64,000 bases of DNA from Pseudomonadota bacterium. Lineage in GTDB: Bacteria > Pseudomonadota > Gammaproteobacteria > Steroidobacterales > Steroidobacteraceae. The stretch is taken from contig JAJYDK010000022.1 of the NCBI GenBank assembly GCA_021777555.1, forward strand, positions 1-64,000. Direction: 5' to 3'. The notes beneath the pieces are model-generated. The model searched no databases. It saw only the letters and a list, made by a program, of their open reading frames with translations, and had not been told where the DNA came from. Position numbers and translations under genes: made by a program. Numbering within the stretch: position 1 is the first letter of the stretch; every line of letters begins with the position of its first letter. Positions 1-64,000 of this stretch are shown piece after piece.

Positions 1-192
1 GCCGTCGTTACGCCGTGCGGGCGCAACTGTTTCGATCCACGCCCCCGCGCGGGGGGCGACGGCAGAGCAGGCGACGATCCTCTGCGGGTACCAGGTTTCG
101 ATCCACGCCCCCGCGCGGGGGGCGACCGCGAAACGGAAACAACCGCGCTCGCATGATGTTGTTTCGATCCACGCCCCCGCGCGGGGGGCGAC
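1..192 (-). CRISPR. Type I-C CRISPR array, leader-proximal end, continues off the left edge
   Basis: Three identical 32-base repeats lie at 29-60, 95-126 and 161-192. They are separated by two complete 34-base spacers (61-94 and 127-160), and part of a third spacer occupies 1-28. Read on the minus strand the repeat starts GTCGCCCCCC and ends TGGATCGAAAC, the form usual for type I-C, with a C/G-rich 7-bp hairpin. Transcription should run toward lower coordinates, the same direction as the cas genes, so 161-192 is the leader-proximal repeat. The repeats show no decay, which fits an active or recently active array. The full length cannot be seen. Confidence 0.97.
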
Positions 193-388
193 AGTGCCAA
201 GCTTACCCGTTGATTAAGAAGGTCCAACCGATCCAGCCGCGCGAATCCCGCACGTCGACCACCTCTCTGCCGGCCCAGGACAATAGCATCTTCATTTTTT
301 TTGCAGATATTTCATAGACTTGGACCCGGCGCGGACCGACCAGGACAGTGGCAGCAGCTTCAGGTTCGCGCGCCCGGCAAGCAACCCG
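193..388 (-). promoter_or_regulatory. CRISPR leader between cas2 and the array
   Basis: This non-coding 196-base stretch lies between the cas2 stop and the first repeat, where the leader of a type I-C array belongs. It is more AT-rich than its surroundings, with a T-run near 293-302 (an A-run in the transcribed direction). The array promoter and the site where Cas1-Cas2 insert new spacers should be here. No clear -35/-10 pair stands out, so the assignment rests on position and composition. Confidence 0.7.
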
Positions 389-679
389 TTACAAGATGAT
401 CGACCCCGCAAGATCCAACGGAGGCTTGGCGCCGACATGCTCGACCCGCGAGCGACCCTTTTTGCCGAGCGCATAGAAACGCAGGCTGTCCGCGGCCGGA
501 TCAATCTCCTCGAGTAGCTTGCTGCGCAGCGTTGCCCATTGCGCGGGGTCGACCTCACACTCGAAAACGGAATTTTGCACGCGCTGGCCATAGTCGAGGC
601 AAGTCCGTGCGACGCGCCGCAGCCGCTTCCGCCCCGCCGCGCTCTCGGTGCTCACGTCATAGGTGATCAACATCAGCAT
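389..679 (-). CDS. cas2: CRISPR-associated endoribonuclease/integrase subunit Cas2
   Basis: This 96-residue protein has the usual Cas2 size. It opens with MLMLITYDVST, the beta-strand carrying the conserved metal-site Asp (D8), and is followed by a basic helix. Cas2 dimers bridge two Cas1 dimers in the complex that captures spacers and inserts them at the leader end of the array. The gene lies 6 bases after cas1 and is the last cas gene before the leader, the standard place in type I-C loci. It is probably translated from the cas operon mRNA. Family identity is secure. Confidence 0.96.
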   Translation of the reverse strand: MLMLITYDVSTESAAGRKRLRRVARTCLDYGQRVQNSVFECEVDPAQWATLRSKLLEEIDPAADSLRFYALGKKGRSRVEHVGAKPPLDLAGSIIL

Positions 680-685
680 CGCGGG

Positions 686-1726
686 TCATTTCCAGATGAA
701 AGGCGGATAGCCATCGAGATCGCCGCGCAAATGGCGCGCGAGCAGCTGTGCCTGAATGTGTGGCACGAGCCCGAGCGTCACCTGTTCACCGAGGAAGGGA
801 TGACGAAGCTCTTCTTTCTTGCGTTCTTGCCAGGCGACGAGAACCGCCTTGCGCGCCGCCTCCGTGAGCAGGACCGCGCCTCCCTCTTCAACGACGAAAT
901 CGCTCGCCGCGAGCTGACGCCGGTTAATGAGGCTCAGAGCGAGCCGGTCCGCGAGCACGGGGCGGAACTCCTCCATCAGGTCCAGAGCCAGGCTGGCGCG
1001 CCCGGGACGGTCGGCGTGAAGCAGGCCCACCTGCGGATCGAGGCCAACCGCCTCAAGCGCCGAACGGCAATCGTGGCCGAGCATGGCATAGAGGAAATTG
1101 AGCAGCGAATTGACGCGGTCGAGCGCCGGACGGCGCGAGCGGTTGCGAAAGACAAAGGCGGGATCGTCACAACGCACCAGATGCCAGAAAACCGCGAAAT
1201 AGGCGTTGGCCGCCTCGCCTTCGAGGCCACGCAGCGCCGCGACATTTGCGGCGGAAAGGGTCCGGCGCGCCGTGTCTCCCAGTCGCTGCTCGCACTGCTC
1301 GAGCGCGGCGCACGCTTGCGCCGATAGCGTCTGTCGATGATCGCGCAGCGCGCGGCGCACGACTGTTCGCTGGTTGGCGGCTTTGGCGGCGATCAAGCCG
1401 CGGACGAAGGCGAGTGCCCTGGTCTCATCGTCAGCCGCGCGATATTGAGCGCGCCTCAGCAGGACATTGCCAGTCCGCGGCCCCTCCACGCGAGCAAGGA
1501 AGCGGCCCTGGGGCGTAAGGAAGGAGACGGCCACCCCGGCTTCGGCGCAGGCCGCCATCAATGCGGGCGACATGCCGGCGCGGCAGAAGCAAATCAGGCT
1601 GCCGATCATGTGAATAGGTGCACGTCCACGTTCGGCGCCGTTCACCTCGACGACGATATTGGCGCCGTCCTTGCGGACCCAGGCGTCCTCGCTGGTCACA
1701 TAAATCGAGTTGAGATGCCTGCGCAT
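686..1726 (-). CDS. cas1: CRISPR integrase Cas1 (type I-C)
   Basis: This 346-residue protein has normal length for a type I-C Cas1. The family catalytic residues are visible: a Glu in the LRGLEGEAANAYF segment near residue 170, a His in GLLHADRPGR near 237, and an acidic residue in the LDLMEEFRP segment that follows. Together they form the metal site that joins spacer ends to the repeat. It lies 4 bases after cas4 and 6 bases before cas2, so the adaptation module is co-transcribed. No truncation or lost active-site residue is apparent, so spacer acquisition should be possible. Confidence 0.97.
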   Translation of the reverse strand: MRRHLNSIYVTSEDAWVRKDGANIVVEVNGAERGRAPIHMIGSLICFCRAGMSPALMAACAEAGVAVSFLTPQGRFLARVEGPRTGNVLLRRAQYRAADDETRALAFVRGLIAAKAANQRTVVRRALRDHRQTLSAQACAALEQCEQRLGDTARRTLSAANVAALRGLEGEAANAYFAVFWHLVRCDDPAFVFRNRSRRPALDRVNSLLNFLYAMLGHDCRSALEAVGLDPQVGLLHADRPGRASLALDLMEEFRPVLADRLALSLINRRQLAASDFVVEEGGAVLLTEAARKAVLVAWQERKKEELRHPFLGEQVTLGLVPHIQAQLLARHLRGDLDGYPPFIWK

Positions 1727-1730
1727 CCGC

Positions 1731-2393
1731 TCAGTCGGCGATCTGGCGCGCCAGCCAGCGACTGATCTTCGGGCAGGCCGCGATCGTCCCGGGCCGGCAG
1801 AGCTGCTCGAGCGAGCACCGCCGGCAAGCTGGCATCGGCACGGGCGGCGGTGTGCGTCCTTGTGCGAGCATCTCCCGCACAGCAGCCGCAGTGTTTGCGG
1901 TCAGCGCACGAAGCTCGTCATCGAACCGCAAGACCGTGCGGCGGCGGTTCTGCCCATAAAAAAGCGCGCCCTCGGGCACCTCTACGCCGAACATCTCCTC
2001 TAGGCACATCGCTTGCGCGCACAGCTGCACCTCATCGGCGTGGTGCGCCTTGGGACGGCCCCGCTTGTACTCGATCGGATAAGGACGTAGGTTTGACGGC
2101 CGGCCGTGCAGCTCGACCGCATCGGCCTTGCCGATAACCCCGAGCGCGAGCGAGCGGATCGTGAGGCTGCGTACCGTGCGCACGCCGTCTCGCCGGTCCG
2201 CTCCGCCGCGGTCCACCCGTTCATGCAGTATGCGCCCTTCCACAGTCGCACCGTCCTCGAGCCATTGCTGCTCGACATGGATGAGTGCGCACTGCCGCGG
2301 GCAAAACAGATAATGTTGCAGTGCGGAGATCGGGACGAGGAAGTCCTCTTCGTTCGGCGGTGTCTCGCTCGTCACTGCAATGCGCATCGCCAA
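1731..2393 (-). CDS. cas4: CRISPR-associated exonuclease Cas4
   Basis: This 220-residue RecB-like nuclease carries the Cas4 iron-sulfur cysteines: CPRQC near residues 31-35 and CRRCSLEQLC near the C-terminus. The nuclease core includes YPIEYKRG, the E-x-K catalytic motif. Cas4 trims prespacers and selects the PAM side before Cas1-Cas2 integration. The gene lies 15 bases after cas7 and 4 bases before cas1. All elements expected of an active enzyme are present. Confidence 0.95.
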   Translation of the reverse strand: MAMRIAVTSETPPNEEDFLVPISALQHYLFCPRQCALIHVEQQWLEDGATVEGRILHERVDRGGADRRDGVRTVRSLTIRSLALGVIGKADAVELHGRPSNLRPYPIEYKRGRPKAHHADEVQLCAQAMCLEEMFGVEVPEGALFYGQNRRRTVLRFDDELRALTANTAAAVREMLAQGRTPPPVPMPACRRCSLEQLCRPGTIAACPKISRWLARQIAD

Positions 2394-2408
2394 CGTGCCA
2401 CCGGCTCC

Positions 2409-3410
2409 TCACAGTTGCCTGATGCGCACTCCGGACGGCAGGTCCGTCTCGTCGATCGTCACGGCATAATCGGCAAAGCGGCGCGCCGGCGGCCAGTTGT
2501 CGATCTCGGGCGAGCCGATCGCATGCAGCGCATGCGGATCGGCCGAGTCGGCGTTCGGTTGCTTGCGCCAGACCTTGACCCGCTCGAACAGCTTGTCCGC
2601 ATGCGCGTTTCCGAGCGCGCTCTGATGTTCGAAGACGATGAGTTTGCGCGTGGCCATCTCGCCGCGCGCCGCTGAACGATCATGTTCAAACATGTCGCGT
2701 AGCGCCGTCCAGAGCAGGTCGAGGTCGGCCTCGGTGAAGCCAGTCCCCTTGATGTCGTGGCTGGCCAGTGGCGCGGAAACGAAGCCGTGAGCGCGATAGA
2801 GACCGTATGGAATGATGTGCTTTCGACCCATTGTGCGGTTGTCCGTGCGCTCGTCCTCGTTGGAGGCAGCCTCACGCTGTGTTTTCTCCGCCTCGTTGGT
2901 GGCTGCCATGCGCGTGATCGCGATCTCCAGCGGCAGCACCGGCTCGACCGAGCGCCCGAAGGTGACCTGCACCGGGCCCCGGACCTGACCCGCATTGATG
3001 CCGGTCGAAAGCACGGCACCGAAGGCGCGGATGTCGAAGAAGTTATCGCACATCCACTGGCGAATCTTCGTCGCCTCTTCGTCGCCCTTGGGGCTGAGCT
3101 TCTTGGCCGTCCTGACCTCCTCGCTGTCGCCTCGGATAGCCGAAAAGGCCTCGCGATGCTTGTTATTGAGGATTGCGCCCTCGGTCACATAAATGCGATA
3201 TCCCTTGCCGTTCGGCTGGGGCGGAAAGAGCTCGACGAAGTTCCTCACCTTGCGCTTGAGACAGACGTCGGAGACGAGCCCGCAATTGGTTTCCGGATCG
3301 AGTCGCGGCAGGTTGCCGGCATCCGGGTCACCATTCGGATTACCGTTCGTCACGTCAAAGAACAGCACGAAATCGTGGCGCCTCGTAAGCGCCGGGCTGG
3401 CTTCAGACAT
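2409..3410 (-). CDS. cas7: Type I-C Cascade backbone protein Cas7 (Csd2)
   Basis: This 333-residue protein opens with a strand and glycine-rich loop ([20 protein letters not shown]) typical of Csd2/Cas7c. Cas7 subunits polymerise along the crRNA spacer to form the backbone of the Cascade complex. The ATG follows the cas8c stop directly, so translation is coupled. Length and N-terminal motif match the family, and no defect is seen. Confidence 0.95.
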
Positions 3411-5192
3411 CTAGTCCCCCTGCTCGTCGGGCGCGCCGTCCTTTTTCGCGAAACGGGCGGAACGCTGGTGGTAATAACCGATAGCGAAGCGGCCCTGGTC
3501 TTCGAGCCGCAGAGAACGCGGCAGCTCCGAGGTCAGACCTTCCATCACCTCGCCAAGCTTGATCTCGATCACCGTGGCCGCACGTGGCTCTTCCTTGCGC
3601 AGCTTTCCGAGATGGTTCTGTACACCCCGTAGCAGCAGCGGGAACACGCGTGCCGGAGTAGCCGAGGCGGCGCCGAAGTATCGGTCCCGAATGGTTGCAT
3701 TCACACCGCGGCCCAACGCGCGCTCTTGCGCCTCTTCGAGCACGGCAAACATCCGGCCGAGCCGGTAGGCGGCATTCGTTTCTTGCTTGTCGAGACTCAC
3801 GGGCGCACCCCCTCCCCCATCCGATCGCATCAACACGGCACGGATCGCCGCCGCATGCCAGCCCACGCGGGAATCATCCCCGGCGCGCAGCCGCATTATA
3901 GCGTTTGAAAGCAGCGTGCGCGGATAGTGTGAACCGCCGAGCACCGCGCGGCTCACTTCGCCAGCCAGCAGCGGCGGGATATTGTCCCATTTCTCCTGCG
4001 CAGCCGTGGTTTTGACCAATAGCCGGTTGATTGACGGCCCAGCGCCCCACTGTCGCGGCAGTGGCTCGACCCGGCAATCGCGCTCGTGCGCGGCGAGATT
4101 GGATGCCAGCTCGCCGAGGTTCTCGGTGAGCCAGAAGCGAACAGACAGCCGCGCCTCATTGGGGGATAAGCCCAGAATGTGAATGCGCGTTTCCGGATAG
4201 AGCGCATCCATGCCGACGCGGGTAGGCAGCCCCTGTGCAAGCGGCTCAAGCGCCTCGCGCAGCTTTGCGGCTTGCTGCGCATCGTAATCCTGCCGCCTCT
4301 CGACCCCACCCAATAAGGAGGCCAGGAACGCCTCCGCCGCGGCGGCGGCGGGTTCGTCCCTGGCCGCGCTCGCGTCCGCCCAGAACGCGACGGTGGCGTC
4401 CCCAATGCGAATTCGATTGCGGCTGCTGCGATCGAGCAGGCGGCTGAGCGCCGCACCGTAGCGCGCTGCTGCTGCCTGTCCGGTAGGGGCGTTAGCGCCT
4501 TGCGTCCTGCCGTAGGATACAAACGCGTCCTTATTGAAGGAGACGAGCCTTGCGCCCGCCGTCTGCGCGCCGTCCACGCCCTTGATCGCTGGGTGGAGCC
4601 GGGCGATCGGCCCCCGGTTGCCAGTAATCAGGCAAAACCCTGTCTCGCCTTCGCCCGAACGCGCCTCGATCAGTGGCAATACCGCGGGACGCTCGTGGAT
4701 GAAGCGCGGCTGACCTCGCTCATCGACATCGCCATCAAGCCGGAAGACGACATTCGTGTCCAGCATCTGGGGAATGAAGGGGGGAGCGTTGAAACGTTCC
4801 GGTACCCAATTCTTCAAAAAACGGGACAGAGCGAGCAAGCCCTCGTCACGCTCGTCAACGAGTAGCGCGTCGTGAAGTCTGCAAAAGGCCTGATGTTCCT
4901 GCGCCGTCCGCTTACCCTCACCCGCTGTAACGCCGAGCGAGTAGGCCGTCTTGTCCCACAGAAAGTTTGCCACGATTGCAACCGTGCGCTTCTGGCTGGC
5001 AGGAACGTCCCGCAGAATTGGCACCGACCTTCTTCCGCTCGAGTCGCGCAGGTCCATGACCGCGGCCGGCTCACCGGTTGAATCGATCACAACGGCGAAG
5101 CTAATCTTCTCGCGGCTGAAGGCGGGCGGCTCGGCCTCCCCGCGCGCCGCCATGCGCTCATAATAGCTAGCGAGCGACTGGAGAACCGTCAT
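3411..5192 (-). CDS. cas8c: Type I-C Cascade large subunit Cas8c (Csd1)
   Basis: This 593-residue protein has the length of Csd1-family large subunits. It opens with a helix of the form LQSLASYYERMA, and its middle carries the GxRLVSFNKDAFVSYG segment often seen in this family. In type I-C Cascade, Cas8c recognises the PAM and helps recruit Cas3; an internally translated small subunit is known in some type I-C systems. The gene overlaps cas5c by four bases and abuts cas7. Its identification leans strongly on gene order, because the family is divergent, but the order is complete and unambiguous. Confidence 0.94.
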   Translation of the reverse strand: MTVLQSLASYYERMAARGEAEPPAFSREKISFAVVIDSTGEPAAVMDLRDSSGRRSVPILRDVPASQKRTVAIVANFLWDKTAYSLGVTAGEGKRTAQEHQAFCRLHDALLVDERDEGLLALSRFLKNWVPERFNAPPFIPQMLDTNVVFRLDGDVDERGQPRFIHERPAVLPLIEARSGEGETGFCLITGNRGPIARLHPAIKGVDGAQTAGARLVSFNKDAFVSYGRTQGANAPTGQAAAARYGAALSRLLDRSSRNRIRIGDATVAFWADASAARDEPAAAAAEAFLASLLGGVERRQDYDAQQAAKLREALEPLAQGLPTRVGMDALYPETRIHILGLSPNEARLSVRFWLTENLGELASNLAAHERDCRVEPLPRQWGAGPSINRLLVKTTAAQEKWDNIPPLLAGEVSRAVLGGSHYPRTLLSNAIMRLRAGDDSRVGWHAAAIRAVLMRSDGGGGAPVSLDKQETNAAYRLGRMFAVLEEAQERALGRGVNATIRDRYFGAASATPARVFPLLLRGVQNHLGKLRKEEPRAATVIEIKLGEVMEGLTSELPRSLRLEDQGRFAIGYYHQRSARFAKKDGAPDEQGD

Positions 5193-5866
5193 CCAGCCGT
5201 CCCTTGGGCGAGCAGCTTCTCCACTTCGAGCACGCCATCCTCGAGCCGGGCGCGGAAGAAACGTGCCGGCATCTCAGCTGTGTAGCCGGGCTCGTAGGTC
5301 ATCCACCCCAGATCGCGATTGCGGTCAGTCGCGGGCAGTAGAGAGGGCGGTAAGCTTTCCCCCTCCTCGAGCAGGCGGAAGTCGGCGGGGAATTCACGCG
5401 TGCCTAGACAGGGGCGGTGGAAGCACTGTCCCTCCCGCGCGCGGCGGTTGAACATGCTGATGTGCTTGGCGGGGGTGTCTTCCTCGCCCGCCTTGTCGGT
5501 CAGCACGAACCGCGCCTCGATCACGTAGCCGACATCGGCCAGCAACGTCGCCGCACGTTGCTGCCGGGTTGCCGCGACGTCGATGCCGAGCTCGGCGGTC
5601 GTGCCCTTCCTCATCGCTATCGCGGCACTATGCGTCGATGCCTTTTGCGAGGTTTCGTTGCGGCGGATCGAGACGAACCGTATTGGCTTCAGCACGTGGA
5701 TGCGCGTGACTTCCCAGCGAATCGCCGGCTTCCAATGTACCGCCTCCAGGACGCCGCGCGCCGCGGAAGGGGTCATCACGTCGTAGGAGACGCGCTCCAC
5801 CTTCATCTCGGGCCTGGTGAAGCACGCATGATCACCCCAGACATGCAGCCGGACGCCGTAGGCCAT
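5189..5866 (-). CDS. cas5: Type I-C pre-crRNA endoribonuclease Cas5c (Cas5d)
   Basis: In type I-C systems, which lack Cas6, Cas5 cuts the repeat and stays on the 5' handle of the crRNA. The start chosen is the ATG at 5866, because the following residues MAYGVRLHVWGDHACFTRPE match the usual Cas5c N-terminus and a GGGGGA ribosome-binding site lies just upstream. An in-frame start at 5914 would add 16 unconserved residues. The product is 225 residues, with the family segment VERVSYDVMTPSAARG near residue 22. It overlaps cas8c by four bases. Confidence 0.94.
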   Translation of the reverse strand: MAYGVRLHVWGDHACFTRPEMKVERVSYDVMTPSAARGVLEAVHWKPAIRWEVTRIHVLKPIRFVSIRRNETSQKASTHSAAIAMRKGTTAELGIDVAATRQQRAATLLADVGYVIEARFVLTDKAGEEDTPAKHISMFNRRAREGQCFHRPCLGTREFPADFRLLEEGESLPPSLLPATDRNRDLGWMTYEPGYTAEMPARFFRARLEDGVLEVEKLLAQGTAG

Positions 5867-5941
5867 CCATTCCCCCTTTTCTGAAAGCCTTGCACAGCGG
5901 CGGCGCGTGCGCAAGCCCCACTCTGTTCAAAGATCAGCGGA

Positions 5942-8239
5942 TCACATGAATCCGGCTTCGATGCTCATTCCGAATGGGTCAAGCGACAAGCCGGTTTGAT
6001 CACTGTACAGGCCGTCGGCGACCAGCGCGACGAAGCGATCGCCGTAATCTGGGTTGACCGGCTGGACGGCGCCACTCGCGATCATTGCCAATCGCGCTCT
6101 CACGGGTACCGAGACGGTGAATTGCTGCAGGCGTCGCAGCACCGCCCCGGGCGGTCGCTTGGCGAACCGAAGCGCGTCGAGCAGCTGCGGCACTTCATCC
6201 GGATCGTTCCCGCCGTGCCATCGGACGATCACCGGATCCATAATGTCCTCGATGATATGGAAGGCTGCGGCGATGCTCGCGAACGGGGTGTCAATCTTGA
6301 GGCTTCTGGCGTCGAAGCTTTCCTTGATAGCCGCAATGATGGGATAGCGCTCGCCATCGAGCTTCGCGGCATCGAGCGCGTCCTCTCCCTTGACCCAATA
6401 GAGCGTCCGGAAATACTGGCGCACCGCCTCCAGCCCGAGCGGGTCCTCGCCATGGTGACGCAGTGCCTCCTTCATCGCATCTACCGGTTGGCGGAACACC
6501 GGCGGTAGCTTGTGGTCAACCGCCTCGAACAGGACTGTGCGACCCACCGGCAACTTTCCCTCGCGATTGCAGCGGCCTGCCGCCTGTGCCAGAGAATCCA
6601 GTCCTGTCTCCGCGCGCCACACTTCCGGAAAGTCCAGATCCACACCGGCCTCGATCAGCGAGGTCGCGACCAGCCGTACCGGGCGCCCAGCTGCTAGAGC
6701 CGTCCGGATGTCTGCGAGCATCACGCGCCTATGGAGGGGGCACATCAACGTGGTGAGATGGCGCGCGCCGGAGAGTCCCGAGATCATCCCGTACAGTGCC
6801 CGCGCGTGCTTGCGGCTGTTGACGATGCAGAGCATCCGCTCGGTCTCAGCGAAGCGCGCGGCGATCACCGCATCGGGCACACACCCGGCATGTTCCACCT
6901 TTACGCGCCTGAGGTTCCGATAGAGCTCCTCCGGGTTTGGGGCGAGCTCACGGTCCTCAGGGATGTCGAGTCCGCCGGTAAAGCTATCCTGTCGCTTCAG
7001 TGCGGGCTGGGTCGCGGTACACAGAACCACGCTCGCGCCATAATTTGCCGCGAGCTCGTCAATCGCAGCGATGCAGGGGCGCAGCAGATGAACGGGCAGC
7101 GTCTGCGCCTCGTCCAGGATGACGACGCTGCGCGCGAGGTTATGCAGCTTTCGGCAACGCGACGGGCGCGCAGCGTGCAAGCTTTCGAAGAACTGGACTG
7201 CGGTGGTCACGACGACCGGCACATCCCAGTTCTCGGCGGCGCGGCGGAGCTTGTGCAAGCCGGTGGGGTCTTCATCGTCGGCCCGTCCGGGATCCTCGCG
7301 CGACGGCTGCTCCCAATCGACATTGCCGTGATGCTCGAGCACGTCCTCCTCGCCGAGAGCCTCGCGAAATACGCGGGCGGTCTGCTCGATGATCGAGGTG
7401 TAGGGGATTACGTAGATGATCCGCTCGAGCCCATGCCGCACGGCGTGATTAAGCCCGAAGGCGAGGCTGGTGAGCGTCTTGCCGCCGCCGGTTGGCACGG
7501 TCATGGTGAACAGACCGGGGGAGAGAGCCGCCTTTGCGCGGGCGTGCACGAGGATGTCGGCGCGCAGCCTGTCAATCGGCCCGGGCTCGGCCTTCTTGAC
7601 CAAGCGCGTCATGTATTCATCCAGGCGCGCTTGCAGCACGGATAGCGGCGCATGGTCCCCGCGTTGGATCCTCTCACCGGCGGCCTGTGCATAGAAGCGC
7701 TCCGTCGCCAAGAAATCCGCGTCGACCAGGCACGAGAAGAGCATCCGGCACAGAAAGGCAAGCGAGTAGCCGGGGTCACTTTTGCGCTCCGGCTTGAACG
7801 GCAGACGCGCTCTGAGCCGCTCGGAGAGGCCGTGAGTCTGCGCTTCCCAGCCGTCATAATGCGGCACCGCCTTGGCGAGTCGCGCATCGAGCGTGGCGGC
7901 GTTGCCCCCAGTTCCGTCGGCAAGTCCAGCATGATGGCCCGCCACCGCAAACGCGATCAACCGGCCGAAGACAGCTTGGTCACGGGCGGCGTACCTGCGC
8001 GCGGCAACCTGGGCACCTGCCGTGCTGTGATCGGGGCTCGGCGCCCTACCACGGATGTATTTCTGATACTGATCGGAGCACTTGCCAATGTCGTGCAGTA
8101 GGCCAGCGGCGCGGGCGATCTCGTCTGCACCGAAGCGCACGGCGAACTCAGCCGCCCGATTGCCCACCTCCGCCAGATGCACTGACAGCAACTCCCAATC
8201 TGCTTCGTCCCGCTCCCGAAGAGAGTGTGCGTACTGCAC
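5942..8239 (-). CDS. cas3: CRISPR helicase-nuclease Cas3 (HD-Cas3 fusion)
   Basis: This 765-residue protein carries both Cas3 activities. The N-terminal HD nuclease shows LLHDIGK (H49-D50) and GHH at 101-103. The superfamily 2 helicase has Walker A PTGGGKT at 249-255 and DEAQ at 376-379. Cas3 is recruited by target-bound Cascade and degrades DNA processively. Translation starts at a GTG (8239) with AAGG about eight bases upstream. It is the first gene of the cas operon, so the operon promoter should lie in 8240-8550. Both active sites look intact, so interference should work. Confidence 0.96.
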   Translation of the reverse strand: MQYAHSLRERDEADWELLSVHLAEVGNRAAEFAVRFGADEIARAAGLLHDIGKCSDQYQKYIRGRAPSPDHSTAGAQVAARRYAARDQAVFGRLIAFAVAGHHAGLADGTGGNAATLDARLAKAVPHYDGWEAQTHGLSERLRARLPFKPERKSDPGYSLAFLCRMLFSCLVDADFLATERFYAQAAGERIQRGDHAPLSVLQARLDEYMTRLVKKAEPGPIDRLRADILVHARAKAALSPGLFTMTVPTGGGKTLTSLAFGLNHAVRHGLERIIYVIPYTSIIEQTARVFREALGEEDVLEHHGNVDWEQPSREDPGRADDEDPTGLHKLRRAAENWDVPVVVTTAVQFFESLHAARPSRCRKLHNLARSVVILDEAQTLPVHLLRPCIAAIDELAANYGASVVLCTATQPALKRQDSFTGGLDIPEDRELAPNPEELYRNLRRVKVEHAGCVPDAVIAARFAETERMLCIVNSRKHARALYGMISGLSGARHLTTLMCPLHRRVMLADIRTALAAGRPVRLVATSLIEAGVDLDFPEVWRAETGLDSLAQAAGRCNREGKLPVGRTVLFEAVDHKLPPVFRQPVDAMKEALRHHGEDPLGLEAVRQYFRTLYWVKGEDALDAAKLDGERYPIIAAIKESFDARSLKIDTPFASIAAAFHIIEDIMDPVIVRWHGGNDPDEVPQLLDALRFAKRPPGAVLRRLQQFTVSVPVRARLAMIASGAVQPVNPDYGDRFVALVADGLYSDQTGLSLDPFGMSIEAGFM

Positions 8240-8552
8240 GGCTGCACCTTATTGAACACGCAGAGAGTCGCCGAGATAAGAGCGTAGCGTATGCCGATTC
8301 ATCAAGCACTCCGGCTTTCCGAGGGCGAGGCGCAAGGCGTCCGGGGCCCTGCATATGAGCCACATGGATCTTCTCTGGACTTGCGCGCATACGCGGGCCG
8401 AGCTGGTATCAGCCGAACGCCAAGGCAACCCGGTTTGGCTTGGTAATCGCTCCGGCTCCATCCAACCCGGAAAACGGAATCGGAATAATTCTCGTGTGGC
8501 GAAGTGGGCCGGACTCCCCAGTTGATCACCCCGAGCCGGCCAATTCTTGGAA

Positions 8553-8576
8553 TTGACCACAGACTTGACCACAGTC
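8553..8576 (-). repeat. Tandem 12-bp repeat pair, 24 bases beyond the tRNA-Pro(GGG) fragment
   Basis: Two adjacent copies of TTGACCACAGAC/TTGACCACAGTC (plus strand) differ by one base. They begin exactly 24 bases after the CCA end of the tRNA fragment. A second pair with the same geometry occurs beside tRNA-Pro(TGG). The arrangement resembles arm-type binding sites for a tyrosine recombinase; that role is inferred. Confidence 0.6.
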
Positions 8577-8600
8577 ACTTCGAAGATTGCTTTTTTTGAT

Positions 8601-8648
8601 TGGTCGGAGCGCCGAGATTTGAACTTGGGACCCCTTGCACCCCATGCA
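8601..8648 (-). pseudogene. 3' half of tRNA-Pro(GGG), probable attachment-site remnant
   Basis: Read on the minus strand this is the anticodon loop with GGG, the variable region, the T-arm (TTCAAAT loop) and an acceptor 3' strand ending in CCA, closely resembling the 3' half of tRNA-Pro(GGG). The 5' half is absent: the preceding bases do not form a D-arm or a matching acceptor strand, and the anticodon stem and T-stem contain mismatches. A tRNA 3' half of this kind is the usual scar left at one end of an element integrated into a tRNA gene. It should not give a functional tRNA. Confidence 0.75.
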
Positions 8649-8898
8649 TCCGCCGGCACGGCACTGTCGGCAACCTCGATCCATTGCCGCCGCTCCGAGA
8701 GCGGCAACCGGTTCCACCATGCGATGCCACCTCCACATTTGCCGGCCGGCCCTGCGCCTCGGGCACTGCAGGATTCATAGCAGCCACGGGACACCTCGGC
8801 AGGGTGTTGCGTGGTAAAGCCGCTCTGGCGTGAGTGAACACGTCCAGGACGGCGACTACACTCGCCATGACTGCCACAGGGAAGGCTCGAAACCGAAA

Positions 8899-8922
8899 GC
8901 GGACACAAACGCGGACACAGAC
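8899..8922 (-). repeat. Tandem 12-bp repeat pair, 24 bases beyond tRNA-Pro(TGG)
   Basis: Two adjacent copies of GCGGACACAAAC/GCGGACACAGAC (plus strand) differ by one base. They begin exactly 24 bases after the CCA end of tRNA-Pro(TGG). Spacing and unit length equal those of the pair at 8553-8576, although the sequences differ, which suggests related integrases with different specificity. Confidence 0.6.
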
Positions 8923-8946
8923 CCTTCCGCGTCCCTTCGTAAGTAT

Positions 8947-9023
8947 TGGTCGGGGCAGGGAGATTCGAACTCCCGACCCTCTGCTCCCAAAGCAGATGCG
9001 CTACCAGACTGCGCCATGCCCCG
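8947..9023 (-). tRNA. tRNA-Pro (anticodon TGG)
   Basis: On the minus strand the sequence starts CGGGGCATGGCGCAGTCTGG and folds as a full cloverleaf: acceptor CGGGGC pairs with GCCCCG, the anticodon arm CTGCTTTGGGAGCAG exposes TGG, and the T-arm has loop TTCGAAT. A genome-encoded CCA (8947-8949) completes the 77 bases. It reads proline codons CCN, mainly CCA and CCG. It stands alone at the border between the accessory region and the core. Confidence 0.96.
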
Positions 9024-9153
9024 ACCTGAGCGGTACCCGCCGGAATCCGCCATGACGCTCCCGGACAGCCCGGGCGACGGATCTGATCTTCCGGCCGTTC
9101 GGGCATGATATGCGAGAATGGCCAGTCCCACAAAGAACAGGTCCACGAGCTCT

Positions 9154-10020
9154 ATGACGGCACAGGTGATCGACGGCCGCAAGCTGGCCGGAGAGGTCAA
9201 GAGTCAAGTCCGCAGCGCGGTCGAGGTGGCCGTGTCCCGCGGCCGCAGGCGCCCGGCGCTGGCCGTCGTCAAGGTGGGCGACAATCCGGCGTCCCAGGTC
9301 TACGTGCGCAACAAGCGCAAGGCCTGCGAGGAGGTGGGGATCCGCTCGGTGGCCCACGATCTGGCCCATTCGACCTCCGAGATCGACCTGCTCGCCCTGA
9401 TCGAGGAGCTGAACCTCGATCCCGAAATCGACGGCATCCTGGTGCAGCTGCCGCTGCCCGACCAGATCCTCTCCACCGCCGTCATCGAGAAGATCGACCC
9501 GGCCAAGGACGTCGATGGCTTCCATCCGTACAATGTCGGGCGCCTCGCGCAGCGCATCCCCCTCATCCGGCCCTGCACGCCCTACGGGGTCATCAAGCTC
9601 CTCGAATCGATCGGCGCGCCACTCAAAGGGCAGCACGCCGTGATCATCGGCGCCTCCAATATCGTCGGCCGCCCGATGTCGCTCGAACTGCTCCTGATGG
9701 GGGCCACGACCACGGTCTGCCACCGCTTCACCACCGACCTGCGCTCCCACGTCGGCCAGGCGGACATCCTGATCGTCGCGGCGGGCAAGCCGGGACTCGT
9801 GCCCGGCGAGTGGATCAAACCCGGCGCCATCGTGATCGATGTCGGCATGAATCGTCTGGACAGCGGCAAACTGGTGGGCGACGTTCAGTTCGAGGAAGCC
9901 CGCGAGCGCGCCGGCTGGATCACACCCGTTCCGGGCGGGGTCGGCCCGATGACCGTGGCCATGCTGATGCACAACACCCTGGAGGCCTACCAGCGCCGCC
10001 ACGAGCCGCTCACGCGCTGA
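9154..10020 (+). CDS. folD: Bifunctional methylenetetrahydrofolate dehydrogenase/cyclohydrolase
   Basis: FolD interconverts 5,10-methylene-, methenyl- and 10-formyl-tetrahydrofolate, supplying one-carbon units for purines and initiator tRNA. The 288-residue product has normal length. It shows the substrate-site segment [12 protein letters not shown] with its catalytic Lys, the VQLPLP and DVDGFHP motifs, the NADP-binding GASNIVGRP loop and the C-terminal [15 protein letters not shown] signature. The ATG at 9154 is chosen because FolD proteins begin close to the AQVIDGR segment; an upstream in-frame start would add 12 unconserved residues. The gene is convergent with cysS. Confidence 0.97.
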
Positions 10021-10084
10021 GCCGGAGCCTGGCTCCGCGCTTTCGCTCGACAGCACGCCCGCAGGCGGTTTTGGGCCCGTGCCC

Positions 10085-11515
10085 TCAGGCCCGCCGCCAG
10101 ACCGTCCTGCCGTCCGGCTTGTCCTCGAGGATCACTCCGAGCGCAGCAAGCTCGTCGCGGATGCGGTCCGACTCGGCCCAGTGCTTCGCCTTGCGCGCCG
10201 CGGTCCGCGCCTCGATCCGGCGCTCGATTCCCGCATCATCGGGGCCCGAAGCCGGCCCGCCGCTCGATGCGGTCTCGGCGCCGGCGGGCGCGCCACCCTT
10301 GGGCTGCCGCAGCCACTGCTCGGGGCTCACCGTGGCGAGACCCAGCACGTTTGCCAACGATTTCAGTTCCGCGCCGAGCGCCGAGGCGCGCCGCTCATCG
10401 CCCGCATCCTTCGCCGAATTGATCTCGCGCGTCAGCGTCTGCAGCACCGCCAGCGCCTCCGGCGTATTGAAATCATCGTCCATGACCTCGCGGAACTTTG
10501 CCGTGTGGTACGACTCGGCCGGCGCGGCATCGGACAGGCCCCGCAGCGCGAGGTAAATCCGCTGCAGCGCCGCATCGGCCTGCTCGAGCTGCTCGGGCGA
10601 GTAGTTGATCGGCCCCCGGTAGTGGCTCGAGATCACGAAGTAGCGCAGCACTTCCGGATGGCGCAGCTTCGGGAGCACCTCGCGCACGGTGAAGAAGTTG
10701 CCGAGCGACTTCGACATCTTCTCGTTGTCGACGTTGACGAAGCCGTTGTGCATCCAGATCTCGGCGAAGCGCTCACCGGTGGCCGCGCACGACTGGGCGA
10801 TCTCGTTCTCATGGTGCGGGAACTTCAGGTCCATGCCGCCGCCGTGAATGTCGAAATGCGCTCCGAGCAAGGCGATCGACATGGCCGAGCACTCGATGTG
10901 CCAGCCCGGCCTGCCCTGCCCCCACGGGGAGTCCCAGGTCGGCTCCCCGGGCTTGGCGTGCTTCCACAGCACGAAGTCGAGCGGGTCGCGCTTCGCCTCG
11001 TCCACCTCGATGCGCGCCCCGGCGCGCAGGTCCGAGAGGCGCTTGCCCGAGAGCCGGCCATAGCCTTCGAATTTGGCCACCGCGTACATCACATCGCCGT
11101 TCGGGGCCACATAGGCATAGCCGAGCTCGATGAGCCGGCCCACCATCTCGATGATGTGCGGGATGTGGGCGGTGGCGCGCGGCTCGAAGTCCGGGCGCGC
11201 GATGCCAAGTTGCGCCTCGTCCTCGTACATGGCGGTGATGAACCGCCCAGTCAGCGCCTCGATCGGCTCACTGTTTTGCGCGGCGCGCCGGATGATCTTG
11301 TCGTCGATGTCCGTGATGTTGCGCACGTAGGTCAGCCGGTAGCCGCGCCAGCGCAGATACCGCGCCACCACATCGAACGCAATCAACATGCGCGCGTGCC
11401 CGATGTGCACGTAGTTGTACACCGTCAGGCCGCAGACGTACATGCGGACCTCGCCGGGCACGAGGGGCGTGAGGGGCTGCTTCTCTCCGGTGAGCGAGTT
11501 GTGAATGCGGATCAT
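10085..11515 (-). CDS. cysS: Cysteinyl-tRNA synthetase
   Basis: This 476-residue class I synthetase charges tRNA-Cys. The zinc-site Cys is in [18 protein letters not shown], which also contains the HIGH signature (near residues 37-40). The second zinc Cys lies in GWHIECSAM, with HHENEIAQS beyond it. The KMSKS loop appears unchanged in KMSKSLGN near 265. Length and motif order match the family. It follows gltX by 52 bases on the same strand and may share its mRNA. Confidence 0.97.
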
Positions 11516-11567
11516 GGTCGGATTTCGGTGTCGTGCGGGCGTCGGGGAATCGGTGGGGTCACGAGGC

Positions 11568-13004
11568 TCAGGCGAGCCGTTTCAGCCGCTCCAGCGCCGC
11601 CCCCGCGGGCATGGCCCGCAGGAGCGGGGCGAGCTCCGGACCGTGCGCGCAGCCGGTGAGCGCAAGGCGCAGCGGCATGTAGAGTTCGGCGCCCTTTCGT
11701 CCGGTCGCGGCGCGCACCGCCGAGGCGATCGCCGGCAGATCATTGCCACACTGGGCCGCCGCCTGCGCCGCCGCCGCGAAATAGCCGCTGCCGGCGGCCC
11801 TGATGGCCTGCTCGGCCGCGGGCTCCAAATCAGGCGGCCCGCCAAATACGATCCGGACCCAGGGCCGCGCGTCCTCCGGCAGCACCACATTCGGCAGCAC
11901 GGCGGCGATGAACTGGTTTGCGGCGGCCTCCTCCACCCCCGGCGGCAGGAGCGTCCGCAGCCAGCTCAGCGCCTCGGCGCCCGAGAGTCGATGCGCGGCC
12001 TCCTTCTGCCAGACACTGAGCTGCTGCGCATCGAAATGCGAGGGCGCGCGCCCGAGGTGCGCCGGGTCGAAGGCGCGAGCCATGGCCTCGAGGTCGAGCA
12101 GCGCGTGCTCGGCGCCGGAATGTCCCAGGCGAAAGAGGTAGTTCACGAGCGCCTCGGGACGATACCCTCGCTCGCGGAACTCGCGCACGCTGGTCGCTCC
12201 GTGGCGCTTGGACAGGGGCGACCCATCGGGGCCGACGATGAGCGCCATGTGCCCATAGCGGGGTGCCGGCAGGCTCAAGGCCTCGAGCACGAGCAGCTGC
12301 CGGGGGGTGTTCGTCAGATGATCCTCCCCGCGCAGCACCTGCGTCACGCCCATGCCCGCATCATCCACGGCGTTGCAGAAAAAAAACGCCGCCGAGCCGT
12401 CGCCGCGCCGGATGACGAAATCTCCGATGTCATCGGAGAGAAAACTCTGCGCGCCGTGCACCAGGTCGACGAACTCGATCCGCTGGCCCGCGGGCACGCG
12501 AAATCGCGTGGTGGAGGCGAGCCCTTGAACGCGCTTGCGCTCACGCTCCCCGGGGGTCAGATCCCGGCACGTTCCCGCGTAGCGGGGCGGACGGCCCGAG
12601 GCGAGCTGCGCGCGGCGGGACGCCTCCAGCTCGAGCGCGCTGCAGAAGCACGGATAGACCGCCCCTTGCCTCTCGAGTGTCTCGAAGAAGCCCTGGTAGA
12701 TCGCCCCGCGCCGCGACTGGTAGTAGGGTCCGTGCTCGTCCTCCCGCCCCGGACCGGCATCCCAGGTGAGCCCGAGCCAGGTGAGATCCTCGAGCAAGAC
12801 TTCGGTGTGCCGCTCGTGGCTGCGCCCCGCGTCGGTATCCTCGATGCGCAGCAGGAAGCGCCCGCCGCCGCGGCGGGCCATCAGGAAGTTGAAGAGCGCC
12901 GTACGCGCATTGCCGAGGTGCAACTCCCCGGTGGGGCTCGGCGCGAAACGAGTCGTGGGGCCGCGAGCGAACGTCTCGCCGCCGGTGCTGTCCATTCCGG
13001 TCAT
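11568..13004 (-). CDS. gltX: Glutamyl-tRNA synthetase
   Basis: This class I synthetase of 478 residues attaches glutamate to tRNA. The HIGH-region motif [17 protein letters not shown] lies near the N-terminus with RIEDTD after it, and the KMSKS equivalent is LSKRHGA, the usual GluRS form. The start is uncertain: ATG codons at 13004 and 12995 both precede the conserved block, and a longer in-frame extension to 13292 looks unconserved and would overlap the divergent cyclophilin. It pairs with cysS downstream. Gammaproteobacteria sometimes carry two GluRS genes, and whether this is the only copy cannot be told here. Confidence 0.94.
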
Positions 13005-13110
13005 AGCCCGCCATAGTACGAGAATCTCGATCGGCGGACTCGGGCTCATCGAACCCCGGCGCCGTGGCGCTGATAAGATGGCCCGCTTCGCAAAATGGCC
13101 CGGAGGACAG

Positions 13111-13905
13111 ATGCATAAGTGGCAGTGGACTCGGATACGGCTCACGGTGGTCCCGCTGGCGCTCCTCGGCGCCCTCCTGCTCGCCCTGCCCGCCGCGCGG
13201 GCGCAAAACGCGCAGCCGAACCCGGAGGTGCGCGTCACCACCAGCATGGGCTCGTTCGTGATCGAGCTGCGGCCGGACCGGGCGCCGCTCACGGTGGCGA
13301 ATTTCCTGCACTATGTGAACAAGGGATTTTACACCAACACCCTGTTTCACCGGGTGATCACCAACTTCATCATCCAGGGCGGCGGACACGATGCCACCTC
13401 GCCCTATGCGCTCAAGCCCACCGATCCCCCGGTGGTCAACGAATCCGGCAACGGCCTGGAGAACAAGCGCGGCACGGTGGGCATGGCCCGCGCGGTGGGT
13501 CCCGATACCGGCAATTCGCAGTTCTACGTCAATCTGGTCGACAACCCGGAGCTCGATCCGCTGCCCACCCGCTGGGGCTACGCGGTATTCGGCAAGGTGA
13601 TTCAGGGCATGGACGTCGTCGATCGCATCAGTGAAGTGCCCACCGGGGCCTTCGGGCCGTTCAAGTCGAACGCGCCGCTCACCCCGGTGGTGATCGAGAG
13701 CATCGAGCTCGTCAATCCGCCCGGCACCGGAGCCACAGAGAGCCCCCCCGCTCCGGCCGCTCAGCCGGGCGCCACGCCTGCGCCGGGGCCATCCGCCGCG
13801 CCGGCACCGGGCCCCTCTTCCCCAGCGCCCGCCGGCGGCAAAGCCACGGCCAAGCCAGCCTCCCCACCGGATCAGGCGGCTGGAGACTCGAACTCCGGAT
13901 CGTGA
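13111..13905 (+). CDS. Exported cyclophilin-type peptidyl-prolyl isomerase
   Basis: This cyclophilin of 264 residues catalyses cis-trans isomerisation of proline peptide bonds and should act in the periplasm. Residues 1-31 form a signal peptide ending at AARA. The core shows FHRVITNFIIQGGG with the catalytic Arg, and QFYVNLVDN. After the core comes a Pro/Ala-rich low-complexity tail of about 55 residues, unusual for PpiA/PpiB and possibly a linker. The ATG at 13111 is preceded by a good GGAGGA site. It overlaps the possible GTG start of lpxH by four bases, an arrangement seen elsewhere in Proteobacteria. Confidence 0.93.
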   Translation: MHKWQWTRIRLTVVPLALLGALLLALPAARAQNAQPNPEVRVTTSMGSFVIELRPDRAPLTVANFLHYVNKGFYTNTLFHRVITNFIIQGGGHDATSPYALKPTDPPVVNESGNGLENKRGTVGMARAVGPDTGNSQFYVNLVDNPELDPLPTRWGYAVFGKVIQGMDVVDRISEVPTGAFGPFKSNAPLTPVVIESIELVNPPGTGATESPPAPAAQPGATPAPGPSAAPAPGPSSPAPAGGKATAKPASPPDQAAGDSNSGS

Positions 13906-14666
13906 CCTCGGGCTCGACCGCTCCCGCATCGCATCCGCCCCGTCCGGGGGGGCGGATGCTTTTCGTCTCCGACGTGCATCTCGATGCCGAGGCGCCAGAG
14001 AGCCAGAGGCAATTTCTGGATTTCCTCGGCACCGAGGCGAGGCGCGCCGATGCCTTGTACATCCTCGGCGATCTGTTCGAGACCTGGGTGGGAGATGACG
14101 ACGAGGACTACGGGGCGGTGCTCGAGGCGCTTGCCGGGCTCACGGGCGAGGGCATCGACTGCTTCGTGCTGCACGGCAACCGGGACTTTCTCATCGGCCA
14201 GCGGTTCTGCGCGCGAACCGGCTGCCGGCTGCTGCCCGATCCGGTCACCGTGCAGCTCGATGGGGAGCGCGTTCTGCTCACCCACGGGGATGCTCTGTGC
14301 ACGGACGATCATCCCTACCAGGAACTGCGCACCGTGGTCAGGGACGAGGTATGGCAGAAGCGCTTCCTCACCCTTCCGCTCGCCACGCGTCGGATGTTCG
14401 CAAACGAGGCGCGCGCCGGCAGTCGAGCGCATACCGCCCGTACCATTCCCATCATCATGGACGTCAACGGCCGAGCGGTGGAGAAGGCGTTCCGCGCCAC
14501 GCGGGCGCGGCGGATCATCCACGGCCACACCCATCGCCCGGGTGTACACGATACCCTTCTCGAGGGCCAACCCGCCCAGCGCATCGTCCTCGGCGCCTGG
14601 TACGAGCAGGGCAGCTGCCTGCTCTACCAGGACGGCCGTTACGAGCTGCGCACTCTCCCGCGCTGA
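13902..14666 (+). CDS. lpxH: UDP-2,3-diacylglucosamine diphosphatase
   Basis: LpxH hydrolyses UDP-2,3-diacylglucosamine to lipid X in lipid A synthesis, acting at the inner face of the inner membrane. The calcineurin-like metal motifs are clear: SDVHLD, GDLFETWVGDD, HGNRDF, THGD and HGHTHRP. The start may be the GTG at 13902, overlapping the cyclophilin stop, or the ATG at 13956, which gives a 236-residue protein beginning MLFVSDVHL and closer to the usual 240. The longer form is listed because of the translational overlap. Its presence shows that the organism makes lipopolysaccharide. Confidence 0.93.
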   Translation: MTSGSTAPASHPPRPGGRMLFVSDVHLDAEAPESQRQFLDFLGTEARRADALYILGDLFETWVGDDDEDYGAVLEALAGLTGEGIDCFVLHGNRDFLIGQRFCARTGCRLLPDPVTVQLDGERVLLTHGDALCTDDHPYQELRTVVRDEVWQKRFLTLPLATRRMFANEARAGSRAHTARTIPIIMDVNGRAVEKAFRATRARRIIHGHTHRPGVHDTLLEGQPAQRIVLGAWYEQGSCLLYQDGRYELRTLPR

Positions 14667-14672
14667 GGCGGC

Positions 14673-15092
14673 TCAGGGTGCTCGGGGCCGGGCAACCGCC
14701 ATGCCGCCCATGCCCATGTGGCGCATGATGTGCATCCGTCCGGGCATGAGGAGCTTGAATTTCTTCATCTGCTCGGGACTGAGCACCCCCGAGAGCCGGG
14801 TCAGCGTCTCCTGGTGAACGGTCCTGTGGGTGGCGCGCATCTGGCGCATCACCTGCCTCATGCTGCGGCGCATCTTCGCGTGCTCCTCGGCGAGAATCGC
14901 CTTCACCCGAGCCTGCTGGGCGGGCGTCAGCTCGAGCAGCACGGTGAGCCGCTCCATCCGCCGCTGCTCCATGCGCTGCATCATCGTGCGGAAATGGCCC
15001 GCGCATGGCGGCCCCGCGGCGGCCGCCTGGGGATTGGCAAGCGCCACGCCCGTCACACCCAACATCATCAATAACATCAGACTGCGTCTCAT
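14673..15092 (-). CDS. Spy/CpxP-like periplasmic LTxxQ protein
   Basis: This is a 139-residue exported protein with a signal peptide (residues 1-22, cleaving near ALA). It is rich in Met and Arg. It carries LTPAQQARV, the LTxxQ signature of the Spy/CpxP family, and a second degenerate copy (LSPEQMKKF) near residue 103. Family members are periplasmic chaperones or stress sensors, often controlled by a neighbouring two-component system. It lies 95 bases after a histidine kinase gene on the same strand, so it is probably a target of, or feedback partner for, that system. A metal-responsive CzcE/ZraP-type role is also possible. Confidence 0.8.
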   Translation of the reverse strand: MRRSLMLLMMLGVTGVALANPQAAAAGPPCAGHFRTMMQRMEQRRMERLTVLLELTPAQQARVKAILAEEHAKMRRSMRQVMRQMRATHRTVHQETLTRLSGVLSPEQMKKFKLLMPGRMHIMRHMGMGGMAVARPRAP

Positions 15093-15187
15093 GATCGGTC
15101 CTCTGTCGATGGCCTCTACCTGGCGTCACTGTAGCGCGCGGCGCCCTCGCCTCGCCGTAAGCAATGATTGCAGCGGCGGCCCGTATC

Positions 15188-16834
15188 TCAATGTCTCTCA
15201 AGAAATCTGAGCGGCGGCCGGCGCGGCAGGATGAGCTCGGCTTCGAGCCCCCCTTGCGGCCGGTTGCGCAGCATCACCGTGCCGCCGTGCCCCTGGGCCA
15301 CATCCCGCGCGATGCTCAGCCCGAGCCCCGTGCCCCCGGTGTCGCGATTGCGCGAAGCCTCCACCCGGTGGAAGGGTTCGAAAACCCGCTCAAGCTCCTC
15401 CGGCGCGATGCCCGGCCCCTCGTCACGGATGCGAATGCGCAACGCCTCGCCATCCTGCACGGTGATCTCGGCGCGCTTGCCGAACTTCACGGCGTTGCCG
15501 ACCAGGTTGGTCAGACAGCGCTTGAGCGCTTGAGGCCGGCCGGGGAACGGCGCGAGCGCCCGGCCTGACACGGTGACCGACTCGCCCATCTCGAGGAAGC
15601 CCTTGCGCACCGACTCGATGAGCGCACTGACATCGAGGGGCTCGCGAGCCTCCTGTTCGTCCAGGCCGCGAAACAGCGCGAGCGCCCCATGCACCATGCT
15701 CTCCATCTCATCGAGCTCTTTGCCGAGGCGCGCGCGCAACGCGGCGTCCTCGATCAGGGTCTCGACCTGAAGCCGCAACCGCGTGAGCGGGGTCTTCAGG
15801 TCATGGGACATGGCGGCGAGCACCCGGGTGCGGCTGTCGAGGTAACGGTGCAACCGGTCCTGCATGGTGTTGAATGCGCGGGCGGCGTGGCGCAGCTCGC
15901 GAGCCCCCTTCTCCGCAAGCGGCGCCGCCCTGCCGCCGTCTCCGATGGCCTGCGCGGCCCGCGCCAGATGCGACAGCGGCCGGGTGATCCCGCGCGTTGC
16001 GACATACAAGGCCATCACCAGCACCACCACCAGCAGCACCAGGTTGAGGACCAGGCGGCGCGACAGCGGCACCTGCGGATAAAGGCGCTCCACGCGGAAC
16101 ACGAGCGCGGGGTGCGCGGGAGCGCGGACCTGCACATCGTAGAAGTCCGTTGAGCCGCCCGGCGAGCTGAAAAACGGCGCCGGCATCCGGATGACCTGCG
16201 CAGCCGCGGTGCTCGCCGGACCCACCTTCACCTGGTACCCGCCGCCGAGATCGGCCCGCAGATGCTGCTCGAGGAGCTGTCGCGCATGGGTGCGATAGGG
16301 CAGCCGCACGACGAAGTCCGGTCTCATCCTGCGAAATGCGAACTTCCCTCCGGCGAGAAAGAAGCGGGGGCGTGCGAGCGGACCGTGCGGGCCGAGGAAG
16401 GCCGTTGGGCCTCCCGCAGGAGGCGCGCGATCAGGGGGTGGCGTCCCGCGAGCACCGGGTCCTCGCCAGATCCGGATGGGCCCCGATGCCTGACCCGGGC
16501 CGCGCCCACGCAGCGTGCAGGGTCCGGGAGATGCGCAGTCGAGGATCGCCCCACGCAGGCGCAATCGCAGGAACCCCGGACCCATCGGCCCTGGCTCGCC
16601 CCCCGCCCTCAACCGCGCCAGGACCTGCGCCCGCCTTGCCGAGGGCAGCCGGTCGAGCAGCAAAGCCGTCTCGGTGATCCGCCGCGCCCACATGCGCGTG
16701 GTCGCCTCGATCACGATGCGCTCGCTGTTGCGGGTGAGCAGATACAGTCCCACCGCCTCGGCAATGAGCACTCCGAGCACCGTGGCGGCGATCAACCGAC
16801 CGAACAGCGATTGGGGCCACAGCGTAACGCGCAC
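15188..16834 (-). CDS. Two-component sensor histidine kinase (EnvZ/CpxA type)
   Basis: The 548-residue inner-membrane kinase starts at a GTG 18 bases after the response regulator. Transmembrane segments at about 11-33 and 260-280 enclose a large periplasmic region with a Gly/Pro/Arg-rich stretch (about 80-155). The HAMP follows TM2. The HisKA motif AAMSHDLKTPLTRL carries phospho-acceptor H344, and the ATPase domain shows NLVGNAVKFG, DEGPGIAPEE and GTGLGLSIA. The signal is unknown. The gene order regulator-kinase-Spy-like protein suggests an envelope-stress or metal signal, by analogy with CpxRA-CpxP. Confidence 0.93.
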   Translation of the reverse strand: MRVTLWPQSLFGRLIAATVLGVLIAEAVGLYLLTRNSERIVIEATTRMWARRITETALLLDRLPSARRAQVLARLRAGGEPGPMGPGFLRLRLRGAILDCASPGPCTLRGRGPGQASGPIRIWRGPGARGTPPPDRAPPAGGPTAFLGPHGPLARPRFFLAGGKFAFRRMRPDFVVRLPYRTHARQLLEQHLRADLGGGYQVKVGPASTAAAQVIRMPAPFFSSPGGSTDFYDVQVRAPAHPALVFRVERLYPQVPLSRRLVLNLVLLVVVLVMALYVATRGITRPLSHLARAAQAIGDGGRAAPLAEKGARELRHAARAFNTMQDRLHRYLDSRTRVLAAMSHDLKTPLTRLRLQVETLIEDAALRARLGKELDEMESMVHGALALFRGLDEQEAREPLDVSALIESVRKGFLEMGESVTVSGRALAPFPGRPQALKRCLTNLVGNAVKFGKRAEITVQDGEALRIRIRDEGPGIAPEELERVFEPFHRVEASRNRDTGGTGLGLSIARDVAQGHGGTVMLRNRPQGGLEAELILPRRPPLRFLERH

Positions 16835-16852
16835 TCGCCCCCCGGACTCCGC

Positions 16853-17569
16853 TCAGTGTGTTTCCACGGGGACACCGATGACGTATCCCTCGCCGTAGAC
16901 GGTCTTGATGATGCTAGGCGCCCGAGCGTCATCCCCGAGGATCTGGCGCAGCCGGCTCACGCGAACATCGATGCTGCGGTCGAACGGATCGGCCTCCCGG
17001 CCCCGAAGCAGCTCGACGAGCCGGGTACGCGAGAGCACCCGGTTGCCCGCGGACAACAACACCGCGAGAAGCCGATACTCCCCGCCGCTCAACTGCACCT
17101 CGCCGTCGTTTCCCGCGAGAGTTCTGCGCGTGGTATCGAGACGCCAGCCGTCAAAGGTGAATGCGTGCACGGTCTGCGGATTCGGATCGCGCGGCGCATG
17201 CGCCGCCCGGCGCAATACGGCGCGGATTCGGACCAACAGCTCGCGCGGATTGAAGGGCTTCGCCAGATAGTCATCCGCACCCAGCTCGAGTCCCACGATC
17301 CGATCGACGTCCTCGCCACGGGCGGTCAACATGATCACCGGCACCTGGGAATGAGTGCGCAGCTCCCGGCAGATCGACAGGCCATCCTCTCCGGGCAGCA
17401 TGAGATCGAGCACGATCAGATCGATGTGGCTGCGCTCCATCACCCGGCGCATCTCGCGCCCATCCGCCACGGCCGTCGCGCGCAAGCCGTGCCTGTCCAG
17501 GTACTGACTCAACAGAGTACGGATTTCGCGGTCGTCATCGACGATCAACAGGTGGGAACGATCGGACAT
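16853..17569 (-). CDS. OmpR-family response regulator
   Basis: The 238-residue regulator has a receiver domain with the acidic pocket VDDD (10-13) and phospho-acceptor D55 in VLDLMLPG. The conserved Lys lies in LAKPFNPRELL. A C-terminal winged-helix DNA-binding domain ends with RDSRLRQILGDD-like residues and the YGEGYVIGVP hairpin. The ATG at 17569 is chosen because the receiver fold begins immediately after it; an upstream in-frame start would add 32 unlikely residues. It is the first gene of a set with the kinase and probably the Spy-like protein. Confidence 0.94.
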   Translation of the reverse strand: MSDRSHLLIVDDDREIRTLLSQYLDRHGLRATAVADGREMRRVMERSHIDLIVLDLMLPGEDGLSICRELRTHSQVPVIMLTARGEDVDRIVGLELGADDYLAKPFNPRELLVRIRAVLRRAAHAPRDPNPQTVHAFTFDGWRLDTTRRTLAGNDGEVQLSGGEYRLLAVLLSAGNRVLSRTRLVELLRGREADPFDRSIDVRVSRLRQILGDDARAPSIIKTVYGEGYVIGVPVETH

Positions 17570-17679
17570 CGCCGGGCCTCGTGGGATGAAAGATACCTGA
17601 ACTTCCGACCGCGGCGGCGGAAATTCGTGCGATTTCAGCGTGCCGCGGACCCACTTTGTAACCAATTGTTGCCAGAGGC

Positions 17680-18852
17680 CTACCGGCAGTCTGCAGACAG
17701 CTTCAGGCCGATCACCAGATCCGCGACGTTCGTGCCCGTCGGACCGGTGCGCAGCAGTGCGCCGGCGGCTTCCAGCGCGGCGCCGGAATCGGCGCGGCGC
17801 AGGCAGTCATCGGGATCGAGTCCCATCAAGGCGATCCGCCCGCAGGTGTCGGCGTCGACCACCGCGCCCGCATCGTCGGTGCTGCCGTCGGTGCCATCCG
17901 TGCCGGCTGCCAGCAGCATCAGATCCGGGTAGCCGGCGATCAAGCGGGCCGCCGAAAGCGCCAGATGCTGGTTGCGCCCGCCGCGGCCGGGCTGCGCGGG
18001 CAGACGCACCGTCGACTCCCCTCCCCAGACGCGCACCTGGACCTGCCCGAGCGCGAGCTCGTGAGTGAACTGCACCGCGAGCCGGCCCGCATCCCCGGTG
18101 AACCTGCGGGCCGCGCGACGTGCGGAAAGCCGCCGCTCGGCTGCGGCCGCGAGGACGGCCTCGACCGCCATGTCCACCGAGGCGATCACCTGGCGCTGAA
18201 TGCGGTCACCGCCGGGCGCTGGCGCCAGAATTCCGGACCCGATCACCATCGGATCGTCATCCGGCACATCCGAGATGAGCAGCGCCCGTGCCTCGCGGCC
18301 GCCGAGCCGCGCGGCGAGCCGTCCGCCCTTGATCTGCGAGAGGCGTGCACGGCGGCTGTTGAGCTCCGAGATGTTCAGCTCCGTCGCCAACCCCTCACGC
18401 GAAACGCGCACGATCTCCTCGAGCGTCACTCCAGCTTTGGGCACCTCGACCAGCGCCGACGCCCCGCCCGAGATCAGAAACAGCGGTGTGACGTGAGGCG
18501 GCAGGCTCTCCAGCCACTCGAACAACCGCTGGCCGGCCCGCACGGAACGCTCATCCGGCACCGGATGGCCGCTTTCGTGTATCTCCACTGCCGGGCAGTC
18601 GCGCAGCTCCGGCGCCACGTGCCCGGGCTTGGTGATGAGCAGCACCGCCTCCAGCGCCTCACCCAGCGCCGCACGCGCCCCGAGCGCCATCGCGGAGGCC
18701 GCCTTGCCGATGGCCGCAACCCAGACTCCGCCCTCGGGCCGTCCCGGAGGCCGGCTGAGCGCCTCCTGCACGCAACGCCGGCCGTCGACGCTGGCAAGCC
18801 CTGCGTGCAACAGATCGTTCAGCAGCTCGCGGCGCGCATCGGCACGGCTCAT
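17680..18852 (-). CDS. Glycerate 2-kinase, MOFRL family
   Basis: This 390-residue protein matches the GckA/TtuD/MOFRL glycerate kinases, which phosphorylate D-glycerate to 2-phosphoglycerate. Visible hallmarks are the N-terminal AIGKAASAMA segment, GHPVPDERS, LISGGASAL, LNSRRARLSQIKGG, SDVPDDDP and the MOFRL-domain block with GRGGRNQH and AAGTDGTDGSTDDAGA. It starts 4 bases after the purF stop and probably sits at the end of the purF operon. Which glycerate-producing pathway feeds it cannot be read from this window. Confidence 0.93.
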   Translation of the reverse strand: MSRADARRELLNDLLHAGLASVDGRRCVQEALSRPPGRPEGGVWVAAIGKAASAMALGARAALGEALEAVLLITKPGHVAPELRDCPAVEIHESGHPVPDERSVRAGQRLFEWLESLPPHVTPLFLISGGASALVEVPKAGVTLEEIVRVSREGLATELNISELNSRRARLSQIKGGRLAARLGGREARALLISDVPDDDPMVIGSGILAPAPGGDRIQRQVIASVDMAVEAVLAAAAERRLSARRAARRFTGDAGRLAVQFTHELALGQVQVRVWGGESTVRLPAQPGRGGRNQHLALSAARLIAGYPDLMLLAAGTDGTDGSTDDAGAVVDADTCGRIALMGLDPDDCLRRADSGAALEAAGALLRTGPTGTNVADLVIGLKLSADCR

Positions 18853-18856
18853 GAGC

Positions 18857-20362
18857 TCAGGCGTGGATCAGTTTCAGCGATCCGCGCCCCTCGCGGACCA
18901 GCTTCTTCGCCTCGTCCGAGCGCTCCATCTGCAATCGCGCGAGGTACTCGGGCGTCACATCGCCCGTCACGTACTCACCGGAGAAGCAGGACGTGTCGAA
19001 CTCCTCGACGCGCGAGTCCTCGTGCCGGCAGGCGGCGATGAGGTCATCGAGGTCCTGGTAAATGAGCCAGTCGGCGCCGATCAGGCGCGCCACCTCATCC
19101 ACCCGCCGGCCGCTGGCGACCAGCTCGTGCGCCGCCGGCATGTCGATGCCGTAGACATTGGGATAGCGGACAGGCGGAGCGGCCGAGGCGAAGTAGACCT
19201 TGTGCGCGCCCGCTTCCCGGGCGAGCTCGATGATCTGCGCGGAAGTGGTGCCGCGCACGATGGAGTCATCCACCAACAGCACGTTCTTGCCCCGGAATTC
19301 CAGATCGATGGCGTTCAGCTTGCTGCGCACGGATTTCTGCCGCTGCTCCTGCCCCGGCATGATGAATGTCCGGCCGATGTAGCGATTCTTGATGAAGCCC
19401 TCGCGATACTTCAGCCCGAGGCGCTGCGCCAGCTGCAGCGCGCTCGTGCGGCTGGTATCGGGGATGGGGATGACGACGTCGATGTCGTGATTGGGATGCT
19501 CGCGCAGGATCTTCTCGGCGAGGCGGTCCCCCATGCGCATGCGGGCCCGGTACACCGAGATGTTGTCGATCTTGGAGTCGGGGCGGGCGAAGTAGACGTA
19601 CTCGAAGATGCAGGGAGTATGCCGGGTGCCGGTCACGCACTGATGCGAGAGCAGCCGCCCGGCCCCATCGATCAGCACGGCCTCGCCCGGCTCGATGTCG
19701 CGCACCAAGTGGAAGGACAGGCTGTCGAGCGCCACGCTCTCGGAGGCGAGCATCCACTCCGGACCCCGGGGCGTGTCGCGCCGGCCGAGCACCAGAGGCC
19801 GGATGCCATTCGGATCGCGAAATCCGACGATGCCGTGCCCGATGATCATGGCGATCACCGCAAAGCCGCCGCGGCAGCGGCGGTACACCGCCTCGAGGGC
19901 GGTGAACACGTCCGCGGGAGTCACCCGCGGTGTGCCGATGCGCTGCAGCTCGGAGGCGAATACGTTCAGCAGCACCTCGGAGTCGGATCGGGTGTTCAGG
20001 TGCCGGCGATCCTCGCGGATCAGCACTTCCGCGAGCTCCGTGGCATTGGTCAGGTTGCCGTTGTGAGCGAGACAGATGCCGTAGGGGGAGTTGACGTAGA
20101 AGGGTTGCGCCTCGGAGGCGCTGTCGCAGCCGGCGGTGGGATAGCGGACGTGGCCGATGCCGAAGTTGCCCTTGAGCTCGAGCATGTGTTGCTGCTGGAA
20201 CACGTCGCGCACGAGGCCGCTGCCCTTGCGCACGCTCAAGCCCGCCTCTCCGCTGGTGGCGATGCCGGCGGCGTCCTGACCGCGGTGTTGCAGCACCGTC
20301 AGCGCGTCATAGATGCGCTGATTGACCACACCGGTGCCGACCAGACCGACGATTCCACACAT
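18857..20362 (-). CDS. purF: Amidophosphoribosyltransferase
   Basis: PurF makes 5-phosphoribosylamine from PRPP and glutamine, the first committed step of purine synthesis. The 501-residue protein begins MCGIVG, so Cys2 becomes the N-terminal nucleophile of the glutaminase domain after Met removal. The phosphoribosyltransferase domain shows [14 protein letters not shown], the PRPP loop. It follows cvpA by 8 bases, the classical cvpA-purF pair. Length and motifs are normal for the proteobacterial type. Confidence 0.97.
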
Positions 20363-20370
20363 GCGCTACC

Positions 20371-20844
20371 TCACACCCGTTTCGCCCCCACCAGCACCTG
20401 CAGACCGTTGGCGATTGCGTGGCCGTAGGGGATCAGGAAGGAATGGTGCCACCAGCCTTGCGATTCAAGGTGCAGCAGCCGTCCCAGGATGACGAACACA
20501 CCGAGAAGCACCGCCCCGCGGGCGGCGCCGAACAGAAAGCCGAGAAAGCGGTCCGTCCCGTCGAATATCGACCGGCGCACGAAATGGCCGACGGCCACGC
20601 CGATGATCATGCCGGCGAGCAGAACGAGCGCCACGATGATGATCCGCGCCGCCCACGGCCGCACCGCCGGGTCCGCGAGCAGGCCTCCCAGATGAGGCTC
20701 GAGCGCCGGGGCGAAATGCCAGCCGACGAACAGCGCCACCAGCCAGGTGGCGAGCGCGATGGCCTCGCGCAAGAAGCCCCTGACCGCTCCCCACACGGCG
20801 GACAAGGCAATCCCGGCAATCACCACGTAATCGGCTGCGTTCAT
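20371..20844 (-). CDS. cvpA: CvpA family membrane protein
   Basis: This 157-residue inner-membrane protein has four hydrophobic segments (about 5-22, 27-45, 62-85 and 100-122). It is named for colicin V production and in Gammaproteobacteria has been tied to envelope homeostasis. The ATG at 20844 fits the family N-terminus NAADYVVIAGIALSAVWGA; a long in-frame extension to 21219 would be unconserved. The gene precedes purF by 8 bases and is separated from dedD by 152 bases with repeats and a hairpin. Confidence 0.93.
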   Translation of the reverse strand: MNAADYVVIAGIALSAVWGAVRGFLREAIALATWLVALFVGWHFAPALEPHLGGLLADPAVRPWAARIIIVALVLLAGMIIGVAVGHFVRRSIFDGTDRFLGFLFGAARGAVLLGVFVILGRLLHLESQGWWHHSFLIPYGHAIANGLQVLVGAKRV

Positions 20845-20876
20845 GGTCAGGGCTTGGGCAGTGATCCGCTGAGACC

Positions 20877-20940
20877 CGTCATCGCAAGTGCAAGCGCGGG
20901 AGAAAACCCCTCTGAGCGCCGTCATCGCAAGCGGAGGGGT
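20877..20940 (-). repeat. Imperfect 20-bp direct repeat with an embedded terminator-like hairpin
   Basis: The 12-base core CGTCATCGCAAG occurs at 20877-20888 and 20920-20931. With flanks it extends to about 20 bases with two mismatches and a 43-base period. ACCCCTC (20906-20912) pairs with GAGGGGT (20934-20940), and on the minus strand this stem is followed by a short T-run. It could act as a weak terminator or attenuator between dedD and cvpA-purF. Confidence 0.5.
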
Positions 20941-20996
20941 CCGAGTGAATGGGCGCGGATTGTACAAGAGCGCCTCGTGCGCCGCTCGGTACCGCG

Positions 20997-21722
20997 TCAC
21001 CCCGGGAGCACCTCGCCCCGCAGGCCGGCCGAGCGCAATCGCCGCGCCAGATGCGCTGCGGCCGCCCGGCTGCCGACCGGTCCCGACCACACTCGCCACA
21101 GAATGCGGCCCCTCACCCGGCTCGGGGAGACCGAGACTCGGAACCCCTTCACACGAAGCCGGCGGGCGAGACGCAGCGCATTGGCATGGACTGAAAAATA
21201 GCCCAGCTGCACCACCCACCCGGGTGACACCGCCGGCCTGTGCGCCATCGCGGCCCGCGAGCTTCTCTTCGGGCCGCCCGCGATTGCGGTTGAGGTCTTC
21301 GCCCGGCGTGCCGGGGTCACCTCGGGGGGCGCCTCCGAGGGCGCCTCGCCCCGGGAGGCCGTGGCCGTAGGCGCTACCGCGGTGATTGCGGCCGCTCGGG
21401 ACGGCGGGGATGCGGAAACTTTCCCCTTCGCCTGGACCGCTGATGGGGCGGTCTGCCCGCCTGGAGCCTTTGCGGCCGCCAAGCCGCCCGCGGCCGTCGC
21501 ACCCGTGACCGGGGCGGCATTCGTGAGACTGAGGGTGTAGGAACGTATGGGCGGCTCAGGTTGGGAAGACCGGCTGCCAGCCGGAGAATCGACGGACACG
21601 GTCGAGGGTCGGACCGCAATCCCGGCCGTGGGCTTGCCCCGAAGCGGTCCGGTCAGCAGCTCCGGAACCAACAGCACGATCAGCGCCACGAGGATGATGG
21701 CGCCCGTCAGTCGCTCTTTCAC
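20997..21722 (-). CDS. dedD: DedD-like SPOR-domain cell division protein
   Basis: The 241-residue product begins at a GTG (21722) whose codon overlaps the folC stop. It has an N-terminal transmembrane helix (about 6-25), a long Ala/Pro/Thr-rich linker and a C-terminal SPOR domain (about 168-241; starts PGWVVQLGYFSVHANALRLA). SPOR domains bind denuded septal peptidoglycan, and DedD helps cell constriction. It occupies its usual place between folC and cvpA. Confidence 0.92.
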   Translation of the reverse strand: MKERLTGAIILVALIVLLVPELLTGPLRGKPTAGIAVRPSTVSVDSPAGSRSSQPEPPIRSYTLSLTNAAPVTGATAAGGLAAAKAPGGQTAPSAVQAKGKVSASPPSRAAAITAVAPTATASRGEAPSEAPPEVTPARRAKTSTAIAGGPKRSSRAAMAHRPAVSPGWVVQLGYFSVHANALRLARRLRVKGFRVSVSPSRVRGRILWRVWSGPVGSRAAAAHLARRLRSAGLRGEVLPG

Positions 21723-23017
21723 TGCGCGCAGTATACCCCAAGCCACTTCAACGCCGGGGCCACCGTATGCACCGAGCCGCAGACGATCACCCGATCGCCC
21801 GGACGGGCCTCGAGGCGCGCCGCCTCGCAGGCCTCCAGCACCGAGACCGAGAGCTTGGGATCCGTCGCGACCGCCGCCAGCCGCCCGGCCAGCTCCGCAG
21901 CGTCGATACCCCGCGGCGGCGGCAGGCCGCACAGGTACCACTGGTCGATCACCGGAGCCAATGCCGCGCCGATGGCCGCCGCATCCTTGTCGCCGAGAAT
22001 CCCGATGACCGCCAGCGTGCGGCCGTGGTGGGGGCGTTGCCGCAGCTGCGCCGCGAACATCTCGGCGGCCGGCGGATTGTGCGCGATGTCGAGAATCCAT
22101 TCGACCGGCCCGGGCACGACCTGAAAGCGGCCCTGCAGGCGCACCCGCCCCAGTGCGCCCGCCACGGTGGCCTGATCGAGGGCCGGGGGAATGCCCGCGC
22201 GCGCCGCGCCGCCCCTGGCTGCCAGGGTCTCGATCGCCGCGAGCGCGGTGGCCGCATTGCGGTACTGGATCCGACCCTCAAGGCTCGAGGGAGGCAGATC
22301 ATCGAGCCGCAGACGCAATCCCCGATAGCTCCAGCGCCCACCCTCCTCGAGGCGCCACGAGAAATCCCGATCGGCCACCACCGGCACCGCGCCGAGGCGC
22401 TCGATCACCGAGTACACGCTCTCGGGCATTCGCTCCGTACCGAGCACAGCGGGCCTGCCGGGGCGAAAGATCCCGGCCTTCTCCGCGCCGATCTCATCGA
22501 GCGTGTCCCCGAGCCAATCGCGATGATCGAAGCCCACCGAGCACAGCACCGCCACATCGGCATCCACCAGGTTGGTGGCATCGAGCCGCCCGCCGAGCCC
22601 CACCTCGAGGAGCGCGAACTGAACCGCCCGCTCGGCGAACAGCCACAGCGCCGCGAGCGTGTTGTATTCGAAGAACGTGAGCGAGGTGGAGCCGCGCGCC
22701 GCCTCGATCCGCTCGAATGCGCACACCAGCGACTCATCGTCGACTTCCGTTCCGTCGATGCGGATGCGCTCGTTGTATCGAATGAAATGCGGCGAGGTGA
22801 ACAGGCCCGTCGAGCATCCCGCCGCGCGCAGCAGCGCCTCGAGATGCGCCACCGTGGATCCCTTGCCGTTGGTGCCGGCCACTGTGATGACCGTTGCGGC
22901 GGGCTTGTCGAGACCGAGCCGCCGCGCCACGACGCAAACACGCTCGAGGCCGAGATCGATCGCACTGGGATGCGCCGCCTCCTGGCGCGAGAGCCACTGC
23001 TCGAGCGAATCGGTCAC
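21719..23017 (-). CDS. folC: Bifunctional dihydrofolate/folylpolyglutamate synthase
   Basis: This 432-residue Mur-ligase-like enzyme adds glutamate to dihydropteroate and to folates. The ATP loop is VAGTNGKGSTVAHLE near residue 47, TSPHFIRYNERI follows, and the C-terminal half shows DIAHNPPAAE. It lies 37 bases after accD and overlaps dedD by four bases, consistent with the accD-folC-dedD order known in Enterobacteria and Pseudomonads. Confidence 0.95.
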   Translation of the reverse strand: MTDSLEQWLSRQEAAHPSAIDLGLERVCVVARRLGLDKPAATVITVAGTNGKGSTVAHLEALLRAAGCSTGLFTSPHFIRYNERIRIDGTEVDDESLVCAFERIEAARGSTSLTFFEYNTLAALWLFAERAVQFALLEVGLGGRLDATNLVDADVAVLCSVGFDHRDWLGDTLDEIGAEKAGIFRPGRPAVLGTERMPESVYSVIERLGAVPVVADRDFSWRLEEGGRWSYRGLRLRLDDLPPSSLEGRIQYRNAATALAAIETLAARGGAARAGIPPALDQATVAGALGRVRLQGRFQVVPGPVEWILDIAHNPPAAEMFAAQLRQRPHHGRTLAVIGILGDKDAAAIGAALAPVIDQWYLCGLPPPRGIDAAELAGRLAAVATDPKLSVSVLEACEAARLEARPGDRVIVCGSVHTVAPALKWLGVYCAQ

Positions 23018-23054
23018 CGAAGGCCTCCCGGCGGGCTCGGGCGGGTCCGGCCGC

Positions 23055-23918
23055 TCAGGCCGCCGCCTGCGGCTGCTTCGTGAGCAAGCGCAGGATCGCG
23101 GCGATGCGCGCGCGCATCTCGCGTCGATCGACGATCATGTCGAGCGCGCCATGCTCGAGCAGGAACTCGCTGCGCTGGAATCCCTCCGGCAGGGTCTCGC
23201 GCACGGTCTGTTTGATCACCCGCGGACCGGCGAAGCCGATGAGCGCGCGCGGCTCGGCGAGATTGAGGTCTCCGAGCATCGCGAGGCTCGCCGACACACC
23301 GCCGGTCGTCGGGTCGGTCATCACCGAGATGAACGGCAGGCCGGCCTCCTTCAGTTGCGCCAGCGCGGCTGAAGTCTTCGCCATCTGCAAGAGCGAGTAG
23401 AGCGCCTCCTGCATGCGCGCTCCGCCACTCGCCGTGAAGCACACGAGCGACTCGCGTTTCGCGATGCAGTGGTCCACGGCGCGCTTGAAGCGCTCGCCCA
23501 CCACCGAGCCCATCGAGCCGCCGAGGAACTGGAACTCGAAGGCGCAGGCGACCACCGACAGCCCCTCGAGCCGGCCGGCGAGCACGATGAGCGCATCCGA
23601 CTCGCCGGTGGACTTCTGCGCCTGGGCGAGGCGGTCCTTGTAGCGCTTGCTGTCACGGAACTTCAGCGGATCCTCGGGGCTGATGCGCGAACCGAGCTCC
23701 TCGGTCGACTCCGGGTCGAGAAAGGCATCGAGCCGCTCGCGCGCGCCGATGCGCATGTGATGCGAGCACTTGGGACACACGTACAGGTTGCGCTCGAGCT
23801 CGGCCCGGTACAGCACCGCGTCGCACGCCGGACACTTGATCCACAGCCCCTCGGGCACCGAGCGCGTACGCCGCTCGGTCTTGATGCGGGACGGCATGAT
23901 CTTTTCGAACCAGGACAT
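23055..23918 (-). CDS. accD: Acetyl-CoA carboxylase carboxyltransferase subunit beta
   Basis: AccD and AccA together transfer the carboxyl group from biotin to acetyl-CoA, making malonyl-CoA for fatty acid synthesis. The 287-residue protein has the N-terminal four-Cys zinc ribbon (C29, C32, C48, C51) and the crotonase-like core with SGGARMQE and the [12 protein letters not shown] oxyanion region. It starts 17 bases after truA and precedes folC. trpF/trpB, often found between truA and accD, are absent. Confidence 0.97.
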
Positions 23919-23935
23919 TTGGGACCCTCCGACGG

Positions 23936-24748
23936 TCAGCCGGCGATGATATCCGATTGGCCGCCGGGCACAGGGGGGGCGTTCGGCGAAGGCCCAGGCA
24001 GAGCGAAGGCCTCGGGGTAGCGGACGGCCCAGAGATACAGCCCGTCAGCCGGGGCCGTCGGCGCGGCGTGCCGCCGGTCCCGCCCGGCCAGCACCTGCGC
24101 GGCCCACTGCGGGGGCGCCTCCCCCTTGCCGATGACGATCAGCAGGCCCGCGATGTTGCGCACCATGTGATGGAGGAAGGCGTTGGCCGTGGCTTCGATC
24201 GTGATCCAGTCCCCCTCCCGCCACACCACCAGGCGCGCCATGCGGCGGATGGGGGATTTCGCCTGGCACCCGGCGGCGCGAAATGCGCTGAAATCGTGCT
24301 CGCCCTCGAGGAGCGCAGCCGCCCGTGCCATCGCACGCTCATCGAGCGGCCGATGCACCCAAGTCACCCGGCGCGCGCACAACGCCGAGCGGGTCTGGCG
24401 ATTGAGGATGAGGTAGCGGTAGATGCGCGCCTCGGCCGAATAGCGCGCGTGAAAGTGCGCCGGCACCGGCCTCGCCCACGAGACACTGATGTCCTTCGGG
24501 AGCTGCGCATTGGCCCCGAGCATCCAGGCCCGCATCGTACGCTCGGCATGGGTGTCGAAATGGGCCACCTGACCCCAGGCGTGCACCCCGGCGTCCGTGC
24601 GCCCTGCACAAACCAGACTCACCGGCTCGGCGGCCACCGCCGACAAGGCCGCCTCCGCCAGCGCCTGCACGCTTGGACGCGTCGGCTGGGTCTGCCAGCC
24701 GACGTAGGAGGTTCCCAGGTACTCGAAGCCTAAGGCGATGCGCCTCAA
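23936..24748 (-). CDS. truA: tRNA pseudouridine(38-40) synthase
   Basis: TruA converts uridines 38, 39 and 40 of the tRNA anticodon arm to pseudouridine. The 270-residue product has the catalytic Asp in [14 protein letters not shown] (D52) and the C-terminal [11 protein letters not shown] segment. Its start overlaps the fimV stop by four bases, an adjacency also known in Pseudomonas. Length is normal. Confidence 0.96.
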
Positions 24749-27588
24749 CCGGGCAGCGACTCCAACAGTCTGCCGGCCTCCTGGCGCTGGGAGTCCGAGC
24801 CCTCGTGCATCACTTCCTCGAGGATGCTGCGCGCACCCTCGGGATCACCCATGTCCATGTACGCGCGGGCGAGGTCGAGCTTGGTGCCGACCTCGCTCGG
24901 GGTCACCGGCTCGAGGTCGGAGAGCTCCGAGTCCACCGAGAATCCGTGCCCCCCGGTGAGATCCGCGTGCGGCACGGTGGCGGTCGCCGAGCCCACATCG
25001 AAATCGAGTCCGTTTCCATGGGAGTGTCCGTTTCCTTCGGCATGCCCGGCATCCGCACCGAGATCGAAATCGACCTCGGGGGCATCGAGCGCAGTCAGCC
25101 GGGATGTTGCGGAGGCGTCATGCCCCTCATGCGAATCGCTGGACAGGAGCGATTCGAGCTCGGTCTCATCGATCTGCCAGGCGCTGGTGGTCCCGGTCGG
25201 CCCGGGCGTCACGGCCGTCGCACCGGCGGCGTCCGCCTGAGCGAGGACACGTCGCGACTGCTCGTCCAATCCCGCGACCAGCGTCGGAGCATCGGCCCCA
25301 TCGGCTCCCAATCCAGGCTGCAGAACCGTCTCGAACGCTCCGAGATCGAGTCCGAGATCATCGATCGCGAGCTCCGCGGTCCGGTCCGAGCCCGGGCTGA
25401 GCGCCTCGACCTTCTGGCGCAGCGCCGCGTGCTCCGCAAGCGGCAACACGGGCTGCTCCACCGTGGGATCGACGTTGCCCTCGGAAGCGGCGCCCGCCAG
25501 ATGCTCGGGCATCTCCCGCGTCAAACCGGTCTCCGTGGCGGTGGACTCGAGCTCCGGCAGTGCTGCGTTCAGATCCGTGACGGTGCCGGTGTCCACGTGG
25601 CTGTCCGTCTCACCGAGCGCCGCCCCGAAATCGAGGTCGAATGAGCCGGTCGAGCTTGCCGCCCCACCGGTGCTACCCGGGAAGCCGCTACCCATGGGAT
25701 CGAAATCCACGCGGGCCTGACCGCCCTCCAGATCGAGGTCCACCCCCGCCGAGGCTGCGCCGCTCACCGCGGCATCGGCAAACAGCGGATCATCGGGCGC
25801 GAGCTGCCGCCCCATGATCACGACTTTTTCCCATTCGCCCGGCGCCGCCTCGGCGCGCGACTCGGCCAGCTCGTGCGCGGTCTGCACGAACTGCTCCTTG
25901 TTGCCCCAGACGAAATACACCTCCAGGAGCTTGAGCTTCAGATCCCGCCGCTCGGGCTCACGCTGAATGGCGATGCGGATGAGGTCGGCGGCCTGATCGT
26001 ACAGGCCATAGGCCATATGGAAATCGGCCTCGGCCAGCGGGTCGCCCTGCTCGAGATTGAGCGCCGTCTCGCTGCTGATCGTCTCGTCCGCGGTGACATG
26101 CCTGGCCACCAGGGGAGCGACGCCCTCCTCCGCGGCAAAGTGAGGATGCTCGCGGGTGGCCTCGCCAACATCAAAGCCCTCGGCGGTGCGCGCCAGCGCA
26201 GGTGCGCTCGTCACCGCGTAGTCATGCTCCCCGGAGTCGGCCGCAGCCGCCCCGGCGAGGAATCCCTCGTCCGCTTGCTGCTCCTTGCGCGAGCGCAGGA
26301 GGCGCGCGGCGAGAAGCCCGAGCACCAGCGCGACCAGCGCAGCGACTGCCCACCAGTAGGTCCTGAGGGTCCCGAGGAGGGAGCCCGGGCGCGAAGGTTG
26401 CGATGCGGAGGGAGACTGCACCGGCGGGTGCGATTTCATCGAGACGCGCGTGGGCGCGTGGCCCGCCACCGGAGCGGCCGTCAGGGCGTGACCCGGCGGC
26501 TGCGCAGGCACCGGTGCGGGTGGCGCCGCGGGCGCGGCCGCTGTGGTCTTGGCGGCGGGCTGGGCGGCGGATTGAGCCTGCAACTGTGCGAGCGCGGCGC
26601 TCTTCAACTGCACCAGGCGCTTTTCGCGGGCGAGCTCGCTTTGCAGCGTCTGCACCTGGGCTTTCAGTGCCTGCACGTTGCCCGGGCTCCTGCCCCCGGC
26701 GCTGGCGGACTGACCCCCGCCCTTCGGTGCGACCAGGCGCAGCCTCCCCGGGCTCGAACCGGCGCGAGCCTGGGCCGCGCCCTGCCACGCCTGATTCTGC
26801 CGGAGTATTTCGCTCGAAGCGGAGGCCGGGGAGATCTCAGCGACTGCCGAGCGCGCCGGAATGGACAGCACCGCCCCCGCGCGCAGCAGATTCATGTTGT
26901 GATCGAAGGCCTGCGGATTGGTCTGGTAAATGGCCACCATCCACTGGCTCGTCCGGCCCGAGCGGACCGGCGTGCCGCTCACGCGGCTCGCGATGCCCGA
27001 GAGTGTCTGGCCGCTGTGCACCCGCAGCGAGTGGGGCTGGCCCGCAGGCGGGGCGGCCTCGGCCGAGACCGGCGCGGCGGTCTGGGGCGGCGGGGACTGC
27101 GCGGCGGCGGGCGGCTGCACCGTCCCCTCTCGCTGGCCGGTCCCGGTGACCGGCGGGGCAACCGCCTGGGTCGCATGGCCCTGGTTCGGCACATAGACCG
27201 GCGGGCTCAACAGCAGGGTGAATTCGCGGATCAGCACTCCGCGATCCCAGCTCGCCTTCACCAGAAGGGTGAGCACGGGATCGGTGACCGGCTGGTCCGA
27301 GGTGAGCTGCACGACCACCCGGCCATCGGCCGTGTGGATGATCTTGGCCCGTGCGCCGTCCAGGTAGGCTGGCCGGCTCAGCCCGTACTGGGCGAACGTC
27401 TGATCGGAGGCGATCCGTACCGTCAGGCTCTGCAGGGTACCCGGCGTCAGATCGAGCACGGGGATCCGCGCATCGAGCGGCTGATCGAGGCGGGAGCTGA
27501 CGTGGATATCCCCGAGGCCCAAAGCGAGCGCAGCCGCTGGTGCGACCAGCAGCAGCGCCACCGCCAGGCTTGAGCGTTTGGCGATCAT
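24745..27588 (-). CDS. fimV: FimV/TspA-like type IV pilus assembly hub protein
   Basis: This large inner-membrane protein of about 947 residues has the FimV layout: signal peptide (1-23), conserved periplasmic FimV domain (24-135), LysM peptidoglycan-binding motif (about 195-250), a Gln/Lys/Leu-rich coiled coil (about 310-345), one transmembrane helix (about 420-442) and a long acidic cytoplasmic part with low-complexity Gly/Ser/Thr tracts. It ends in the conserved TPR-like cap beginning SEVGTKLDLARAYMDMGD. In Pseudomonas, FimV supports twitching, polar secretin assembly and cAMP signalling. The ATG at 27588 has GGGG seven bases upstream; 27594 is also possible. Confidence 0.92.
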   Translation of the reverse strand: MIAKRSSLAVALLLVAPAAALALGLGDIHVSSRLDQPLDARIPVLDLTPGTLQSLTVRIASDQTFAQYGLSRPAYLDGARAKIIHTADGRVVVQLTSDQPVTDPVLTLLVKASWDRGVLIREFTLLLSPPVYVPNQGHATQAVAPPVTGTGQREGTVQPPAAAQSPPPQTAAPVSAEAAPPAGQPHSLRVHSGQTLSGIASRVSGTPVRSGRTSQWMVAIYQTNPQAFDHNMNLLRAGAVLSIPARSAVAEISPASASSEILRQNQAWQGAAQARAGSSPGRLRLVAPKGGGQSASAGGRSPGNVQALKAQVQTLQSELAREKRLVQLKSAALAQLQAQSAAQPAAKTTAAAPAAPPAPVPAQPPGHALTAAPVAGHAPTRVSMKSHPPVQSPSASQPSRPGSLLGTLRTYWWAVAALVALVLGLLAARLLRSRKEQQADEGFLAGAAAADSGEHDYAVTSAPALARTAEGFDVGEATREHPHFAAEEGVAPLVARHVTADETISSETALNLEQGDPLAEADFHMAYGLYDQAADLIRIAIQREPERRDLKLKLLEVYFVWGNKEQFVQTAHELAESRAEAAPGEWEKVVIMGRQLAPDDPLFADAAVSGAASAGVDLDLEGGQARVDFDPMGSGFPGSTGGAASSTGSFDLDFGAALGETDSHVDTGTVTDLNAALPELESTATETGLTREMPEHLAGAASEGNVDPTVEQPVLPLAEHAALRQKVEALSPGSDRTAELAIDDLGLDLGAFETVLQPGLGADGADAPTLVAGLDEQSRRVLAQADAAGATAVTPGPTGTTSAWQIDETELESLLSSDSHEGHDASATSRLTALDAPEVDFDLGADAGHAEGNGHSHGNGLDFDVGSATATVPHADLTGGHGFSVDSELSDLEPVTPSEVGTKLDLARAYMDMGDPEGARSILEEVMHEGSDSQRQEAGRLLESLPG

Positions 27589-27676
27589 TACCATACCCCG
27601 GAAGGCGTCGATGGGAGAAAACTCTTGTAAAAACAATCGGATGGTCGCATCTGTGCGACTCATCCAGTGCGCGCGC

Positions 27677-27706
27677 AATATAACTTAAAGTAGGCTCTCA
27701 TACCAA
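27677..27706 (-). promoter_or_regulatory. Candidate sigma-70 promoter for fimV
   Basis: On the minus strand TTGGTA (27706-27701) and TATATT (27682-27677) are 18 bases apart, followed by about 80 bases of leader before fimV. The region is one of the few AT-leaning stretches nearby. The -35 match is only moderate. Confidence 0.45.
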
Positions 27707-27822
27707 AGCCGCGGGCGGCCCTAAGTCAAATTCCCCCGCGACCCGCGGATGTTTACTCATTATGGCGCGGCAAACTGTGTCGCGCTTCGTAGACTGATCG
27801 ATCCCCTGATCGCGTGCAAGGC

Positions 27823-28929
27823 TCAGGAACGGGGTTCCCGGTGCGCGATATCGGGGGTGCTCGAGCGCACATCGGCGTTCTGGGCCCGGTGGCGCAGGTA
27901 ATGGTCCATGAGAACCACCGCCAGCATCGCCTCGGCAATTGGCGTGGCGCGCAGGCCGACGCACGGGTCGTGCCGGCCGGTCGTGACCACTTCCACGGCC
28001 CGCCCCTCGAGATCGATGGTCCGACCCGGGACCTGGATGCTGGACGTCGGCTTCAGCGTGAGGTGCGCCACCACGTCCTGCCCCGAAGAGATGCCCCCGA
28101 GAATCCCCCCGGCGTGATTGCTCGCAAAGCCCTCGGGTGTGAGCTCATCACGATGCTCGCTCCCTCGCTGGGTGGCGGCCAGGGTCCCCGCCCCGATCTC
28201 GACGGCCTTGACGGCATTGATGCTCATCAGCGCCCCGGCAATATCGGCATCGAGTCGGCCGAAGACCGGCTCCCCGAGACCGGGCGGTACACCCGTTGCG
28301 ACCACGGTGACCTTCGCCCCGATCGAATCGCCCGCCTCGCGCAGCCTCCAGATGAGCGCCTCGAGTTCCGCGATGCGTCCCGGATCGGGACAGAAGAACG
28401 GATTGCGGTAGGCGAACTCGACATCCCGCGGCTCGAGCATGAGCGTACCGATCTGGCTGAGATAGCCGTGGATGCGCACCCCGAGGCGACCGGCCAGGTA
28501 CTTGCGGGCGATAGCCCCCGCCGCGACGCGCATGACGGTCTCGCGCGCGGAGGAGCGCCCGCCGCCGCGGTAATCGCGCAAGCCGTATTTCTGCTGGTAG
28601 GTGTAGTCGGCATGCCCGGGACGGAAGCGGTCCTTGATCTTCTCGTAATCGCGCGAGCGGGCGTCGGTATTCTCGATGAGGAGGCCGATCGGGGTACCGG
28701 TCGTGCGACCCTCGAACACGCCCGAGAGAATGCGCACCTGATCGCTCTCGCGCCGTTGGCTGACGAAATGCGAGGTACCGGTGCGACGCCGGTCGATGTC
28801 CCGCTGCAGGTCGGCCTCGGCGAGCTCGAGCCCCGGCGGACAGCCATCGACGATGCAGCCGAGCGCCGGACCGTGACTCTCTCCGAAGGTGGTCACCGTG
28901 AAAAGCTTGCCTAGGGTGTTGCCGGACAT
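27823..28929 (-). CDS. aroC: Chorismate synthase
   Basis: AroC converts 5-enolpyruvylshikimate-3-phosphate to chorismate using reduced FMN, the last shared step of aromatic amino acid synthesis. The 368-residue protein has the N-terminal [20 protein letters not shown] signature, [12 protein letters not shown], and the [19 protein letters not shown] block. It follows prmB by 16 bases, the common prmB-aroC pair. Confidence 0.97.
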
Positions 28930-28945
28930 AAGGGACCTGAGATTT

Positions 28946-29866
28946 CTAGAGTGCGCGCAACTGTTCGGCGCTCAGCAGAAACACACCGCCACCGCCGTGC
29001 TCGAACTCGAGCCACAGGAATGGAAGCTGTTTGAACGCGCGGCGCACGGCCCGTTCGGTGTTTCCGACCTCCACGACGAGCACGCCACCGGGATTGAGGT
29101 AATCGGCCGACTCCGCGAGAAGGATCCGCACGGAATCAAGCCCCGCGGAGCCCGCTGCGAGGGCCAGCCGCGGCTCGTGACGGTATTCGGGCGGCAGGCT
29201 CGCGAGTTCCCGTTTGCCCACGTAGGGCGGATTGGAGACGATGATATCGTAGCGCTCACCGCCGAGGGCACCGAAATGATCGGAGCGCACGAGGCGCACT
29301 CGACGGCCGAGGCGGTGACGGCGCACGTTGATCGCCGCCACCTCGAGAGCCTCGGGGGAGATATCCACGGCATCGACCTTCGCGCGGGGAAACGCCTTGG
29401 CGCAGGCAACGGCGATACACCCCGAGCCGGTGCCCATGTCGAGCACACGGCCCACGCGGCGTGGGTCGACCCATGGCGCGAACCGACGCTCGATGAGCTC
29501 TGCGAGCGGCGAGCGCGGAATCAGCACGCGGGGATCGACCTGAAAAGCGAGTCCCGCGAACCAGGTCTCTCCGGTGAGATACACCGCCGGAATCCTCTCC
29601 TCGATGCGCCGGCGGATGAGCTCCCGGACGCGCTGCCGTGCCTCGGCCGTGACCCGCCGCTCGTAGACCGACGCGTCGAAATGCGGCAGCCGCAGCGCGT
29701 GCAGCACCAGCGCCGCGGATTCATCCCGGGCATTGTCGGTCCCGTGCCCGAAAAAAACCCGCGCCCGCCGCAGCCGCCGGGCGCCCTGCTCGATGAGCTC
29801 GCGCACCGGCACCGTGGGGCGCCGCGGGGCGCTGCGCCCTCTGCCACTGTGGGATAATTTACTCAT
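28946..29866 (-). CDS. prmB: Ribosomal protein L3 glutamine N5-methyltransferase
   Basis: PrmB methylates a glutamine of ribosomal protein L3. The 306-residue product has the SAM-binding [15 protein letters not shown] and the Gln-methyltransferase signature [10 protein letters not shown]. The link to aroC supports PrmB rather than PrmC, which usually sits beside prfA. The ATG at 29866 overlaps the divergent sco1 ATG by two bases in a shared CATG; a GTG at 29812 is an alternative start that would separate the genes. Confidence 0.93.
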
Positions 29867-30485
29867 GTCCTCTCGATTCTTTTGGAGCGTGGTGGGACTC
29901 ATCTGTCTTGCCGCCGCGTTCGCAGGGTACCGGCTGGCCGGCAGGCCGGACAACCTCCCGCGCCCGCCCGGCTACGGCACGTGGCTCCCGCAAGCACGGA
30001 CCATCGAGCCCTTTCACCTCACCGACAGTGAGGGCCACCCGTTCACGCGCGCCGATCTGAAAGGCCACATCACCCTGGTGTACTTCGGCTTCACGCATTG
30101 TCCGGATGAGTGCCCGGACACGCTCGCCATGCTCTCTCGAGTGCGCCGCGCGGCCCGCCTGCCACGCCTCGAGGTGCTGTTCGTGAGCATCGACCCGCAG
30201 CGCGACACCCCCGCCGTCATGGCCCACTACCTGCGCCAGTTCGATCCCCGCTTCATCGGCCTCACGGGCGATGCGGCCCAGATCGACGGACTCGCCCGTG
30301 GCCTGGGAGTCGATACCGGCGCCATCCGCCTGCCGGGGGGAGGCTATACTTTCGAACACACCCTGGCGGTGTTCCTGTTCGACGCCCGTGCCCGGGAGGC
30401 CGCGGTGTTCACGCCTCCTTTCCAGGCGGGGCGGCTTGCCTCGGCGCTTCGAGGCATGGAGCCGCGACTGCGGGCCACCCCCTGA
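29865..30485 (+). CDS. SCO1/SenC-family copper chaperone, membrane-anchored
   Basis: The 206-residue thioredoxin-fold protein has one N-terminal membrane anchor (about 7-24) and faces the periplasm. The copper ligands are intact: C79 and C83 in FTHCPDECPDT, and H165 in GYTFEHTLA. Members deliver copper to the CuA site of cytochrome oxidase or act as thiol-disulfide reductases. No oxidase genes are nearby. Its start overlaps that of prmB on the opposite strand, leaving no free space for either promoter. Confidence 0.93.
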   Translation: MSSRFFWSVVGLICLAAAFAGYRLAGRPDNLPRPPGYGTWLPQARTIEPFHLTDSEGHPFTRADLKGHITLVYFGFTHCPDECPDTLAMLSRVRRAARLPRLEVLFVSIDPQRDTPAVMAHYLRQFDPRFIGLTGDAAQIDGLARGLGVDTGAIRLPGGGYTFEHTLAVFLFDARAREAAVFTPPFQAGRLASALRGMEPRLRATP

Positions 30486-30505
30486 CCTTCGGAGTATCCA
30501 GCCTC

Positions 30506-31414
30506 ATGCCTGGCGCCTCGCAATCGCCGACGCTGCGCGCGCGAATGTTCGTCGCGCTGCAATACCTGTTACCGCACCACGCGCTGTCGCGCGTGGTGCA
30601 CCGGCTCACGCGCAGCCGCCTGAGGCCGCTCAAAGACGCGTTGATCGGCGCCTTCGTGCGTCATTTTCATCCCGACATGAGCGAGGCGGCCGAGCCCGAG
30701 CCGCTGCGCTATGCGAGCTTCAATGCGTTCTTCACCCGGGACCTGCGCCCTGGCGCGCGTCCCTCGGATCCCGCTCCGCGAGCGCTCGCCTCTCCGGTGG
30801 ACGGCACGGTGAGCCAGATCGGCCGCCTCGCGGCCGGGCGGATCATGCAGGCCAAGGGTCACGAGTACACGGTGGAGGCGCTGCTCGGGGGGGCCTCGCC
30901 GTGGAGCGAGCGCTTCACCGACGGGGCATTCGCGACGCTCTACCTCGCCCCCTTCAATTACCACCGCATCCATATGCCCGCGAGCGCGACCCTGCGCGCC
31001 GCATGGTATGTGCCGGGACGGCTGTTCAGCGTCAACGCCACGACGGCCGCCGCGGTGCCCGGCCTGTTCGCGCGCAATGAGAGGGTGGTGCTCGTATTCG
31101 AGGAGGGTCCGCTCGCCTTCGCCCTCGTGCTGGTCGGGGCGCTGTTCGTCGGCAGCATGAGCACGGTCTGGCACGGAGACGTGACTCCACGGCGCCCACG
31201 AAGCCCCGCCGCGCTGCCATTGCCCGCCGCGCCGGCGCCGAGACTCGAAAAAGGCATGGAGCTCGGCCGCTTCAACATGGGCTCGACCGTCATCGTGCTG
31301 CTGCCGAGCGAGGCGCTCGAATGGAGCGCCGATCTCTCACCCGGCAGCGTCATTCGCGTGGGCGAGACGCTCGGATGGCTCGCCCCGGCGGTCGCGGCCG
31401 AGTCCCTGCCGTGA
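30506..31414 (+). CDS. psd: Phosphatidylserine decarboxylase proenzyme
   Basis: Psd makes phosphatidylethanolamine at the inner membrane. The proenzyme of 302 residues cleaves itself at G259-S260 in the FNMGSTVIVL segment, turning the serine into the pyruvoyl cofactor of the alpha chain. Other family segments are FFTRDLRPG, SPVDG and the APFNYHRIHMP active-site motif. The ATG at 30506 has GGAG upstream. The gene overlaps epmA by four bases; psd and epmA are also neighbours in Enterobacteria. Confidence 0.95.
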   Translation: MPGASQSPTLRARMFVALQYLLPHHALSRVVHRLTRSRLRPLKDALIGAFVRHFHPDMSEAAEPEPLRYASFNAFFTRDLRPGARPSDPAPRALASPVDGTVSQIGRLAAGRIMQAKGHEYTVEALLGGASPWSERFTDGAFATLYLAPFNYHRIHMPASATLRAAWYVPGRLFSVNATTAAAVPGLFARNERVVLVFEEGPLAFALVLVGALFVGSMSTVWHGDVTPRRPRSPAALPLPAAPAPRLEKGMELGRFNMGSTVIVLLPSEALEWSADLSPGSVIRVGETLGWLAPAVAAESLP

Positions 31415-32391
31415 CGATCCACGACTGGCGGCCGACCGCGGCCAGGGCCATGCTCGAGCGGCGCGCGGAGCTCCTCGCGCTCGCGCGCCGATTCTTCGCG
31501 GATCGCGGGGTGCTCGAGGTGGACACACCGCTGGTGATCAACGCGCCCGTCACGGACGTACACATCCACTCGGCGCGCGTGAGCTTCGATGAGGCCGGCG
31601 CGCCCGAGGGTGCCAGACCGTATTTTCTGCATACCTCGCCGGAGTACGCGATGAAGCGTCTGCTCGCCGGCGGAGCCGGCGATATCTATCAGATCTGTCA
31701 CGTGGTTCGCGCGCTCGAGCGGGGTCGGCTGCACAATGCCGAATTCACGCTCATCGAGTGGTATCGCCGGGGATTCACACTCGATGCGCTCATGAGCGAG
31801 GTCGAGGCGCTGGTGCGCGAGCTGCTCTCGCCCGAGGGGGCGCGGCGCCGGAGCGAGCGGCTCTCCTATCGCGAGATCTTTCGCCGCGAGCTCGCGATCG
31901 ATCCGTTCGAGGCGAGTCTCGAGACGCTCGAGCGCGAGGCGCGGGAGGCGGGATTCACCGCCGGGTCCGCCGATCGCGACGAGTGGCTGGAGTTTCTGAT
32001 GGGCGTGCGGATCGGGCCGCGGCTCGGGCATCAGGCCCTCACGTTCGTATACGGCTATCCGGCGAGCCAGGCGGCGCTCGCCCGTCTCGATCCGGCCGAC
32101 CCGCGCGCCGCGCAGCGCTTCGAGTTGTATGGCGATGGCGTGGAGCTCGCCAACGGCTTCCACGAGCTCGCCGACCCGCACGAGCAGCGGGCGCGCTTCG
32201 AGCGCGATCTCGATGAGCGCCGGCGCCTGGGTCTGCCCGCCCACGGGCTCGATGAGCGGCTGCTCGCGGCGCTCGAGGCCGGCCTGCCGGACTCGAGCGG
32301 GGTGGCGCTCGGCTTCGACCGCACCCTCATGCTCGCCACGGGCGCCGCGCACATCGACGAAGTGCTGCCGTTCCCCATTGAACGGGCATAG
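31411..32391 (+). CDS. epmA: EF-P lysine ligase EpmA (PoxA/GenX)
   Basis: EpmA attaches (R)-beta-lysine to Lys34 of elongation factor P. The 326-residue protein is a class II lysyl-tRNA synthetase paralogue without the anticodon-binding domain. It begins at a GTG overlapping the psd stop. Class II motifs are visible: EVDTPLVINAPVTD, YFLHTSPEYAMKRL, YQICHVVRALE, and GVALGFDRTLML (motif 3 with its Arg). efp and epmB lie 0.6-1.2 kb away, completing the modification pathway. Confidence 0.95.
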   Translation: MTIHDWRPTAARAMLERRAELLALARRFFADRGVLEVDTPLVINAPVTDVHIHSARVSFDEAGAPEGARPYFLHTSPEYAMKRLLAGGAGDIYQICHVVRALERGRLHNAEFTLIEWYRRGFTLDALMSEVEALVRELLSPEGARRRSERLSYREIFRRELAIDPFEASLETLEREAREAGFTAGSADRDEWLEFLMGVRIGPRLGHQALTFVYGYPASQAALARLDPADPRAAQRFELYGDGVELANGFHELADPHEQRARFERDLDERRRLGLPAHGLDERLLAALEAGLPDSSGVALGFDRTLMLATGAAHIDEVLPFPIERA

Positions 32392-32433
32392 GCAGAGGAT
32401 TGCGTGCCGGAACCTTCCGACCGGAGGACTCAC

Positions 32434-32934
32434 ATGACATTCACGACCAGACAGTACGACTTCAGCGACAAGCGCTCGGGCTACGCGCAGCTCTCGGCGG
32501 ATCTCGAGACGCTGCTCGCCGGGGAATCCGATTTCATCGCCAATGCGGCCAACACCGCAGCGCTGTTGTTCGATGCGCTGCCGGCGATCAACTGGGCCGG
32601 GTTCTACTTCCTGCGCGGCGGGGAGCTGGTGGTCGGGCCGTTCCAGGGCAAGCCGGCCTGCGTGCGCATCGCCCTTGGGCGGGGCGTGTGCGGAACGGCC
32701 GCCGAGCGGCGCGAGACGATCGTCGTCCCGGACGTGCATGCCTTCCCCGGGCACATCGCGTGCGATTCCGCATCACGCTCGGAGATCGTGGTGCCGCTCA
32801 TCGGCGAGCGGCTCCTGGGTGTGCTCGATATCGACAGCCCCCACCCGCGGCGCTTCGACGAGGAGGACGCGCGCGGGCTCGAGCGGCTGGCGGCGCTCTT
32901 CCTCACCGCCAGCACTTCAGGCGCGGCCGGTTAG
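32434..32934 (+). CDS. msrC: Free methionine-(R)-sulfoxide reductase, GAF-type
   Basis: This 166-residue single-GAF-domain protein matches fRMsr, which reduces free methionine-R-sulfoxide using thioredoxin. The catalytic cysteines are present: C76 in GKPACVRI, C86 in GRGVCGTAA and C110 in GHIACDSASRSE. The start at 32434 has GGAGG eight bases upstream. It lies 42 bases after epmA and converges on efp. Its presence points to a need for oxidised-methionine repair. Confidence 0.92.
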   Translation: MTFTTRQYDFSDKRSGYAQLSADLETLLAGESDFIANAANTAALLFDALPAINWAGFYFLRGGELVVGPFQGKPACVRIALGRGVCGTAAERRETIVVPDVHAFPGHIACDSASRSEIVVPLIGERLLGVLDIDSPHPRRFDEEDARGLERLAALFLTASTSGAAG

Positions 32935-32939
32935 GCGCA

Positions 32940-32963
32940 CCACCCGGGCTTGCGGCCGGGTGG
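32940..32963. terminator. Palindromic hairpin between convergent msrC and efp
   Basis: CCACCCGG and CCGGGTGG form a perfect 8-bp stem with an 8-base loop in the 37-base gap between two convergent genes. No T-run follows on either strand, so this is a probable bidirectional terminator by position and stem strength only. Confidence 0.55.
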
Positions 32964-32971
32964 AACCGCGG

Positions 32972-33541
32972 TTACTGCTTGGCGCGCGAGACGTACTGGC
33001 CGGTGCGCGTGTCGATGCGGATGTGCTCGCCCTGGTCGATGAACAGCGGCACGCGAACCACCGCTCCGGTCTCGAGCTTGGCCGGCTTCTGACCGCCGGT
33101 CGCGGTGTCCCCGCGCAGCCCCGGATCAGTCTCGACGATCTTCAGCTCCACGTGCGCCGGCGGGGTGACGACCAACGGCTCGCCGTTCCACAGCGTCACG
33201 ATGCACACCACGCCTTCCTTCAGCCACTGGGCGTTATCGCCCATGGCGGACTTGCCCGCGGTGTACTGCTCGAAGTTGTCGGGCTTCATGAAGTGCCAGA
33301 AGTCCCCGTCCTGGTAGAGGTACTGCATCTCGGTGTCGACCACATCGGCCGCCTCGAGCGAGTCACCGGACTTGAAGGTCTTCTCGATGGTGCGGCCCGT
33401 CTTGAGGTTGCGGACCTTGATGCGGTTGAACGCCTGCCCCTTGCCGGGCTTGACGAACTCGTTCTCGACCACGGAGTACGGGTCGCCGTCGAGCAGCACT
33501 TTCAGACCCGAGCGAATCTCGGCAGTGGTATAGCTGGCCAT
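32972..33541 (-). CDS. efp: Elongation factor P
   Basis: EF-P binds between the P and E sites and relieves ribosome stalling at polyproline. The 189-residue protein has the three-domain length. The modified loop reads [10 protein letters not shown], with K34 at the site lysylated by EpmA/EpmB in Gammaproteobacteria. It is divergent from epmB, 53 bases away, so the substrate and one modifying enzyme probably share a control region. Confidence 0.97.
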
Positions 33542-33594
33542 TTCTTTCTCGCACCCGGAGCGGCAGAATGCGCGATCCGATTAAAGGGCCGCGT

Positions 33595-34614
33595 ATGATA
33601 ACGGCATCGGTCCATCCTGACCAGCAGCACACTCCCACGTGGCAGCAGGAGCTCGCCACCGCCATCACCCGTCCCGAGGAGCTCGCGGAGATCCTCGACC
33701 TGCCGCCCGAGAGCCTCGCGGCGGCGGCCTCGGCGGCCGGCCATTTCCCCCTGCGTGTCCCGCGCAGCTTCCTCGCCCGCATCCGTCGGGGCGATCCGCG
33801 CGACCCCTTGCTGCTGCAGATCCTGCCGGTGGGCGAGGAGCTCGCCGATCACCCCGGCTACGGGGCCGATCCGGTCGGCGAGCGCGCGGCCCTGCGCGCA
33901 CCCGCCCTGCTGCAGAAATACCGCGGCCGGGCACTGCTCATCGCCACCGCCACCTGTGCCGTGCATTGCCGGTACTGTTTCCGGCGTGAATTCCCCTACA
34001 CCGATCAAAGTGGCGGCCCCCGCTGGAGCGAGGCGTTGGCGGAGATCGCCCGGGACCCCTCGCTCGAGGAGGTCATCCTCAGTGGCGGCGATCCGCTCTC
34101 GTTAAGCAACGCTCGGCTCGCGAGCCTCGCGCGCGCGCTCTCGGCCATCCCTCACATCCGGCGCATCCGCGTACACACCCGACAACCGGTCGTGCTGCCT
34201 TCGCGGATCGACGCGCCGCTGTTGCACTGGCTGCGCTCGGCCTCCCTCCCGGTCGTGTTCGTGTTGCACATCAATCATCCGCGCGAGATCGACGGGGCGG
34301 TGATGCAGGCCTGCTCGGCCCTGCGCTCCACCGGGGTCACTCTGCTCAATCAGTCGGTGTTGCTCGCCGGTGTCAATGACGAGGCCGATGTGCTCGTCGA
34401 GCTGTCGCAACGGTTGTTCCAGGCAGGGGTGCTGCCGTACTACCTGCACGCCCTCGACCCGGTCCGCGGTGCGGCGCATTTCGCGGTCCCCGACGAGCGA
34501 GCCCGCTCGCTCGCCGGCGCGCTCGCCGCGCGGCTGCCCGGCTATCTCGTGCCGCGATTGGTCCGGGAAGTCTCCGGCGCACCGGCGAAGGTCGTGCTCC
34601 CGCCCCGGCTGTGA
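33595..34614 (+). CDS. epmB: EF-P-lysine 2,3-aminomutase EpmB (radical SAM)
   Basis: EpmB converts (S)-alpha-lysine to (R)-beta-lysine, the donor for EF-P modification. The product of 339 residues carries the radical-SAM cluster motif CAVHCRYCFRR and SGGDPLSL, both typical of the KamA/EpmB family. It is shorter than catabolic lysine aminomutases, as expected for EpmB. The ATG at 33595 has AAAGGG upstream; the in-frame ATG at 33568 is an alternative. Confidence 0.94.
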   Translation: MITASVHPDQQHTPTWQQELATAITRPEELAEILDLPPESLAAAASAAGHFPLRVPRSFLARIRRGDPRDPLLLQILPVGEELADHPGYGADPVGERAALRAPALLQKYRGRALLIATATCAVHCRYCFRREFPYTDQSGGPRWSEALAEIARDPSLEEVILSGGDPLSLSNARLASLARALSAIPHIRRIRVHTRQPVVLPSRIDAPLLHWLRSASLPVVFVLHINHPREIDGAVMQACSALRSTGVTLLNQSVLLAGVNDEADVLVELSQRLFQAGVLPYYLHALDPVRGAAHFAVPDERARSLAGALAARLPGYLVPRLVREVSGAPAKVVLPPRL

Positions 34615-34648
34615 GGCGGGGCGGGCCCATCGGCTCCGGGCGGGTGTT

Positions 34649-34669
34649 GCACACCGCCGGTCGGTGTGC
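34649..34669. terminator. Perfect 8-bp hairpin downstream of epmB
   Basis: GCACACCG and CGGTGTGC pair across a five-base loop, 34 bases after the epmB stop. There is no T-run, so it may be a Rho-assisted terminator or an operator. It abuts the tandem repeat at 34668-34707. Confidence 0.4.
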
Positions 34670-34707
34670 GTGATCGCACGTAAATGAGCGTGATCGCACA
34701 TAAATGA
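34668..34707 (+). repeat. Two tandem 20-bp units upstream of the GGDEF-EAL gene
   Basis: GCGTGATCGCACGTAAATGA is followed directly by a copy with one G-to-A change. The pair ends 94 bases before the c-di-GMP protein gene. Two direct half-sites on nearly the same helix face (20-bp step) would suit a regulator-binding site; the function is not known. Confidence 0.6.
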
Positions 34708-34801
34708 GCCTCGCGACGGCCGAAGTCACCCGAGTCGGCTAGAATGCGGCCCTCGCTTTTTCGCCCGTTCCCCGTGGATCGGGCCCCCTCCGGGAGAGAC
34801 C

Positions 34802-36496
34802 TTGTCCGAGCCCGTTGTTTCCGCCTCGCAGCATGAAGCGCCGGCAGGCGCCCCGCACCCGGCGGAGGCGATCCTGCAGGTCCAGGAAGGCATCGTGATC
34901 GATGCCAACCCCGCATGGATCGAGCTGTTCGGCGCAGGCGCCGAGCTGCTCGGGCAACCGGTGATGGACCTGTTCGATGAGCCCTCGCGCCCCGCGCTGA
35001 AAGGTGCGCTCGCCGCCTGCCTGCAGGGCCGCTGGAGCGGGCACTCGCTCAACGTCGGCGTGCTGCGCGCCGACGGGACCGTCAAGGGCATCGAGATCAG
35101 GCTTGCGCTCTGCGACTCCCTGCAGCACGGCCAGCCGTTCATTCAGCTGACGATGCCGGTCAGAGCGCACGATGAGGGCAAGCGCAGCGAGGAACTCGAG
35201 CAGGCCGTGCGTCATGATCAGACCACCGGCCTCTTGCATCGCCGCGAGCTCATCGAGGAGTTGCGTGGGCGCCTTGGTGTGCCGGTCCAAGGCGGCCTCA
35301 GGTGTCTGGCGCTCGTGAAACTCGACCGCTTCGCGGCCATCGAGCGCGCGGTGGGCGCCACGGCGAGCGAAGAGGTGCTCGCCGGTTTCGCGAGGCTCCT
35401 GCGGGAAGCACTGCATCCCAAGGAGATCGCCGGACGATTCGGCGGGGTGAGGTTTCTCGTGTTGCTGCAGCGCGGCAACGAGCGCGACCTGCAGGTCTGG
35501 GCGCGCCAGCTGGTGGCCGAGACCGCCAGGCGTGCACTCGACATCGACGGCAAGACCCTCACGGCCACCTGCACCGTGGGGCTCGCTCTCGTGCCCGCCG
35601 GATCGAAGAACATCGACGCGGAGATCGCCGCGGCGACCGAGGTCTGCGCCAAAGGCACGCAGCGTGGCGGCAATCAGGTGCTCACCTCCTGGGGCAGCGA
35701 CGGCGGTGTCGCCCAGCAAGATGAGATCTGGATCAAGCGGATCAAGAGCGCGCTGCTGGAGAACCGTTTCCGCTTGGTGAAGCAACCGGTGGCGAGCCTG
35801 CGCGGCGGCGACCCGAGGATGTTCGATGTGCTGCTGCGCATGGTGGACAGCCAGGGCAAGGAGGTGCTGCCCGGGGAGTTCCTGCCCGCAGCCGAGCGCA
35901 ACGACCTGCTGAAGAACATCGACCGCTGGGTGGTCAGCACTTCACTGTCCCTTGCCGCGCAGCATCGGCCCGCCTGCCTGTTCGTGCGGCTTTCGAAGGA
36001 CACCGTGCAGGATCCCTCCTTCCTACCCTGGCTGGACGGTCACATCCGCTCGACCCGCGCCGATCCGCAGCGCGTGTGCTTCCAGGTGACCGAATCGACG
36101 GGAGCCTCCTGCCCGCAGGTGAGGAGCATGGCCGAGAGACTGCGCCAGTGGGGCTTTCGCTTCGCGCTCGAGGGTTTCGGCTCGGGGGCCGGCTCGCACA
36201 TGCTGCTCGAGTCGGTGCCGCTCGATTTCGTGAAAATCGACGGATCCCTGGTGCAGGTGCTCTCGCGCGACAAGGAACGGCAACAGCATGTGCGCACGCT
36301 GACCGAAGTGGCGACCGAGCGCGGCATCCGCACCATCGCCGAGCGGGTCGAGGACGCCAACACCATGGCGGTGCTGTGGCAGCTCGGCGTCGAGTACATC
36401 CAGGGCTACTTCGTCAACGCCCCCGAGGATGTGGTGCTGACCACCGACAGCGGCACCGCGCAGTTGCGCAGCGTGGGCGACACGCGCCCGCGCTGA
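34802..36496 (+). CDS. PAS-GGDEF-EAL protein with both catalytic motifs degenerate (FimX-like)
   Basis: The 564-residue cytoplasmic protein has a PAS domain (about 22-120), a GGDEF-type domain (about 135-295) and an EAL-type domain (about 310-550). The GGDEF signature is GGVRF (214-218). The EAL signature is FDVLLR (341-346), and the usual DDFGTG loop reads LEGFGSG (456-462). Loss of these acidic residues argues against both cyclase and phosphodiesterase activity, so it is more likely a c-di-GMP or PilZ-partner receptor like FimX. fimV in the same window shows that type IV pili are plausible targets. The start is a TTG with GGGAGAG just upstream. Confidence 0.88.
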   Translation: MSEPVVSASQHEAPAGAPHPAEAILQVQEGIVIDANPAWIELFGAGAELLGQPVMDLFDEPSRPALKGALAACLQGRWSGHSLNVGVLRADGTVKGIEIRLALCDSLQHGQPFIQLTMPVRAHDEGKRSEELEQAVRHDQTTGLLHRRELIEELRGRLGVPVQGGLRCLALVKLDRFAAIERAVGATASEEVLAGFARLLREALHPKEIAGRFGGVRFLVLLQRGNERDLQVWARQLVAETARRALDIDGKTLTATCTVGLALVPAGSKNIDAEIAAATEVCAKGTQRGGNQVLTSWGSDGGVAQQDEIWIKRIKSALLENRFRLVKQPVASLRGGDPRMFDVLLRMVDSQGKEVLPGEFLPAAERNDLLKNIDRWVVSTSLSLAAQHRPACLFVRLSKDTVQDPSFLPWLDGHIRSTRADPQRVCFQVTESTGASCPQVRSMAERLRQWGFRFALEGFGSGAGSHMLLESVPLDFVKIDGSLVQVLSRDKERQQHVRTLTEVATERGIRTIAERVEDANTMAVLWQLGVEYIQGYFVNAPEDVVLTTDSGTAQLRSVGDTRPR

Positions 36497-36505
36497 GCGG
36501 GCTGC

Positions 36506-38782
36506 TCAAGCGGCCCCGGACGCGCCCGCCGGCGGGCGCCCCTCCAAGCGGTCCACGGTGCGCGGCCAGCCCCGGGGCAGCAGCGCGCCGCGCTGGGCGC
36601 GCTCCCCGCGATACGCCTTCAGGTCACTCCATTCGAGGACTTTCTGCTTCTCGCCCGCCCAGAGCGCGAGGCTCCCCTTCGGCGCGACGAGCGCAACGCC
36701 CGCAAGCCATTCCTCGCGCGCCGCGGCCTTCTTTCCCGGGATGTCATACAGCTTGTTGCCCTTGCCGCGGGGCATCTCGGGCACCTCGCTCACCGGAAAG
36801 GCGAGGAGCTTGCCCTCGCTGCTCAGCGCCACCACCAGGGCATCGGGTGAGGGCACGAGGACCGGCTGCAGCGCCAGAGAGTGGTCCGGTACGTTGAGCA
36901 CCGTCTTGCCCGCGCGCCGGTCGGTGATCAACTCCTTCAGGCGCACGGTGAATCCATAGCCCGCATCGCTCGCGAGCAGCCACAGGTCCTCCGGTTCGCC
37001 CATCATGACGCCGGCGAAGCGGGCGCCGTCTGGAGGATTCAACCGTCCGGAGAGCGGCTCTCCCTGGCCCCGGGCCGAGGGAAGCGAATGCGCCGGCAGC
37101 GCGTAGGTGCGGCCGGTGCTGTCGAGAAACACCGCCGGCTGCAGGCTGCGCCCGTGCGCCAGCGCCTGAAAGGCGTCGCCGCTCTTGTACGAAAGCGAGA
37201 GCGGATCGATCTCGTGCCCCTTCGCCGCGCGTACCCAGCCGCCGGTGGAAAGCACCACGGTCACCGGCTCGTTGGGAATGAGCGTCGTCTCATCGATGGC
37301 CTGAGCCGCCTCCCGCTCGATGATGCGCGTGCGGCGGGCATCGCCGTGCTTCTCGGCATCGGCGCGAATCTCTGCGGCCACCAGGCGCTTGAGCTTCGCC
37401 TCGCTCGCGAGCAGCCCCTCGAGCTCTGCTCGCTCGGCGGCGAGGGCTTTTTGCTCCTCCCGGATCTTCATTTCCTCGAGCTTCGCGAGGTGGCGCAACC
37501 GGGTGTTGAGGATCTCCTCGGCCTGCTCGTCCGAGAGCTTGAAGCGCTTCATGAGCACCGGCTTCGGCTCATCCTCGCGCCGGATGATGCGGATCACCTC
37601 GTCGAGATTGAGATAGACGGCGAGCAAGCCCTCGAGGATGTGCAGCCTGCGGCTCACCTTCTCGAGGCGGTGCTGCAGGCGGCGCCTGACGGTGGCGACT
37701 CTGAAGTGCAGCCACTCGCTCAGAATGGTCTTCAAACCGAGCACGCGCGGTCGGCCGTCGCGTCCGATGATGTTGAGGTTGACCCGATAATTGCGCTCGA
37801 GGTCGGTGGTGGCGAATAGGTGGTTCATCACCTCGATGAGATCCACCCGGTTCGAGCGGGGCACGAGCACCAGGCGCACCGGGTGCTCGTGATCGGATTC
37901 ATCGCGCACGTCCTCGATCATCGGCAGCTTCTTCGAGCGCATCTGCTCGGCGATCTGCTCCAGCACCCGCGTGGGGGAGACCTGGTACGGGAACGCGGTG
38001 ATGACCACATTGCCATCCTCGAGCTCGTAGGTCGCGCGGGCCTTGAAGGAGCCGACTCCCGTCTCGTAGAACGCCTTGAGGTCGGCGCGCGGGGAGATGA
38101 TCTCCGCGCCGGTGGGCAGGTCCGGTCCCTTGATGTGCTTCATCAGGGCCGCCGTGCCCGCCTCCGGATCCTCCAGCAGCTGGATGCAGGCGTTGGCCAC
38201 TTCCCGCAGATTGTGCGGCGGGATGTCCGTCGCCATGCCGACAGCGATGCCGGAAGTGCCGTTGAGCAGCAGGTTGGGCAGACGCGCCGGGAGAATCACC
38301 GGTTCTTCCAGCGTGCCGTCGAAGTTCGGTGTCCAGTCCGCCGTGCCGTGCGCGAGCTCACCCAGCAGCACCTCGGCGTACGAGGTGAGCTTCGCCTCCG
38401 TGTAGCGCATGGCCGCGAAGGACTTCGGATCGTCCTGGGAGCCCCAGTTGCCCTGCCCGTCCACGATGGGATAGCGGTACGCGAACGGCTGCGCCATCAG
38501 CACCATCGCCTCGTAGCAGGCCGAATCACCGTGCGGATGGAACTTGCCGATCACATCGCCCACGGTGCGCGCGGACTTCTTGTGCTTCGAGACGGCCGAG
38601 AGGCCGAGCTCGCTCATGGCGTAGATGATGCGCCGCTGCACGGGCTTCAACCCGTCGCCGATCGAGGGCAGCGCGCGGTCGAGAATGACGTACATCGAGT
38701 AATCGAGGTAGGCCTTCTCGGTGAAGGCGCGCAGCGGCTGGCGCTCGACGCCTTCGAAATTCAGTTCCTGGTCTTGCATCAT
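36506..38782 (-). CDS. parC: DNA topoisomerase IV subunit A
   Basis: ParC is the DNA-breaking subunit of topoisomerase IV, which unlinks daughter chromosomes. The 758-residue protein is ParC-sized, shorter than GyrA, and lacks a GyrA-box-rich tail. The quinolone-resistance region reads [16 protein letters not shown], with Ser at the usual resistance position. The catalytic Tyr lies in [11 protein letters not shown]. The ATG pair at 38782/38779 precedes the family start; an in-frame extension to 38992 would run into parE and through a palindromic spacer. parE lies 148 bases upstream. Confidence 0.96.
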
Positions 38783-38825
38783 GAACCCTTCTGAATCAGC
38801 GGGGCAGGGACACGACCGCCGGGGT

Positions 38826-38902
38826 GATTTTCCAGGGCGCTCAAAAACAGCATGTCTTTGCGCGAGCGCCCAGGGATGGGTGTACGGCGTCCCTGGAAAA
38901 TC
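38826..38902. repeat. Nested inverted repeats between parE and parC
   Basis: GATTTTCCAGGG (38826-38837) and CCCTGGAAAATC (38891-38902) form a perfect 12-bp outer inverted repeat. Inside it, GGGCGCTC (38835-38842) pairs with GAGCGCCC (38864-38871). The two stems share three bases, so the folds compete. The shape suggests a REP-like mobile palindrome or an RNA attenuator between the two topoisomerase genes. Confidence 0.65.
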
Positions 38903-38930
38903 GCCTCGAGGGAGCGTTCCGACTCCCGCG

Positions 38931-40917
<1,987 letters not shown>

Positions 40918-41027
40918 GAAGGACCGTGCGGGAATGCGCGCGCCGGGCGCCCTGCCGTCAGGGAAGGCCGGCGCGAGAGGCATCCTGGCGCGGAGCGCCC
41001 GGACGAGGGCCTCCTCGCGCTCGGCTC

Positions 41028-41612
41028 TCAGGCCAGGTCGGCGAGCAGAGCGGCTTTGACCCGCTCGGGCACCGGATCCACCCAGTGACGGTAGTGCTCG
41101 TGATCCACCCCGGCGGTGAGCACCGCCCCACCGCGCAGAGCGGCGATCATGTTCGCGGCGAGCTCGAAGCGCAGGAAGTGCACCGCGGAGGTTTTCTCCT
41201 CGTTCGAGCGCTCCAGGTCCTCGTCGGCAATCGCGTACACCGGCGCGTGGCCCCGCACCTCCACCCAGCACCGGCTTTCGACTCCTTTGAGCCGCGCCAG
41301 CTGACGCTGCCGCTCCACCGCATCCGGGAATTCGATGAGCAGGGTGGCCTTCCAATTGCCACCGTCGGGAATCAGCGGGTTGTAGGCATCGAGCTCGGCC
41401 GCGATGCCGTCGGGCTCGAAGATGCGCTCCGCGCGCAGCATCTCCTGCACTTGGTACTGGATGGTGAGCCGATCCTCGAAGCACCAGGTCATGTTGGGTC
41501 CGACCGCAAGCTGGCGATACCGCTTGTGCTCGAGCACGTGCGCGCGAAATGTCACGCGCTCGCGCGCGTAGCGCTCGAGGTTCATGAGATCGGCGGGGGT
41601 GAGTTTGTTCAT
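41028..41612 (-). CDS. DUF3501 family protein
   Basis: The 194-residue soluble protein has the typical DUF3501 N-terminus with KLTPADLMNLERYARER and the block GPNMTWCFEDRLTIQYQVQEM written here in two pieces: GPNMTWCFEDR then LTIQYQVQEM. Its biochemical function is not established. It lies 22 bases after an Fe-S protein gene and 1.6 kb from rubrerythrin, and the three genes recur together in Proteobacteria, so a shared role in peroxide or redox handling is inferred. There is no signal peptide or membrane segment. Confidence 0.85.
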   Translation of the reverse strand: MNKLTPADLMNLERYARERVTFRAHVLEHKRYRQLAVGPNMTWCFEDRLTIQYQVQEMLRAERIFEPDGIAAELDAYNPLIPDGGNWKATLLIEFPDAVERQRQLARLKGVESRCWVEVRGHAPVYAIADEDLERSNEEKTSAVHFLRFELAANMIAALRGGAVLTAGVDHEHYRHWVDPVPERVKAALLADLA

Positions 41613-41634
41613 GACGCACTCCTTCGGGTAGTGG

Positions 41635-43008
41635 TCACAGCCCGTAGGCGAGTCTCAGGAGTCGCAGCGGATGCTCGGGCTCGCGCCGGGGCTCGATGCC
41701 GCTCTCGATCTGGTGGCCCGCCATCGGACAGTCGCTCGCGTAGTGATCGGCGCCAGCGCCTTGCACGCGCTCGGCCACCGGCCGGCCGATCTTCATCGAG
41801 GCGGCGCGGAACTCCTTCTTCACGCCATAGGTGCCGTCGTGTCCCGAACAGCGCTCGATGGCCTCCACCGTGGTATCGGGAATGAGCCGCAGCACATCGC
41901 GCGTCTTCAACCCGATGTTCTGCACTCGCAGATGACAGGGCACGTGGTAGCTCACCTTGCCGAGCGAGGTCTTGAATTCGGTGCGCAGCAGTCCCGAGCG
42001 ATGACGCAGCATCAGATATTCGAACGGGTCAAAGATGCGCCTGGCGATCCGTTTGACGCCGGGCTCATCGGGGAACAGCAGTGGCAGCTCCTGCTTGAAC
42101 ATCAGCACGCACGAGGGAATCGGCGCCACGATGTCATACCCCGCTTCGATGGCCTGCAGCAGCTGCGGGACGTTGTGATCCTTGAGCTTTGCGACGGCCT
42201 CCAGGTCGCCGAGCTCGAGCCGCGGCATGCCACAGCAGCGCTCCTGTGCCAGGAGCGCCACGGGGATTCCATTGTGCTCGAACACCGCGACCAGATCTTC
42301 GTTGAGATCCGGCTCGTTGCGATTGCCGTAGCACGTGGCGAACAGCGCAACCTTGCCCGTGGTCTCGGGTGTCGGGATGGCGAGCGCGGCGGACTGCGGT
42401 CTGCCTACGGTGCCCAGACGGCGCAGCCGCCTGCGGGCCGTCCGCGAGTGGTATTGCGGCACCGGCGCGCCGGCATCCACGCCGAGCACTTTATCGAGCG
42501 CGGCGCGTCCCACGGCGGAGCGATTGACCGCATTGACGATCTGCGCGACCACGGGCACGCCCGCGATACGGCCAACGACATCGGTCGCCGCGAGGGCGCG
42601 GTTGCGCAGGCTGATGCCCTCTTTGCGCGCCCGCACCGCCTTGGCCCGCAGCATCAGATGCGGGAAGTCCACGTTCCATGGATGAGGCGGCACGTACGGG
42701 CACTTCGTCATGAAGCACATGTCGCAGAGATAACAGTGATCGACGACCTGCCAGAACACCTTGCGCTCGACCGACTCGAGCTCACCGGTCGGCGAGGCGT
42801 CCACTGCATCGAACAGCGTCGGAAAGGAGTTGCAGAGGCTGAAGCAGCGGCGACAGCCGTGACAGATGTCGAAAACGCGGGCGAGCTCCTTCTCGAGCGC
42901 CGCCTCGTCGTAGAAGGCCGGATTGCGCCAGTCGATGGGATGGCGGGTGGGCGCCTCGAGACTGCCCTCGCGGGCCGGTCCACCGGGTGCTTCAGGTGTG
43001 GTGCTCAT
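41635..43008 (-). CDS. Heterodisulfide reductase/GlpC-like Fe-S binding protein
   Basis: The 457-residue cytoplasmic protein has two four-Cys ferredoxin-like clusters near the N-terminus, [11 protein letters not shown] and [12 protein letters not shown]. The C-terminal half has CCG-type segments including [17 protein letters not shown] and [10 protein letters not shown], which are typical of HdrD/GlpC electron carriers. It should pass electrons to a partner; rubrerythrin, encoded just upstream, is the obvious candidate. The start at 43008 is an ATG; an in-frame start at 43059 looks unconserved. DUF3501 follows by 22 bases. Confidence 0.88.
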
Positions 43009-43121
43009 GATGAGATCGCGATCCGCAGGCGATGGAAGGCCCTGCCGTGGGCCACCCAACTAACGGCAAGCCGCCCACGCCAGGCGCTCTCCAGGATCGC
43101 GCCCGGCGATCGGGTCACATA

Positions 43122-43151
43122 CGGGGTTCGCCCCCCGAGGGGCGAACCCCG
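43122..43151 (-). terminator. Strong 13-bp hairpin between rubrerythrin and the Fe-S gene
   Basis: CGGGGTTCGCCCC (43122-43134) and GGGGCGAACCCCG (43139-43151) form a perfect 13-bp stem with a four-base loop. It begins 21 bases after the rubrerythrin stop. There is no T-run, so it probably acts as an attenuator or mRNA stabiliser, lowering downstream expression relative to rubrerythrin. Confidence 0.65.
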
Positions 43152-43172
43152 CAAGTCCCGCGCGCAAGCGCG

Positions 43173-43586
43173 CTACAGATTGTCCAACGCCTTCTGGAAG
43201 CGATTGGCGTGCGAGCGCTCGGCCTTGGCGAGCGTCTCGAACCAATCGGCGATCTCGCTGAAGCCTTCTTCGCGGGCCGCCTTGGCCATGCCCGGGTACA
43301 TGTCAGTGTACTCGTGGGTCTCGCCCGCGATCGCCGCCTTCAGATTGAGCTTGGTGTCGCCGATCGGCAGGCCCGTCGCCGGGTCGCCCACCGCCTCGAG
43401 GTATTCGAGATGACCGTGCGCATGCCCGGTCTCGCCTTCGGCCGTGGAGCGAAAAACCGCCGACACGTCGTTGAAGCCTTCGACGTCCGCTTTGGCCGCG
43501 AAATACAGGTACCGGCGATTGGCCTGGGACTCGCCCGCAAACGCGTCCTTCAGGTTCTTTTCCGTCTTACTACCTTTGAGATTCAT
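43173..43586 (-). CDS. rbr: Rubrerythrin (di-iron domain only)
   Basis: The 137-residue ferritin-like protein holds the di-iron ligands of rubrerythrin in [36 protein letters not shown] and AERSHANRF. It reduces hydrogen peroxide to water. The C-terminal rubredoxin domain of classical rubrerythrin is missing, so electrons must come from another protein, plausibly the neighbouring Fe-S carrier. The ATG at 43586 has GGAGAG upstream; a TTG four codons earlier is less likely. A promoter and a dyad operator lie directly upstream. Confidence 0.93.
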
Positions 43587-43599
43587 GCCGCTCTCCAAT

Positions 43600-43614
43600 T
43601 TAGACTGGTTCTAA
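43600..43614. promoter_or_regulatory. TTAGA-N5-TCTAA dyad, probable Fur/PerR/Irr-family operator
   Basis: A perfect inverted repeat TTAGA-CTGGT-TCTAA lies between the predicted transcription start and the ribosome-binding site of rubrerythrin. It resembles Fur-superfamily (Irr or PerR) boxes of the TTTAGAA-N-TTCTAAA type. Its place downstream of the -10 fits a repressor site responding to iron or peroxide. Confidence 0.55.
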
Positions 43615-43625
43615 CTGGAGCCAAG

Positions 43626-43654
43626 ACTTTAAGCGCGCTTGCCGGGCGCGTCAA
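43626..43654 (-). promoter_or_regulatory. Sigma-70 promoter of rubrerythrin
   Basis: On the minus strand TTGACG (43654-43649), 17 bases, then TAAAGT (43631-43626). Match and spacing are good. Transcription would start near 43619, just before the dyad operator. Confidence 0.65.
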
Positions 43655-43660
43655 TGGTAA

Positions 43661-43688
43661 TTGACCGCATTGCACGCTCCCGTATAAG
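43661..43688 (+). promoter_or_regulatory. Sigma-70 promoter facing xseB
   Basis: TTGACC (43661-43666), 16 bases, then TATAAG (43683-43688). The -35 boxes of this promoter and of the divergent rubrerythrin promoter are six bases apart, so the two may compete for polymerase. Confidence 0.6.
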
Positions 43689-43792
43689 GTCGCGGGCTGT
43701 GATTCTATACGGCGCGACGCGCCGCGTCATGGACGGGTTCGCGCAGCGAGCCCCCGTAAATCCCGGCCGTAGGCCGTGGGGAGATATCTCGC

Positions 43793-44059
43793 TTGGCGGA
43801 TCATCCGCAGTCCCCCGACTTTGAGCAGGCGCTTTCAGAGCTCGAATCCCTCGTCGAGCGGCTGGAGCGTGGCGACTTGCCGCTCGAGGAGGCGTTGAGC
43901 ACGTTCGAGCGTGGCGTGGAACTGACGCGACAGTGCCAGAGTTCGCTCAAAGCCGCGCAGCAGCGGGTCGAAATCCTCCTCAAGCGCAATGGACAGCCTG
44001 AAACCGAGCCATTCGCCGCGACCGACGGACCACAGCCTCCGGAGTCCCCGGCCCAGTAA
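43793..44059 (+). CDS. xseB: Exodeoxyribonuclease VII small subunit
   Basis: XseB associates in several copies with XseA to form exonuclease VII. The 88-residue helical protein has the family signature [20 protein letters not shown] and [14 protein letters not shown]. It begins at a TTG (43793) with GGGGAG nine bases upstream. The C-terminal 20 residues are Pro/Glu-rich and unconserved. dxs follows after 73 bases; ispA, usual between them, is missing. Confidence 0.94.
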
Positions 44060-44132
44060 CCCCTTGTAACTCTTTGTTGCAGATGCGCAACAGAGGGATC
44101 GTGATTCGTCTCGCAGTGTACACTGCCGCCCA

Positions 44133-46034
44133 ATGAGCGCCCCGCACAACTATCCCTTGCTCGAAGCAATCGACCTCCCCTCCGACCTGCGCAAGCTCCC
44201 GGAGACGCAACTGCCGGTCCTCGCCGAGGAGCTTCGCCAGTTCCTCATCCACACCGTCAGCACGCGAGGCGGGCATTTCGCCGCCGGCCTGGGCACGGTG
44301 GAACTGACGATCGCCCTGCACTATGTCTTCGACACACCCCACGACCGGCTGGTGTGGGACGTCGGCCACCAGGCCTATCCTCACAAGGTGCTGACGGGCC
44401 GGCGCGAGCGCCTGCACACGATCAAGCAGCACGGGGGACTCGCCCCCTTTCCGACGCGCACGGAGAGCGAGTACGACACGTTCGGCGTCGGTCACTCCAG
44501 CACCTCCATCAGTGCCGCCTTGGGGATGGCCATCGCCGCCGCCCGCCAGGGCACGCAGCGCCGCGTGGTGGCCGTCATCGGCGATGGAGCCATGACCGCG
44601 GGCATGGCCTTCGAGGCGCTGAACCACGCCGGCTCGCTCCCCAACGATCTGCTCGTGATCCTGAACGACAACGACATGTCGATCTCGGAGAACGTCGGAG
44701 CGCTGTCGAACTATTTCGCCTCGGCGCTCTCGGGGCGCATCTACGCCCATTTGCGTGAAGGCGGCAAGAAGGTGCTGCGCCAGATGCCCACGGTGTGGGA
44801 GCTCGCGCGCCGCTCCGAGGAACATCTGAAGGGCATGGTGCTGCCCGGAACGCTGTTCGAGGAGCTCGGTTTCAATTACATCGGTCCCCTGGACGGTCAC
44901 GATGTGCGCGCGCTGGTCGGAACACTGCGCAACGTACGCAAGCTCCATGGACCACAGTTCCTGCACGTCGTGACGCGCAAGGGCAAAGGCTATGCTCCCG
45001 CGGAGGCGGACCCGATCAAGTGGCACGGCCCCGGTCCGTTCGATCCCGCGAGCGGCACCCTGATCAAGGGAGCCCCTTCCGGCCCCTCCTATTCGCAGAT
45101 CTTCGGTCAGTGGCTGTGCGAGATCGCCGAGCAGGATGAGCGCATCATCGGCATCACGCCCGCGATGCGCGAAGGCTCGGATCTGGTCGATTTCTCAAAG
45201 CGCTTCCCGGATCGGTACTTCGATGTCGCCATCGCCGAGCAGCACGCCGTCACCTTCGCTGCGGGCCTGGCTACGGAGGGCCTGAAGCCGGTCGTCGCGA
45301 TCTATTCGACGTTCCTGCAGCGCGCCTACGACCAGCTGATCCACGATGTGGCGCTGCAGAATCTGCCGGTCGTATTCGCGCTCGACCGGGCGGGCCTGGT
45401 CGGCTCGGATGGCGCCACGCACCAGGGCAGCTACGACCTGTCGTTTCTGCGCTGCATTCCCAACCTCGTCGTCATGGCGCCCGCCGACGAGAACGAGTGC
45501 CGCCAGATGCTCTACACGGCCACCACGCTCGACAGCCCCTCCGCTGTGCGCTATCCGCGCGGCAGCGGACCGGGCGTGGCGCTCGAGAAGGATTTCCGCG
45601 CGCTGCCCCTCGGCAAGGCGCAGATCATGCGCGAGGGGCGCTGCGGCCTGGCGCTGCTCGCCTTCGGCCCCCTGGTGGAGAGCGCCCTGCGTATCGGGGA
45701 GCGCCTGGACGCCACGGTGGTCAACATGCGCTTCGTGAAGCCGCTCGACGAGGCGCTGGTGATCGAGCTGGCCACGCGGCACCGTGCGTTCGTCACCCTG
45801 GAAGAGAATGCCGTCGCCGGCGGAGCCGGCTCGGCCATCGCCGAGGTCCTGTGCGCCGAGGGGCTGACTCCGTCGCTGCTGCAGATCGGCATCCCGGACC
45901 GCTTCATCGAGCATGGCTCGCGCGAGTCCTGTCTGGCCGCCGCGGGCCTGGACACCGCCAGTCTCATCGCGAGCGTCGAGCACTGGTGGTCGCTTCAGGC
46001 CCCCGAGCGCGTCCGCTCGGTCGGCGGCGCCTAG
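44133..46034 (+). CDS. dxs: 1-deoxy-D-xylulose-5-phosphate synthase
   Basis: DXS condenses pyruvate with glyceraldehyde-3-phosphate, opening the MEP isoprenoid pathway. The 633-residue thiamine-diphosphate enzyme shows [16 protein letters not shown], the [14 protein letters not shown] segment and the ThDP motif [19 protein letters not shown]. The transketolase domain has [17 protein letters not shown] with conserved arginine, and [15 protein letters not shown]. It is full length and lies in the usual xseB-dxs order. Confidence 0.97.
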
Positions 46035-46138
46035 CCCGGGAACGGTCTCGGACGAGGAACCCGGACGGTGACACGGGTGCAAGCTCTTCTCCCGTTCGAT
46101 ATAGGTGAAACGCCCCGTGATCCTGTACGCTACCCGGC

Positions 46139-46963
46139 ATGAGCTCTCCGACCAGCACGGCCAAGGCGGCGCGCACGGTTCTCGCGGAAGTCGAGGACGT
46201 TCAATCGCGGGCCGATACCCGCCATCTGCCGATCAATAAGGTCGGCATCAAGGACATCAGCCATCCGGTCCGGGTGAAGGACCGCTCGGCCGGAGAGCAG
46301 CACACCATCGCGACGTTCAACATGTACGTCAGCCTCCCCCACAACTTCAAGGGGACGCACATGTCGCGCTTCGTCGAGATCCTGCATGCCGAGCGCGAAA
46401 TCTCCGTCGAGTCGTTCCGCGGCATGCTCGAAAGCATGACGGCGCGGCTCGAGGCCGACGTCGGGCACATCGAGATGACCTTCCCGTTCTTCATCATGAA
46501 GCGCGCGCCGGTCACGGGCGTGGAGAGCCTGATGGACTATCGGGCCAGCCTGATCGGGGAACGGCGGGATGGCCAGACGGAAATGTGGGTGCGGGTGGTG
46601 GTGCCGGTCACCAGCCTCTGCCCCTGCTCGAAGAAGATCTCCTCCTACGGGGCGCACAACCAGCGCTCCCATGTCACGATCACCGCAAAGCTCCGTCATC
46701 ACATCTGGATCGAGGAGCTCATCGAGGTCGCCGAGAGCGAGGCATCCTGCGAGTTGTACGGGATCCTCAAGCGCCCCGATGAGAAGTTCGTCACCGAGCG
46801 CGCATACGACAACCCGAAGTTCGTCGAGGACATGGTGCGCGACGTCGCGACACGGCTCAATGCCGATGACCGGATCGCGGCCTACGTCGTGGAGTCGGAG
46901 AACTTCGAGTCCATTCACAATCATTCGGCGTACGCGCTCATCGAGCGAGACAAGGACGCCTGA
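46139..46963 (+). CDS. folE2: GTP cyclohydrolase FolE2 (type IB)
   Basis: FolE2 makes dihydroneopterin triphosphate from GTP for folate and queuosine. The 274-residue protein has [11 protein letters not shown] near residue 35, the segment [11 protein letters not shown], and the catalytic-site [20 protein letters not shown] with the metal-binding cysteine. Type IB enzymes work without zinc and are often induced by zinc shortage through Zur; no Zur box was identified here. The gene is convergent with a histidine kinase, 6 bases apart. Confidence 0.96.
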
Positions 46964-46969
46964 CCCGCC

Positions 46970-48355
46970 TCAGGTCCGGGCGGCGGGGAAGTCCACCACG
47001 ACGCGCAGGCCCGGATCATTACTCTCCAGGGTGAGCTGCGCACGATGCAGCCGTGCGATGGCCGCGACCAGCGACAGTCCCAACCCGCCACCGCTGCCCT
47101 CCCTTTGGCCGATCCGCGCGAAGGGCTGACCAGCGCGCGATCGCTCCTCGAGCGGCATACCCGGACCGTTGTCGCTCACCGTCAGGCGGACGCCATCGTG
47201 GAGCCGCCGCACCCCGACCTCGATCCGCCCGTCCGCGGGCACGTACTTCAGGGCGTTCTCCACCAGATTGGTGATCAACTGCGCGAGCAGCTGCCGATTC
47301 CCGAGGACGCCCACTCCCGGCTCCATATTCCCCGTGAGCGCCTGCCCGCGCTCTCGCGCCACGGGCTCGAACAGCTCCACCAGCTCGGCGGCGAGCTCCG
47401 AGAGATCCACGGAGACCACCGAGGCGAGCGGCGCGCCGGACTCGGCGAGCGCAATCTGCAGCAGCGTGGCCAGCGTGCGCTGCAGGCGATCGACCTCCTT
47501 CAGCGAGGACTCTACCGGCTCGCGTATCCCGGGCTCGAGACCCGGCAGGCGCAGCACCGAATCCATGCGCGCGCGCAGCCGGTGCAACGGCGCGCGCAGA
47601 TCGTGCGCCACGCTGTCGAAAGTCGCGCGCAGCGTCCGCGTCTGCTCCTCCAGCCTGTCGAGCACATGATTGACCGACACCGCGAGCGCATCGAACTCGT
47701 CACTGGCGCCGCCCACCGGCAGACGGTGTCCGAGCTCCCCCGTCATGATGCGCACACAGGTTTCCGTGACATCGCCGAGACGTCTCGTCAGGCGGAAGCT
47801 GAACGCGAATCCCGCGACGGCCGCCACCGCAATCGAAAGACCCATGCCCCAGAGCGTCGCGATCTGAAAGATGCGCGAGTAGCGTCGATCCTGCGACATG
47901 TCGGTGCCGACGAGCAGCCAGTCCCCATTGGGGAGCCTGCGCACGCCGGCTCGCACCGGATGCACCGAGCGCTGCCCGGGCTCGATCGATTCGATGCGAA
48001 ACTCGGGCCATCGCTCCGCCGGTGCGCCATCGAACGGCCAGTTTGTCACGTTGCCCGCGAGGCGGGTGAACGCGGGACCGGCGAGCATGTATACCGCGCC
48101 GATACGACCCCAGCTGTCGATGCGCACGTTGATCTCATCGGTGACGCCCGGGATGCCCCGCCGGACGTACTGGTTCTGGAGGCTGTCGAGCTCGGTGTCG
48201 ATGATCAGGTCGGTATTGCCCTGGATGATGCTCTGGGTGAGCAGGTAGGTGCTGCCGAGCGTCACGCCCACCGCCAGGGTGACGAGAAAGGTGTAGCCCA
48301 TCGACATGCGGAAAGCCGTGGTATGGAAGAGATCCCTCCCCCAGGGTTTCCTCAC
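46970..48355 (-). CDS. Two-component sensor histidine kinase (HAMP type)
   Basis: The 461-residue inner-membrane kinase starts at a GTG overlapping the response-regulator stop. Transmembrane helices at about 17-41 and 164-188 enclose a periplasmic sensor domain of about 120 residues. HAMP follows, then HisKA with H251 in SVAHDLRAPLHRL. The ATPase domain has NLVENALKYV, DNGPGMPLEE and a GGGLGLSLV G2 box. The signal is unknown. Convergent folE2 ends six bases away. Confidence 0.93.
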   Translation of the reverse strand: MRKPWGRDLFHTTAFRMSMGYTFLVTLAVGVTLGSTYLLTQSIIQGNTDLIIDTELDSLQNQYVRRGIPGVTDEINVRIDSWGRIGAVYMLAGPAFTRLAGNVTNWPFDGAPAERWPEFRIESIEPGQRSVHPVRAGVRRLPNGDWLLVGTDMSQDRRYSRIFQIATLWGMGLSIAVAAVAGFAFSFRLTRRLGDVTETCVRIMTGELGHRLPVGGASDEFDALAVSVNHVLDRLEEQTRTLRATFDSVAHDLRAPLHRLRARMDSVLRLPGLEPGIREPVESSLKEVDRLQRTLATLLQIALAESGAPLASVVSVDLSELAAELVELFEPVARERGQALTGNMEPGVGVLGNRQLLAQLITNLVENALKYVPADGRIEVGVRRLHDGVRLTVSDNGPGMPLEERSRAGQPFARIGQREGSGGGLGLSLVAAIARLHRAQLTLESNDPGLRVVVDFPAART

Positions 48356-49029
48356 GATTCCTCCCTCAGCACGTATCCCGAGCCGCGCACCGTGTGGATG
48401 AGCGGGCGGTCCGATCCGCGGTCGACCGACTGGCGCAGGCGGCTGATGTGCACATCGACCAGATTGCTCTGCGGGTCGAAGTGCAGATCCCACACGCCCT
48501 CGAGCAACATGGTGCGGGTGACCACCTGCCCGGCGCGGCGCATCAGGAACTCGAGCAGCCTCAGCTCGCGCGAGGTCAGATCGATCTCGCGTCCCCCGCG
48601 GGTCACGCGCCGCTCGAGCAGATCGAATTCGAGGTCCGCCACCTTCAGGCGCGTCGTCCCGGCGCCGCTCGCGTGGCGGCGCAGCAGCGCCTCGATGCGC
48701 GCCAGCAGCTCATCGAACGCGAAGGGCTTGGTGAGGTAGTCATCGCCGCCCGCCTTCAGGCCGCGGATGCGGTCATCCACCGTACCGAGGGCGCTCAGCA
48801 CCAGCACCGGAGTGGTGAGGCCGGCCCCGCGCAGATGTTGAATGATGGCGAGGCCATCGAGATGCGGCAGCATCCGGTCGGTGACGATGAGATCGAATCG
48901 TCCGGCGAGCGCCCGCTCGAGCCCCTCCTGGCCGCTGGCGACGTGATCGACCGTGTAGCCGCTGTCGCGCAGTCCCTTGATGAGAAACCTGGCGGCCTCG
49001 ATATCGTCCTCTATGAGCAGAATGTGCAC
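48352..49029 (-). CDS. OmpR-family response regulator
   Basis: The 225-residue regulator has the acidic pair in IEDD (7-9), phospho-acceptor D51 in IVTDRMLPHLDG, Lys in TKPFAFDELL and a winged-helix output domain ending in TVRGSGYVLRE. The GTG at 49029 is chosen because the receiver strand VHILLIEDD begins there; no strong ribosome-binding site is seen, so the start is tentative. It is translationally coupled to the kinase and starts 59 bases after a Ser/Thr kinase gene. Confidence 0.93.
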   Translation of the reverse strand: MHILLIEDDIEAARFLIKGLRDSGYTVDHVASGQEGLERALAGRFDLIVTDRMLPHLDGLAIIQHLRGAGLTTPVLVLSALGTVDDRIRGLKAGGDDYLTKPFAFDELLARIEALLRRHASGAGTTRLKVADLEFDLLERRVTRGGREIDLTSRELRLLEFLMRRAGQVVTRTMLLEGVWDLHFDPQSNLVDVHISRLRQSVDRGSDRPLIHTVRGSGYVLREES

Positions 49030-49088
49030 GGAGGGCAAGCGTACATGATCTACGCGCCGCGCGCGGGACTTGGAGGCTTGCCGGGAGG

Positions 49089-50393
49089 CTACTCGGCGCC
49101 CTGCAGCCGCCCGATGAGGGTGCGCAGGAACACCCGGTTGAACCGCAGCTGACAGGACATCGAGACCTGCTCGAGCTGCGTTGCACTCACCTTGAGCACC
49201 GTCACCACGCTGTCGGCGCGTACCGTGGCGGTGCGCTTCGCCCCGGGAATGTAGCTCGCCTCGCCGAAGCAGTCGCCCGTCCCGAGGGCGGCGATCCGCC
49301 GCCCGTGACGCTCGACGACACACTGGCCGGAGACCAGGACATAGAAGCGGTCATCGAGATCCCCCTCCCGGATGATCTCCTCGCCCTGGGCATAGTTCTG
49401 CCAGACGCTTGCGCGCAGCACCTCGCGCACTTCGACATGCGAGAACTCGTGGAAGAACTTCAGGCGCCGCAGCACGCCGAACTGCTCCTGCAGATCGAGG
49501 TGGGTATTGCTCTGGCGCAGGCGCTGGTGGACTCGGGCGAGCTCGGCGGCAAGCTCAAGTCCGCTGCGCTGGCGCTTGTCCGGATCCTTCTGCAGCGCCG
49601 TGACGACCACGTTCTCCAGCTCCTCGGACACCCCCGCCCGCAGCTTGTGGATCGGCGGCGGGGTCGCGTAGACGATCTGGTGAAGGAGCTTGTGCAGGTT
49701 GCCCGCACGGAAGGGACGCGAGCCGGTGAGCAGCTCGTACATGACCGCCCCGAGGGAGTAGATGTCCGAGCGGGGCGTCAGATCTAGACTCTGGACCTGC
49801 TCGGGCGACATGTAGGAGGGGCTGCCGGCGATCCCCTCGATCCGGGAAATGTCGGCATCGGAGACCAGCGCGATGCCGAAATCGATGATGCGCACCTCGC
49901 CATCCTGCGTCAGCAGGATGTTCGAAGGCTTGATGTCCCGATGAATCACCCCGCGCGTGTGCGCGTAGTGCAGCGCCTTCGCGCATTTGAAAACGATCTC
50001 GATGACATCATCGAGCGGCAGCAGATTGTCCGGGCGGCAGTAGGTGGACAGGGTCCGCGCGTGATGCACGTACTCGGTGACGATGTAGCAACGGCCGTTC
50101 TCCTCGCCGGCATCGAAGATGGGCAGCACATACGGATGCTGCAACATGCCGACCAGGTGGGCTTCGGACAGGAACATCTTGCGGGCGGAGCGCGAGCGCT
50201 GGGCGTCCGCGCCCGAATCGAGGTTGTATACCTTGATCGCGACATCGCGCCCGTAGTAGGCGTCATGCGAGAGATAGACCACGCCGGTGCTGCCGCGGCC
50301 GACCTCCTTGATCACCTCGTACTTTCCGATCCGCGCCGGAGCGCCTCGCACGCCGGATTGCGAAGACGCGGCAGATCCTGAGGCTTGGGACAT
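49089..50393 (-). CDS. Ser/Thr protein kinase fused to a cyclic-nucleotide-binding domain
   Basis: The 434-residue protein joins a Hanks-type kinase (about 24-290) to a C-terminal cyclic-nucleotide-binding domain (about 306-434). Kinase motifs are complete: GRGSTGVVYL loop, K54 in VAIK, HRDIKPSN (D153), DFG (171-173) and SYMSPEQ. The C-terminal domain keeps the phosphate-cassette pattern FGEASYIPGAKRTATV, so it may bind cAMP or a similar nucleotide. No membrane segment is seen, so it is cytoplasmic. It sits between thiL and a two-component pair on the same strand. A nucleotide-gated kinase is inferred; substrates are unknown. Confidence 0.9.
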   Translation of the reverse strand: MSQASGSAASSQSGVRGAPARIGKYEVIKEVGRGSTGVVYLSHDAYYGRDVAIKVYNLDSGADAQRSRSARKMFLSEAHLVGMLQHPYVLPIFDAGEENGRCYIVTEYVHHARTLSTYCRPDNLLPLDDVIEIVFKCAKALHYAHTRGVIHRDIKPSNILLTQDGEVRIIDFGIALVSDADISRIEGIAGSPSYMSPEQVQSLDLTPRSDIYSLGAVMYELLTGSRPFRAGNLHKLLHQIVYATPPPIHKLRAGVSEELENVVVTALQKDPDKRQRSGLELAAELARVHQRLRQSNTHLDLQEQFGVLRRLKFFHEFSHVEVREVLRASVWQNYAQGEEIIREGDLDDRFYVLVSGQCVVERHGRRIAALGTGDCFGEASYIPGAKRTATVRADSVVTVLKVSATQLEQVSMSCQLRFNRVFLRTLIGRLQGAE

Positions 50394-50516
50394 GTCTCGC
50401 AAGGGGTTGTGGGGTATGCGCCAGGATACGCTGCGCACGAGCGGCCCGGCTGTGATGCGCCCCAAGGATTGGCCGCACAGCGCCTGCGGCGATTTCACTT
50501 AACCGTGAGCGCTGCC

Positions 50517-51485
50517 TCAGCTTCCCCGGACGAAGTGCTCGTATCCGGCATGCGCAAAGGCCATCGGCTCCCCATCGCGCACGACCCCCACCCCCGGGGT
50601 GGCGCGCAGAGTGCCGATCCGGGTATAGCCCCACCGCTGCGGCGGCAATTGCGTGAGCAGCCGCTCGAGGTTCCCGGGACGTACGCTGAAACACAGCTCG
50701 TAATCATCGCCACCGGTCAATGCGAGCTCCCGGGCCCGCTCGGGTCCCACCGCCTCGACCAAGGGCTGCGAGACGGGCAGGTCGGCATAGGCGATGTCCG
50801 CGCCACAGCCGCTGGCCGCCCCCATCTTGCCGGCATCCCCCAGCAGTCCGTCCGACACATCGATGCAGGCGCTTGCGTATTCGCGCAGGACGCTGCCGAG
50901 CGCCACCCGCGGCGTGGGGTACAGAAATCGTTCGCGCAGATACTCCGCCTGAGCGGGCGCCGGGAGTCTCCCCTGCTCGAGTGCGAGGCCCGCCGCCGCG
51001 TCCCCGGGCGTTCCCGACACGAACAGCGCATCCCCCGGCTGGCCCCCCGAGCGCAGCAACGCCGGTCCCGAAATGTGCCCCAGGATCTGCACCGTGACGC
51101 AAAGCGGTCCACGCGTGGTGTCCCCCCCGACGAGCGCCACCTCGTGCAGGCGCGCCAGCTCGGCGAATCCCGAGGCGAACTCCGCCAGCCACGCCTCATC
51201 GGCCTCGGGCAGGGTCAGGGCCAACAAGGCCCAGGCGGGGCGCGCGCCCATGGCGGCGAGATCGCTCAGATTGACGGCGAGCGCACGGTGACCGACGGAA
51301 GATGCGGGACAACCGCGGGGGAAATGCACGCCCTCGACCAGGGTATCCATCGCGGCGACCAGGCGCTGTCCCGGGGGGCACTCGAGCACGGCGGCATCAT
51401 CGCCCACCCCGAGCTCGACATCCTCGCGCCGCACGCCGCAGCTGCGGAAATACCGCTCGATCAGGTCAAATTCCGACAGCGGCAT
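50517..51485 (-). CDS. thiL: Thiamine-monophosphate kinase
   Basis: ThiL phosphorylates thiamine monophosphate to the active diphosphate. The 322-residue protein has the AIR-synthase-like fold signatures GVGDDAAVL, MDTLVEGVHF, AVNLSDLAAMGA, VGGDTTRG, CIDVSDGLLGD and TGGDDYEL. The ATG at 51485 gives the family N-terminus SEFDLIERYF. It follows nusB by 22 bases in the classical ribH-nusB-thiL order; pgpA, often next, is absent. Confidence 0.96.
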   Translation of the reverse strand: MPLSEFDLIERYFRSCGVRREDVELGVGDDAAVLECPPGQRLVAAMDTLVEGVHFPRGCPASSVGHRALAVNLSDLAAMGARPAWALLALTLPEADEAWLAEFASGFAELARLHEVALVGGDTTRGPLCVTVQILGHISGPALLRSGGQPGDALFVSGTPGDAAAGLALEQGRLPAPAQAEYLRERFLYPTPRVALGSVLREYASACIDVSDGLLGDAGKMGAASGCGADIAYADLPVSQPLVEAVGPERARELALTGGDDYELCFSVRPGNLERLLTQLPPQRWGYTRIGTLRATPGVGVVRDGEPMAFAHAGYEHFVRGS

Positions 51486-51507
51486 GCCAGCCGGCTCCTC
51501 TCGAGCG

Positions 51508-51954
51508 TCAATGCTCGTCGGGACGCAGCGCACGCGCCGCGCGATCCAACACAGCATTGACGTATTTGTGTCCGTCGGTCGCCCCAAAGCGCTTGGCGAG
51601 CGTCACCGCCTCGTTGATCGCCACACGGTAGGGCACGTCCAGGCGGCTGCGCAGCTCGTAAAGGCCGATCAGCAGGATGGCGTGCTCGATGGGATCGAGT
51701 TGCCTCGGCGGGCGATCCATCCACGAACCGAGCTGCTCATCGAGCGCCGCGTGCGAGCCCGAGATGGCCTCGACCAGCTCGCGAAAGTACTCGTGGTCGG
51801 CGCGCGCCATGTCCTCGGCGCCGGAGAACTCCTGCACCAGGTCCTGCCAGGGACATTCGTTGATCTGCCAGCGATAGAGCGCCTGCAGTGCGAGCTTGCG
51901 CGCGAGGGAGCGCTGCCGGGAGAACTCGCGGGAGGAAATCTGCGCGGCCGTCAT
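51508..51954 (-). CDS. nusB: Transcription antitermination factor NusB
   Basis: NusB with NusE binds boxA RNA for antitermination on rRNA operons. The 148-residue helical protein shows ARKLALQALYRWQ at the N-terminus, DPIEHAILLIGLYEL, and the C-terminal AINEAVTLAKRFGATDGHKY signature with NAVLD after it. Its ATG overlaps the ribH stop by four bases. Confidence 0.96.
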   Translation of the reverse strand: MTAAQISSREFSRQRSLARKLALQALYRWQINECPWQDLVQEFSGAEDMARADHEYFRELVEAISGSHAALDEQLGSWMDRPPRQLDPIEHAILLIGLYELRSRLDVPYRVAINEAVTLAKRFGATDGHKYVNAVLDRAARALRPDEH

Positions 51955-52427
51955 GATCCCAGCCGCGCCATGAGTCCCGCCATCTCGAGCGCCGCCTCCA
52001 TCGCCTCCCCGCCCTTGTTGCCGGCGCTCACCGCCGCACGCTCGATCGCCTGCTCCACCGTGTCCACGGTGAGCACTCCGAAAATGACCGGCACGCCGGT
52101 ATCGAGGCCGACCTGCTGCAATCCGCGGGCGCACTCGTTCGAGATGTACTCGAAGTGCGGCGTACCGCCGCGGATGACGCACCCGAGAGCCACCACCGCA
52201 TCGTAGCGCCCACCGGCGGCGAGCCTGCGCGCGGCGACCGGCAGCTCGAAAGCCCCGGGGACGCGGGCGATGAGCAGATCCTCCGCCGCGCCGCCGCGCT
52301 CCAGCCAGGCGCTCGTGGCCCCCTTGAGGAGGCTCGAGACGATGAAATCATTGAAACGGGCCGCAACGATCGCGACCTTGCGGCCGCGCGCGACAACCTC
52401 CCCTTCCAGCATGCGTGGCGCGCTCAA
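51951..52427 (-). CDS. ribH: 6,7-dimethyl-8-ribityllumazine synthase
   Basis: RibH joins the pyrimidine intermediate with 3,4-dihydroxy-2-butanone-4-phosphate, the penultimate step to riboflavin. The 158-residue protein shows AARFNDFIVSSLL, VPGAFELPVAARRLA, the substrate site VALGCVIRGGTPHFEY, and GNKGGEAMEAALEM. It overlaps ribB upstream and nusB downstream by four bases each. Confidence 0.96.
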   Translation of the reverse strand: MSAPRMLEGEVVARGRKVAIVAARFNDFIVSSLLKGATSAWLERGGAAEDLLIARVPGAFELPVAARRLAAGGRYDAVVALGCVIRGGTPHFEYISNECARGLQQVGLDTGVPVIFGVLTVDTVEQAIERAAVSAGNKGGEAMEAALEMAGLMARLGS

Positions 52428-53602
52428 GCATCCTCTCCAACGTAACTGTCGATCTCGAGACCGAACGCGGCAATGCCGTGTATCTGCTTGGGTGCCGACA
52501 ACACGCGCATGCGCTTCACACCCAGGTCCTTCAGGATCTGCGCACCGATACCGAAGGTCTTGAGCACTTCACTGCGCTGTGCCGCCGGCATGGCGCCGGA
52601 GGCGCCACCGGGGTCGGCGCCGCCCGGTGAGGCGAGCGCCCGCACCGACCCGAGCAGATCGCCGGAGGACTCCCGGTCGCGCAGAATGACGATCACGCCA
52701 TTGCCGGCGCTCGCCACGCGCTCCATGGCGTCACGCAGCGTCCAGGCGCGTGGATCGGCCCGGATGCCGAGCAGGTCGCGCAATGGATCGGCCACGTGGA
52801 CGCGCACCAGGGGCGAGTCCTGATCGAGGCAGCCCTTGGTGAGCGCGAGGTGCACCTCCTGGCTCACCCGGTCCTCGTAGGCGAAGAGGCGAAATTCCCC
52901 GAGCTCGGTCTGCACGATCTGCTCGGACACGCGCTCGATCGAGCGCTCGTTGCGCAGACGGTGGCGGATCAGGTCGGCGATCGTGCCAACCTTCAACCCG
53001 TGGCGCTGCGCGAACGCCTGGAGGTCGGGCCGACGAGCCATCGAACCGTCCTCGTTCATGACCTCACAGATCACTCCGACGGGTTGCAGGCCTGCGAGAC
53101 GGCACAGATCGACGGCGGCCTCGGTGTGACCGGTACGGACCAGCACCCCTCCCCGGCGTGCTCGCAACGGAAAGATATGCCCTGGCCGCGCGAAATCGGC
53201 CGCCTTGGCGTTCGCATCGGCCAGCCCGCGAATGGTCGCCGCACGGTCACTCGAGGAAACCCCAGTGGTGGTCCCCGATATCAAGTCGACCGAGACGGTA
53301 AAGGCGGTTCGATGCAATTCGCTATTGTTCGCAACCATTTGAGGAAGATCGAGACTCAATAGCCGATTTTCTTCCATGGGCACGCAGATGATGCCGCTGG
53401 CGTGGCGAATCATGAACGCCACGGCCTCCGGGGTGGCGAGCTCGGCCGCCATGATGAGGTCCCCCTCATTCTCGCGATCCTCATCGTCCATGATGATGAC
53501 CATCCGGCCGGCCTTCAGATCCTCGAGGATCTCCTCGACGGTATTGAGGCCCGCGGTCCGCTCCGAAGGAACATTGCCGGAGAGGGGAAGTACTGTGGAC
53601 AT
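52424..53602 (-). CDS. ribB: 3,4-dihydroxy-2-butanone 4-phosphate synthase with a degenerate GTP cyclohydrolase II half
   Basis: The 392-residue product has an N-terminal DHBP synthase domain with the catalytic DDEDRENEGDLIMAAEL loop and the RTGHTEAAVDL segment. The C-terminal half resembles GTP cyclohydrolase II, but the zinc Cys motif (GxxRCDC pattern) is missing: the matching region reads ADPLRDLLGIRADPR. This agrees with the RibBX-type fusions known in Proteobacteria, in which only the RibB activity remains, so a separate ribA should exist elsewhere. The ATG at 53602 suits the family start; an in-frame extension to 53755 does not. Confidence 0.93.
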   Translation of the reverse strand: MSTVLPLSGNVPSERTAGLNTVEEILEDLKAGRMVIIMDDEDRENEGDLIMAAELATPEAVAFMIRHASGIICVPMEENRLLSLDLPQMVANNSELHRTAFTVSVDLISGTTTGVSSSDRAATIRGLADANAKAADFARPGHIFPLRARRGGVLVRTGHTEAAVDLCRLAGLQPVGVICEVMNEDGSMARRPDLQAFAQRHGLKVGTIADLIRHRLRNERSIERVSEQIVQTELGEFRLFAYEDRVSQEVHLALTKGCLDQDSPLVRVHVADPLRDLLGIRADPRAWTLRDAMERVASAGNGVIVILRDRESSGDLLGSVRALASPGGADPGGASGAMPAAQRSEVLKTFGIGAQILKDLGVKRMRVLSAPKQIHGIAAFGLEIDSYVGEDA

Positions 53603-53763
53603 GGGAAACGCCTGGTGCGTGGGGCCCACTAGTATACCTGGGGGCGTCCGATCGGACCGACCGCTCGCCTGATCGTATATCGCGCCGAGACCGAGCCGGA
53701 TATTGGGGGCCACGAGGCCCTGCCTGTTGTTGCTGCCCAGCACCGGTGTTGACACTGCAAGCG

Positions 53764-55827
53764 CTACTGATGTGCCCGTGAAGCGGCCTCGTGCAGTGCG
53801 GGCATGGGCAGACGGAGATACCCGCCTGCGGGAATCCGTGCTTGACCGCGGCGGCTCAGGATGAAGCGGATGAACCGCCCGGCCCCGGTGCCGACGGCCT
53901 TGGAGTTGAAGTACGCGTAAACGGTCCGCTCGAGCGGGTAGCGGCCCTCGCGCAGGCTCCTGACAGTCGGCCGGCGATACGGCCCAGACGGGCTACGCGC
54001 CAGCGCGAGCGCTTTCACCGGCGATCCATTGCGCGGCAGCGCAGCGATCGCGAGACCGAAGGGATCTCGGCTCAGAGCACGAAGAATCCGGGCATGGCCG
54101 CCGCGCGCGCCGAGCTCGAACACATGCGACCACTCGAGCAACCCGGTGCCGCCGAGCACAGTGTCCCGAAAGAACCTCCCCGTGCCGCTGTCGCTGTCGG
54201 TCATGTACACATCGATCCGGTGCGCGGCCAACGGACCCTCGAGCCCGAGCTGTCCCCAAGTGCGCACACGCCCCACCCCCGGCGGCGGGCGCGCATCGAG
54301 CAAGCCCTGAAGCTGCGCAAAATCGATTCGCCGCAACGGATTGTCATTGCGCACCAACACAGCGAGCGCCGGTGATTTCCCCGTCGTACCGCGACTGCCC
54401 AGAAGAATCGGCACGCGCGCCGGAGCGTGGCGGAAAACCCATTCGAAGGCCTTGATTTCGCTATCCGTTGCCGCCCTTCCGATGAGGGCCACATCCGCCC
54501 GCCCCGTGTACAGTCCCGCCATGGCGGTGTCGCTGCCGCTCATGTGCAGATCGACCCGCGCGCGCCGATGGATCGCCTCGAAACCCCTCGCCCAACGGCG
54601 CGCCTGTGCCGCGAGCAGTGGATTGCCCCACACCCGCAGGGTGTCTCGAGACGCGACGCGCGCGGAGGTTTCCGGTCCGGTTCGCGTACCACGCCGCCGA
54701 GGACGGCCCCGGGAGCGGACACTCATGCGCCCGATGCGTCGAAGCTCGGCGCGGATCTGCCGCCGCCCGAGCGGCAGATAGCCGCTCTGCGCGATCAGCG
54801 CCTGTTGACCCTGGCGGCTCAGAATGAAGCGCAGAAACTCCGCCACCGCCGGATCGAGCGGTCTGCCTGGGGCATGGTCGACGAACGCGGGAATGATGCG
54901 AGTCAGCGGATAACTCTGCGTGATCAGGGTCCGCTGCGTCGCCCCGAGAGAGGGACCCGAAGCGCTCCAGGCGAGACGCAGCGCCCTCACCTTGGCGTTG
55001 GCGAAGCGGATATTCGAGACAGCGATGCCAGCGGGATCCCCGGCCAGCGCTTGCAGGATCTGCCGCCCGCGATCGTCCACCGAGCCGTCCGGCCGGGTGA
55101 AGGTGACGAACTCGCGGATGTCGGGATTCCACCGGTGGCCGCCGCCGAGCACCCTGTGGCGAAAGAACAGCGCGAAATCCTGATTGACCTTCCAGAAGTA
55201 AGGGTGGATGCGCCGCGCGGACCATGCGCCCTTGAGACCGAGCGCACCCCAGGTGCGAACGGTGGGCGCTCCAAGGCTCGGCGCATCGCCGAAGATTCCG
55301 GCGAGTTGCGCCACCGTCAGGCGCCGGAGCGGGTTGGCGCGATTGACGAACACCATGTGCGCATAATCGAAATAGTTCGTCTCGAGACTGCCGGTGGCGA
55401 TCTCGATGCGCGTCGGCGGATATCCCCGCTCACGCTCGAAAGCCTTCCTGGCCGCCGGCGAGATCTCCTCGCCGAGGATGGCGAGATTGCCTGCGCCGGT
55501 GTACAGCGCGCCGATCGCACTGGCCGTGCCGTACATCCGATTGACGATCCTGACATGGGGCTGATAGCGATGAAAGAGCCGGGCCCAGCGCCGCACGAGA
55601 GGACCGAGAAAGTCGTGTTTGGGACTGCCATGTCCCCACAGGCGAACCGTGCCCGCGACCTGGCGCAACGGCTGGTAGGCCGGGAGGGAAGCGACGAGCC
55701 GCGCGGCGTACGCGGCGGGCACGGCCGGCTCATCCGGCGCACCCGCCGCACGCGCGGCGACTGCCGCCGCCACCCAGAGGGCGGCACTGAGCGCGCAGAC
55801 TCGCCACCGGGGGGCAGCCACGCTCAT
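53764..55827 (-). CDS. Exported double-domain PstS-like binding protein
   Basis: The 687-residue protein has a signal peptide (1-30, ending AARAAGA) and two complete PstS-like domains. Domain 1 (about 50-350) carries GTVRLWG (59-65), RTWGALGLKG (191-200) and FLRFILSRQGQ (331-341). An Arg-rich linker (about 354-392) leads to domain 2, with DTLRVWG (395-401), RTWGQLGLEG (522-531) and IRFILSRRGQ (653-662). Domain 2 alone keeps a Ser-Gly-Thr loop (DSDSGT, 544-549), though the PstS Arg before it is replaced by Thr. Ligand unknown. It is the most downstream gene of the array, 19 bases after the next one. Confidence 0.88.
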   Translation of the reverse strand: MSVAAPRWRVCALSAALWVAAAVAARAAGAPDEPAVPAAYAARLVASLPAYQPLRQVAGTVRLWGHGSPKHDFLGPLVRRWARLFHRYQPHVRIVNRMYGTASAIGALYTGAGNLAILGEEISPAARKAFERERGYPPTRIEIATGSLETNYFDYAHMVFVNRANPLRRLTVAQLAGIFGDAPSLGAPTVRTWGALGLKGAWSARRIHPYFWKVNQDFALFFRHRVLGGGHRWNPDIREFVTFTRPDGSVDDRGRQILQALAGDPAGIAVSNIRFANAKVRALRLAWSASGPSLGATQRTLITQSYPLTRIIPAFVDHAPGRPLDPAVAEFLRFILSRQGQQALIAQSGYLPLGRRQIRAELRRIGRMSVRSRGRPRRRGTRTGPETSARVASRDTLRVWGNPLLAAQARRWARGFEAIHRRARVDLHMSGSDTAMAGLYTGRADVALIGRAATDSEIKAFEWVFRHAPARVPILLGSRGTTGKSPALAVLVRNDNPLRRIDFAQLQGLLDARPPPGVGRVRTWGQLGLEGPLAAHRIDVYMTDSDSGTGRFFRDTVLGGTGLLEWSHVFELGARGGHARILRALSRDPFGLAIAALPRNGSPVKALALARSPSGPYRRPTVRSLREGRYPLERTVYAYFNSKAVGTGAGRFIRFILSRRGQARIPAGGYLRLPMPALHEAASRAHQ

Positions 55828-55846
55828 CCGCGATGCCGTCCCGGGC

Positions 55847-57055
55847 TCAGCGCAATTTTCGCCACTGCGCCCAGGCCACCTTGGCCGTGAGCGGCAGATA
55901 CTTTCCATCACGCTCCACCGCCTCCTGACCCTGCCTGCTCACCACGTAGCGCAGGAATTCACGCACCAGAGGCTCGATCGAGCCCTTCTTGCCGTAGTTG
56001 GCAAACATGTAGATCTGGCTGTAAAGCGGATAGCTGCGATCGTGGATCGTCTCCAGGGTGTACGGCACGCACTTGCCTCCGGGGTGGCGCGCGATGGCCA
56101 GCACTTTCAGCTGCGGCGGGCGCTTGAAGGTCGGGGCGGCAACCCAGCCGATACCGTACCGGTCATGGGCCAGATCACTCTTCAAATTCCGTCCCAGCCT
56201 GCCGTTTTTCGTGACGTAATTGGCGTAGATGCGCAGCCGGTCGTTCCATTTGTCGCTGCCCTTCAAGATGAGGTCCGACATCTCGGTCGTCTGGTGATAC
56301 CGCATGTTGAGTCCAAATGGATCGATGGGCCGGTCGGCCCACTCGCCGGTGAGACCGAGCTGCCCCCAGGTGCGGATGTTCTCCCGTGAGCTGCGCGCAA
56401 CCTCGGGGTGCCAGCTTGTCCCCTTCCACCCCCCCAGACGCTCGGCGCCGAAAATGCCATCGAGCTGCTGCATGGTGAGGCAGCTCAACGGGTTGCCCCT
56501 GTTGACGAGGATCCCGTAGCCCGGCTGCCAGCCGGTCACGTCGTAAGAGCCGGTCGCGGCCGAGATGATGAGCGGATCGCGGTTCTTGTAGCGCTCGTAC
56601 ATGAGCTGCTCGGCGAAGGTGATCTTGCGCCCCACCCCGACATCGGCCACGCCGAACACCAGCGAGGGCACGGCGGCGAGCGTCGTCTTCATGTGAAATG
56701 CGATGCGCACGCCGGGCTCGTACTTCTGAAACCCCTTTTCCCAGTATTTGCCGAGGTTGCTGTCCTCGATGTAATTGCTGCCCCACATGCGCAACGTTCC
56801 GTGCACCTGCCGCTTCGGATGGTACGAGGGCAGTGCGCTCAGATCCCAGCGCTTGGTGTAGAAGGCCTTCTTCGCCTTGAGCACGACGAACTTCGCGCGG
56901 GCCGCCTGCAAAGCGAGCCCGTGCGCCACCTTGTCCGCCTGGGCACGCGCCGGCGGCGCGCCAGGATACACAGAGAGCGCAATCAGCGCGCCCACCGCCG
57001 CCGCGGCGCGCACCCCTGGGGGCAATCGTGAATTCATATCGGCTGCACCTTTCAT
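55847..57055 (-). CDS. Exported PstS-like binding protein, long-loop type with a Cys pair
   Basis: The 402-residue protein has a signal peptide (about 1-38) and a helical N-terminal extension before the PstS-like core. Core motifs are GTLRMWG (86-92), RTWGQLGLTG (228-237) and FLRYVVSRQGQ near 367-377. Ahead of the RTWG motif it carries an extra loop (GTSWHPEVARSSREN) shared with two other array members. C192 (SCLTMQQLD) and C329 (GGKCVPYTLE) match a Cys pair found in only one other paralogue, suggesting a disulfide. The SGT loop is absent. ATG 57037 is an alternative start with AAGG upstream. Ligand unknown. Confidence 0.87.
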   Translation of the reverse strand: MKGAADMNSRLPPGVRAAAAVGALIALSVYPGAPPARAQADKVAHGLALQAARAKFVVLKAKKAFYTKRWDLSALPSYHPKRQVHGTLRMWGSNYIEDSNLGKYWEKGFQKYEPGVRIAFHMKTTLAAVPSLVFGVADVGVGRKITFAEQLMYERYKNRDPLIISAATGSYDVTGWQPGYGILVNRGNPLSCLTMQQLDGIFGAERLGGWKGTSWHPEVARSSRENIRTWGQLGLTGEWADRPIDPFGLNMRYHQTTEMSDLILKGSDKWNDRLRIYANYVTKNGRLGRNLKSDLAHDRYGIGWVAAPTFKRPPQLKVLAIARHPGGKCVPYTLETIHDRSYPLYSQIYMFANYGKKGSIEPLVREFLRYVVSRQGQEAVERDGKYLPLTAKVAWAQWRKLR

Positions 57056-57061
57056 GTTCGT

Positions 57062-58174
57062 TCATTGGAATTTATGACGAGGCAGGTCCTCAGACGCGCC
57101 CCCGCGGGCGCGCAGCTCAGCCGCGCTGGACATCGACCCCGACAGTTTTCTCAGCTGCCGGGACGCCGACGGCGCGAGCACCGGCAGGTAGCCGCGGCCG
57201 AAGCGCAATACGTCCCGCTGCCCCTGACGGCTGAGCACGAACCTCAGGAACTCCCTCAGTCTCGGTGCGACCGGCCGGCCGGGTGGCTTGTTGAAATACA
57301 TTGCAACCAGCCGTGTCAGCGGATAGGCGTGGCTCATCACCGTCTCGCGCGTCGGGTCGAGGAATGCGCCACCGCGATGCGCGGAGAGCGCCACGGGCCT
57401 CACCTCGGCGTTGTGGTAGAGCAACCCGGCGTAGCCAATCGCATCGGGGTCATTCGCCATGGCGTTCACCATGCGCTGTCCGCCGTCGCTCGCCCCGCCC
57501 GTCGAGCCTTTCCGGTCGCGAAACTCCCGCAACGAGGGCCGCCACAGCCTCGACCCATCGAACACCTTCTGCTCGAAGAAGCGGGCGAAGCCGCGCGAGA
57601 GGGAAAGTCCATAGAGGTGAATCGGCCGATTGCGCCAGACGCCTGTGAGCCCGAGGTCGCCCCAGGTACGGATCGTGCGCGCCCTGGGCCCGCGCTCCAC
57701 GCTGAAGATCGCCCGCAGCTGACCGAGCGTGAGACCCCGGATCGGGTTGCCGCGATGCACGAACACCACCAGCGCGTAATCGCGATTGCGCACATCGAGG
57801 CTCCCGGTCACCACATCGACCCCGGTGGGCGGATAGCCGAATACTTCGCGGAATGCTTTGATCTCGGGCGGCCAGATCTCGCGCCCCATCAGCGCGAGGT
57901 CACCCCGTCCCGTGTACAGAGAGCCAATCGCCGCCGCGGTACCCACCAGGTGATTTTCGAATCTGACCCCCGGTTGATAGCGCCTGAAGTCACGCTCCCA
58001 GACGCGTACCAGCGCCCCGATGAAATCGCGCTTGCGGTCGTAGGCGCCATGGCCCCAGATGCGGATCGTGCCACTGACCGCCTGATGCGCCCGGTACGGT
58101 GGTGGCAGATCGAGAGCGCGGGCCGCGCCGCCGCACAGCAGCCCCAGGGCAAGCAAGGCCGCCGCAAGCCTCAT
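57062..58174 (-). CDS. Exported PstS-like binding protein, short-loop type
   Basis: The 370-residue protein has a signal peptide (1-20, ending ARA) and one PstS-like domain with GTIRIWG (35-41), RTWGDLGLTG (169-178) and FLRFVLSRQGQ (309-319). The region aligned with the PstS SGT phosphate loop reads LSLSRGFARFF. A basic, probably disordered tail of about 25 residues follows the domain. Its ATG overlaps the stop of the upstream paralogue by four bases. No lipobox is seen, so it should be soluble in the periplasm or secreted. Ligand unknown. Confidence 0.87.
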   Translation of the reverse strand: MRLAAALLALGLLCGGAARALDLPPPYRAHQAVSGTIRIWGHGAYDRKRDFIGALVRVWERDFRRYQPGVRFENHLVGTAAAIGSLYTGRGDLALMGREIWPPEIKAFREVFGYPPTGVDVVTGSLDVRNRDYALVVFVHRGNPIRGLTLGQLRAIFSVERGPRARTIRTWGDLGLTGVWRNRPIHLYGLSLSRGFARFFEQKVFDGSRLWRPSLREFRDRKGSTGGASDGGQRMVNAMANDPDAIGYAGLLYHNAEVRPVALSAHRGGAFLDPTRETVMSHAYPLTRLVAMYFNKPPGRPVAPRLREFLRFVLSRQGQRDVLRFGRGYLPVLAPSASRQLRKLSGSMSSAAELRARGGASEDLPRHKFQ

Positions 58175-59283
58175 TGCAGTCGCCGCAGCTGACGCCGTAG
58201 CGTCGAAACGCTCAACGGCAGGTATGAGCCATTACGGGCAATGATGTCCTGCCCCTGGCGGCTCAGGATGAATCGCAGGAACTCCTTTACCTGCGGCTTG
58301 AGGGGCGTGCCGGGCTTGCGGTCGAGCGCCGCATCGATGGAGCGTGCGAGCGGATAGGCACGCGTCTCAGCGGTACGCGCATCGAGCGCCACGCATGGCG
58401 CTGCGGAAGAGGCGGCCACTTTCAGGGTCTTCAACGCCGGATTGCCCGGCAGTGGCGGTGCGAGGGCAAGGCCGTCCGGGTCCCGCGCCGCGGCCCCGAG
58501 CACTGCCCTCCAACCCCCGACCACCTCGTGGTAGGCCGGATTCCACTTGTAGCTTCCTTCGAGGACGGCATGGCGCATGAAGACCGCGGCGATATTGCTC
58601 AGCGCCGGACCGTAGACATGGATGGGCCGGCCGGCCCAGCGGCCTTGCAGTCCGAGCGCGCCCCAACGACGCGCGTTACCGCCTCCGCGGCGGTGATCCG
58701 CTGCAAAGACATCATCGAGCTGGCGCAGGGTCAGACAAGAAAGCGGATTGTCCCGACTGACGAAGAAGGCGAGGTTCACACCCGGTCGCCGCACTCCCGT
58801 GCCGTCGCCGAGCCCCGCGTTGGCGATCTGCACCGTAAATGGCAGATAGTGGTGCACCCACTCGAACGCCATCGTCTCGAGCGGCACGCGGATCTCGCGC
58901 GCCATGAAAGCGATGTCTGCCACATCCATGTACACACCGGCAAACGTCGATTCCGGTCCGTGCAGCGTCACGAGTACGCGCGTGCGCGGCTGAAACCGCG
59001 CAAAGCCGGTCGCGAGCGCGCGGATGAGCGAGCCGTCCTCCGGTGAGCCCCAGATCCGGATCGTCCCCCGTACCTGCCGCGCGGGTGCGTAGGCGGGCAG
59101 CACTGCATCCCGCACCCGGTGCGCGGCAGACAAAGATGACTCGGAAACACCGTACGCACGCGCGCTGGCGGCCTGCGGACGGGCCGCTGCGCAGCACAGC
59201 ACCCCAATCGCGAAGACGGCGCCGCGCAGCAGCGCCTGAGGGCGCGTCTCACTCACGACGGTATCCCCCAAGGGCATCTGCAT
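58171..59283 (-). CDS. Exported PstS-like binding protein, short-loop type with a Cys pair
   Basis: The 370-residue protein has a signal peptide (about 12-42) and one domain with GTIRIWG (73-79), RRWGALGLQG (205-214) and FLRFILSRQGQ (335-345). C183 (SCLTLRQLD) and C297 (APCVALDAR) occupy the same places as the Cys pair of the protein at 55847-57055. The SGT loop is replaced by ALSNIAAVFM. The start is uncertain: ATG at 59283, or GTG at 59256 with GGGGGA upstream, which would put the signal peptide at the N-terminus. Ligand unknown. Confidence 0.86.
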   Translation of the reverse strand: MQMPLGDTVVSETRPQALLRGAVFAIGVLCCAAARPQAASARAYGVSESSLSAAHRVRDAVLPAYAPARQVRGTIRIWGSPEDGSLIRALATGFARFQPRTRVLVTLHGPESTFAGVYMDVADIAFMAREIRVPLETMAFEWVHHYLPFTVQIANAGLGDGTGVRRPGVNLAFFVSRDNPLSCLTLRQLDDVFAADHRRGGGNARRWGALGLQGRWAGRPIHVYGPALSNIAAVFMRHAVLEGSYKWNPAYHEVVGGWRAVLGAAARDPDGLALAPPLPGNPALKTLKVAASSAAPCVALDARTAETRAYPLARSIDAALDRKPGTPLKPQVKEFLRFILSRQGQDIIARNGSYLPLSVSTLRRQLRRLQ

Positions 59284-59315
59284 TCATGTCCGTGCCGCTG
59301 CCGAACGGACCCGGC

Positions 59316-60407
59316 TCAAAGCGCAAGTCCAACGGGCCGGAAGATCCAGACCGCCCCGGGCTCACCCGAATGCGGTGGAACGGCCACGCACAACTCGTCG
59401 AGGCCCGGAACGAACTGCGACGTTCCCGAATGAGGGCCCGACCGCACCGTGGCCACGAGGGCGTAATCATTGGCATCGAGCTGCCGATAGGCCTGCACGA
59501 AGCCCTGCAAACTCGTCGTGTAGATGAGGCCGTGCGCTGCGTCCAGGTACATGTCCTCGGTTGCGTCCTTGCTCGGAAGGCTCGCGATCCATCTGCCGGT
59601 TGCGAGGTTGAGCACATTGAAAGTGGGCGGCCGCGGGTCTCCGGCAATGGTGCGCGTGGCGACGAACAGGCGCCCGTGCGCCTCATCGAGAGCCATCGAG
59701 GCCGGCCGGCCGGGAACCGACAGACGCCTGATGATGCGCCGCGTATCGGTATCGACCACCGCCACCTGATCGAGGCCCGGAATCGCCACGTACAGCAGGG
59801 GGCTGCGCCGCGCCATGACGAGCGCCGCGGCGCGATACCCGGTATTGATGCGACCGACGAGCCTGCCCGTGGCCGGATCGATCAGCGCGAGCCAGCCCGG
59901 CCCACGCTTCGAGTCGATGCCGCCGGACTCGACGTAGAGCAGCCGGTGCCTCGGGTCGAAGGCAATCATGTCCGCGCCGACGGAGACTTTGAGGGTCGCG
60001 ACGGTACGATAGCCGTGGCCGCGGAGGATGCGCACCACGCCGTCGCGTCCGTTGGTGACCACCAGGCGATCGAAAGACGGCACATACAGCTCTCCCTGCG
60101 GTCTGTCGAACCCGCCCGAGAGGCCGCGGATCGCTCCCTTCTTCAGAGGCACAACGTACACGCGCTGCTGGTCCTGGGCGGACAGGAACAGCCGTTCGGT
60201 CTTCGGATCGACCGTCATGTGGTCCCAAGTCCCCGTCATTTGCGGCACGGGGATCTTGCCTGCAAGGTCGAGCACCGGGGCCGCCGCCGCGGCCACCGCA
60301 GAGCCAGCGGCCGCGAGGCTCACAGCGGACGCCGAGGACACGAGGGCAGCGCGGCAGGCGTGCGCCCAGCGCCTGTAAGGGTGTCGGCGGACGAGGCTCG
60401 CTATCAT
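59316..60407 (-). CDS. Exported YVTN/YncE-like beta-propeller protein
   Basis: The 363-residue protein has a signal peptide (about 1-42, rich in Ala) and repeated beta-blades of about 40-45 residues. Examples are DPKTERLFLSAQDQQRVYVV, DPRHRLLYVESG, RSPLLYVAIPGLDQVAVVDT, DEAHGRLFVAT and DAAHGLIYTTS. Such propellers bind proteins, nucleic acids or metals and are not usually enzymes. It is the only array gene that is not a binding protein, sitting 18 bases after one and 32 bases before another, so it is presumably co-expressed and may be a scaffold or partner. Confidence 0.85.
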   Translation of the reverse strand: MIASLVRRHPYRRWAHACRAALVSSASAVSLAAAGSAVAAAAAPVLDLAGKIPVPQMTGTWDHMTVDPKTERLFLSAQDQQRVYVVPLKKGAIRGLSGGFDRPQGELYVPSFDRLVVTNGRDGVVRILRGHGYRTVATLKVSVGADMIAFDPRHRLLYVESGGIDSKRGPGWLALIDPATGRLVGRINTGYRAAALVMARRSPLLYVAIPGLDQVAVVDTDTRRIIRRLSVPGRPASMALDEAHGRLFVATRTIAGDPRPPTFNVLNLATGRWIASLPSKDATEDMYLDAAHGLIYTTSLQGFVQAYRQLDANDYALVATVRSGPHSGTSQFVPGLDELCVAVPPHSGEPGAVWIFRPVGLAL

Positions 60408-60425
60408 GTCGGAATCTCCTTCGCA

Positions 60426-61547
60426 CTACAGGGTCGCGGGCAGCTTCTTCAGCTGCGCGGCCACGATGGCCGGGGTGAGCGGCAGGAAGCTGCCCTCGCG
60501 CAGCACCTGCTCCTGGCCCTGGCGACTGAGGATGTAGCGTAGAAACTCCACGACGACCGGGTCGGGGGGAATCCTCGGCCCATCGTTGATGTAGAACTTC
60601 ACGGCCCGCGACAACGGATAGCTTCGGTCCGCCACGTTGGCCAGGGTCGGCTCGATGTAGGGACCGGCCGGGTGCACGGCGATGGCGATGAGCTTGGCAT
60701 CGGCGTTGCGGTAGCCGGCCGAGGTGAGCGCGATGCCATCCGGATCCGCGGCGACCGAGTCGACGGCGCGTTGATAACCGTTGATGCGCTTACCGCCCGG
60801 GCCCTCGGCCCCGCCAAGCTGCTGCAGCGCACAGTTCCACAGGGTGCTGCCACGCATGACGGTCTGCGAGAAGTAAAACCAGGGCGCCTCGTCGGTGGAA
60901 GGTCCGCTGTAAGGATGGATCGTACGGTTCCGCCACGCGCCTTTGAGCCCGAGCTCACCCCAGGTGCGGATGCTGTGCGCCTCCCCACGCAGAGGCCGAG
61001 CTCCGAAGATCGCGTCGAGTTGCCGGAAGTCCAGACGCGCGAGCGGATTGTCCCTGTTGACGAACACCCCGAGTGCCATGATCTTGTCCGGATCGGCGTA
61101 GGCGCCGGTCAGCACCGTGACCGGGAAGGGCTTCTGTCCTGCGACCTTGCGATAGGCCGCCGCCTCCATCGGTACGATCTCGCGCGCCAACACACCCAGG
61201 TTGGCCCTGTGGGTGTAGAGGCCGGCCATCGCGGCGCCGCTGCTGAGCAGATCATCCTTGAAGCTGACGTGAGGCTGGAATCGGTGAAAGCCCCGCTCCC
61301 AGTCATGCATCATCACCTTCAGGAATCCGTGCCCCCAGCTGCGGATCGTGCCGCTCACCTGGCGGCGCGGCTGGTAGCGGGGCAGTGATTTCACGTACCG
61401 CGCCCAGGGCGGCACATTGACCTCAGGGGAACGGGCCTGCGCGGCCGGCAGGCACAGGCACGACAGCATGACGAGCGCCGCGCGACGCGGTGAGAGCTGC
61501 AAGCGAGCCCGCTCGGACATATCCGCCTGCCCGCTCCGGCCATTCAT
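60426..61547 (-). CDS. Exported PstS-like binding protein, short-loop type
   Basis: The 373-residue protein has a signal peptide (about 10-38, ending AQA) and one domain with GTIRSWG (66-72), RTWGELGLKG (194-203) and FLRYILSRQGQ (335-345). The loop aligned with PstS SGT reads PSTDEAPWFYF. Both Cys positions of the paired-Cys paralogues are non-Cys. Its ATG overlaps the stop of the upstream paralogue by four bases. The ORF can also begin at an internal ATG nine codons later (61520). Ligand unknown. Confidence 0.87.
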   Translation of the reverse strand: MNGRSGQADMSERARLQLSPRRAALVMLSCLCLPAAQARSPEVNVPPWARYVKSLPRYQPRRQVSGTIRSWGHGFLKVMMHDWERGFHRFQPHVSFKDDLLSSGAAMAGLYTHRANLGVLAREIVPMEAAAYRKVAGQKPFPVTVLTGAYADPDKIMALGVFVNRDNPLARLDFRQLDAIFGARPLRGEAHSIRTWGELGLKGAWRNRTIHPYSGPSTDEAPWFYFSQTVMRGSTLWNCALQQLGGAEGPGGKRINGYQRAVDSVAADPDGIALTSAGYRNADAKLIAIAVHPAGPYIEPTLANVADRSYPLSRAVKFYINDGPRIPPDPVVVEFLRYILSRQGQEQVLREGSFLPLTPAIVAAQLKKLPATL

Positions 61548-62809
61548 CGCGTCGTCTGCCCGACGGGCCGGCCGACCTCCAGATCCTCGAGCCTGTGCAA
61601 CTGCCCGGCGGCCACCTTGGCGGTGAGCGGCAGGTATTTGCCGTCACGCTCGACCAACTGCTGGCCCTGGCGGCTCAGGACGAAGCGGATGAACTCGAAG
61701 ATTTTGGGATCGAGACGCCGACCGGGCTTGGCCTCCACCCAGAACGACTGATCGCCCCAGAGCGGGTAGGAACGGGCCTGCTCAGTCTCGAGCGTCAGCG
61801 GCACGTACGGCCCGGCCGATGTCTTCGCAATCGCGAGCACCTTCACGGTCTTCGGCAGATCCTCGTGATAGCGGATGTAGCCGATGCCGCCCGGATCCCG
61901 CGCCACGTGATCGATGATCTGATCGCTCTCGAGATACGTCCTGCCGTCGCGCTTGTAATTGCCGAATGCGAGCAGATTTCCATTCCACTTGTCGCTCGAC
62001 TTCAGCACATCGTCGGAGAACTCGAGCGCTGTCGAATAGCGCAGGCTGAATCCATAGGTGTCCACCGCACGGTCTGCCCACACACCCTTGAGACCCATCT
62101 GGCCCCAGCGGCGGATATTGTCCTCGGGGCCGCGCGCGAAGTCCGGGCGCCACGTGGTCCCTACCCAGCCCCCGGCTCGTTGCGAGCCGAACATGCCATC
62201 GAGTTGGCGCATGGTTACGCCCGTGAGGGGATTGGCGGAATTGACAATGATGGCGAACGAATTCTGCCAGCCGATCACGTCGTAGGAGCCGGTGACCGCG
62301 GAAATGTTCGTCGGCAGGTATCCTTTCAGCCGCAGGTTGGACAGGTCGTCGTAAAACAGCGCCTGATGACCTATGGCAATGTCAGCCCGATCCTCGTAGA
62401 GGCATGGGATCGCATTGGCCGCGGTCTGCAGGTGATAGACGATCTTGATGCCCGGCTGGTACTTCTGGAAGGCCCTCTTCCACCACCCGCCCAGAGGCGA
62501 GTCTCCGACGTAATTATTTCCGCAAATGGTGAGCGTCCCGCGCGGATGCGACGTCGGCACGTAGTTCGGCAGTCCGCTCAGGTCGAACTTCTTCGTATAG
62601 AACCGCGAGTACGCCACGGCATGCATGCGCGCGCGCCGCTCCGCAGCCGAGCCATGCGGGAACTTCCGGGACAGCGCATTCGCGCGGTAGAGCTTCAGCC
62701 AGGGCGCGGAATTCCCCCCGGCCTGCGGCGCCGGCGCCGCCGGGGCCAGCGCACACAGGACGAGCGGCAGCACCGCGACTCCATACAGGGACACACGTAG
62801 TTTGTTCAC
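61544..62809 (-). CDS. Exported PstS-like binding protein, long-loop type
   Basis: The 421-residue protein starts at a GTG with AGGAGAG seven bases upstream. It has a signal peptide (about 1-26) and a helical N-terminal extension (about 30-80) like that of the protein at 55847-57055, including the shared FYTKKFDLSGLPNY segment. Core motifs are GTLTICG (91-97), RRWGQMGLKG (233-242) and IRFVLSRQGQ (374-383), with the extra loop GTTWRPDFARGPEDN before the middle motif. The SGT loop is replaced by SLRYSTALEF. Ligand unknown. Confidence 0.87.
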   Translation of the reverse strand: MNKLRVSLYGVAVLPLVLCALAPAAPAPQAGGNSAPWLKLYRANALSRKFPHGSAAERRARMHAVAYSRFYTKKFDLSGLPNYVPTSHPRGTLTICGNNYVGDSPLGGWWKRAFQKYQPGIKIVYHLQTAANAIPCLYEDRADIAIGHQALFYDDLSNLRLKGYLPTNISAVTGSYDVIGWQNSFAIIVNSANPLTGVTMRQLDGMFGSQRAGGWVGTTWRPDFARGPEDNIRRWGQMGLKGVWADRAVDTYGFSLRYSTALEFSDDVLKSSDKWNGNLLAFGNYKRDGRTYLESDQIIDHVARDPGGIGYIRYHEDLPKTVKVLAIAKTSAGPYVPLTLETEQARSYPLWGDQSFWVEAKPGRRLDPKIFEFIRFVLSRQGQQLVERDGKYLPLTAKVAAGQLHRLEDLEVGRPVGQTTR

Positions 62810-62914
62810 CAGACTCTCCTGAAAGGTAATTGCCGGCCCCGCCAGACCTGCGGCGCAGCGCTCATCGGGTTACTCGAACTCGACGCGGGGCAATGGCGCG
62901 CGGCCGTGGACGCT

Positions 62915-64000
62915 TCAGTCGATCTTCTTCAGCTGCTTCCTGATATACGACTCGGGCAGCGGACTGTAGATACCCTGTCTCTGAATGATCTCCTGGCCCT
63001 GCCGGGAGAGCACGAAGCGCAGGAACTCGCGAACCTTGGGGTTGAGCGGCTGGCCGGGCGTCCTGTTGACATAGATGTAGGCATCGCGCATGAGCGGATA
63101 GCTGCGATTGCGCACGTTTGCGGGGGTCAGCGGAATCGCCGGACCGGATTTCCTCCAGGAGATCGCCAGCACTTTGACGTTGGGGTAATTTTGGCACTTG
63201 CTGCCATCCGGGTTGACGCAGGTGCCATCGACGTGCATCAGAGCCCCCCAGCCGATCGCGTATTTGTTCTCGCTGATCGCCTTGTACATGTTCTGGCTCC
63301 AGACCTTGCGCCCGTCCGGCCCCGGCACCGCTTCCTTCTCCTCGACGTATTCCCTGAAATTCCCGTTCCACTTGTCCGACCAGTGCATCACCTTGCGCTC
63401 GAAGTCCACCGCGAAGCCGGGCGCGACGTAACCGTAGGTCTGAATGGGCTGGTTTGCCCAGCTGCCCTTGAGGCCCAGCTGTCCCCAGGTTCTGATGTTG
63501 CTCTTTGCGCTGCGCGCGTACTTGGCCGTGAACAGGATGGCATGCTCGGGTCCGCCGACCTGCCAGGCGCCGGTGCGCGCCGAACCGAAAATCTCATCGA
63601 GCTGGCGCATCGAGAGGTGCGCGATGGGATTGTTCTTGTTCACCATGATGGCCCATGCGTACAGGCAGCCCCGCATGTTGTAGCAGCCGGTTGCGATCGA
63701 CACCTCGGTCGGCGTGTAGCCGAAGGTGTTGTAGAAGGGCATCTGATCGGTGACCTTGGCGTCATCGCCCATGGGCGCGATTTCCGAGACACCCGCATCG
63801 AGCATGCCGATCGCCCCCTCGCTCTCGGTCTCGAAGTTCATCGAGACCTCCGCCTGCGGCTGGTACTTCTGGAATCCCTTGACCAGCTTCGGGATCAGTC
63901 CCATGAGCGGACTGCCGGCGATCGGCAGGCGGCCCACCACGTGATACTCCGGCTTGTACTCTGGAATCCGGCTCAACACCGGCTCCTGGGCGAACGCCGA
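62915..64000 (-). CDS. Exported PstS-like binding protein, cut by the right window edge
   Basis: The frame is open to the window edge, and its first visible residues (SAFAQEP) look like the end of a signal peptide, so only the N-terminal start is missing. The domain has a degenerate first motif (GRLPIAG), then RTWGQLGLKG and FLRFVLSRQGQ. It carries the long-loop insertion and is richest in Cys: CYNMRGC and CVNPDGSKC are two closely spaced pairs. The SGT loop is replaced by VAPGFAVDFE. The 105-base gap to the next gene is the largest in the array. Ligand unknown. Confidence 0.86.
   Translation of the reverse strand, partial: SAFAQEPVLSRIPEYKPEYHVVGRLPIAGSPLMGLIPKLVKGFQKYQPQAEVSMNFETESEGAIGMLDAGVSEIAPMGDDAKVTDQMPFYNTFGYTPTEVSIATGCYNMRGCLYAWAIMVNKNNPIAHLSMRQLDEIFGSARTGAWQVGGPEHAILFTAKYARSAKSNIRTWGQLGLKGSWANQPIQTYGYVAPGFAVDFERKVMHWSDKWNGNFREYVEEKEAVPGPDGRKVWSQNMYKAISENKYAIGWGALMHVDGTCVNPDGSKCQNYPNVKVLAISWRKSGPAIPLTPANVRNRSYPLMRDAYIYVNRTPGQPLNPKVREFLRFVLSRQGQEIIQRQGIYSPLPESYIRKQLKKID

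Follow-up and report, generated by a model that had tools for sequence, protein, structure and literature searches.

In E. coli, an exported propeller, YncE, is encoded near the TonB-dependent receptor YncD, and to our knowledge this pair includes no PstS-like proteins. A locus that we analysed in a Steroidobacteraceae genome (assembly GCA_021777555.1, contig JAJYDK010000022.1) has a receptor and a propeller in common with YncD-YncE, and in addition an array of PstS-like proteins; its propeller scores far below the YncE cut-off. In fold, scaffold motifs and best solved relatives, the array proteins resemble PstS (TIGR02136; PDB 4omb and 4pqj; Xanthomonas PhoX, in the available part of its report, PMC5439949), but they are without the phosphate motif and without PstCAB, and they form arrays and fusions in an operon with a receptor. 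The pyoverdine release station of Pseudomonas, FpvC/FpvF/FpvG, is described in an excerpt of its source (PMC6954188) as periplasmic binding proteins fed by a TonB-dependent receptor, and it further resembles some loci related to the array in having a reductase. In contrast to that station as excerpted, the array has many PstS-fold proteins, its operon is without a reductase, and no FpvDE-like ABC transporter was seen at the locus. Caulobacter hiuABC combines a receptor with a PepSY reductase, as do some related arrays, while binding proteins are unnamed in the available portion of its description (PMC13001220). Large paralogous sets of binding proteins, of which many lack a transporter, are also known from the TTT/Bug expansions; according to the accessible part of that source (PMC5994714), these belong to PF03401, are scattered over the genome and expanded recently, whereas the array is clustered and old. 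The available part of a review on sphingomonad TonB transporters mentions neither PstS nor PepSY (PMC7142613), and a literature search by title and start of the abstract, with most subscription journals uncovered, found no description of PstS arrays with TonB receptors. The gene sets reported here point to a so far undescribed system that takes up or senses a cargo other than phosphate.

Layout and surroundings of the array

The window (the whole stretch of 64,000 nucleotides that was analysed) contains, from 53764 to 64000, seven minus-strand PstS-like genes with eight domains (Table 1). The preliminary description had called these genes consecutive, overlooking an interposed propeller-like gene (59316-60407); the shared strand stood, as did the two four-base overlaps (61544-61547 and 58171-58174) and the lack of transporter genes, permease and ATPase being absent from 53764 up to the contig end. 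It had also raised the possibility of an outer-membrane receptor past the window edge, and a TonB-dependent receptor gene indeed lies 23 bases upstream of the first array gene, whose start is at contig position 64123. The claimed export agrees with a crude script, which found a hydrophobic, signal-peptide-like N-terminus in each of the seven PstS-like proteins and in the propeller-like protein, and no lipobox (simple pattern) in the first 45 residues of any of them. For protein 7, a start at 55827, past the preceding gene, is more likely than that of the listed frame. An array profile matched 12 places in the genome, 8 of them in the array, a concentration not explained by chance.

Table 1. 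Genes of the array operon, in order from the receptor.
Product	Length (aa)	Position	Strand	Remarks
TonB-dependent receptor, siderophore subfamily		contig 64147-66321, beyond window		opens operon; TIGR01783
PstS-like protein 1	402	62915..64000, truncated by window edge	-	TIGR02136 match
PstS-like protein 2	421	61544..62809	-	TIGR02136 match; four-base overlap with next gene
PstS-like protein 3	373	60426..61547	-	TIGR02136 match
Exported beta-propeller-like protein, YVTN/YncE-like	363	59316..60407	-	weak NCBIfam; PDB 1l0q
PstS-like protein 4	370	58171..59283	-	TIGR02136 match; four-base overlap with next gene
PstS-like protein 5	370	57062..58174	-	TIGR02136 match; model pLDDT 92.2
PstS-like protein 6	402	55847..57055	-	TIGR02136 match
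PstS-like protein 7, two domains	715 (listed frame)	53764..55911	-	TIGR02136 match

Evidence for the propeller-like identity of the interposed product is modest. No Pfam match was found, and its NCBIfam matches are weak and far below cut-offs (35.6 bits against YncE NF052280, cut-off 400); it matches the surface layer protein of PDB 1l0q at E 2.4e-11, and in the sister locus L104 a propeller and a PstS-like domain share a single chain. The linked receptor scores 257.7 bits against TIGR01783, above the cut-off of 223.5, and its closest solved relatives are the pyochelin, ferrichrome, ferrioxamine and pseudopaline receptors. Receptors of this subfamily can also serve non-iron metals (CntO).

In front of the array are a divergent gene for a NarL-type regulator and one for a hybrid histidine kinase with a Cache domain; both were placed with the help of sister genomes and a contig overlap of 127 bases, and the whole block is bounded by ribE and ribBA. 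Elsewhere the genome has a second unit comprising an ECF sigma factor, FecR, an STN-domain receptor, a PstS-like gene and a propeller-like gene, and ExbD was also found. The array operon contains no inner-membrane reductase and the locus no PepSY gene; the one PepSY_TM occurrence in the host genome is away from the array. Iron entry through FeoB was rejected, as the genome gave no FeoB_C match (control positive in 7 of 14 genomes).

Binding proteins acting as co-receptors have precedents in TorT, which docks on TorS, and LuxP, which docks on LuxQ. By analogy, loaded PstS-like proteins could dock on the Cache-domain hybrid kinase and form a many-ligand detector that steers the receptor operon via the NarL-type regulator. 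Kinase and regulator do adjoin the front of the array and, in the host genome, flank one PstS-like gene; in addition, 4 of 58 genus genomes carry a single copy of a 22-bp element in the interval from regulator to receptor (0 of 58 for a reversed-pattern control). Nevertheless, we consider such a mainly sensory role unlikely: L104 and L105 lack the intervening PstS-like gene, the kinase already carries a Cache sensor, two to fifteen binding proteins would be many for one kinase, and the kinases and regulators of related arrays (best 80 of 571 relatives) vary or are lacking in the covered stretch.

Related loci in several phyla

A genome survey for the same array, an idea of the preliminary description, found similar gene sets in several bacterial phyla. 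Relatives were retrieved with peptide patterns of the array's family, and the surveyed loci, 77 from the best 80 of 571 relatives, are a non-random set in which L025 and L033 share a contig, as do L037 and L042, and some further loci share a genome. Genes in the compared loci were called with a codon-score method. Host genome sequences served as queries for PstC/PstA, receptor and propeller, while profiles for PepSY, SDF and a small secreted family, C0, were built from clusters chosen in loci that have at least two domains; counts for these three families lean to arrays because the families were chosen from array-type loci and then counted.

Of the 77 loci (best 80 of 571 relatives), 38 have three or more domains (here called arrays) and 34 have a single one. 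A phmmer search with the host PstC and PstA gave no match at any of the 38 arrays, as against matches at 28 of the 34 single-domain loci, so that a hidden Pst operon was rejected (best 80 of 571 relatives). Siderophore-type receptors (13/38), propeller relatives (11/38) and, with the lean just described, PepSY_TM (10/38) occur at arrays versus 0/34 single-domain loci in the same best 80 of 571 relatives; Fisher values of the survey ignore kinship. The receptor is missing in 4 of the 8 arrays whose flanks are both complete (best 80 of 571 relatives). An association of SDF symporters with arrays was dropped as not significant (Fisher 0.20, best 80 of 571 relatives). Six single-domain loci from the best 80 of 571 relatives are without a PstC/PstA match; three (L021, L038 and L044) fall inside the array clade and have no phosphate motif, and in the others (L064, L070 and L093) the motif is present. 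The sets can be large, with 15 PstS-fold domains in one stretch at L025 and as many as four domains fused in a single chain (best 80 of 571 relatives).

C0 is a GAF-like secreted protein encoded in many related loci (best 80 of 571 relatives). There was no Pfam match for the member from L065 and no NCBIfam match for that from L034, and a sequence search of the PDB gave nothing better than E 0.97. The C0 model (pLDDT 89.7) has weak fold matches, the top one by E-value being the T4 holin periplasmic domain (E 1.5e-4), followed by IclR-type ligand domains and GAF domains, with query TM mostly 0.4-0.56. The attempt to assign C0 an identity was therefore given up.

Family membership, phosphate motif and age

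All seven array proteins match TIGR02136, a phosphate-transport family, and automatic annotation as phosphate-binding is therefore likely. The best array score (124.1 bits, for the two-domain protein) is below the cut-off of 206.6; as the genome's Pst-linked PstS also fails it (77.6 bits), the score was dropped as a discriminator. In Pfam the proteins match PF12849 or nothing at E 0.001, and never PF03401; protein 4 (58171-59283) is without a Pfam match at that threshold but matches TIGR02136 at E 3e-11. PDB 4omb is the top profile match (E 4e-79), and a structural comparison with PstS, which had been proposed, gave the same entry as the best Foldseek match of the protein 5 model (E 7e-33, TM 0.51, rmsd 6.5).

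The preliminary description had read two motifs common to all eight domains as proof of duplication. R-x-W-G-x-x-G-L-x-G is present in 8 of 8 domains and L-S-R-(Q/R)-G-Q in 7 of 8, the product of gene 55847-57055 having VSRQGQ; since both are equally conserved in Pst-linked PstS proteins, they belong to the PstS-family scaffold, and they were discarded as array markers and as proof of duplication. The phosphate motif behaves differently: with residues (R-x-x-x-S-G-T and others) placed by alignment, without superposition, none of the 261 array domains has the full R-S-G-T, which all 28 Pst-linked proteins keep (best 80 of 571 relatives); this is a contrast that makes ordinary phosphate binding by the array proteins unlikely. 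An altered site might still bind phosphate or phosphorus compounds and supply a Pst permease encoded elsewhere, a role that would agree with the PstS fold, family homology and the PstS, PstC and PstA of the host genome on a separate contig; set against the motif count, the 0 of 38 arrays with PstC/PstA and the siderophore subfamily of the linked receptor, it seems improbable.

DING proteins are named after the DING sequence, which is absent from all seven array proteins, and DING-protein identity was thus ruled out. Some PstS and DING proteins are reported to have extracellular roles, and the array proteins could conceivably be surface-exposed or secreted, with a structural, adhesive or scavenging job outside the cell. 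Export without a detected lipobox, the large sets and the fusions of up to four domains are compatible with this, yet we hold it to be very improbable, given the missing DING motif, the recurrence of inner-membrane reductases as partners and an operon in which an informal inspection showed no secretion genes.

In a tree of 296 rows, from which domains below 200 aa were left out, the 261 array domains fall in one clade. Of 257 array domains (L042 copies excluded; best 80 of 571 relatives), 249 have their closest relative on a different contig, so the paralogues are old. Seven genes, namely five PstS-like ones (all but the last two of the array) together with propeller and receptor, gave dN/dS values of 0.07-0.26 against a same-genus locus and are under purifying selection. 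Pseudogene decay was accordingly rejected, the frames also being open. There is hardly any chance that the family is horizontally carried, locally expanded and largely redundant, with little function. Its distribution is patchy (any match in 19 of 58 genus genomes; matches at E 1e-60 in 8 of 117 genomes, a sample of the order), sister loci differ in gene content, and at L104 the array is retained with the receptor called as a 121-aa remnant only. Such redundancy would, however, be at odds with the purifying selection, recurring partners, age of the paralogues and conservation of the 22-bp control element.

A candidate TonB-coupled system

The existence of a receptor-linked system is well supported. 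Among the roles that the preliminary description had offered, capture of several putative ligands, in step with the receptor, fits best, and nothing was found that speaks for a decoy role. We tentatively favour a TonB-coupled envelope system whose periplasmic PstS-fold proteins would handle several non-phosphate chelate or anion ligands and pass them on; the likeliest candidates for these ligands are chelates of ferric iron or other metals, or organic anions. The receptor would import such scarce chelated ligands to the periplasm, each PstS-fold protein would bind a separate ligand or ligand state (loaded, unloaded), and the ligand would be handed to a reductase of the iron-chelate type (PepSY in 10 of 38 arrays, best 80 of 571 relatives), a symporter or the sensor kinase. 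Under this proposal an ABC permease at the locus would be unnecessary, because the cargo would be released or read within the periplasm, similarly to pyoverdine at the FpvC/FpvF/FpvG station. A more far-reaching version, which we find doubtful, would make this a new class of machine, in which many ligands enter through one receptor, a periplasmic bank of PstS-fold paralogues sorts them, the propeller and, in many relatives, C0 hand them over, and specificity resides in the bank instead of the receptor or a permease.

Within the set surveyed (best 80 of 571 relatives), 2HCT and SDF symporters and TctC-LuxR fusions give hints of carboxylates. If the favoured reading is true, many 'PstS' annotations across several phyla are wrong, and a TonB-coupled system sorts its cargo via a bank of binding proteins instead of a permease. 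Strain-named carriers make the system testable: Sphingomonas gilva ZDH117 (L029), Pelomonas sp. KK5 (L026) and Roseateles saccharophilus DSM 654 (L027), the last with three domains and no receptor of the linked type in the covered stretch.

Gene order between ribE and ribBA

The preliminary description of a tandem array held with respect to its seven PstS-like genes and eight domains, but not to an unbroken run, since the fourth of the eight genes is propeller-like. Adjacent genes overlap by four bases at two array junctions.

Genes of the receptor and array on contig C86, whose positions 1-64000 form the window, in order of transcription
Feature	Position on contig	Strand	Remark
TonB-dependent receptor, 724 aa	64147-66321	-	opens operon; beyond window edge
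PstS-like gene	62915-64123	-	directly after receptor; first of eight genes at 53764-64123
PstS-like gene	61544-62809	-	
PstS-like gene	60426-61547	-	
Propeller-like gene	59316-60407	-	fourth of eight genes
PstS-like gene	58171-59283	-	
PstS-like gene	57062-58174	-	
PstS-like gene	55847-57055	-	
PstS-like gene, two domains	53764-55911	-	end of array

Downstream of the array lie ribBA, then ribH and thiL (the latter two named from their reading frames). Between thiL and a two-component pair, a Ser/Thr protein kinase domain is fused to a cyclic-nucleotide-binding domain (window 49089-50498).

The genome (G000) is a 4.0 Mb draft in 117 contigs, and C86 ends at 66324. Its receptor end is identical to the last 127 bases of contig C2, so the two are neighbors. 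The end of C2 carries ribD, ribE (named here), a hybrid histidine kinase with a Cache domain, close to the NahK/ErcS type (386 bits against a cut-off of 400), a further PstS-like gene and a response regulator of the NarL type. Within the same genus, locus L105 holds ribE, kinase, divergent regulator, receptor, PstS-like genes, propeller and ribBA on a single contig, and L106 has regulator, receptor and array genes ordered as in the window; L104 shares this layout, but its receptor is reduced to a 121-aa remnant. The contig overlap and these layouts thus place the array block between ribE and ribBA. This placement (window 52424-53764 plus the C2 end) is common to the same-genus loci, and flavin supply may play a role.

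A 22-bp element, GGCGATARCNCCTTCGGGYTAG, lies between regulator and receptor (G000:C2:48799-48820), as also in L104, L105, and L106. It was found in 4 of 58 same-genus genomes, exactly once in each; with up to two mismatches allowed, these 58 genomes contained no further copies. A reversed control pattern gave no match in them. In L017, a relative from the named collection, the element lies 29 bases ahead of a three-gene PstS-like run.

Loss of the phosphate motif and age of the domains

In a tree of 296 domains, the 261 array domains and three lone ones (L021, L038, and L044) formed one clade (support 0.82), with the remaining 31 singles (loci with one PstS-like domain) outside it. Two motifs that had been taken as signs of duplication turned out to be scaffold residues, conserved equally in the array group and in PstS proteins encoded beside PstC/PstA (Pst-linked). 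The groups differ at the phosphate site, as mapped by alignment to Pst-linked relatives rather than by superposition: the full Arg-Ser-Gly-Thr motif is present in 28/28 Pst-linked proteins and 0/261 array domains, and over 12 motif positions the former score 8-12 and the latter 1-7. For PhoX, the published contacts with phosphate are Ser34, Ser62, Asp80, Arg159, Gly164, Thr165, and Asn201 (PMC5439949). The array domains also conserve residues that are particular to them (G124, L153, and W211 in the protein encoded at 57062-58174). The model of that protein (pLDDT 92.2) matched 4omb best, with a modest TM of 0.51 and rmsd of 6.5, a mismatch that may reflect an open hinge-like difference.

The window domains share 27-45% identity among themselves, and for 249 of 257 array domains the closest relative is on another contig (which may belong to the same genome). 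The paralogues are long-established types retained side by side rather than recent duplicates. In comparison with L106, five PstS-like genes, the propeller and the receptor gave dN/dS values of 0.07-0.26; the receptor and the first PstS-like gene had the lowest. Fused chains contain two PstS-like domains in the last array protein of the window and four in L104 and L108; the L104 protein (11673-15125) is one open chain of ~1150 aa. A PstS-like domain and a propeller share one 698-aa chain at L104:15107-17203 (phmmer E 4e-152), an arrangement that connects the propeller with the binding proteins. A second two-domain PstS-like protein of the array clade (L013:9174-11156, 660 aa) has no receptor nearby within its stretch.

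Recurrent partners

A scan of named genome contigs gave 571 relatives, and the best 80 of these supplied 77 loci, in which genes were called with a codon-score script and partners then counted. Surveyed taxa include Sphingomonas, Roseateles/Pelomonas, Opitutaceae, Acidobacteria, Eremiobacterota, and a Phycisphaeraceae bacterium.

Partners by number of PstS-like domains per locus (at least three, arrays; two; one, singles) in the 77 loci surveyed (80 top-ranked of 571 relatives); Fisher tests compare arrays with singles; C0, PepSY_TM and SDF were chosen from array loci beforehand, biasing their counts toward arrays
Partner	Arrays	Two-domain	Singles	Fisher
PstC/PstA	0/38	0/5	28/34	2e-14
Receptor	13/38 (14/38 with BLAST-clustered ones)	2/5	0/34	9e-5
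Propeller, phmmer	11/38	0/5	0/34	5e-4
Propeller, profile	12/38	0/5	1/34	
C0, small secreted protein	19/38	2/5	1/34 (L038, itself in array clade)	4e-6
PepSY_TM	10/38	1/5	0/34	1e-3
SDF symporter	5/38	1/5	1/34	0.20, not significant

A stretch end truncates 30 of the 38 arrays; of the eight with at least 3 kb on both sides, four have a receptor, which is therefore common but not universal. In L025, an Opitutae stretch, 15 domains surround a propeller. The distribution is patchy: in the window's genus, 19/58 genomes have any match and 11/58 have four or more places, while 8/117 genomes of an order sample, including two from that genus, match at E 1e-60. At L016:5013-8340, pstS, pstC, and pstA occur with no pstB after them on that strand.

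Thirteen TIGR02136-type places occur in G000: eight in the window array, three on contig C101, one on C2, and one on C69, the last being the ordinary PstS, adjoined by two permease genes. One C101 locus repeats the theme of receptor, PstS-like protein and propeller, with an ECF sigma factor (above the general cut-off, below that for FecI), FecR, an STN-domain receptor, a PstS-like gene, a gene assigned to the propellers by BLAST clustering, a two-component pair, and one further gene without a Pfam match; a 2HCT citrate-type symporter lies nearby. Since G000 has 38 receptor-barrel matches (and four for ExbD), a lone receptor beside an array could be there by chance, but the two ordered units and the survey counts argue against this.

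The C0 members scanned (e.g., L034:8379-8855 and L065:13244-13750) had no Pfam or NCBIfam match, and a confident C0 model gave weak GAF/IclR-like matches. Beside array genes, L107:11939-13402 and L114:6454-7905 encode a fusion of a TctC (tricarboxylate-binding) domain with a DNA-binding domain of the LuxR type, which looks like a regulator derived from a solute-binding protein. Malate synthase, isocitrate lyase and PepSY genes form a row with three array-type genes at L111:3578-11087, a layout that, judged by gene size, recurs in L112 and L113. Hints of carboxylate ligands come from the 2HCT and SDF symporters, the TctC-LuxR fusions and the L111 enzymes.

Proposed function and known parallels

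The data show gene order, receptor class, phosphate-motif loss, selection, recurrent partners and the conserved element. The reading as a TonB-coupled, non-phosphate, periplasmic system is given much more weight than any claim about its ligand. The receptor would import scarce chelated ligands, and the PstS-like proteins would retain different ligands or ligand states in the periplasm, to be passed on to a reductase, symporter or sensor kinase. Three points speak against this scheme: PepSY is lacking from the operon, some arrays have lost the receptor or keep it only in broken form, and G000 gave no FeoB_C match. One of the nearest solved relatives of the receptor is CntO, which serves a metallophore for metals other than iron; iron as the cargo is therefore uncertain.

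The closest parallel studied in detail is the release of pyoverdine: downstream of a TonB-dependent receptor, an inner-membrane reductase is in complex with a pair of periplasmic binding proteins (PMC6954188). In hiuABC, as outlined in its report, a receptor is paired with a PepSY reductase (PMC13001220). The TTT family shows large solute-binding protein expansions, but these, as summarized in the source, are genome-scattered, recent and of another family (PMC5994714). A literature search by titles and abstract openings found no description of such an assembly; its parts are known folds, and it is best regarded as a form of TonB-coupled uptake, though it may be a class of its own.

The sole PepSY_TM match of the window genome (G000:C79:33610-34647, L121) lies in a ~700-aa frame whose second half appears, by eye, oxidoreductase-like with an iron-sulphur end.
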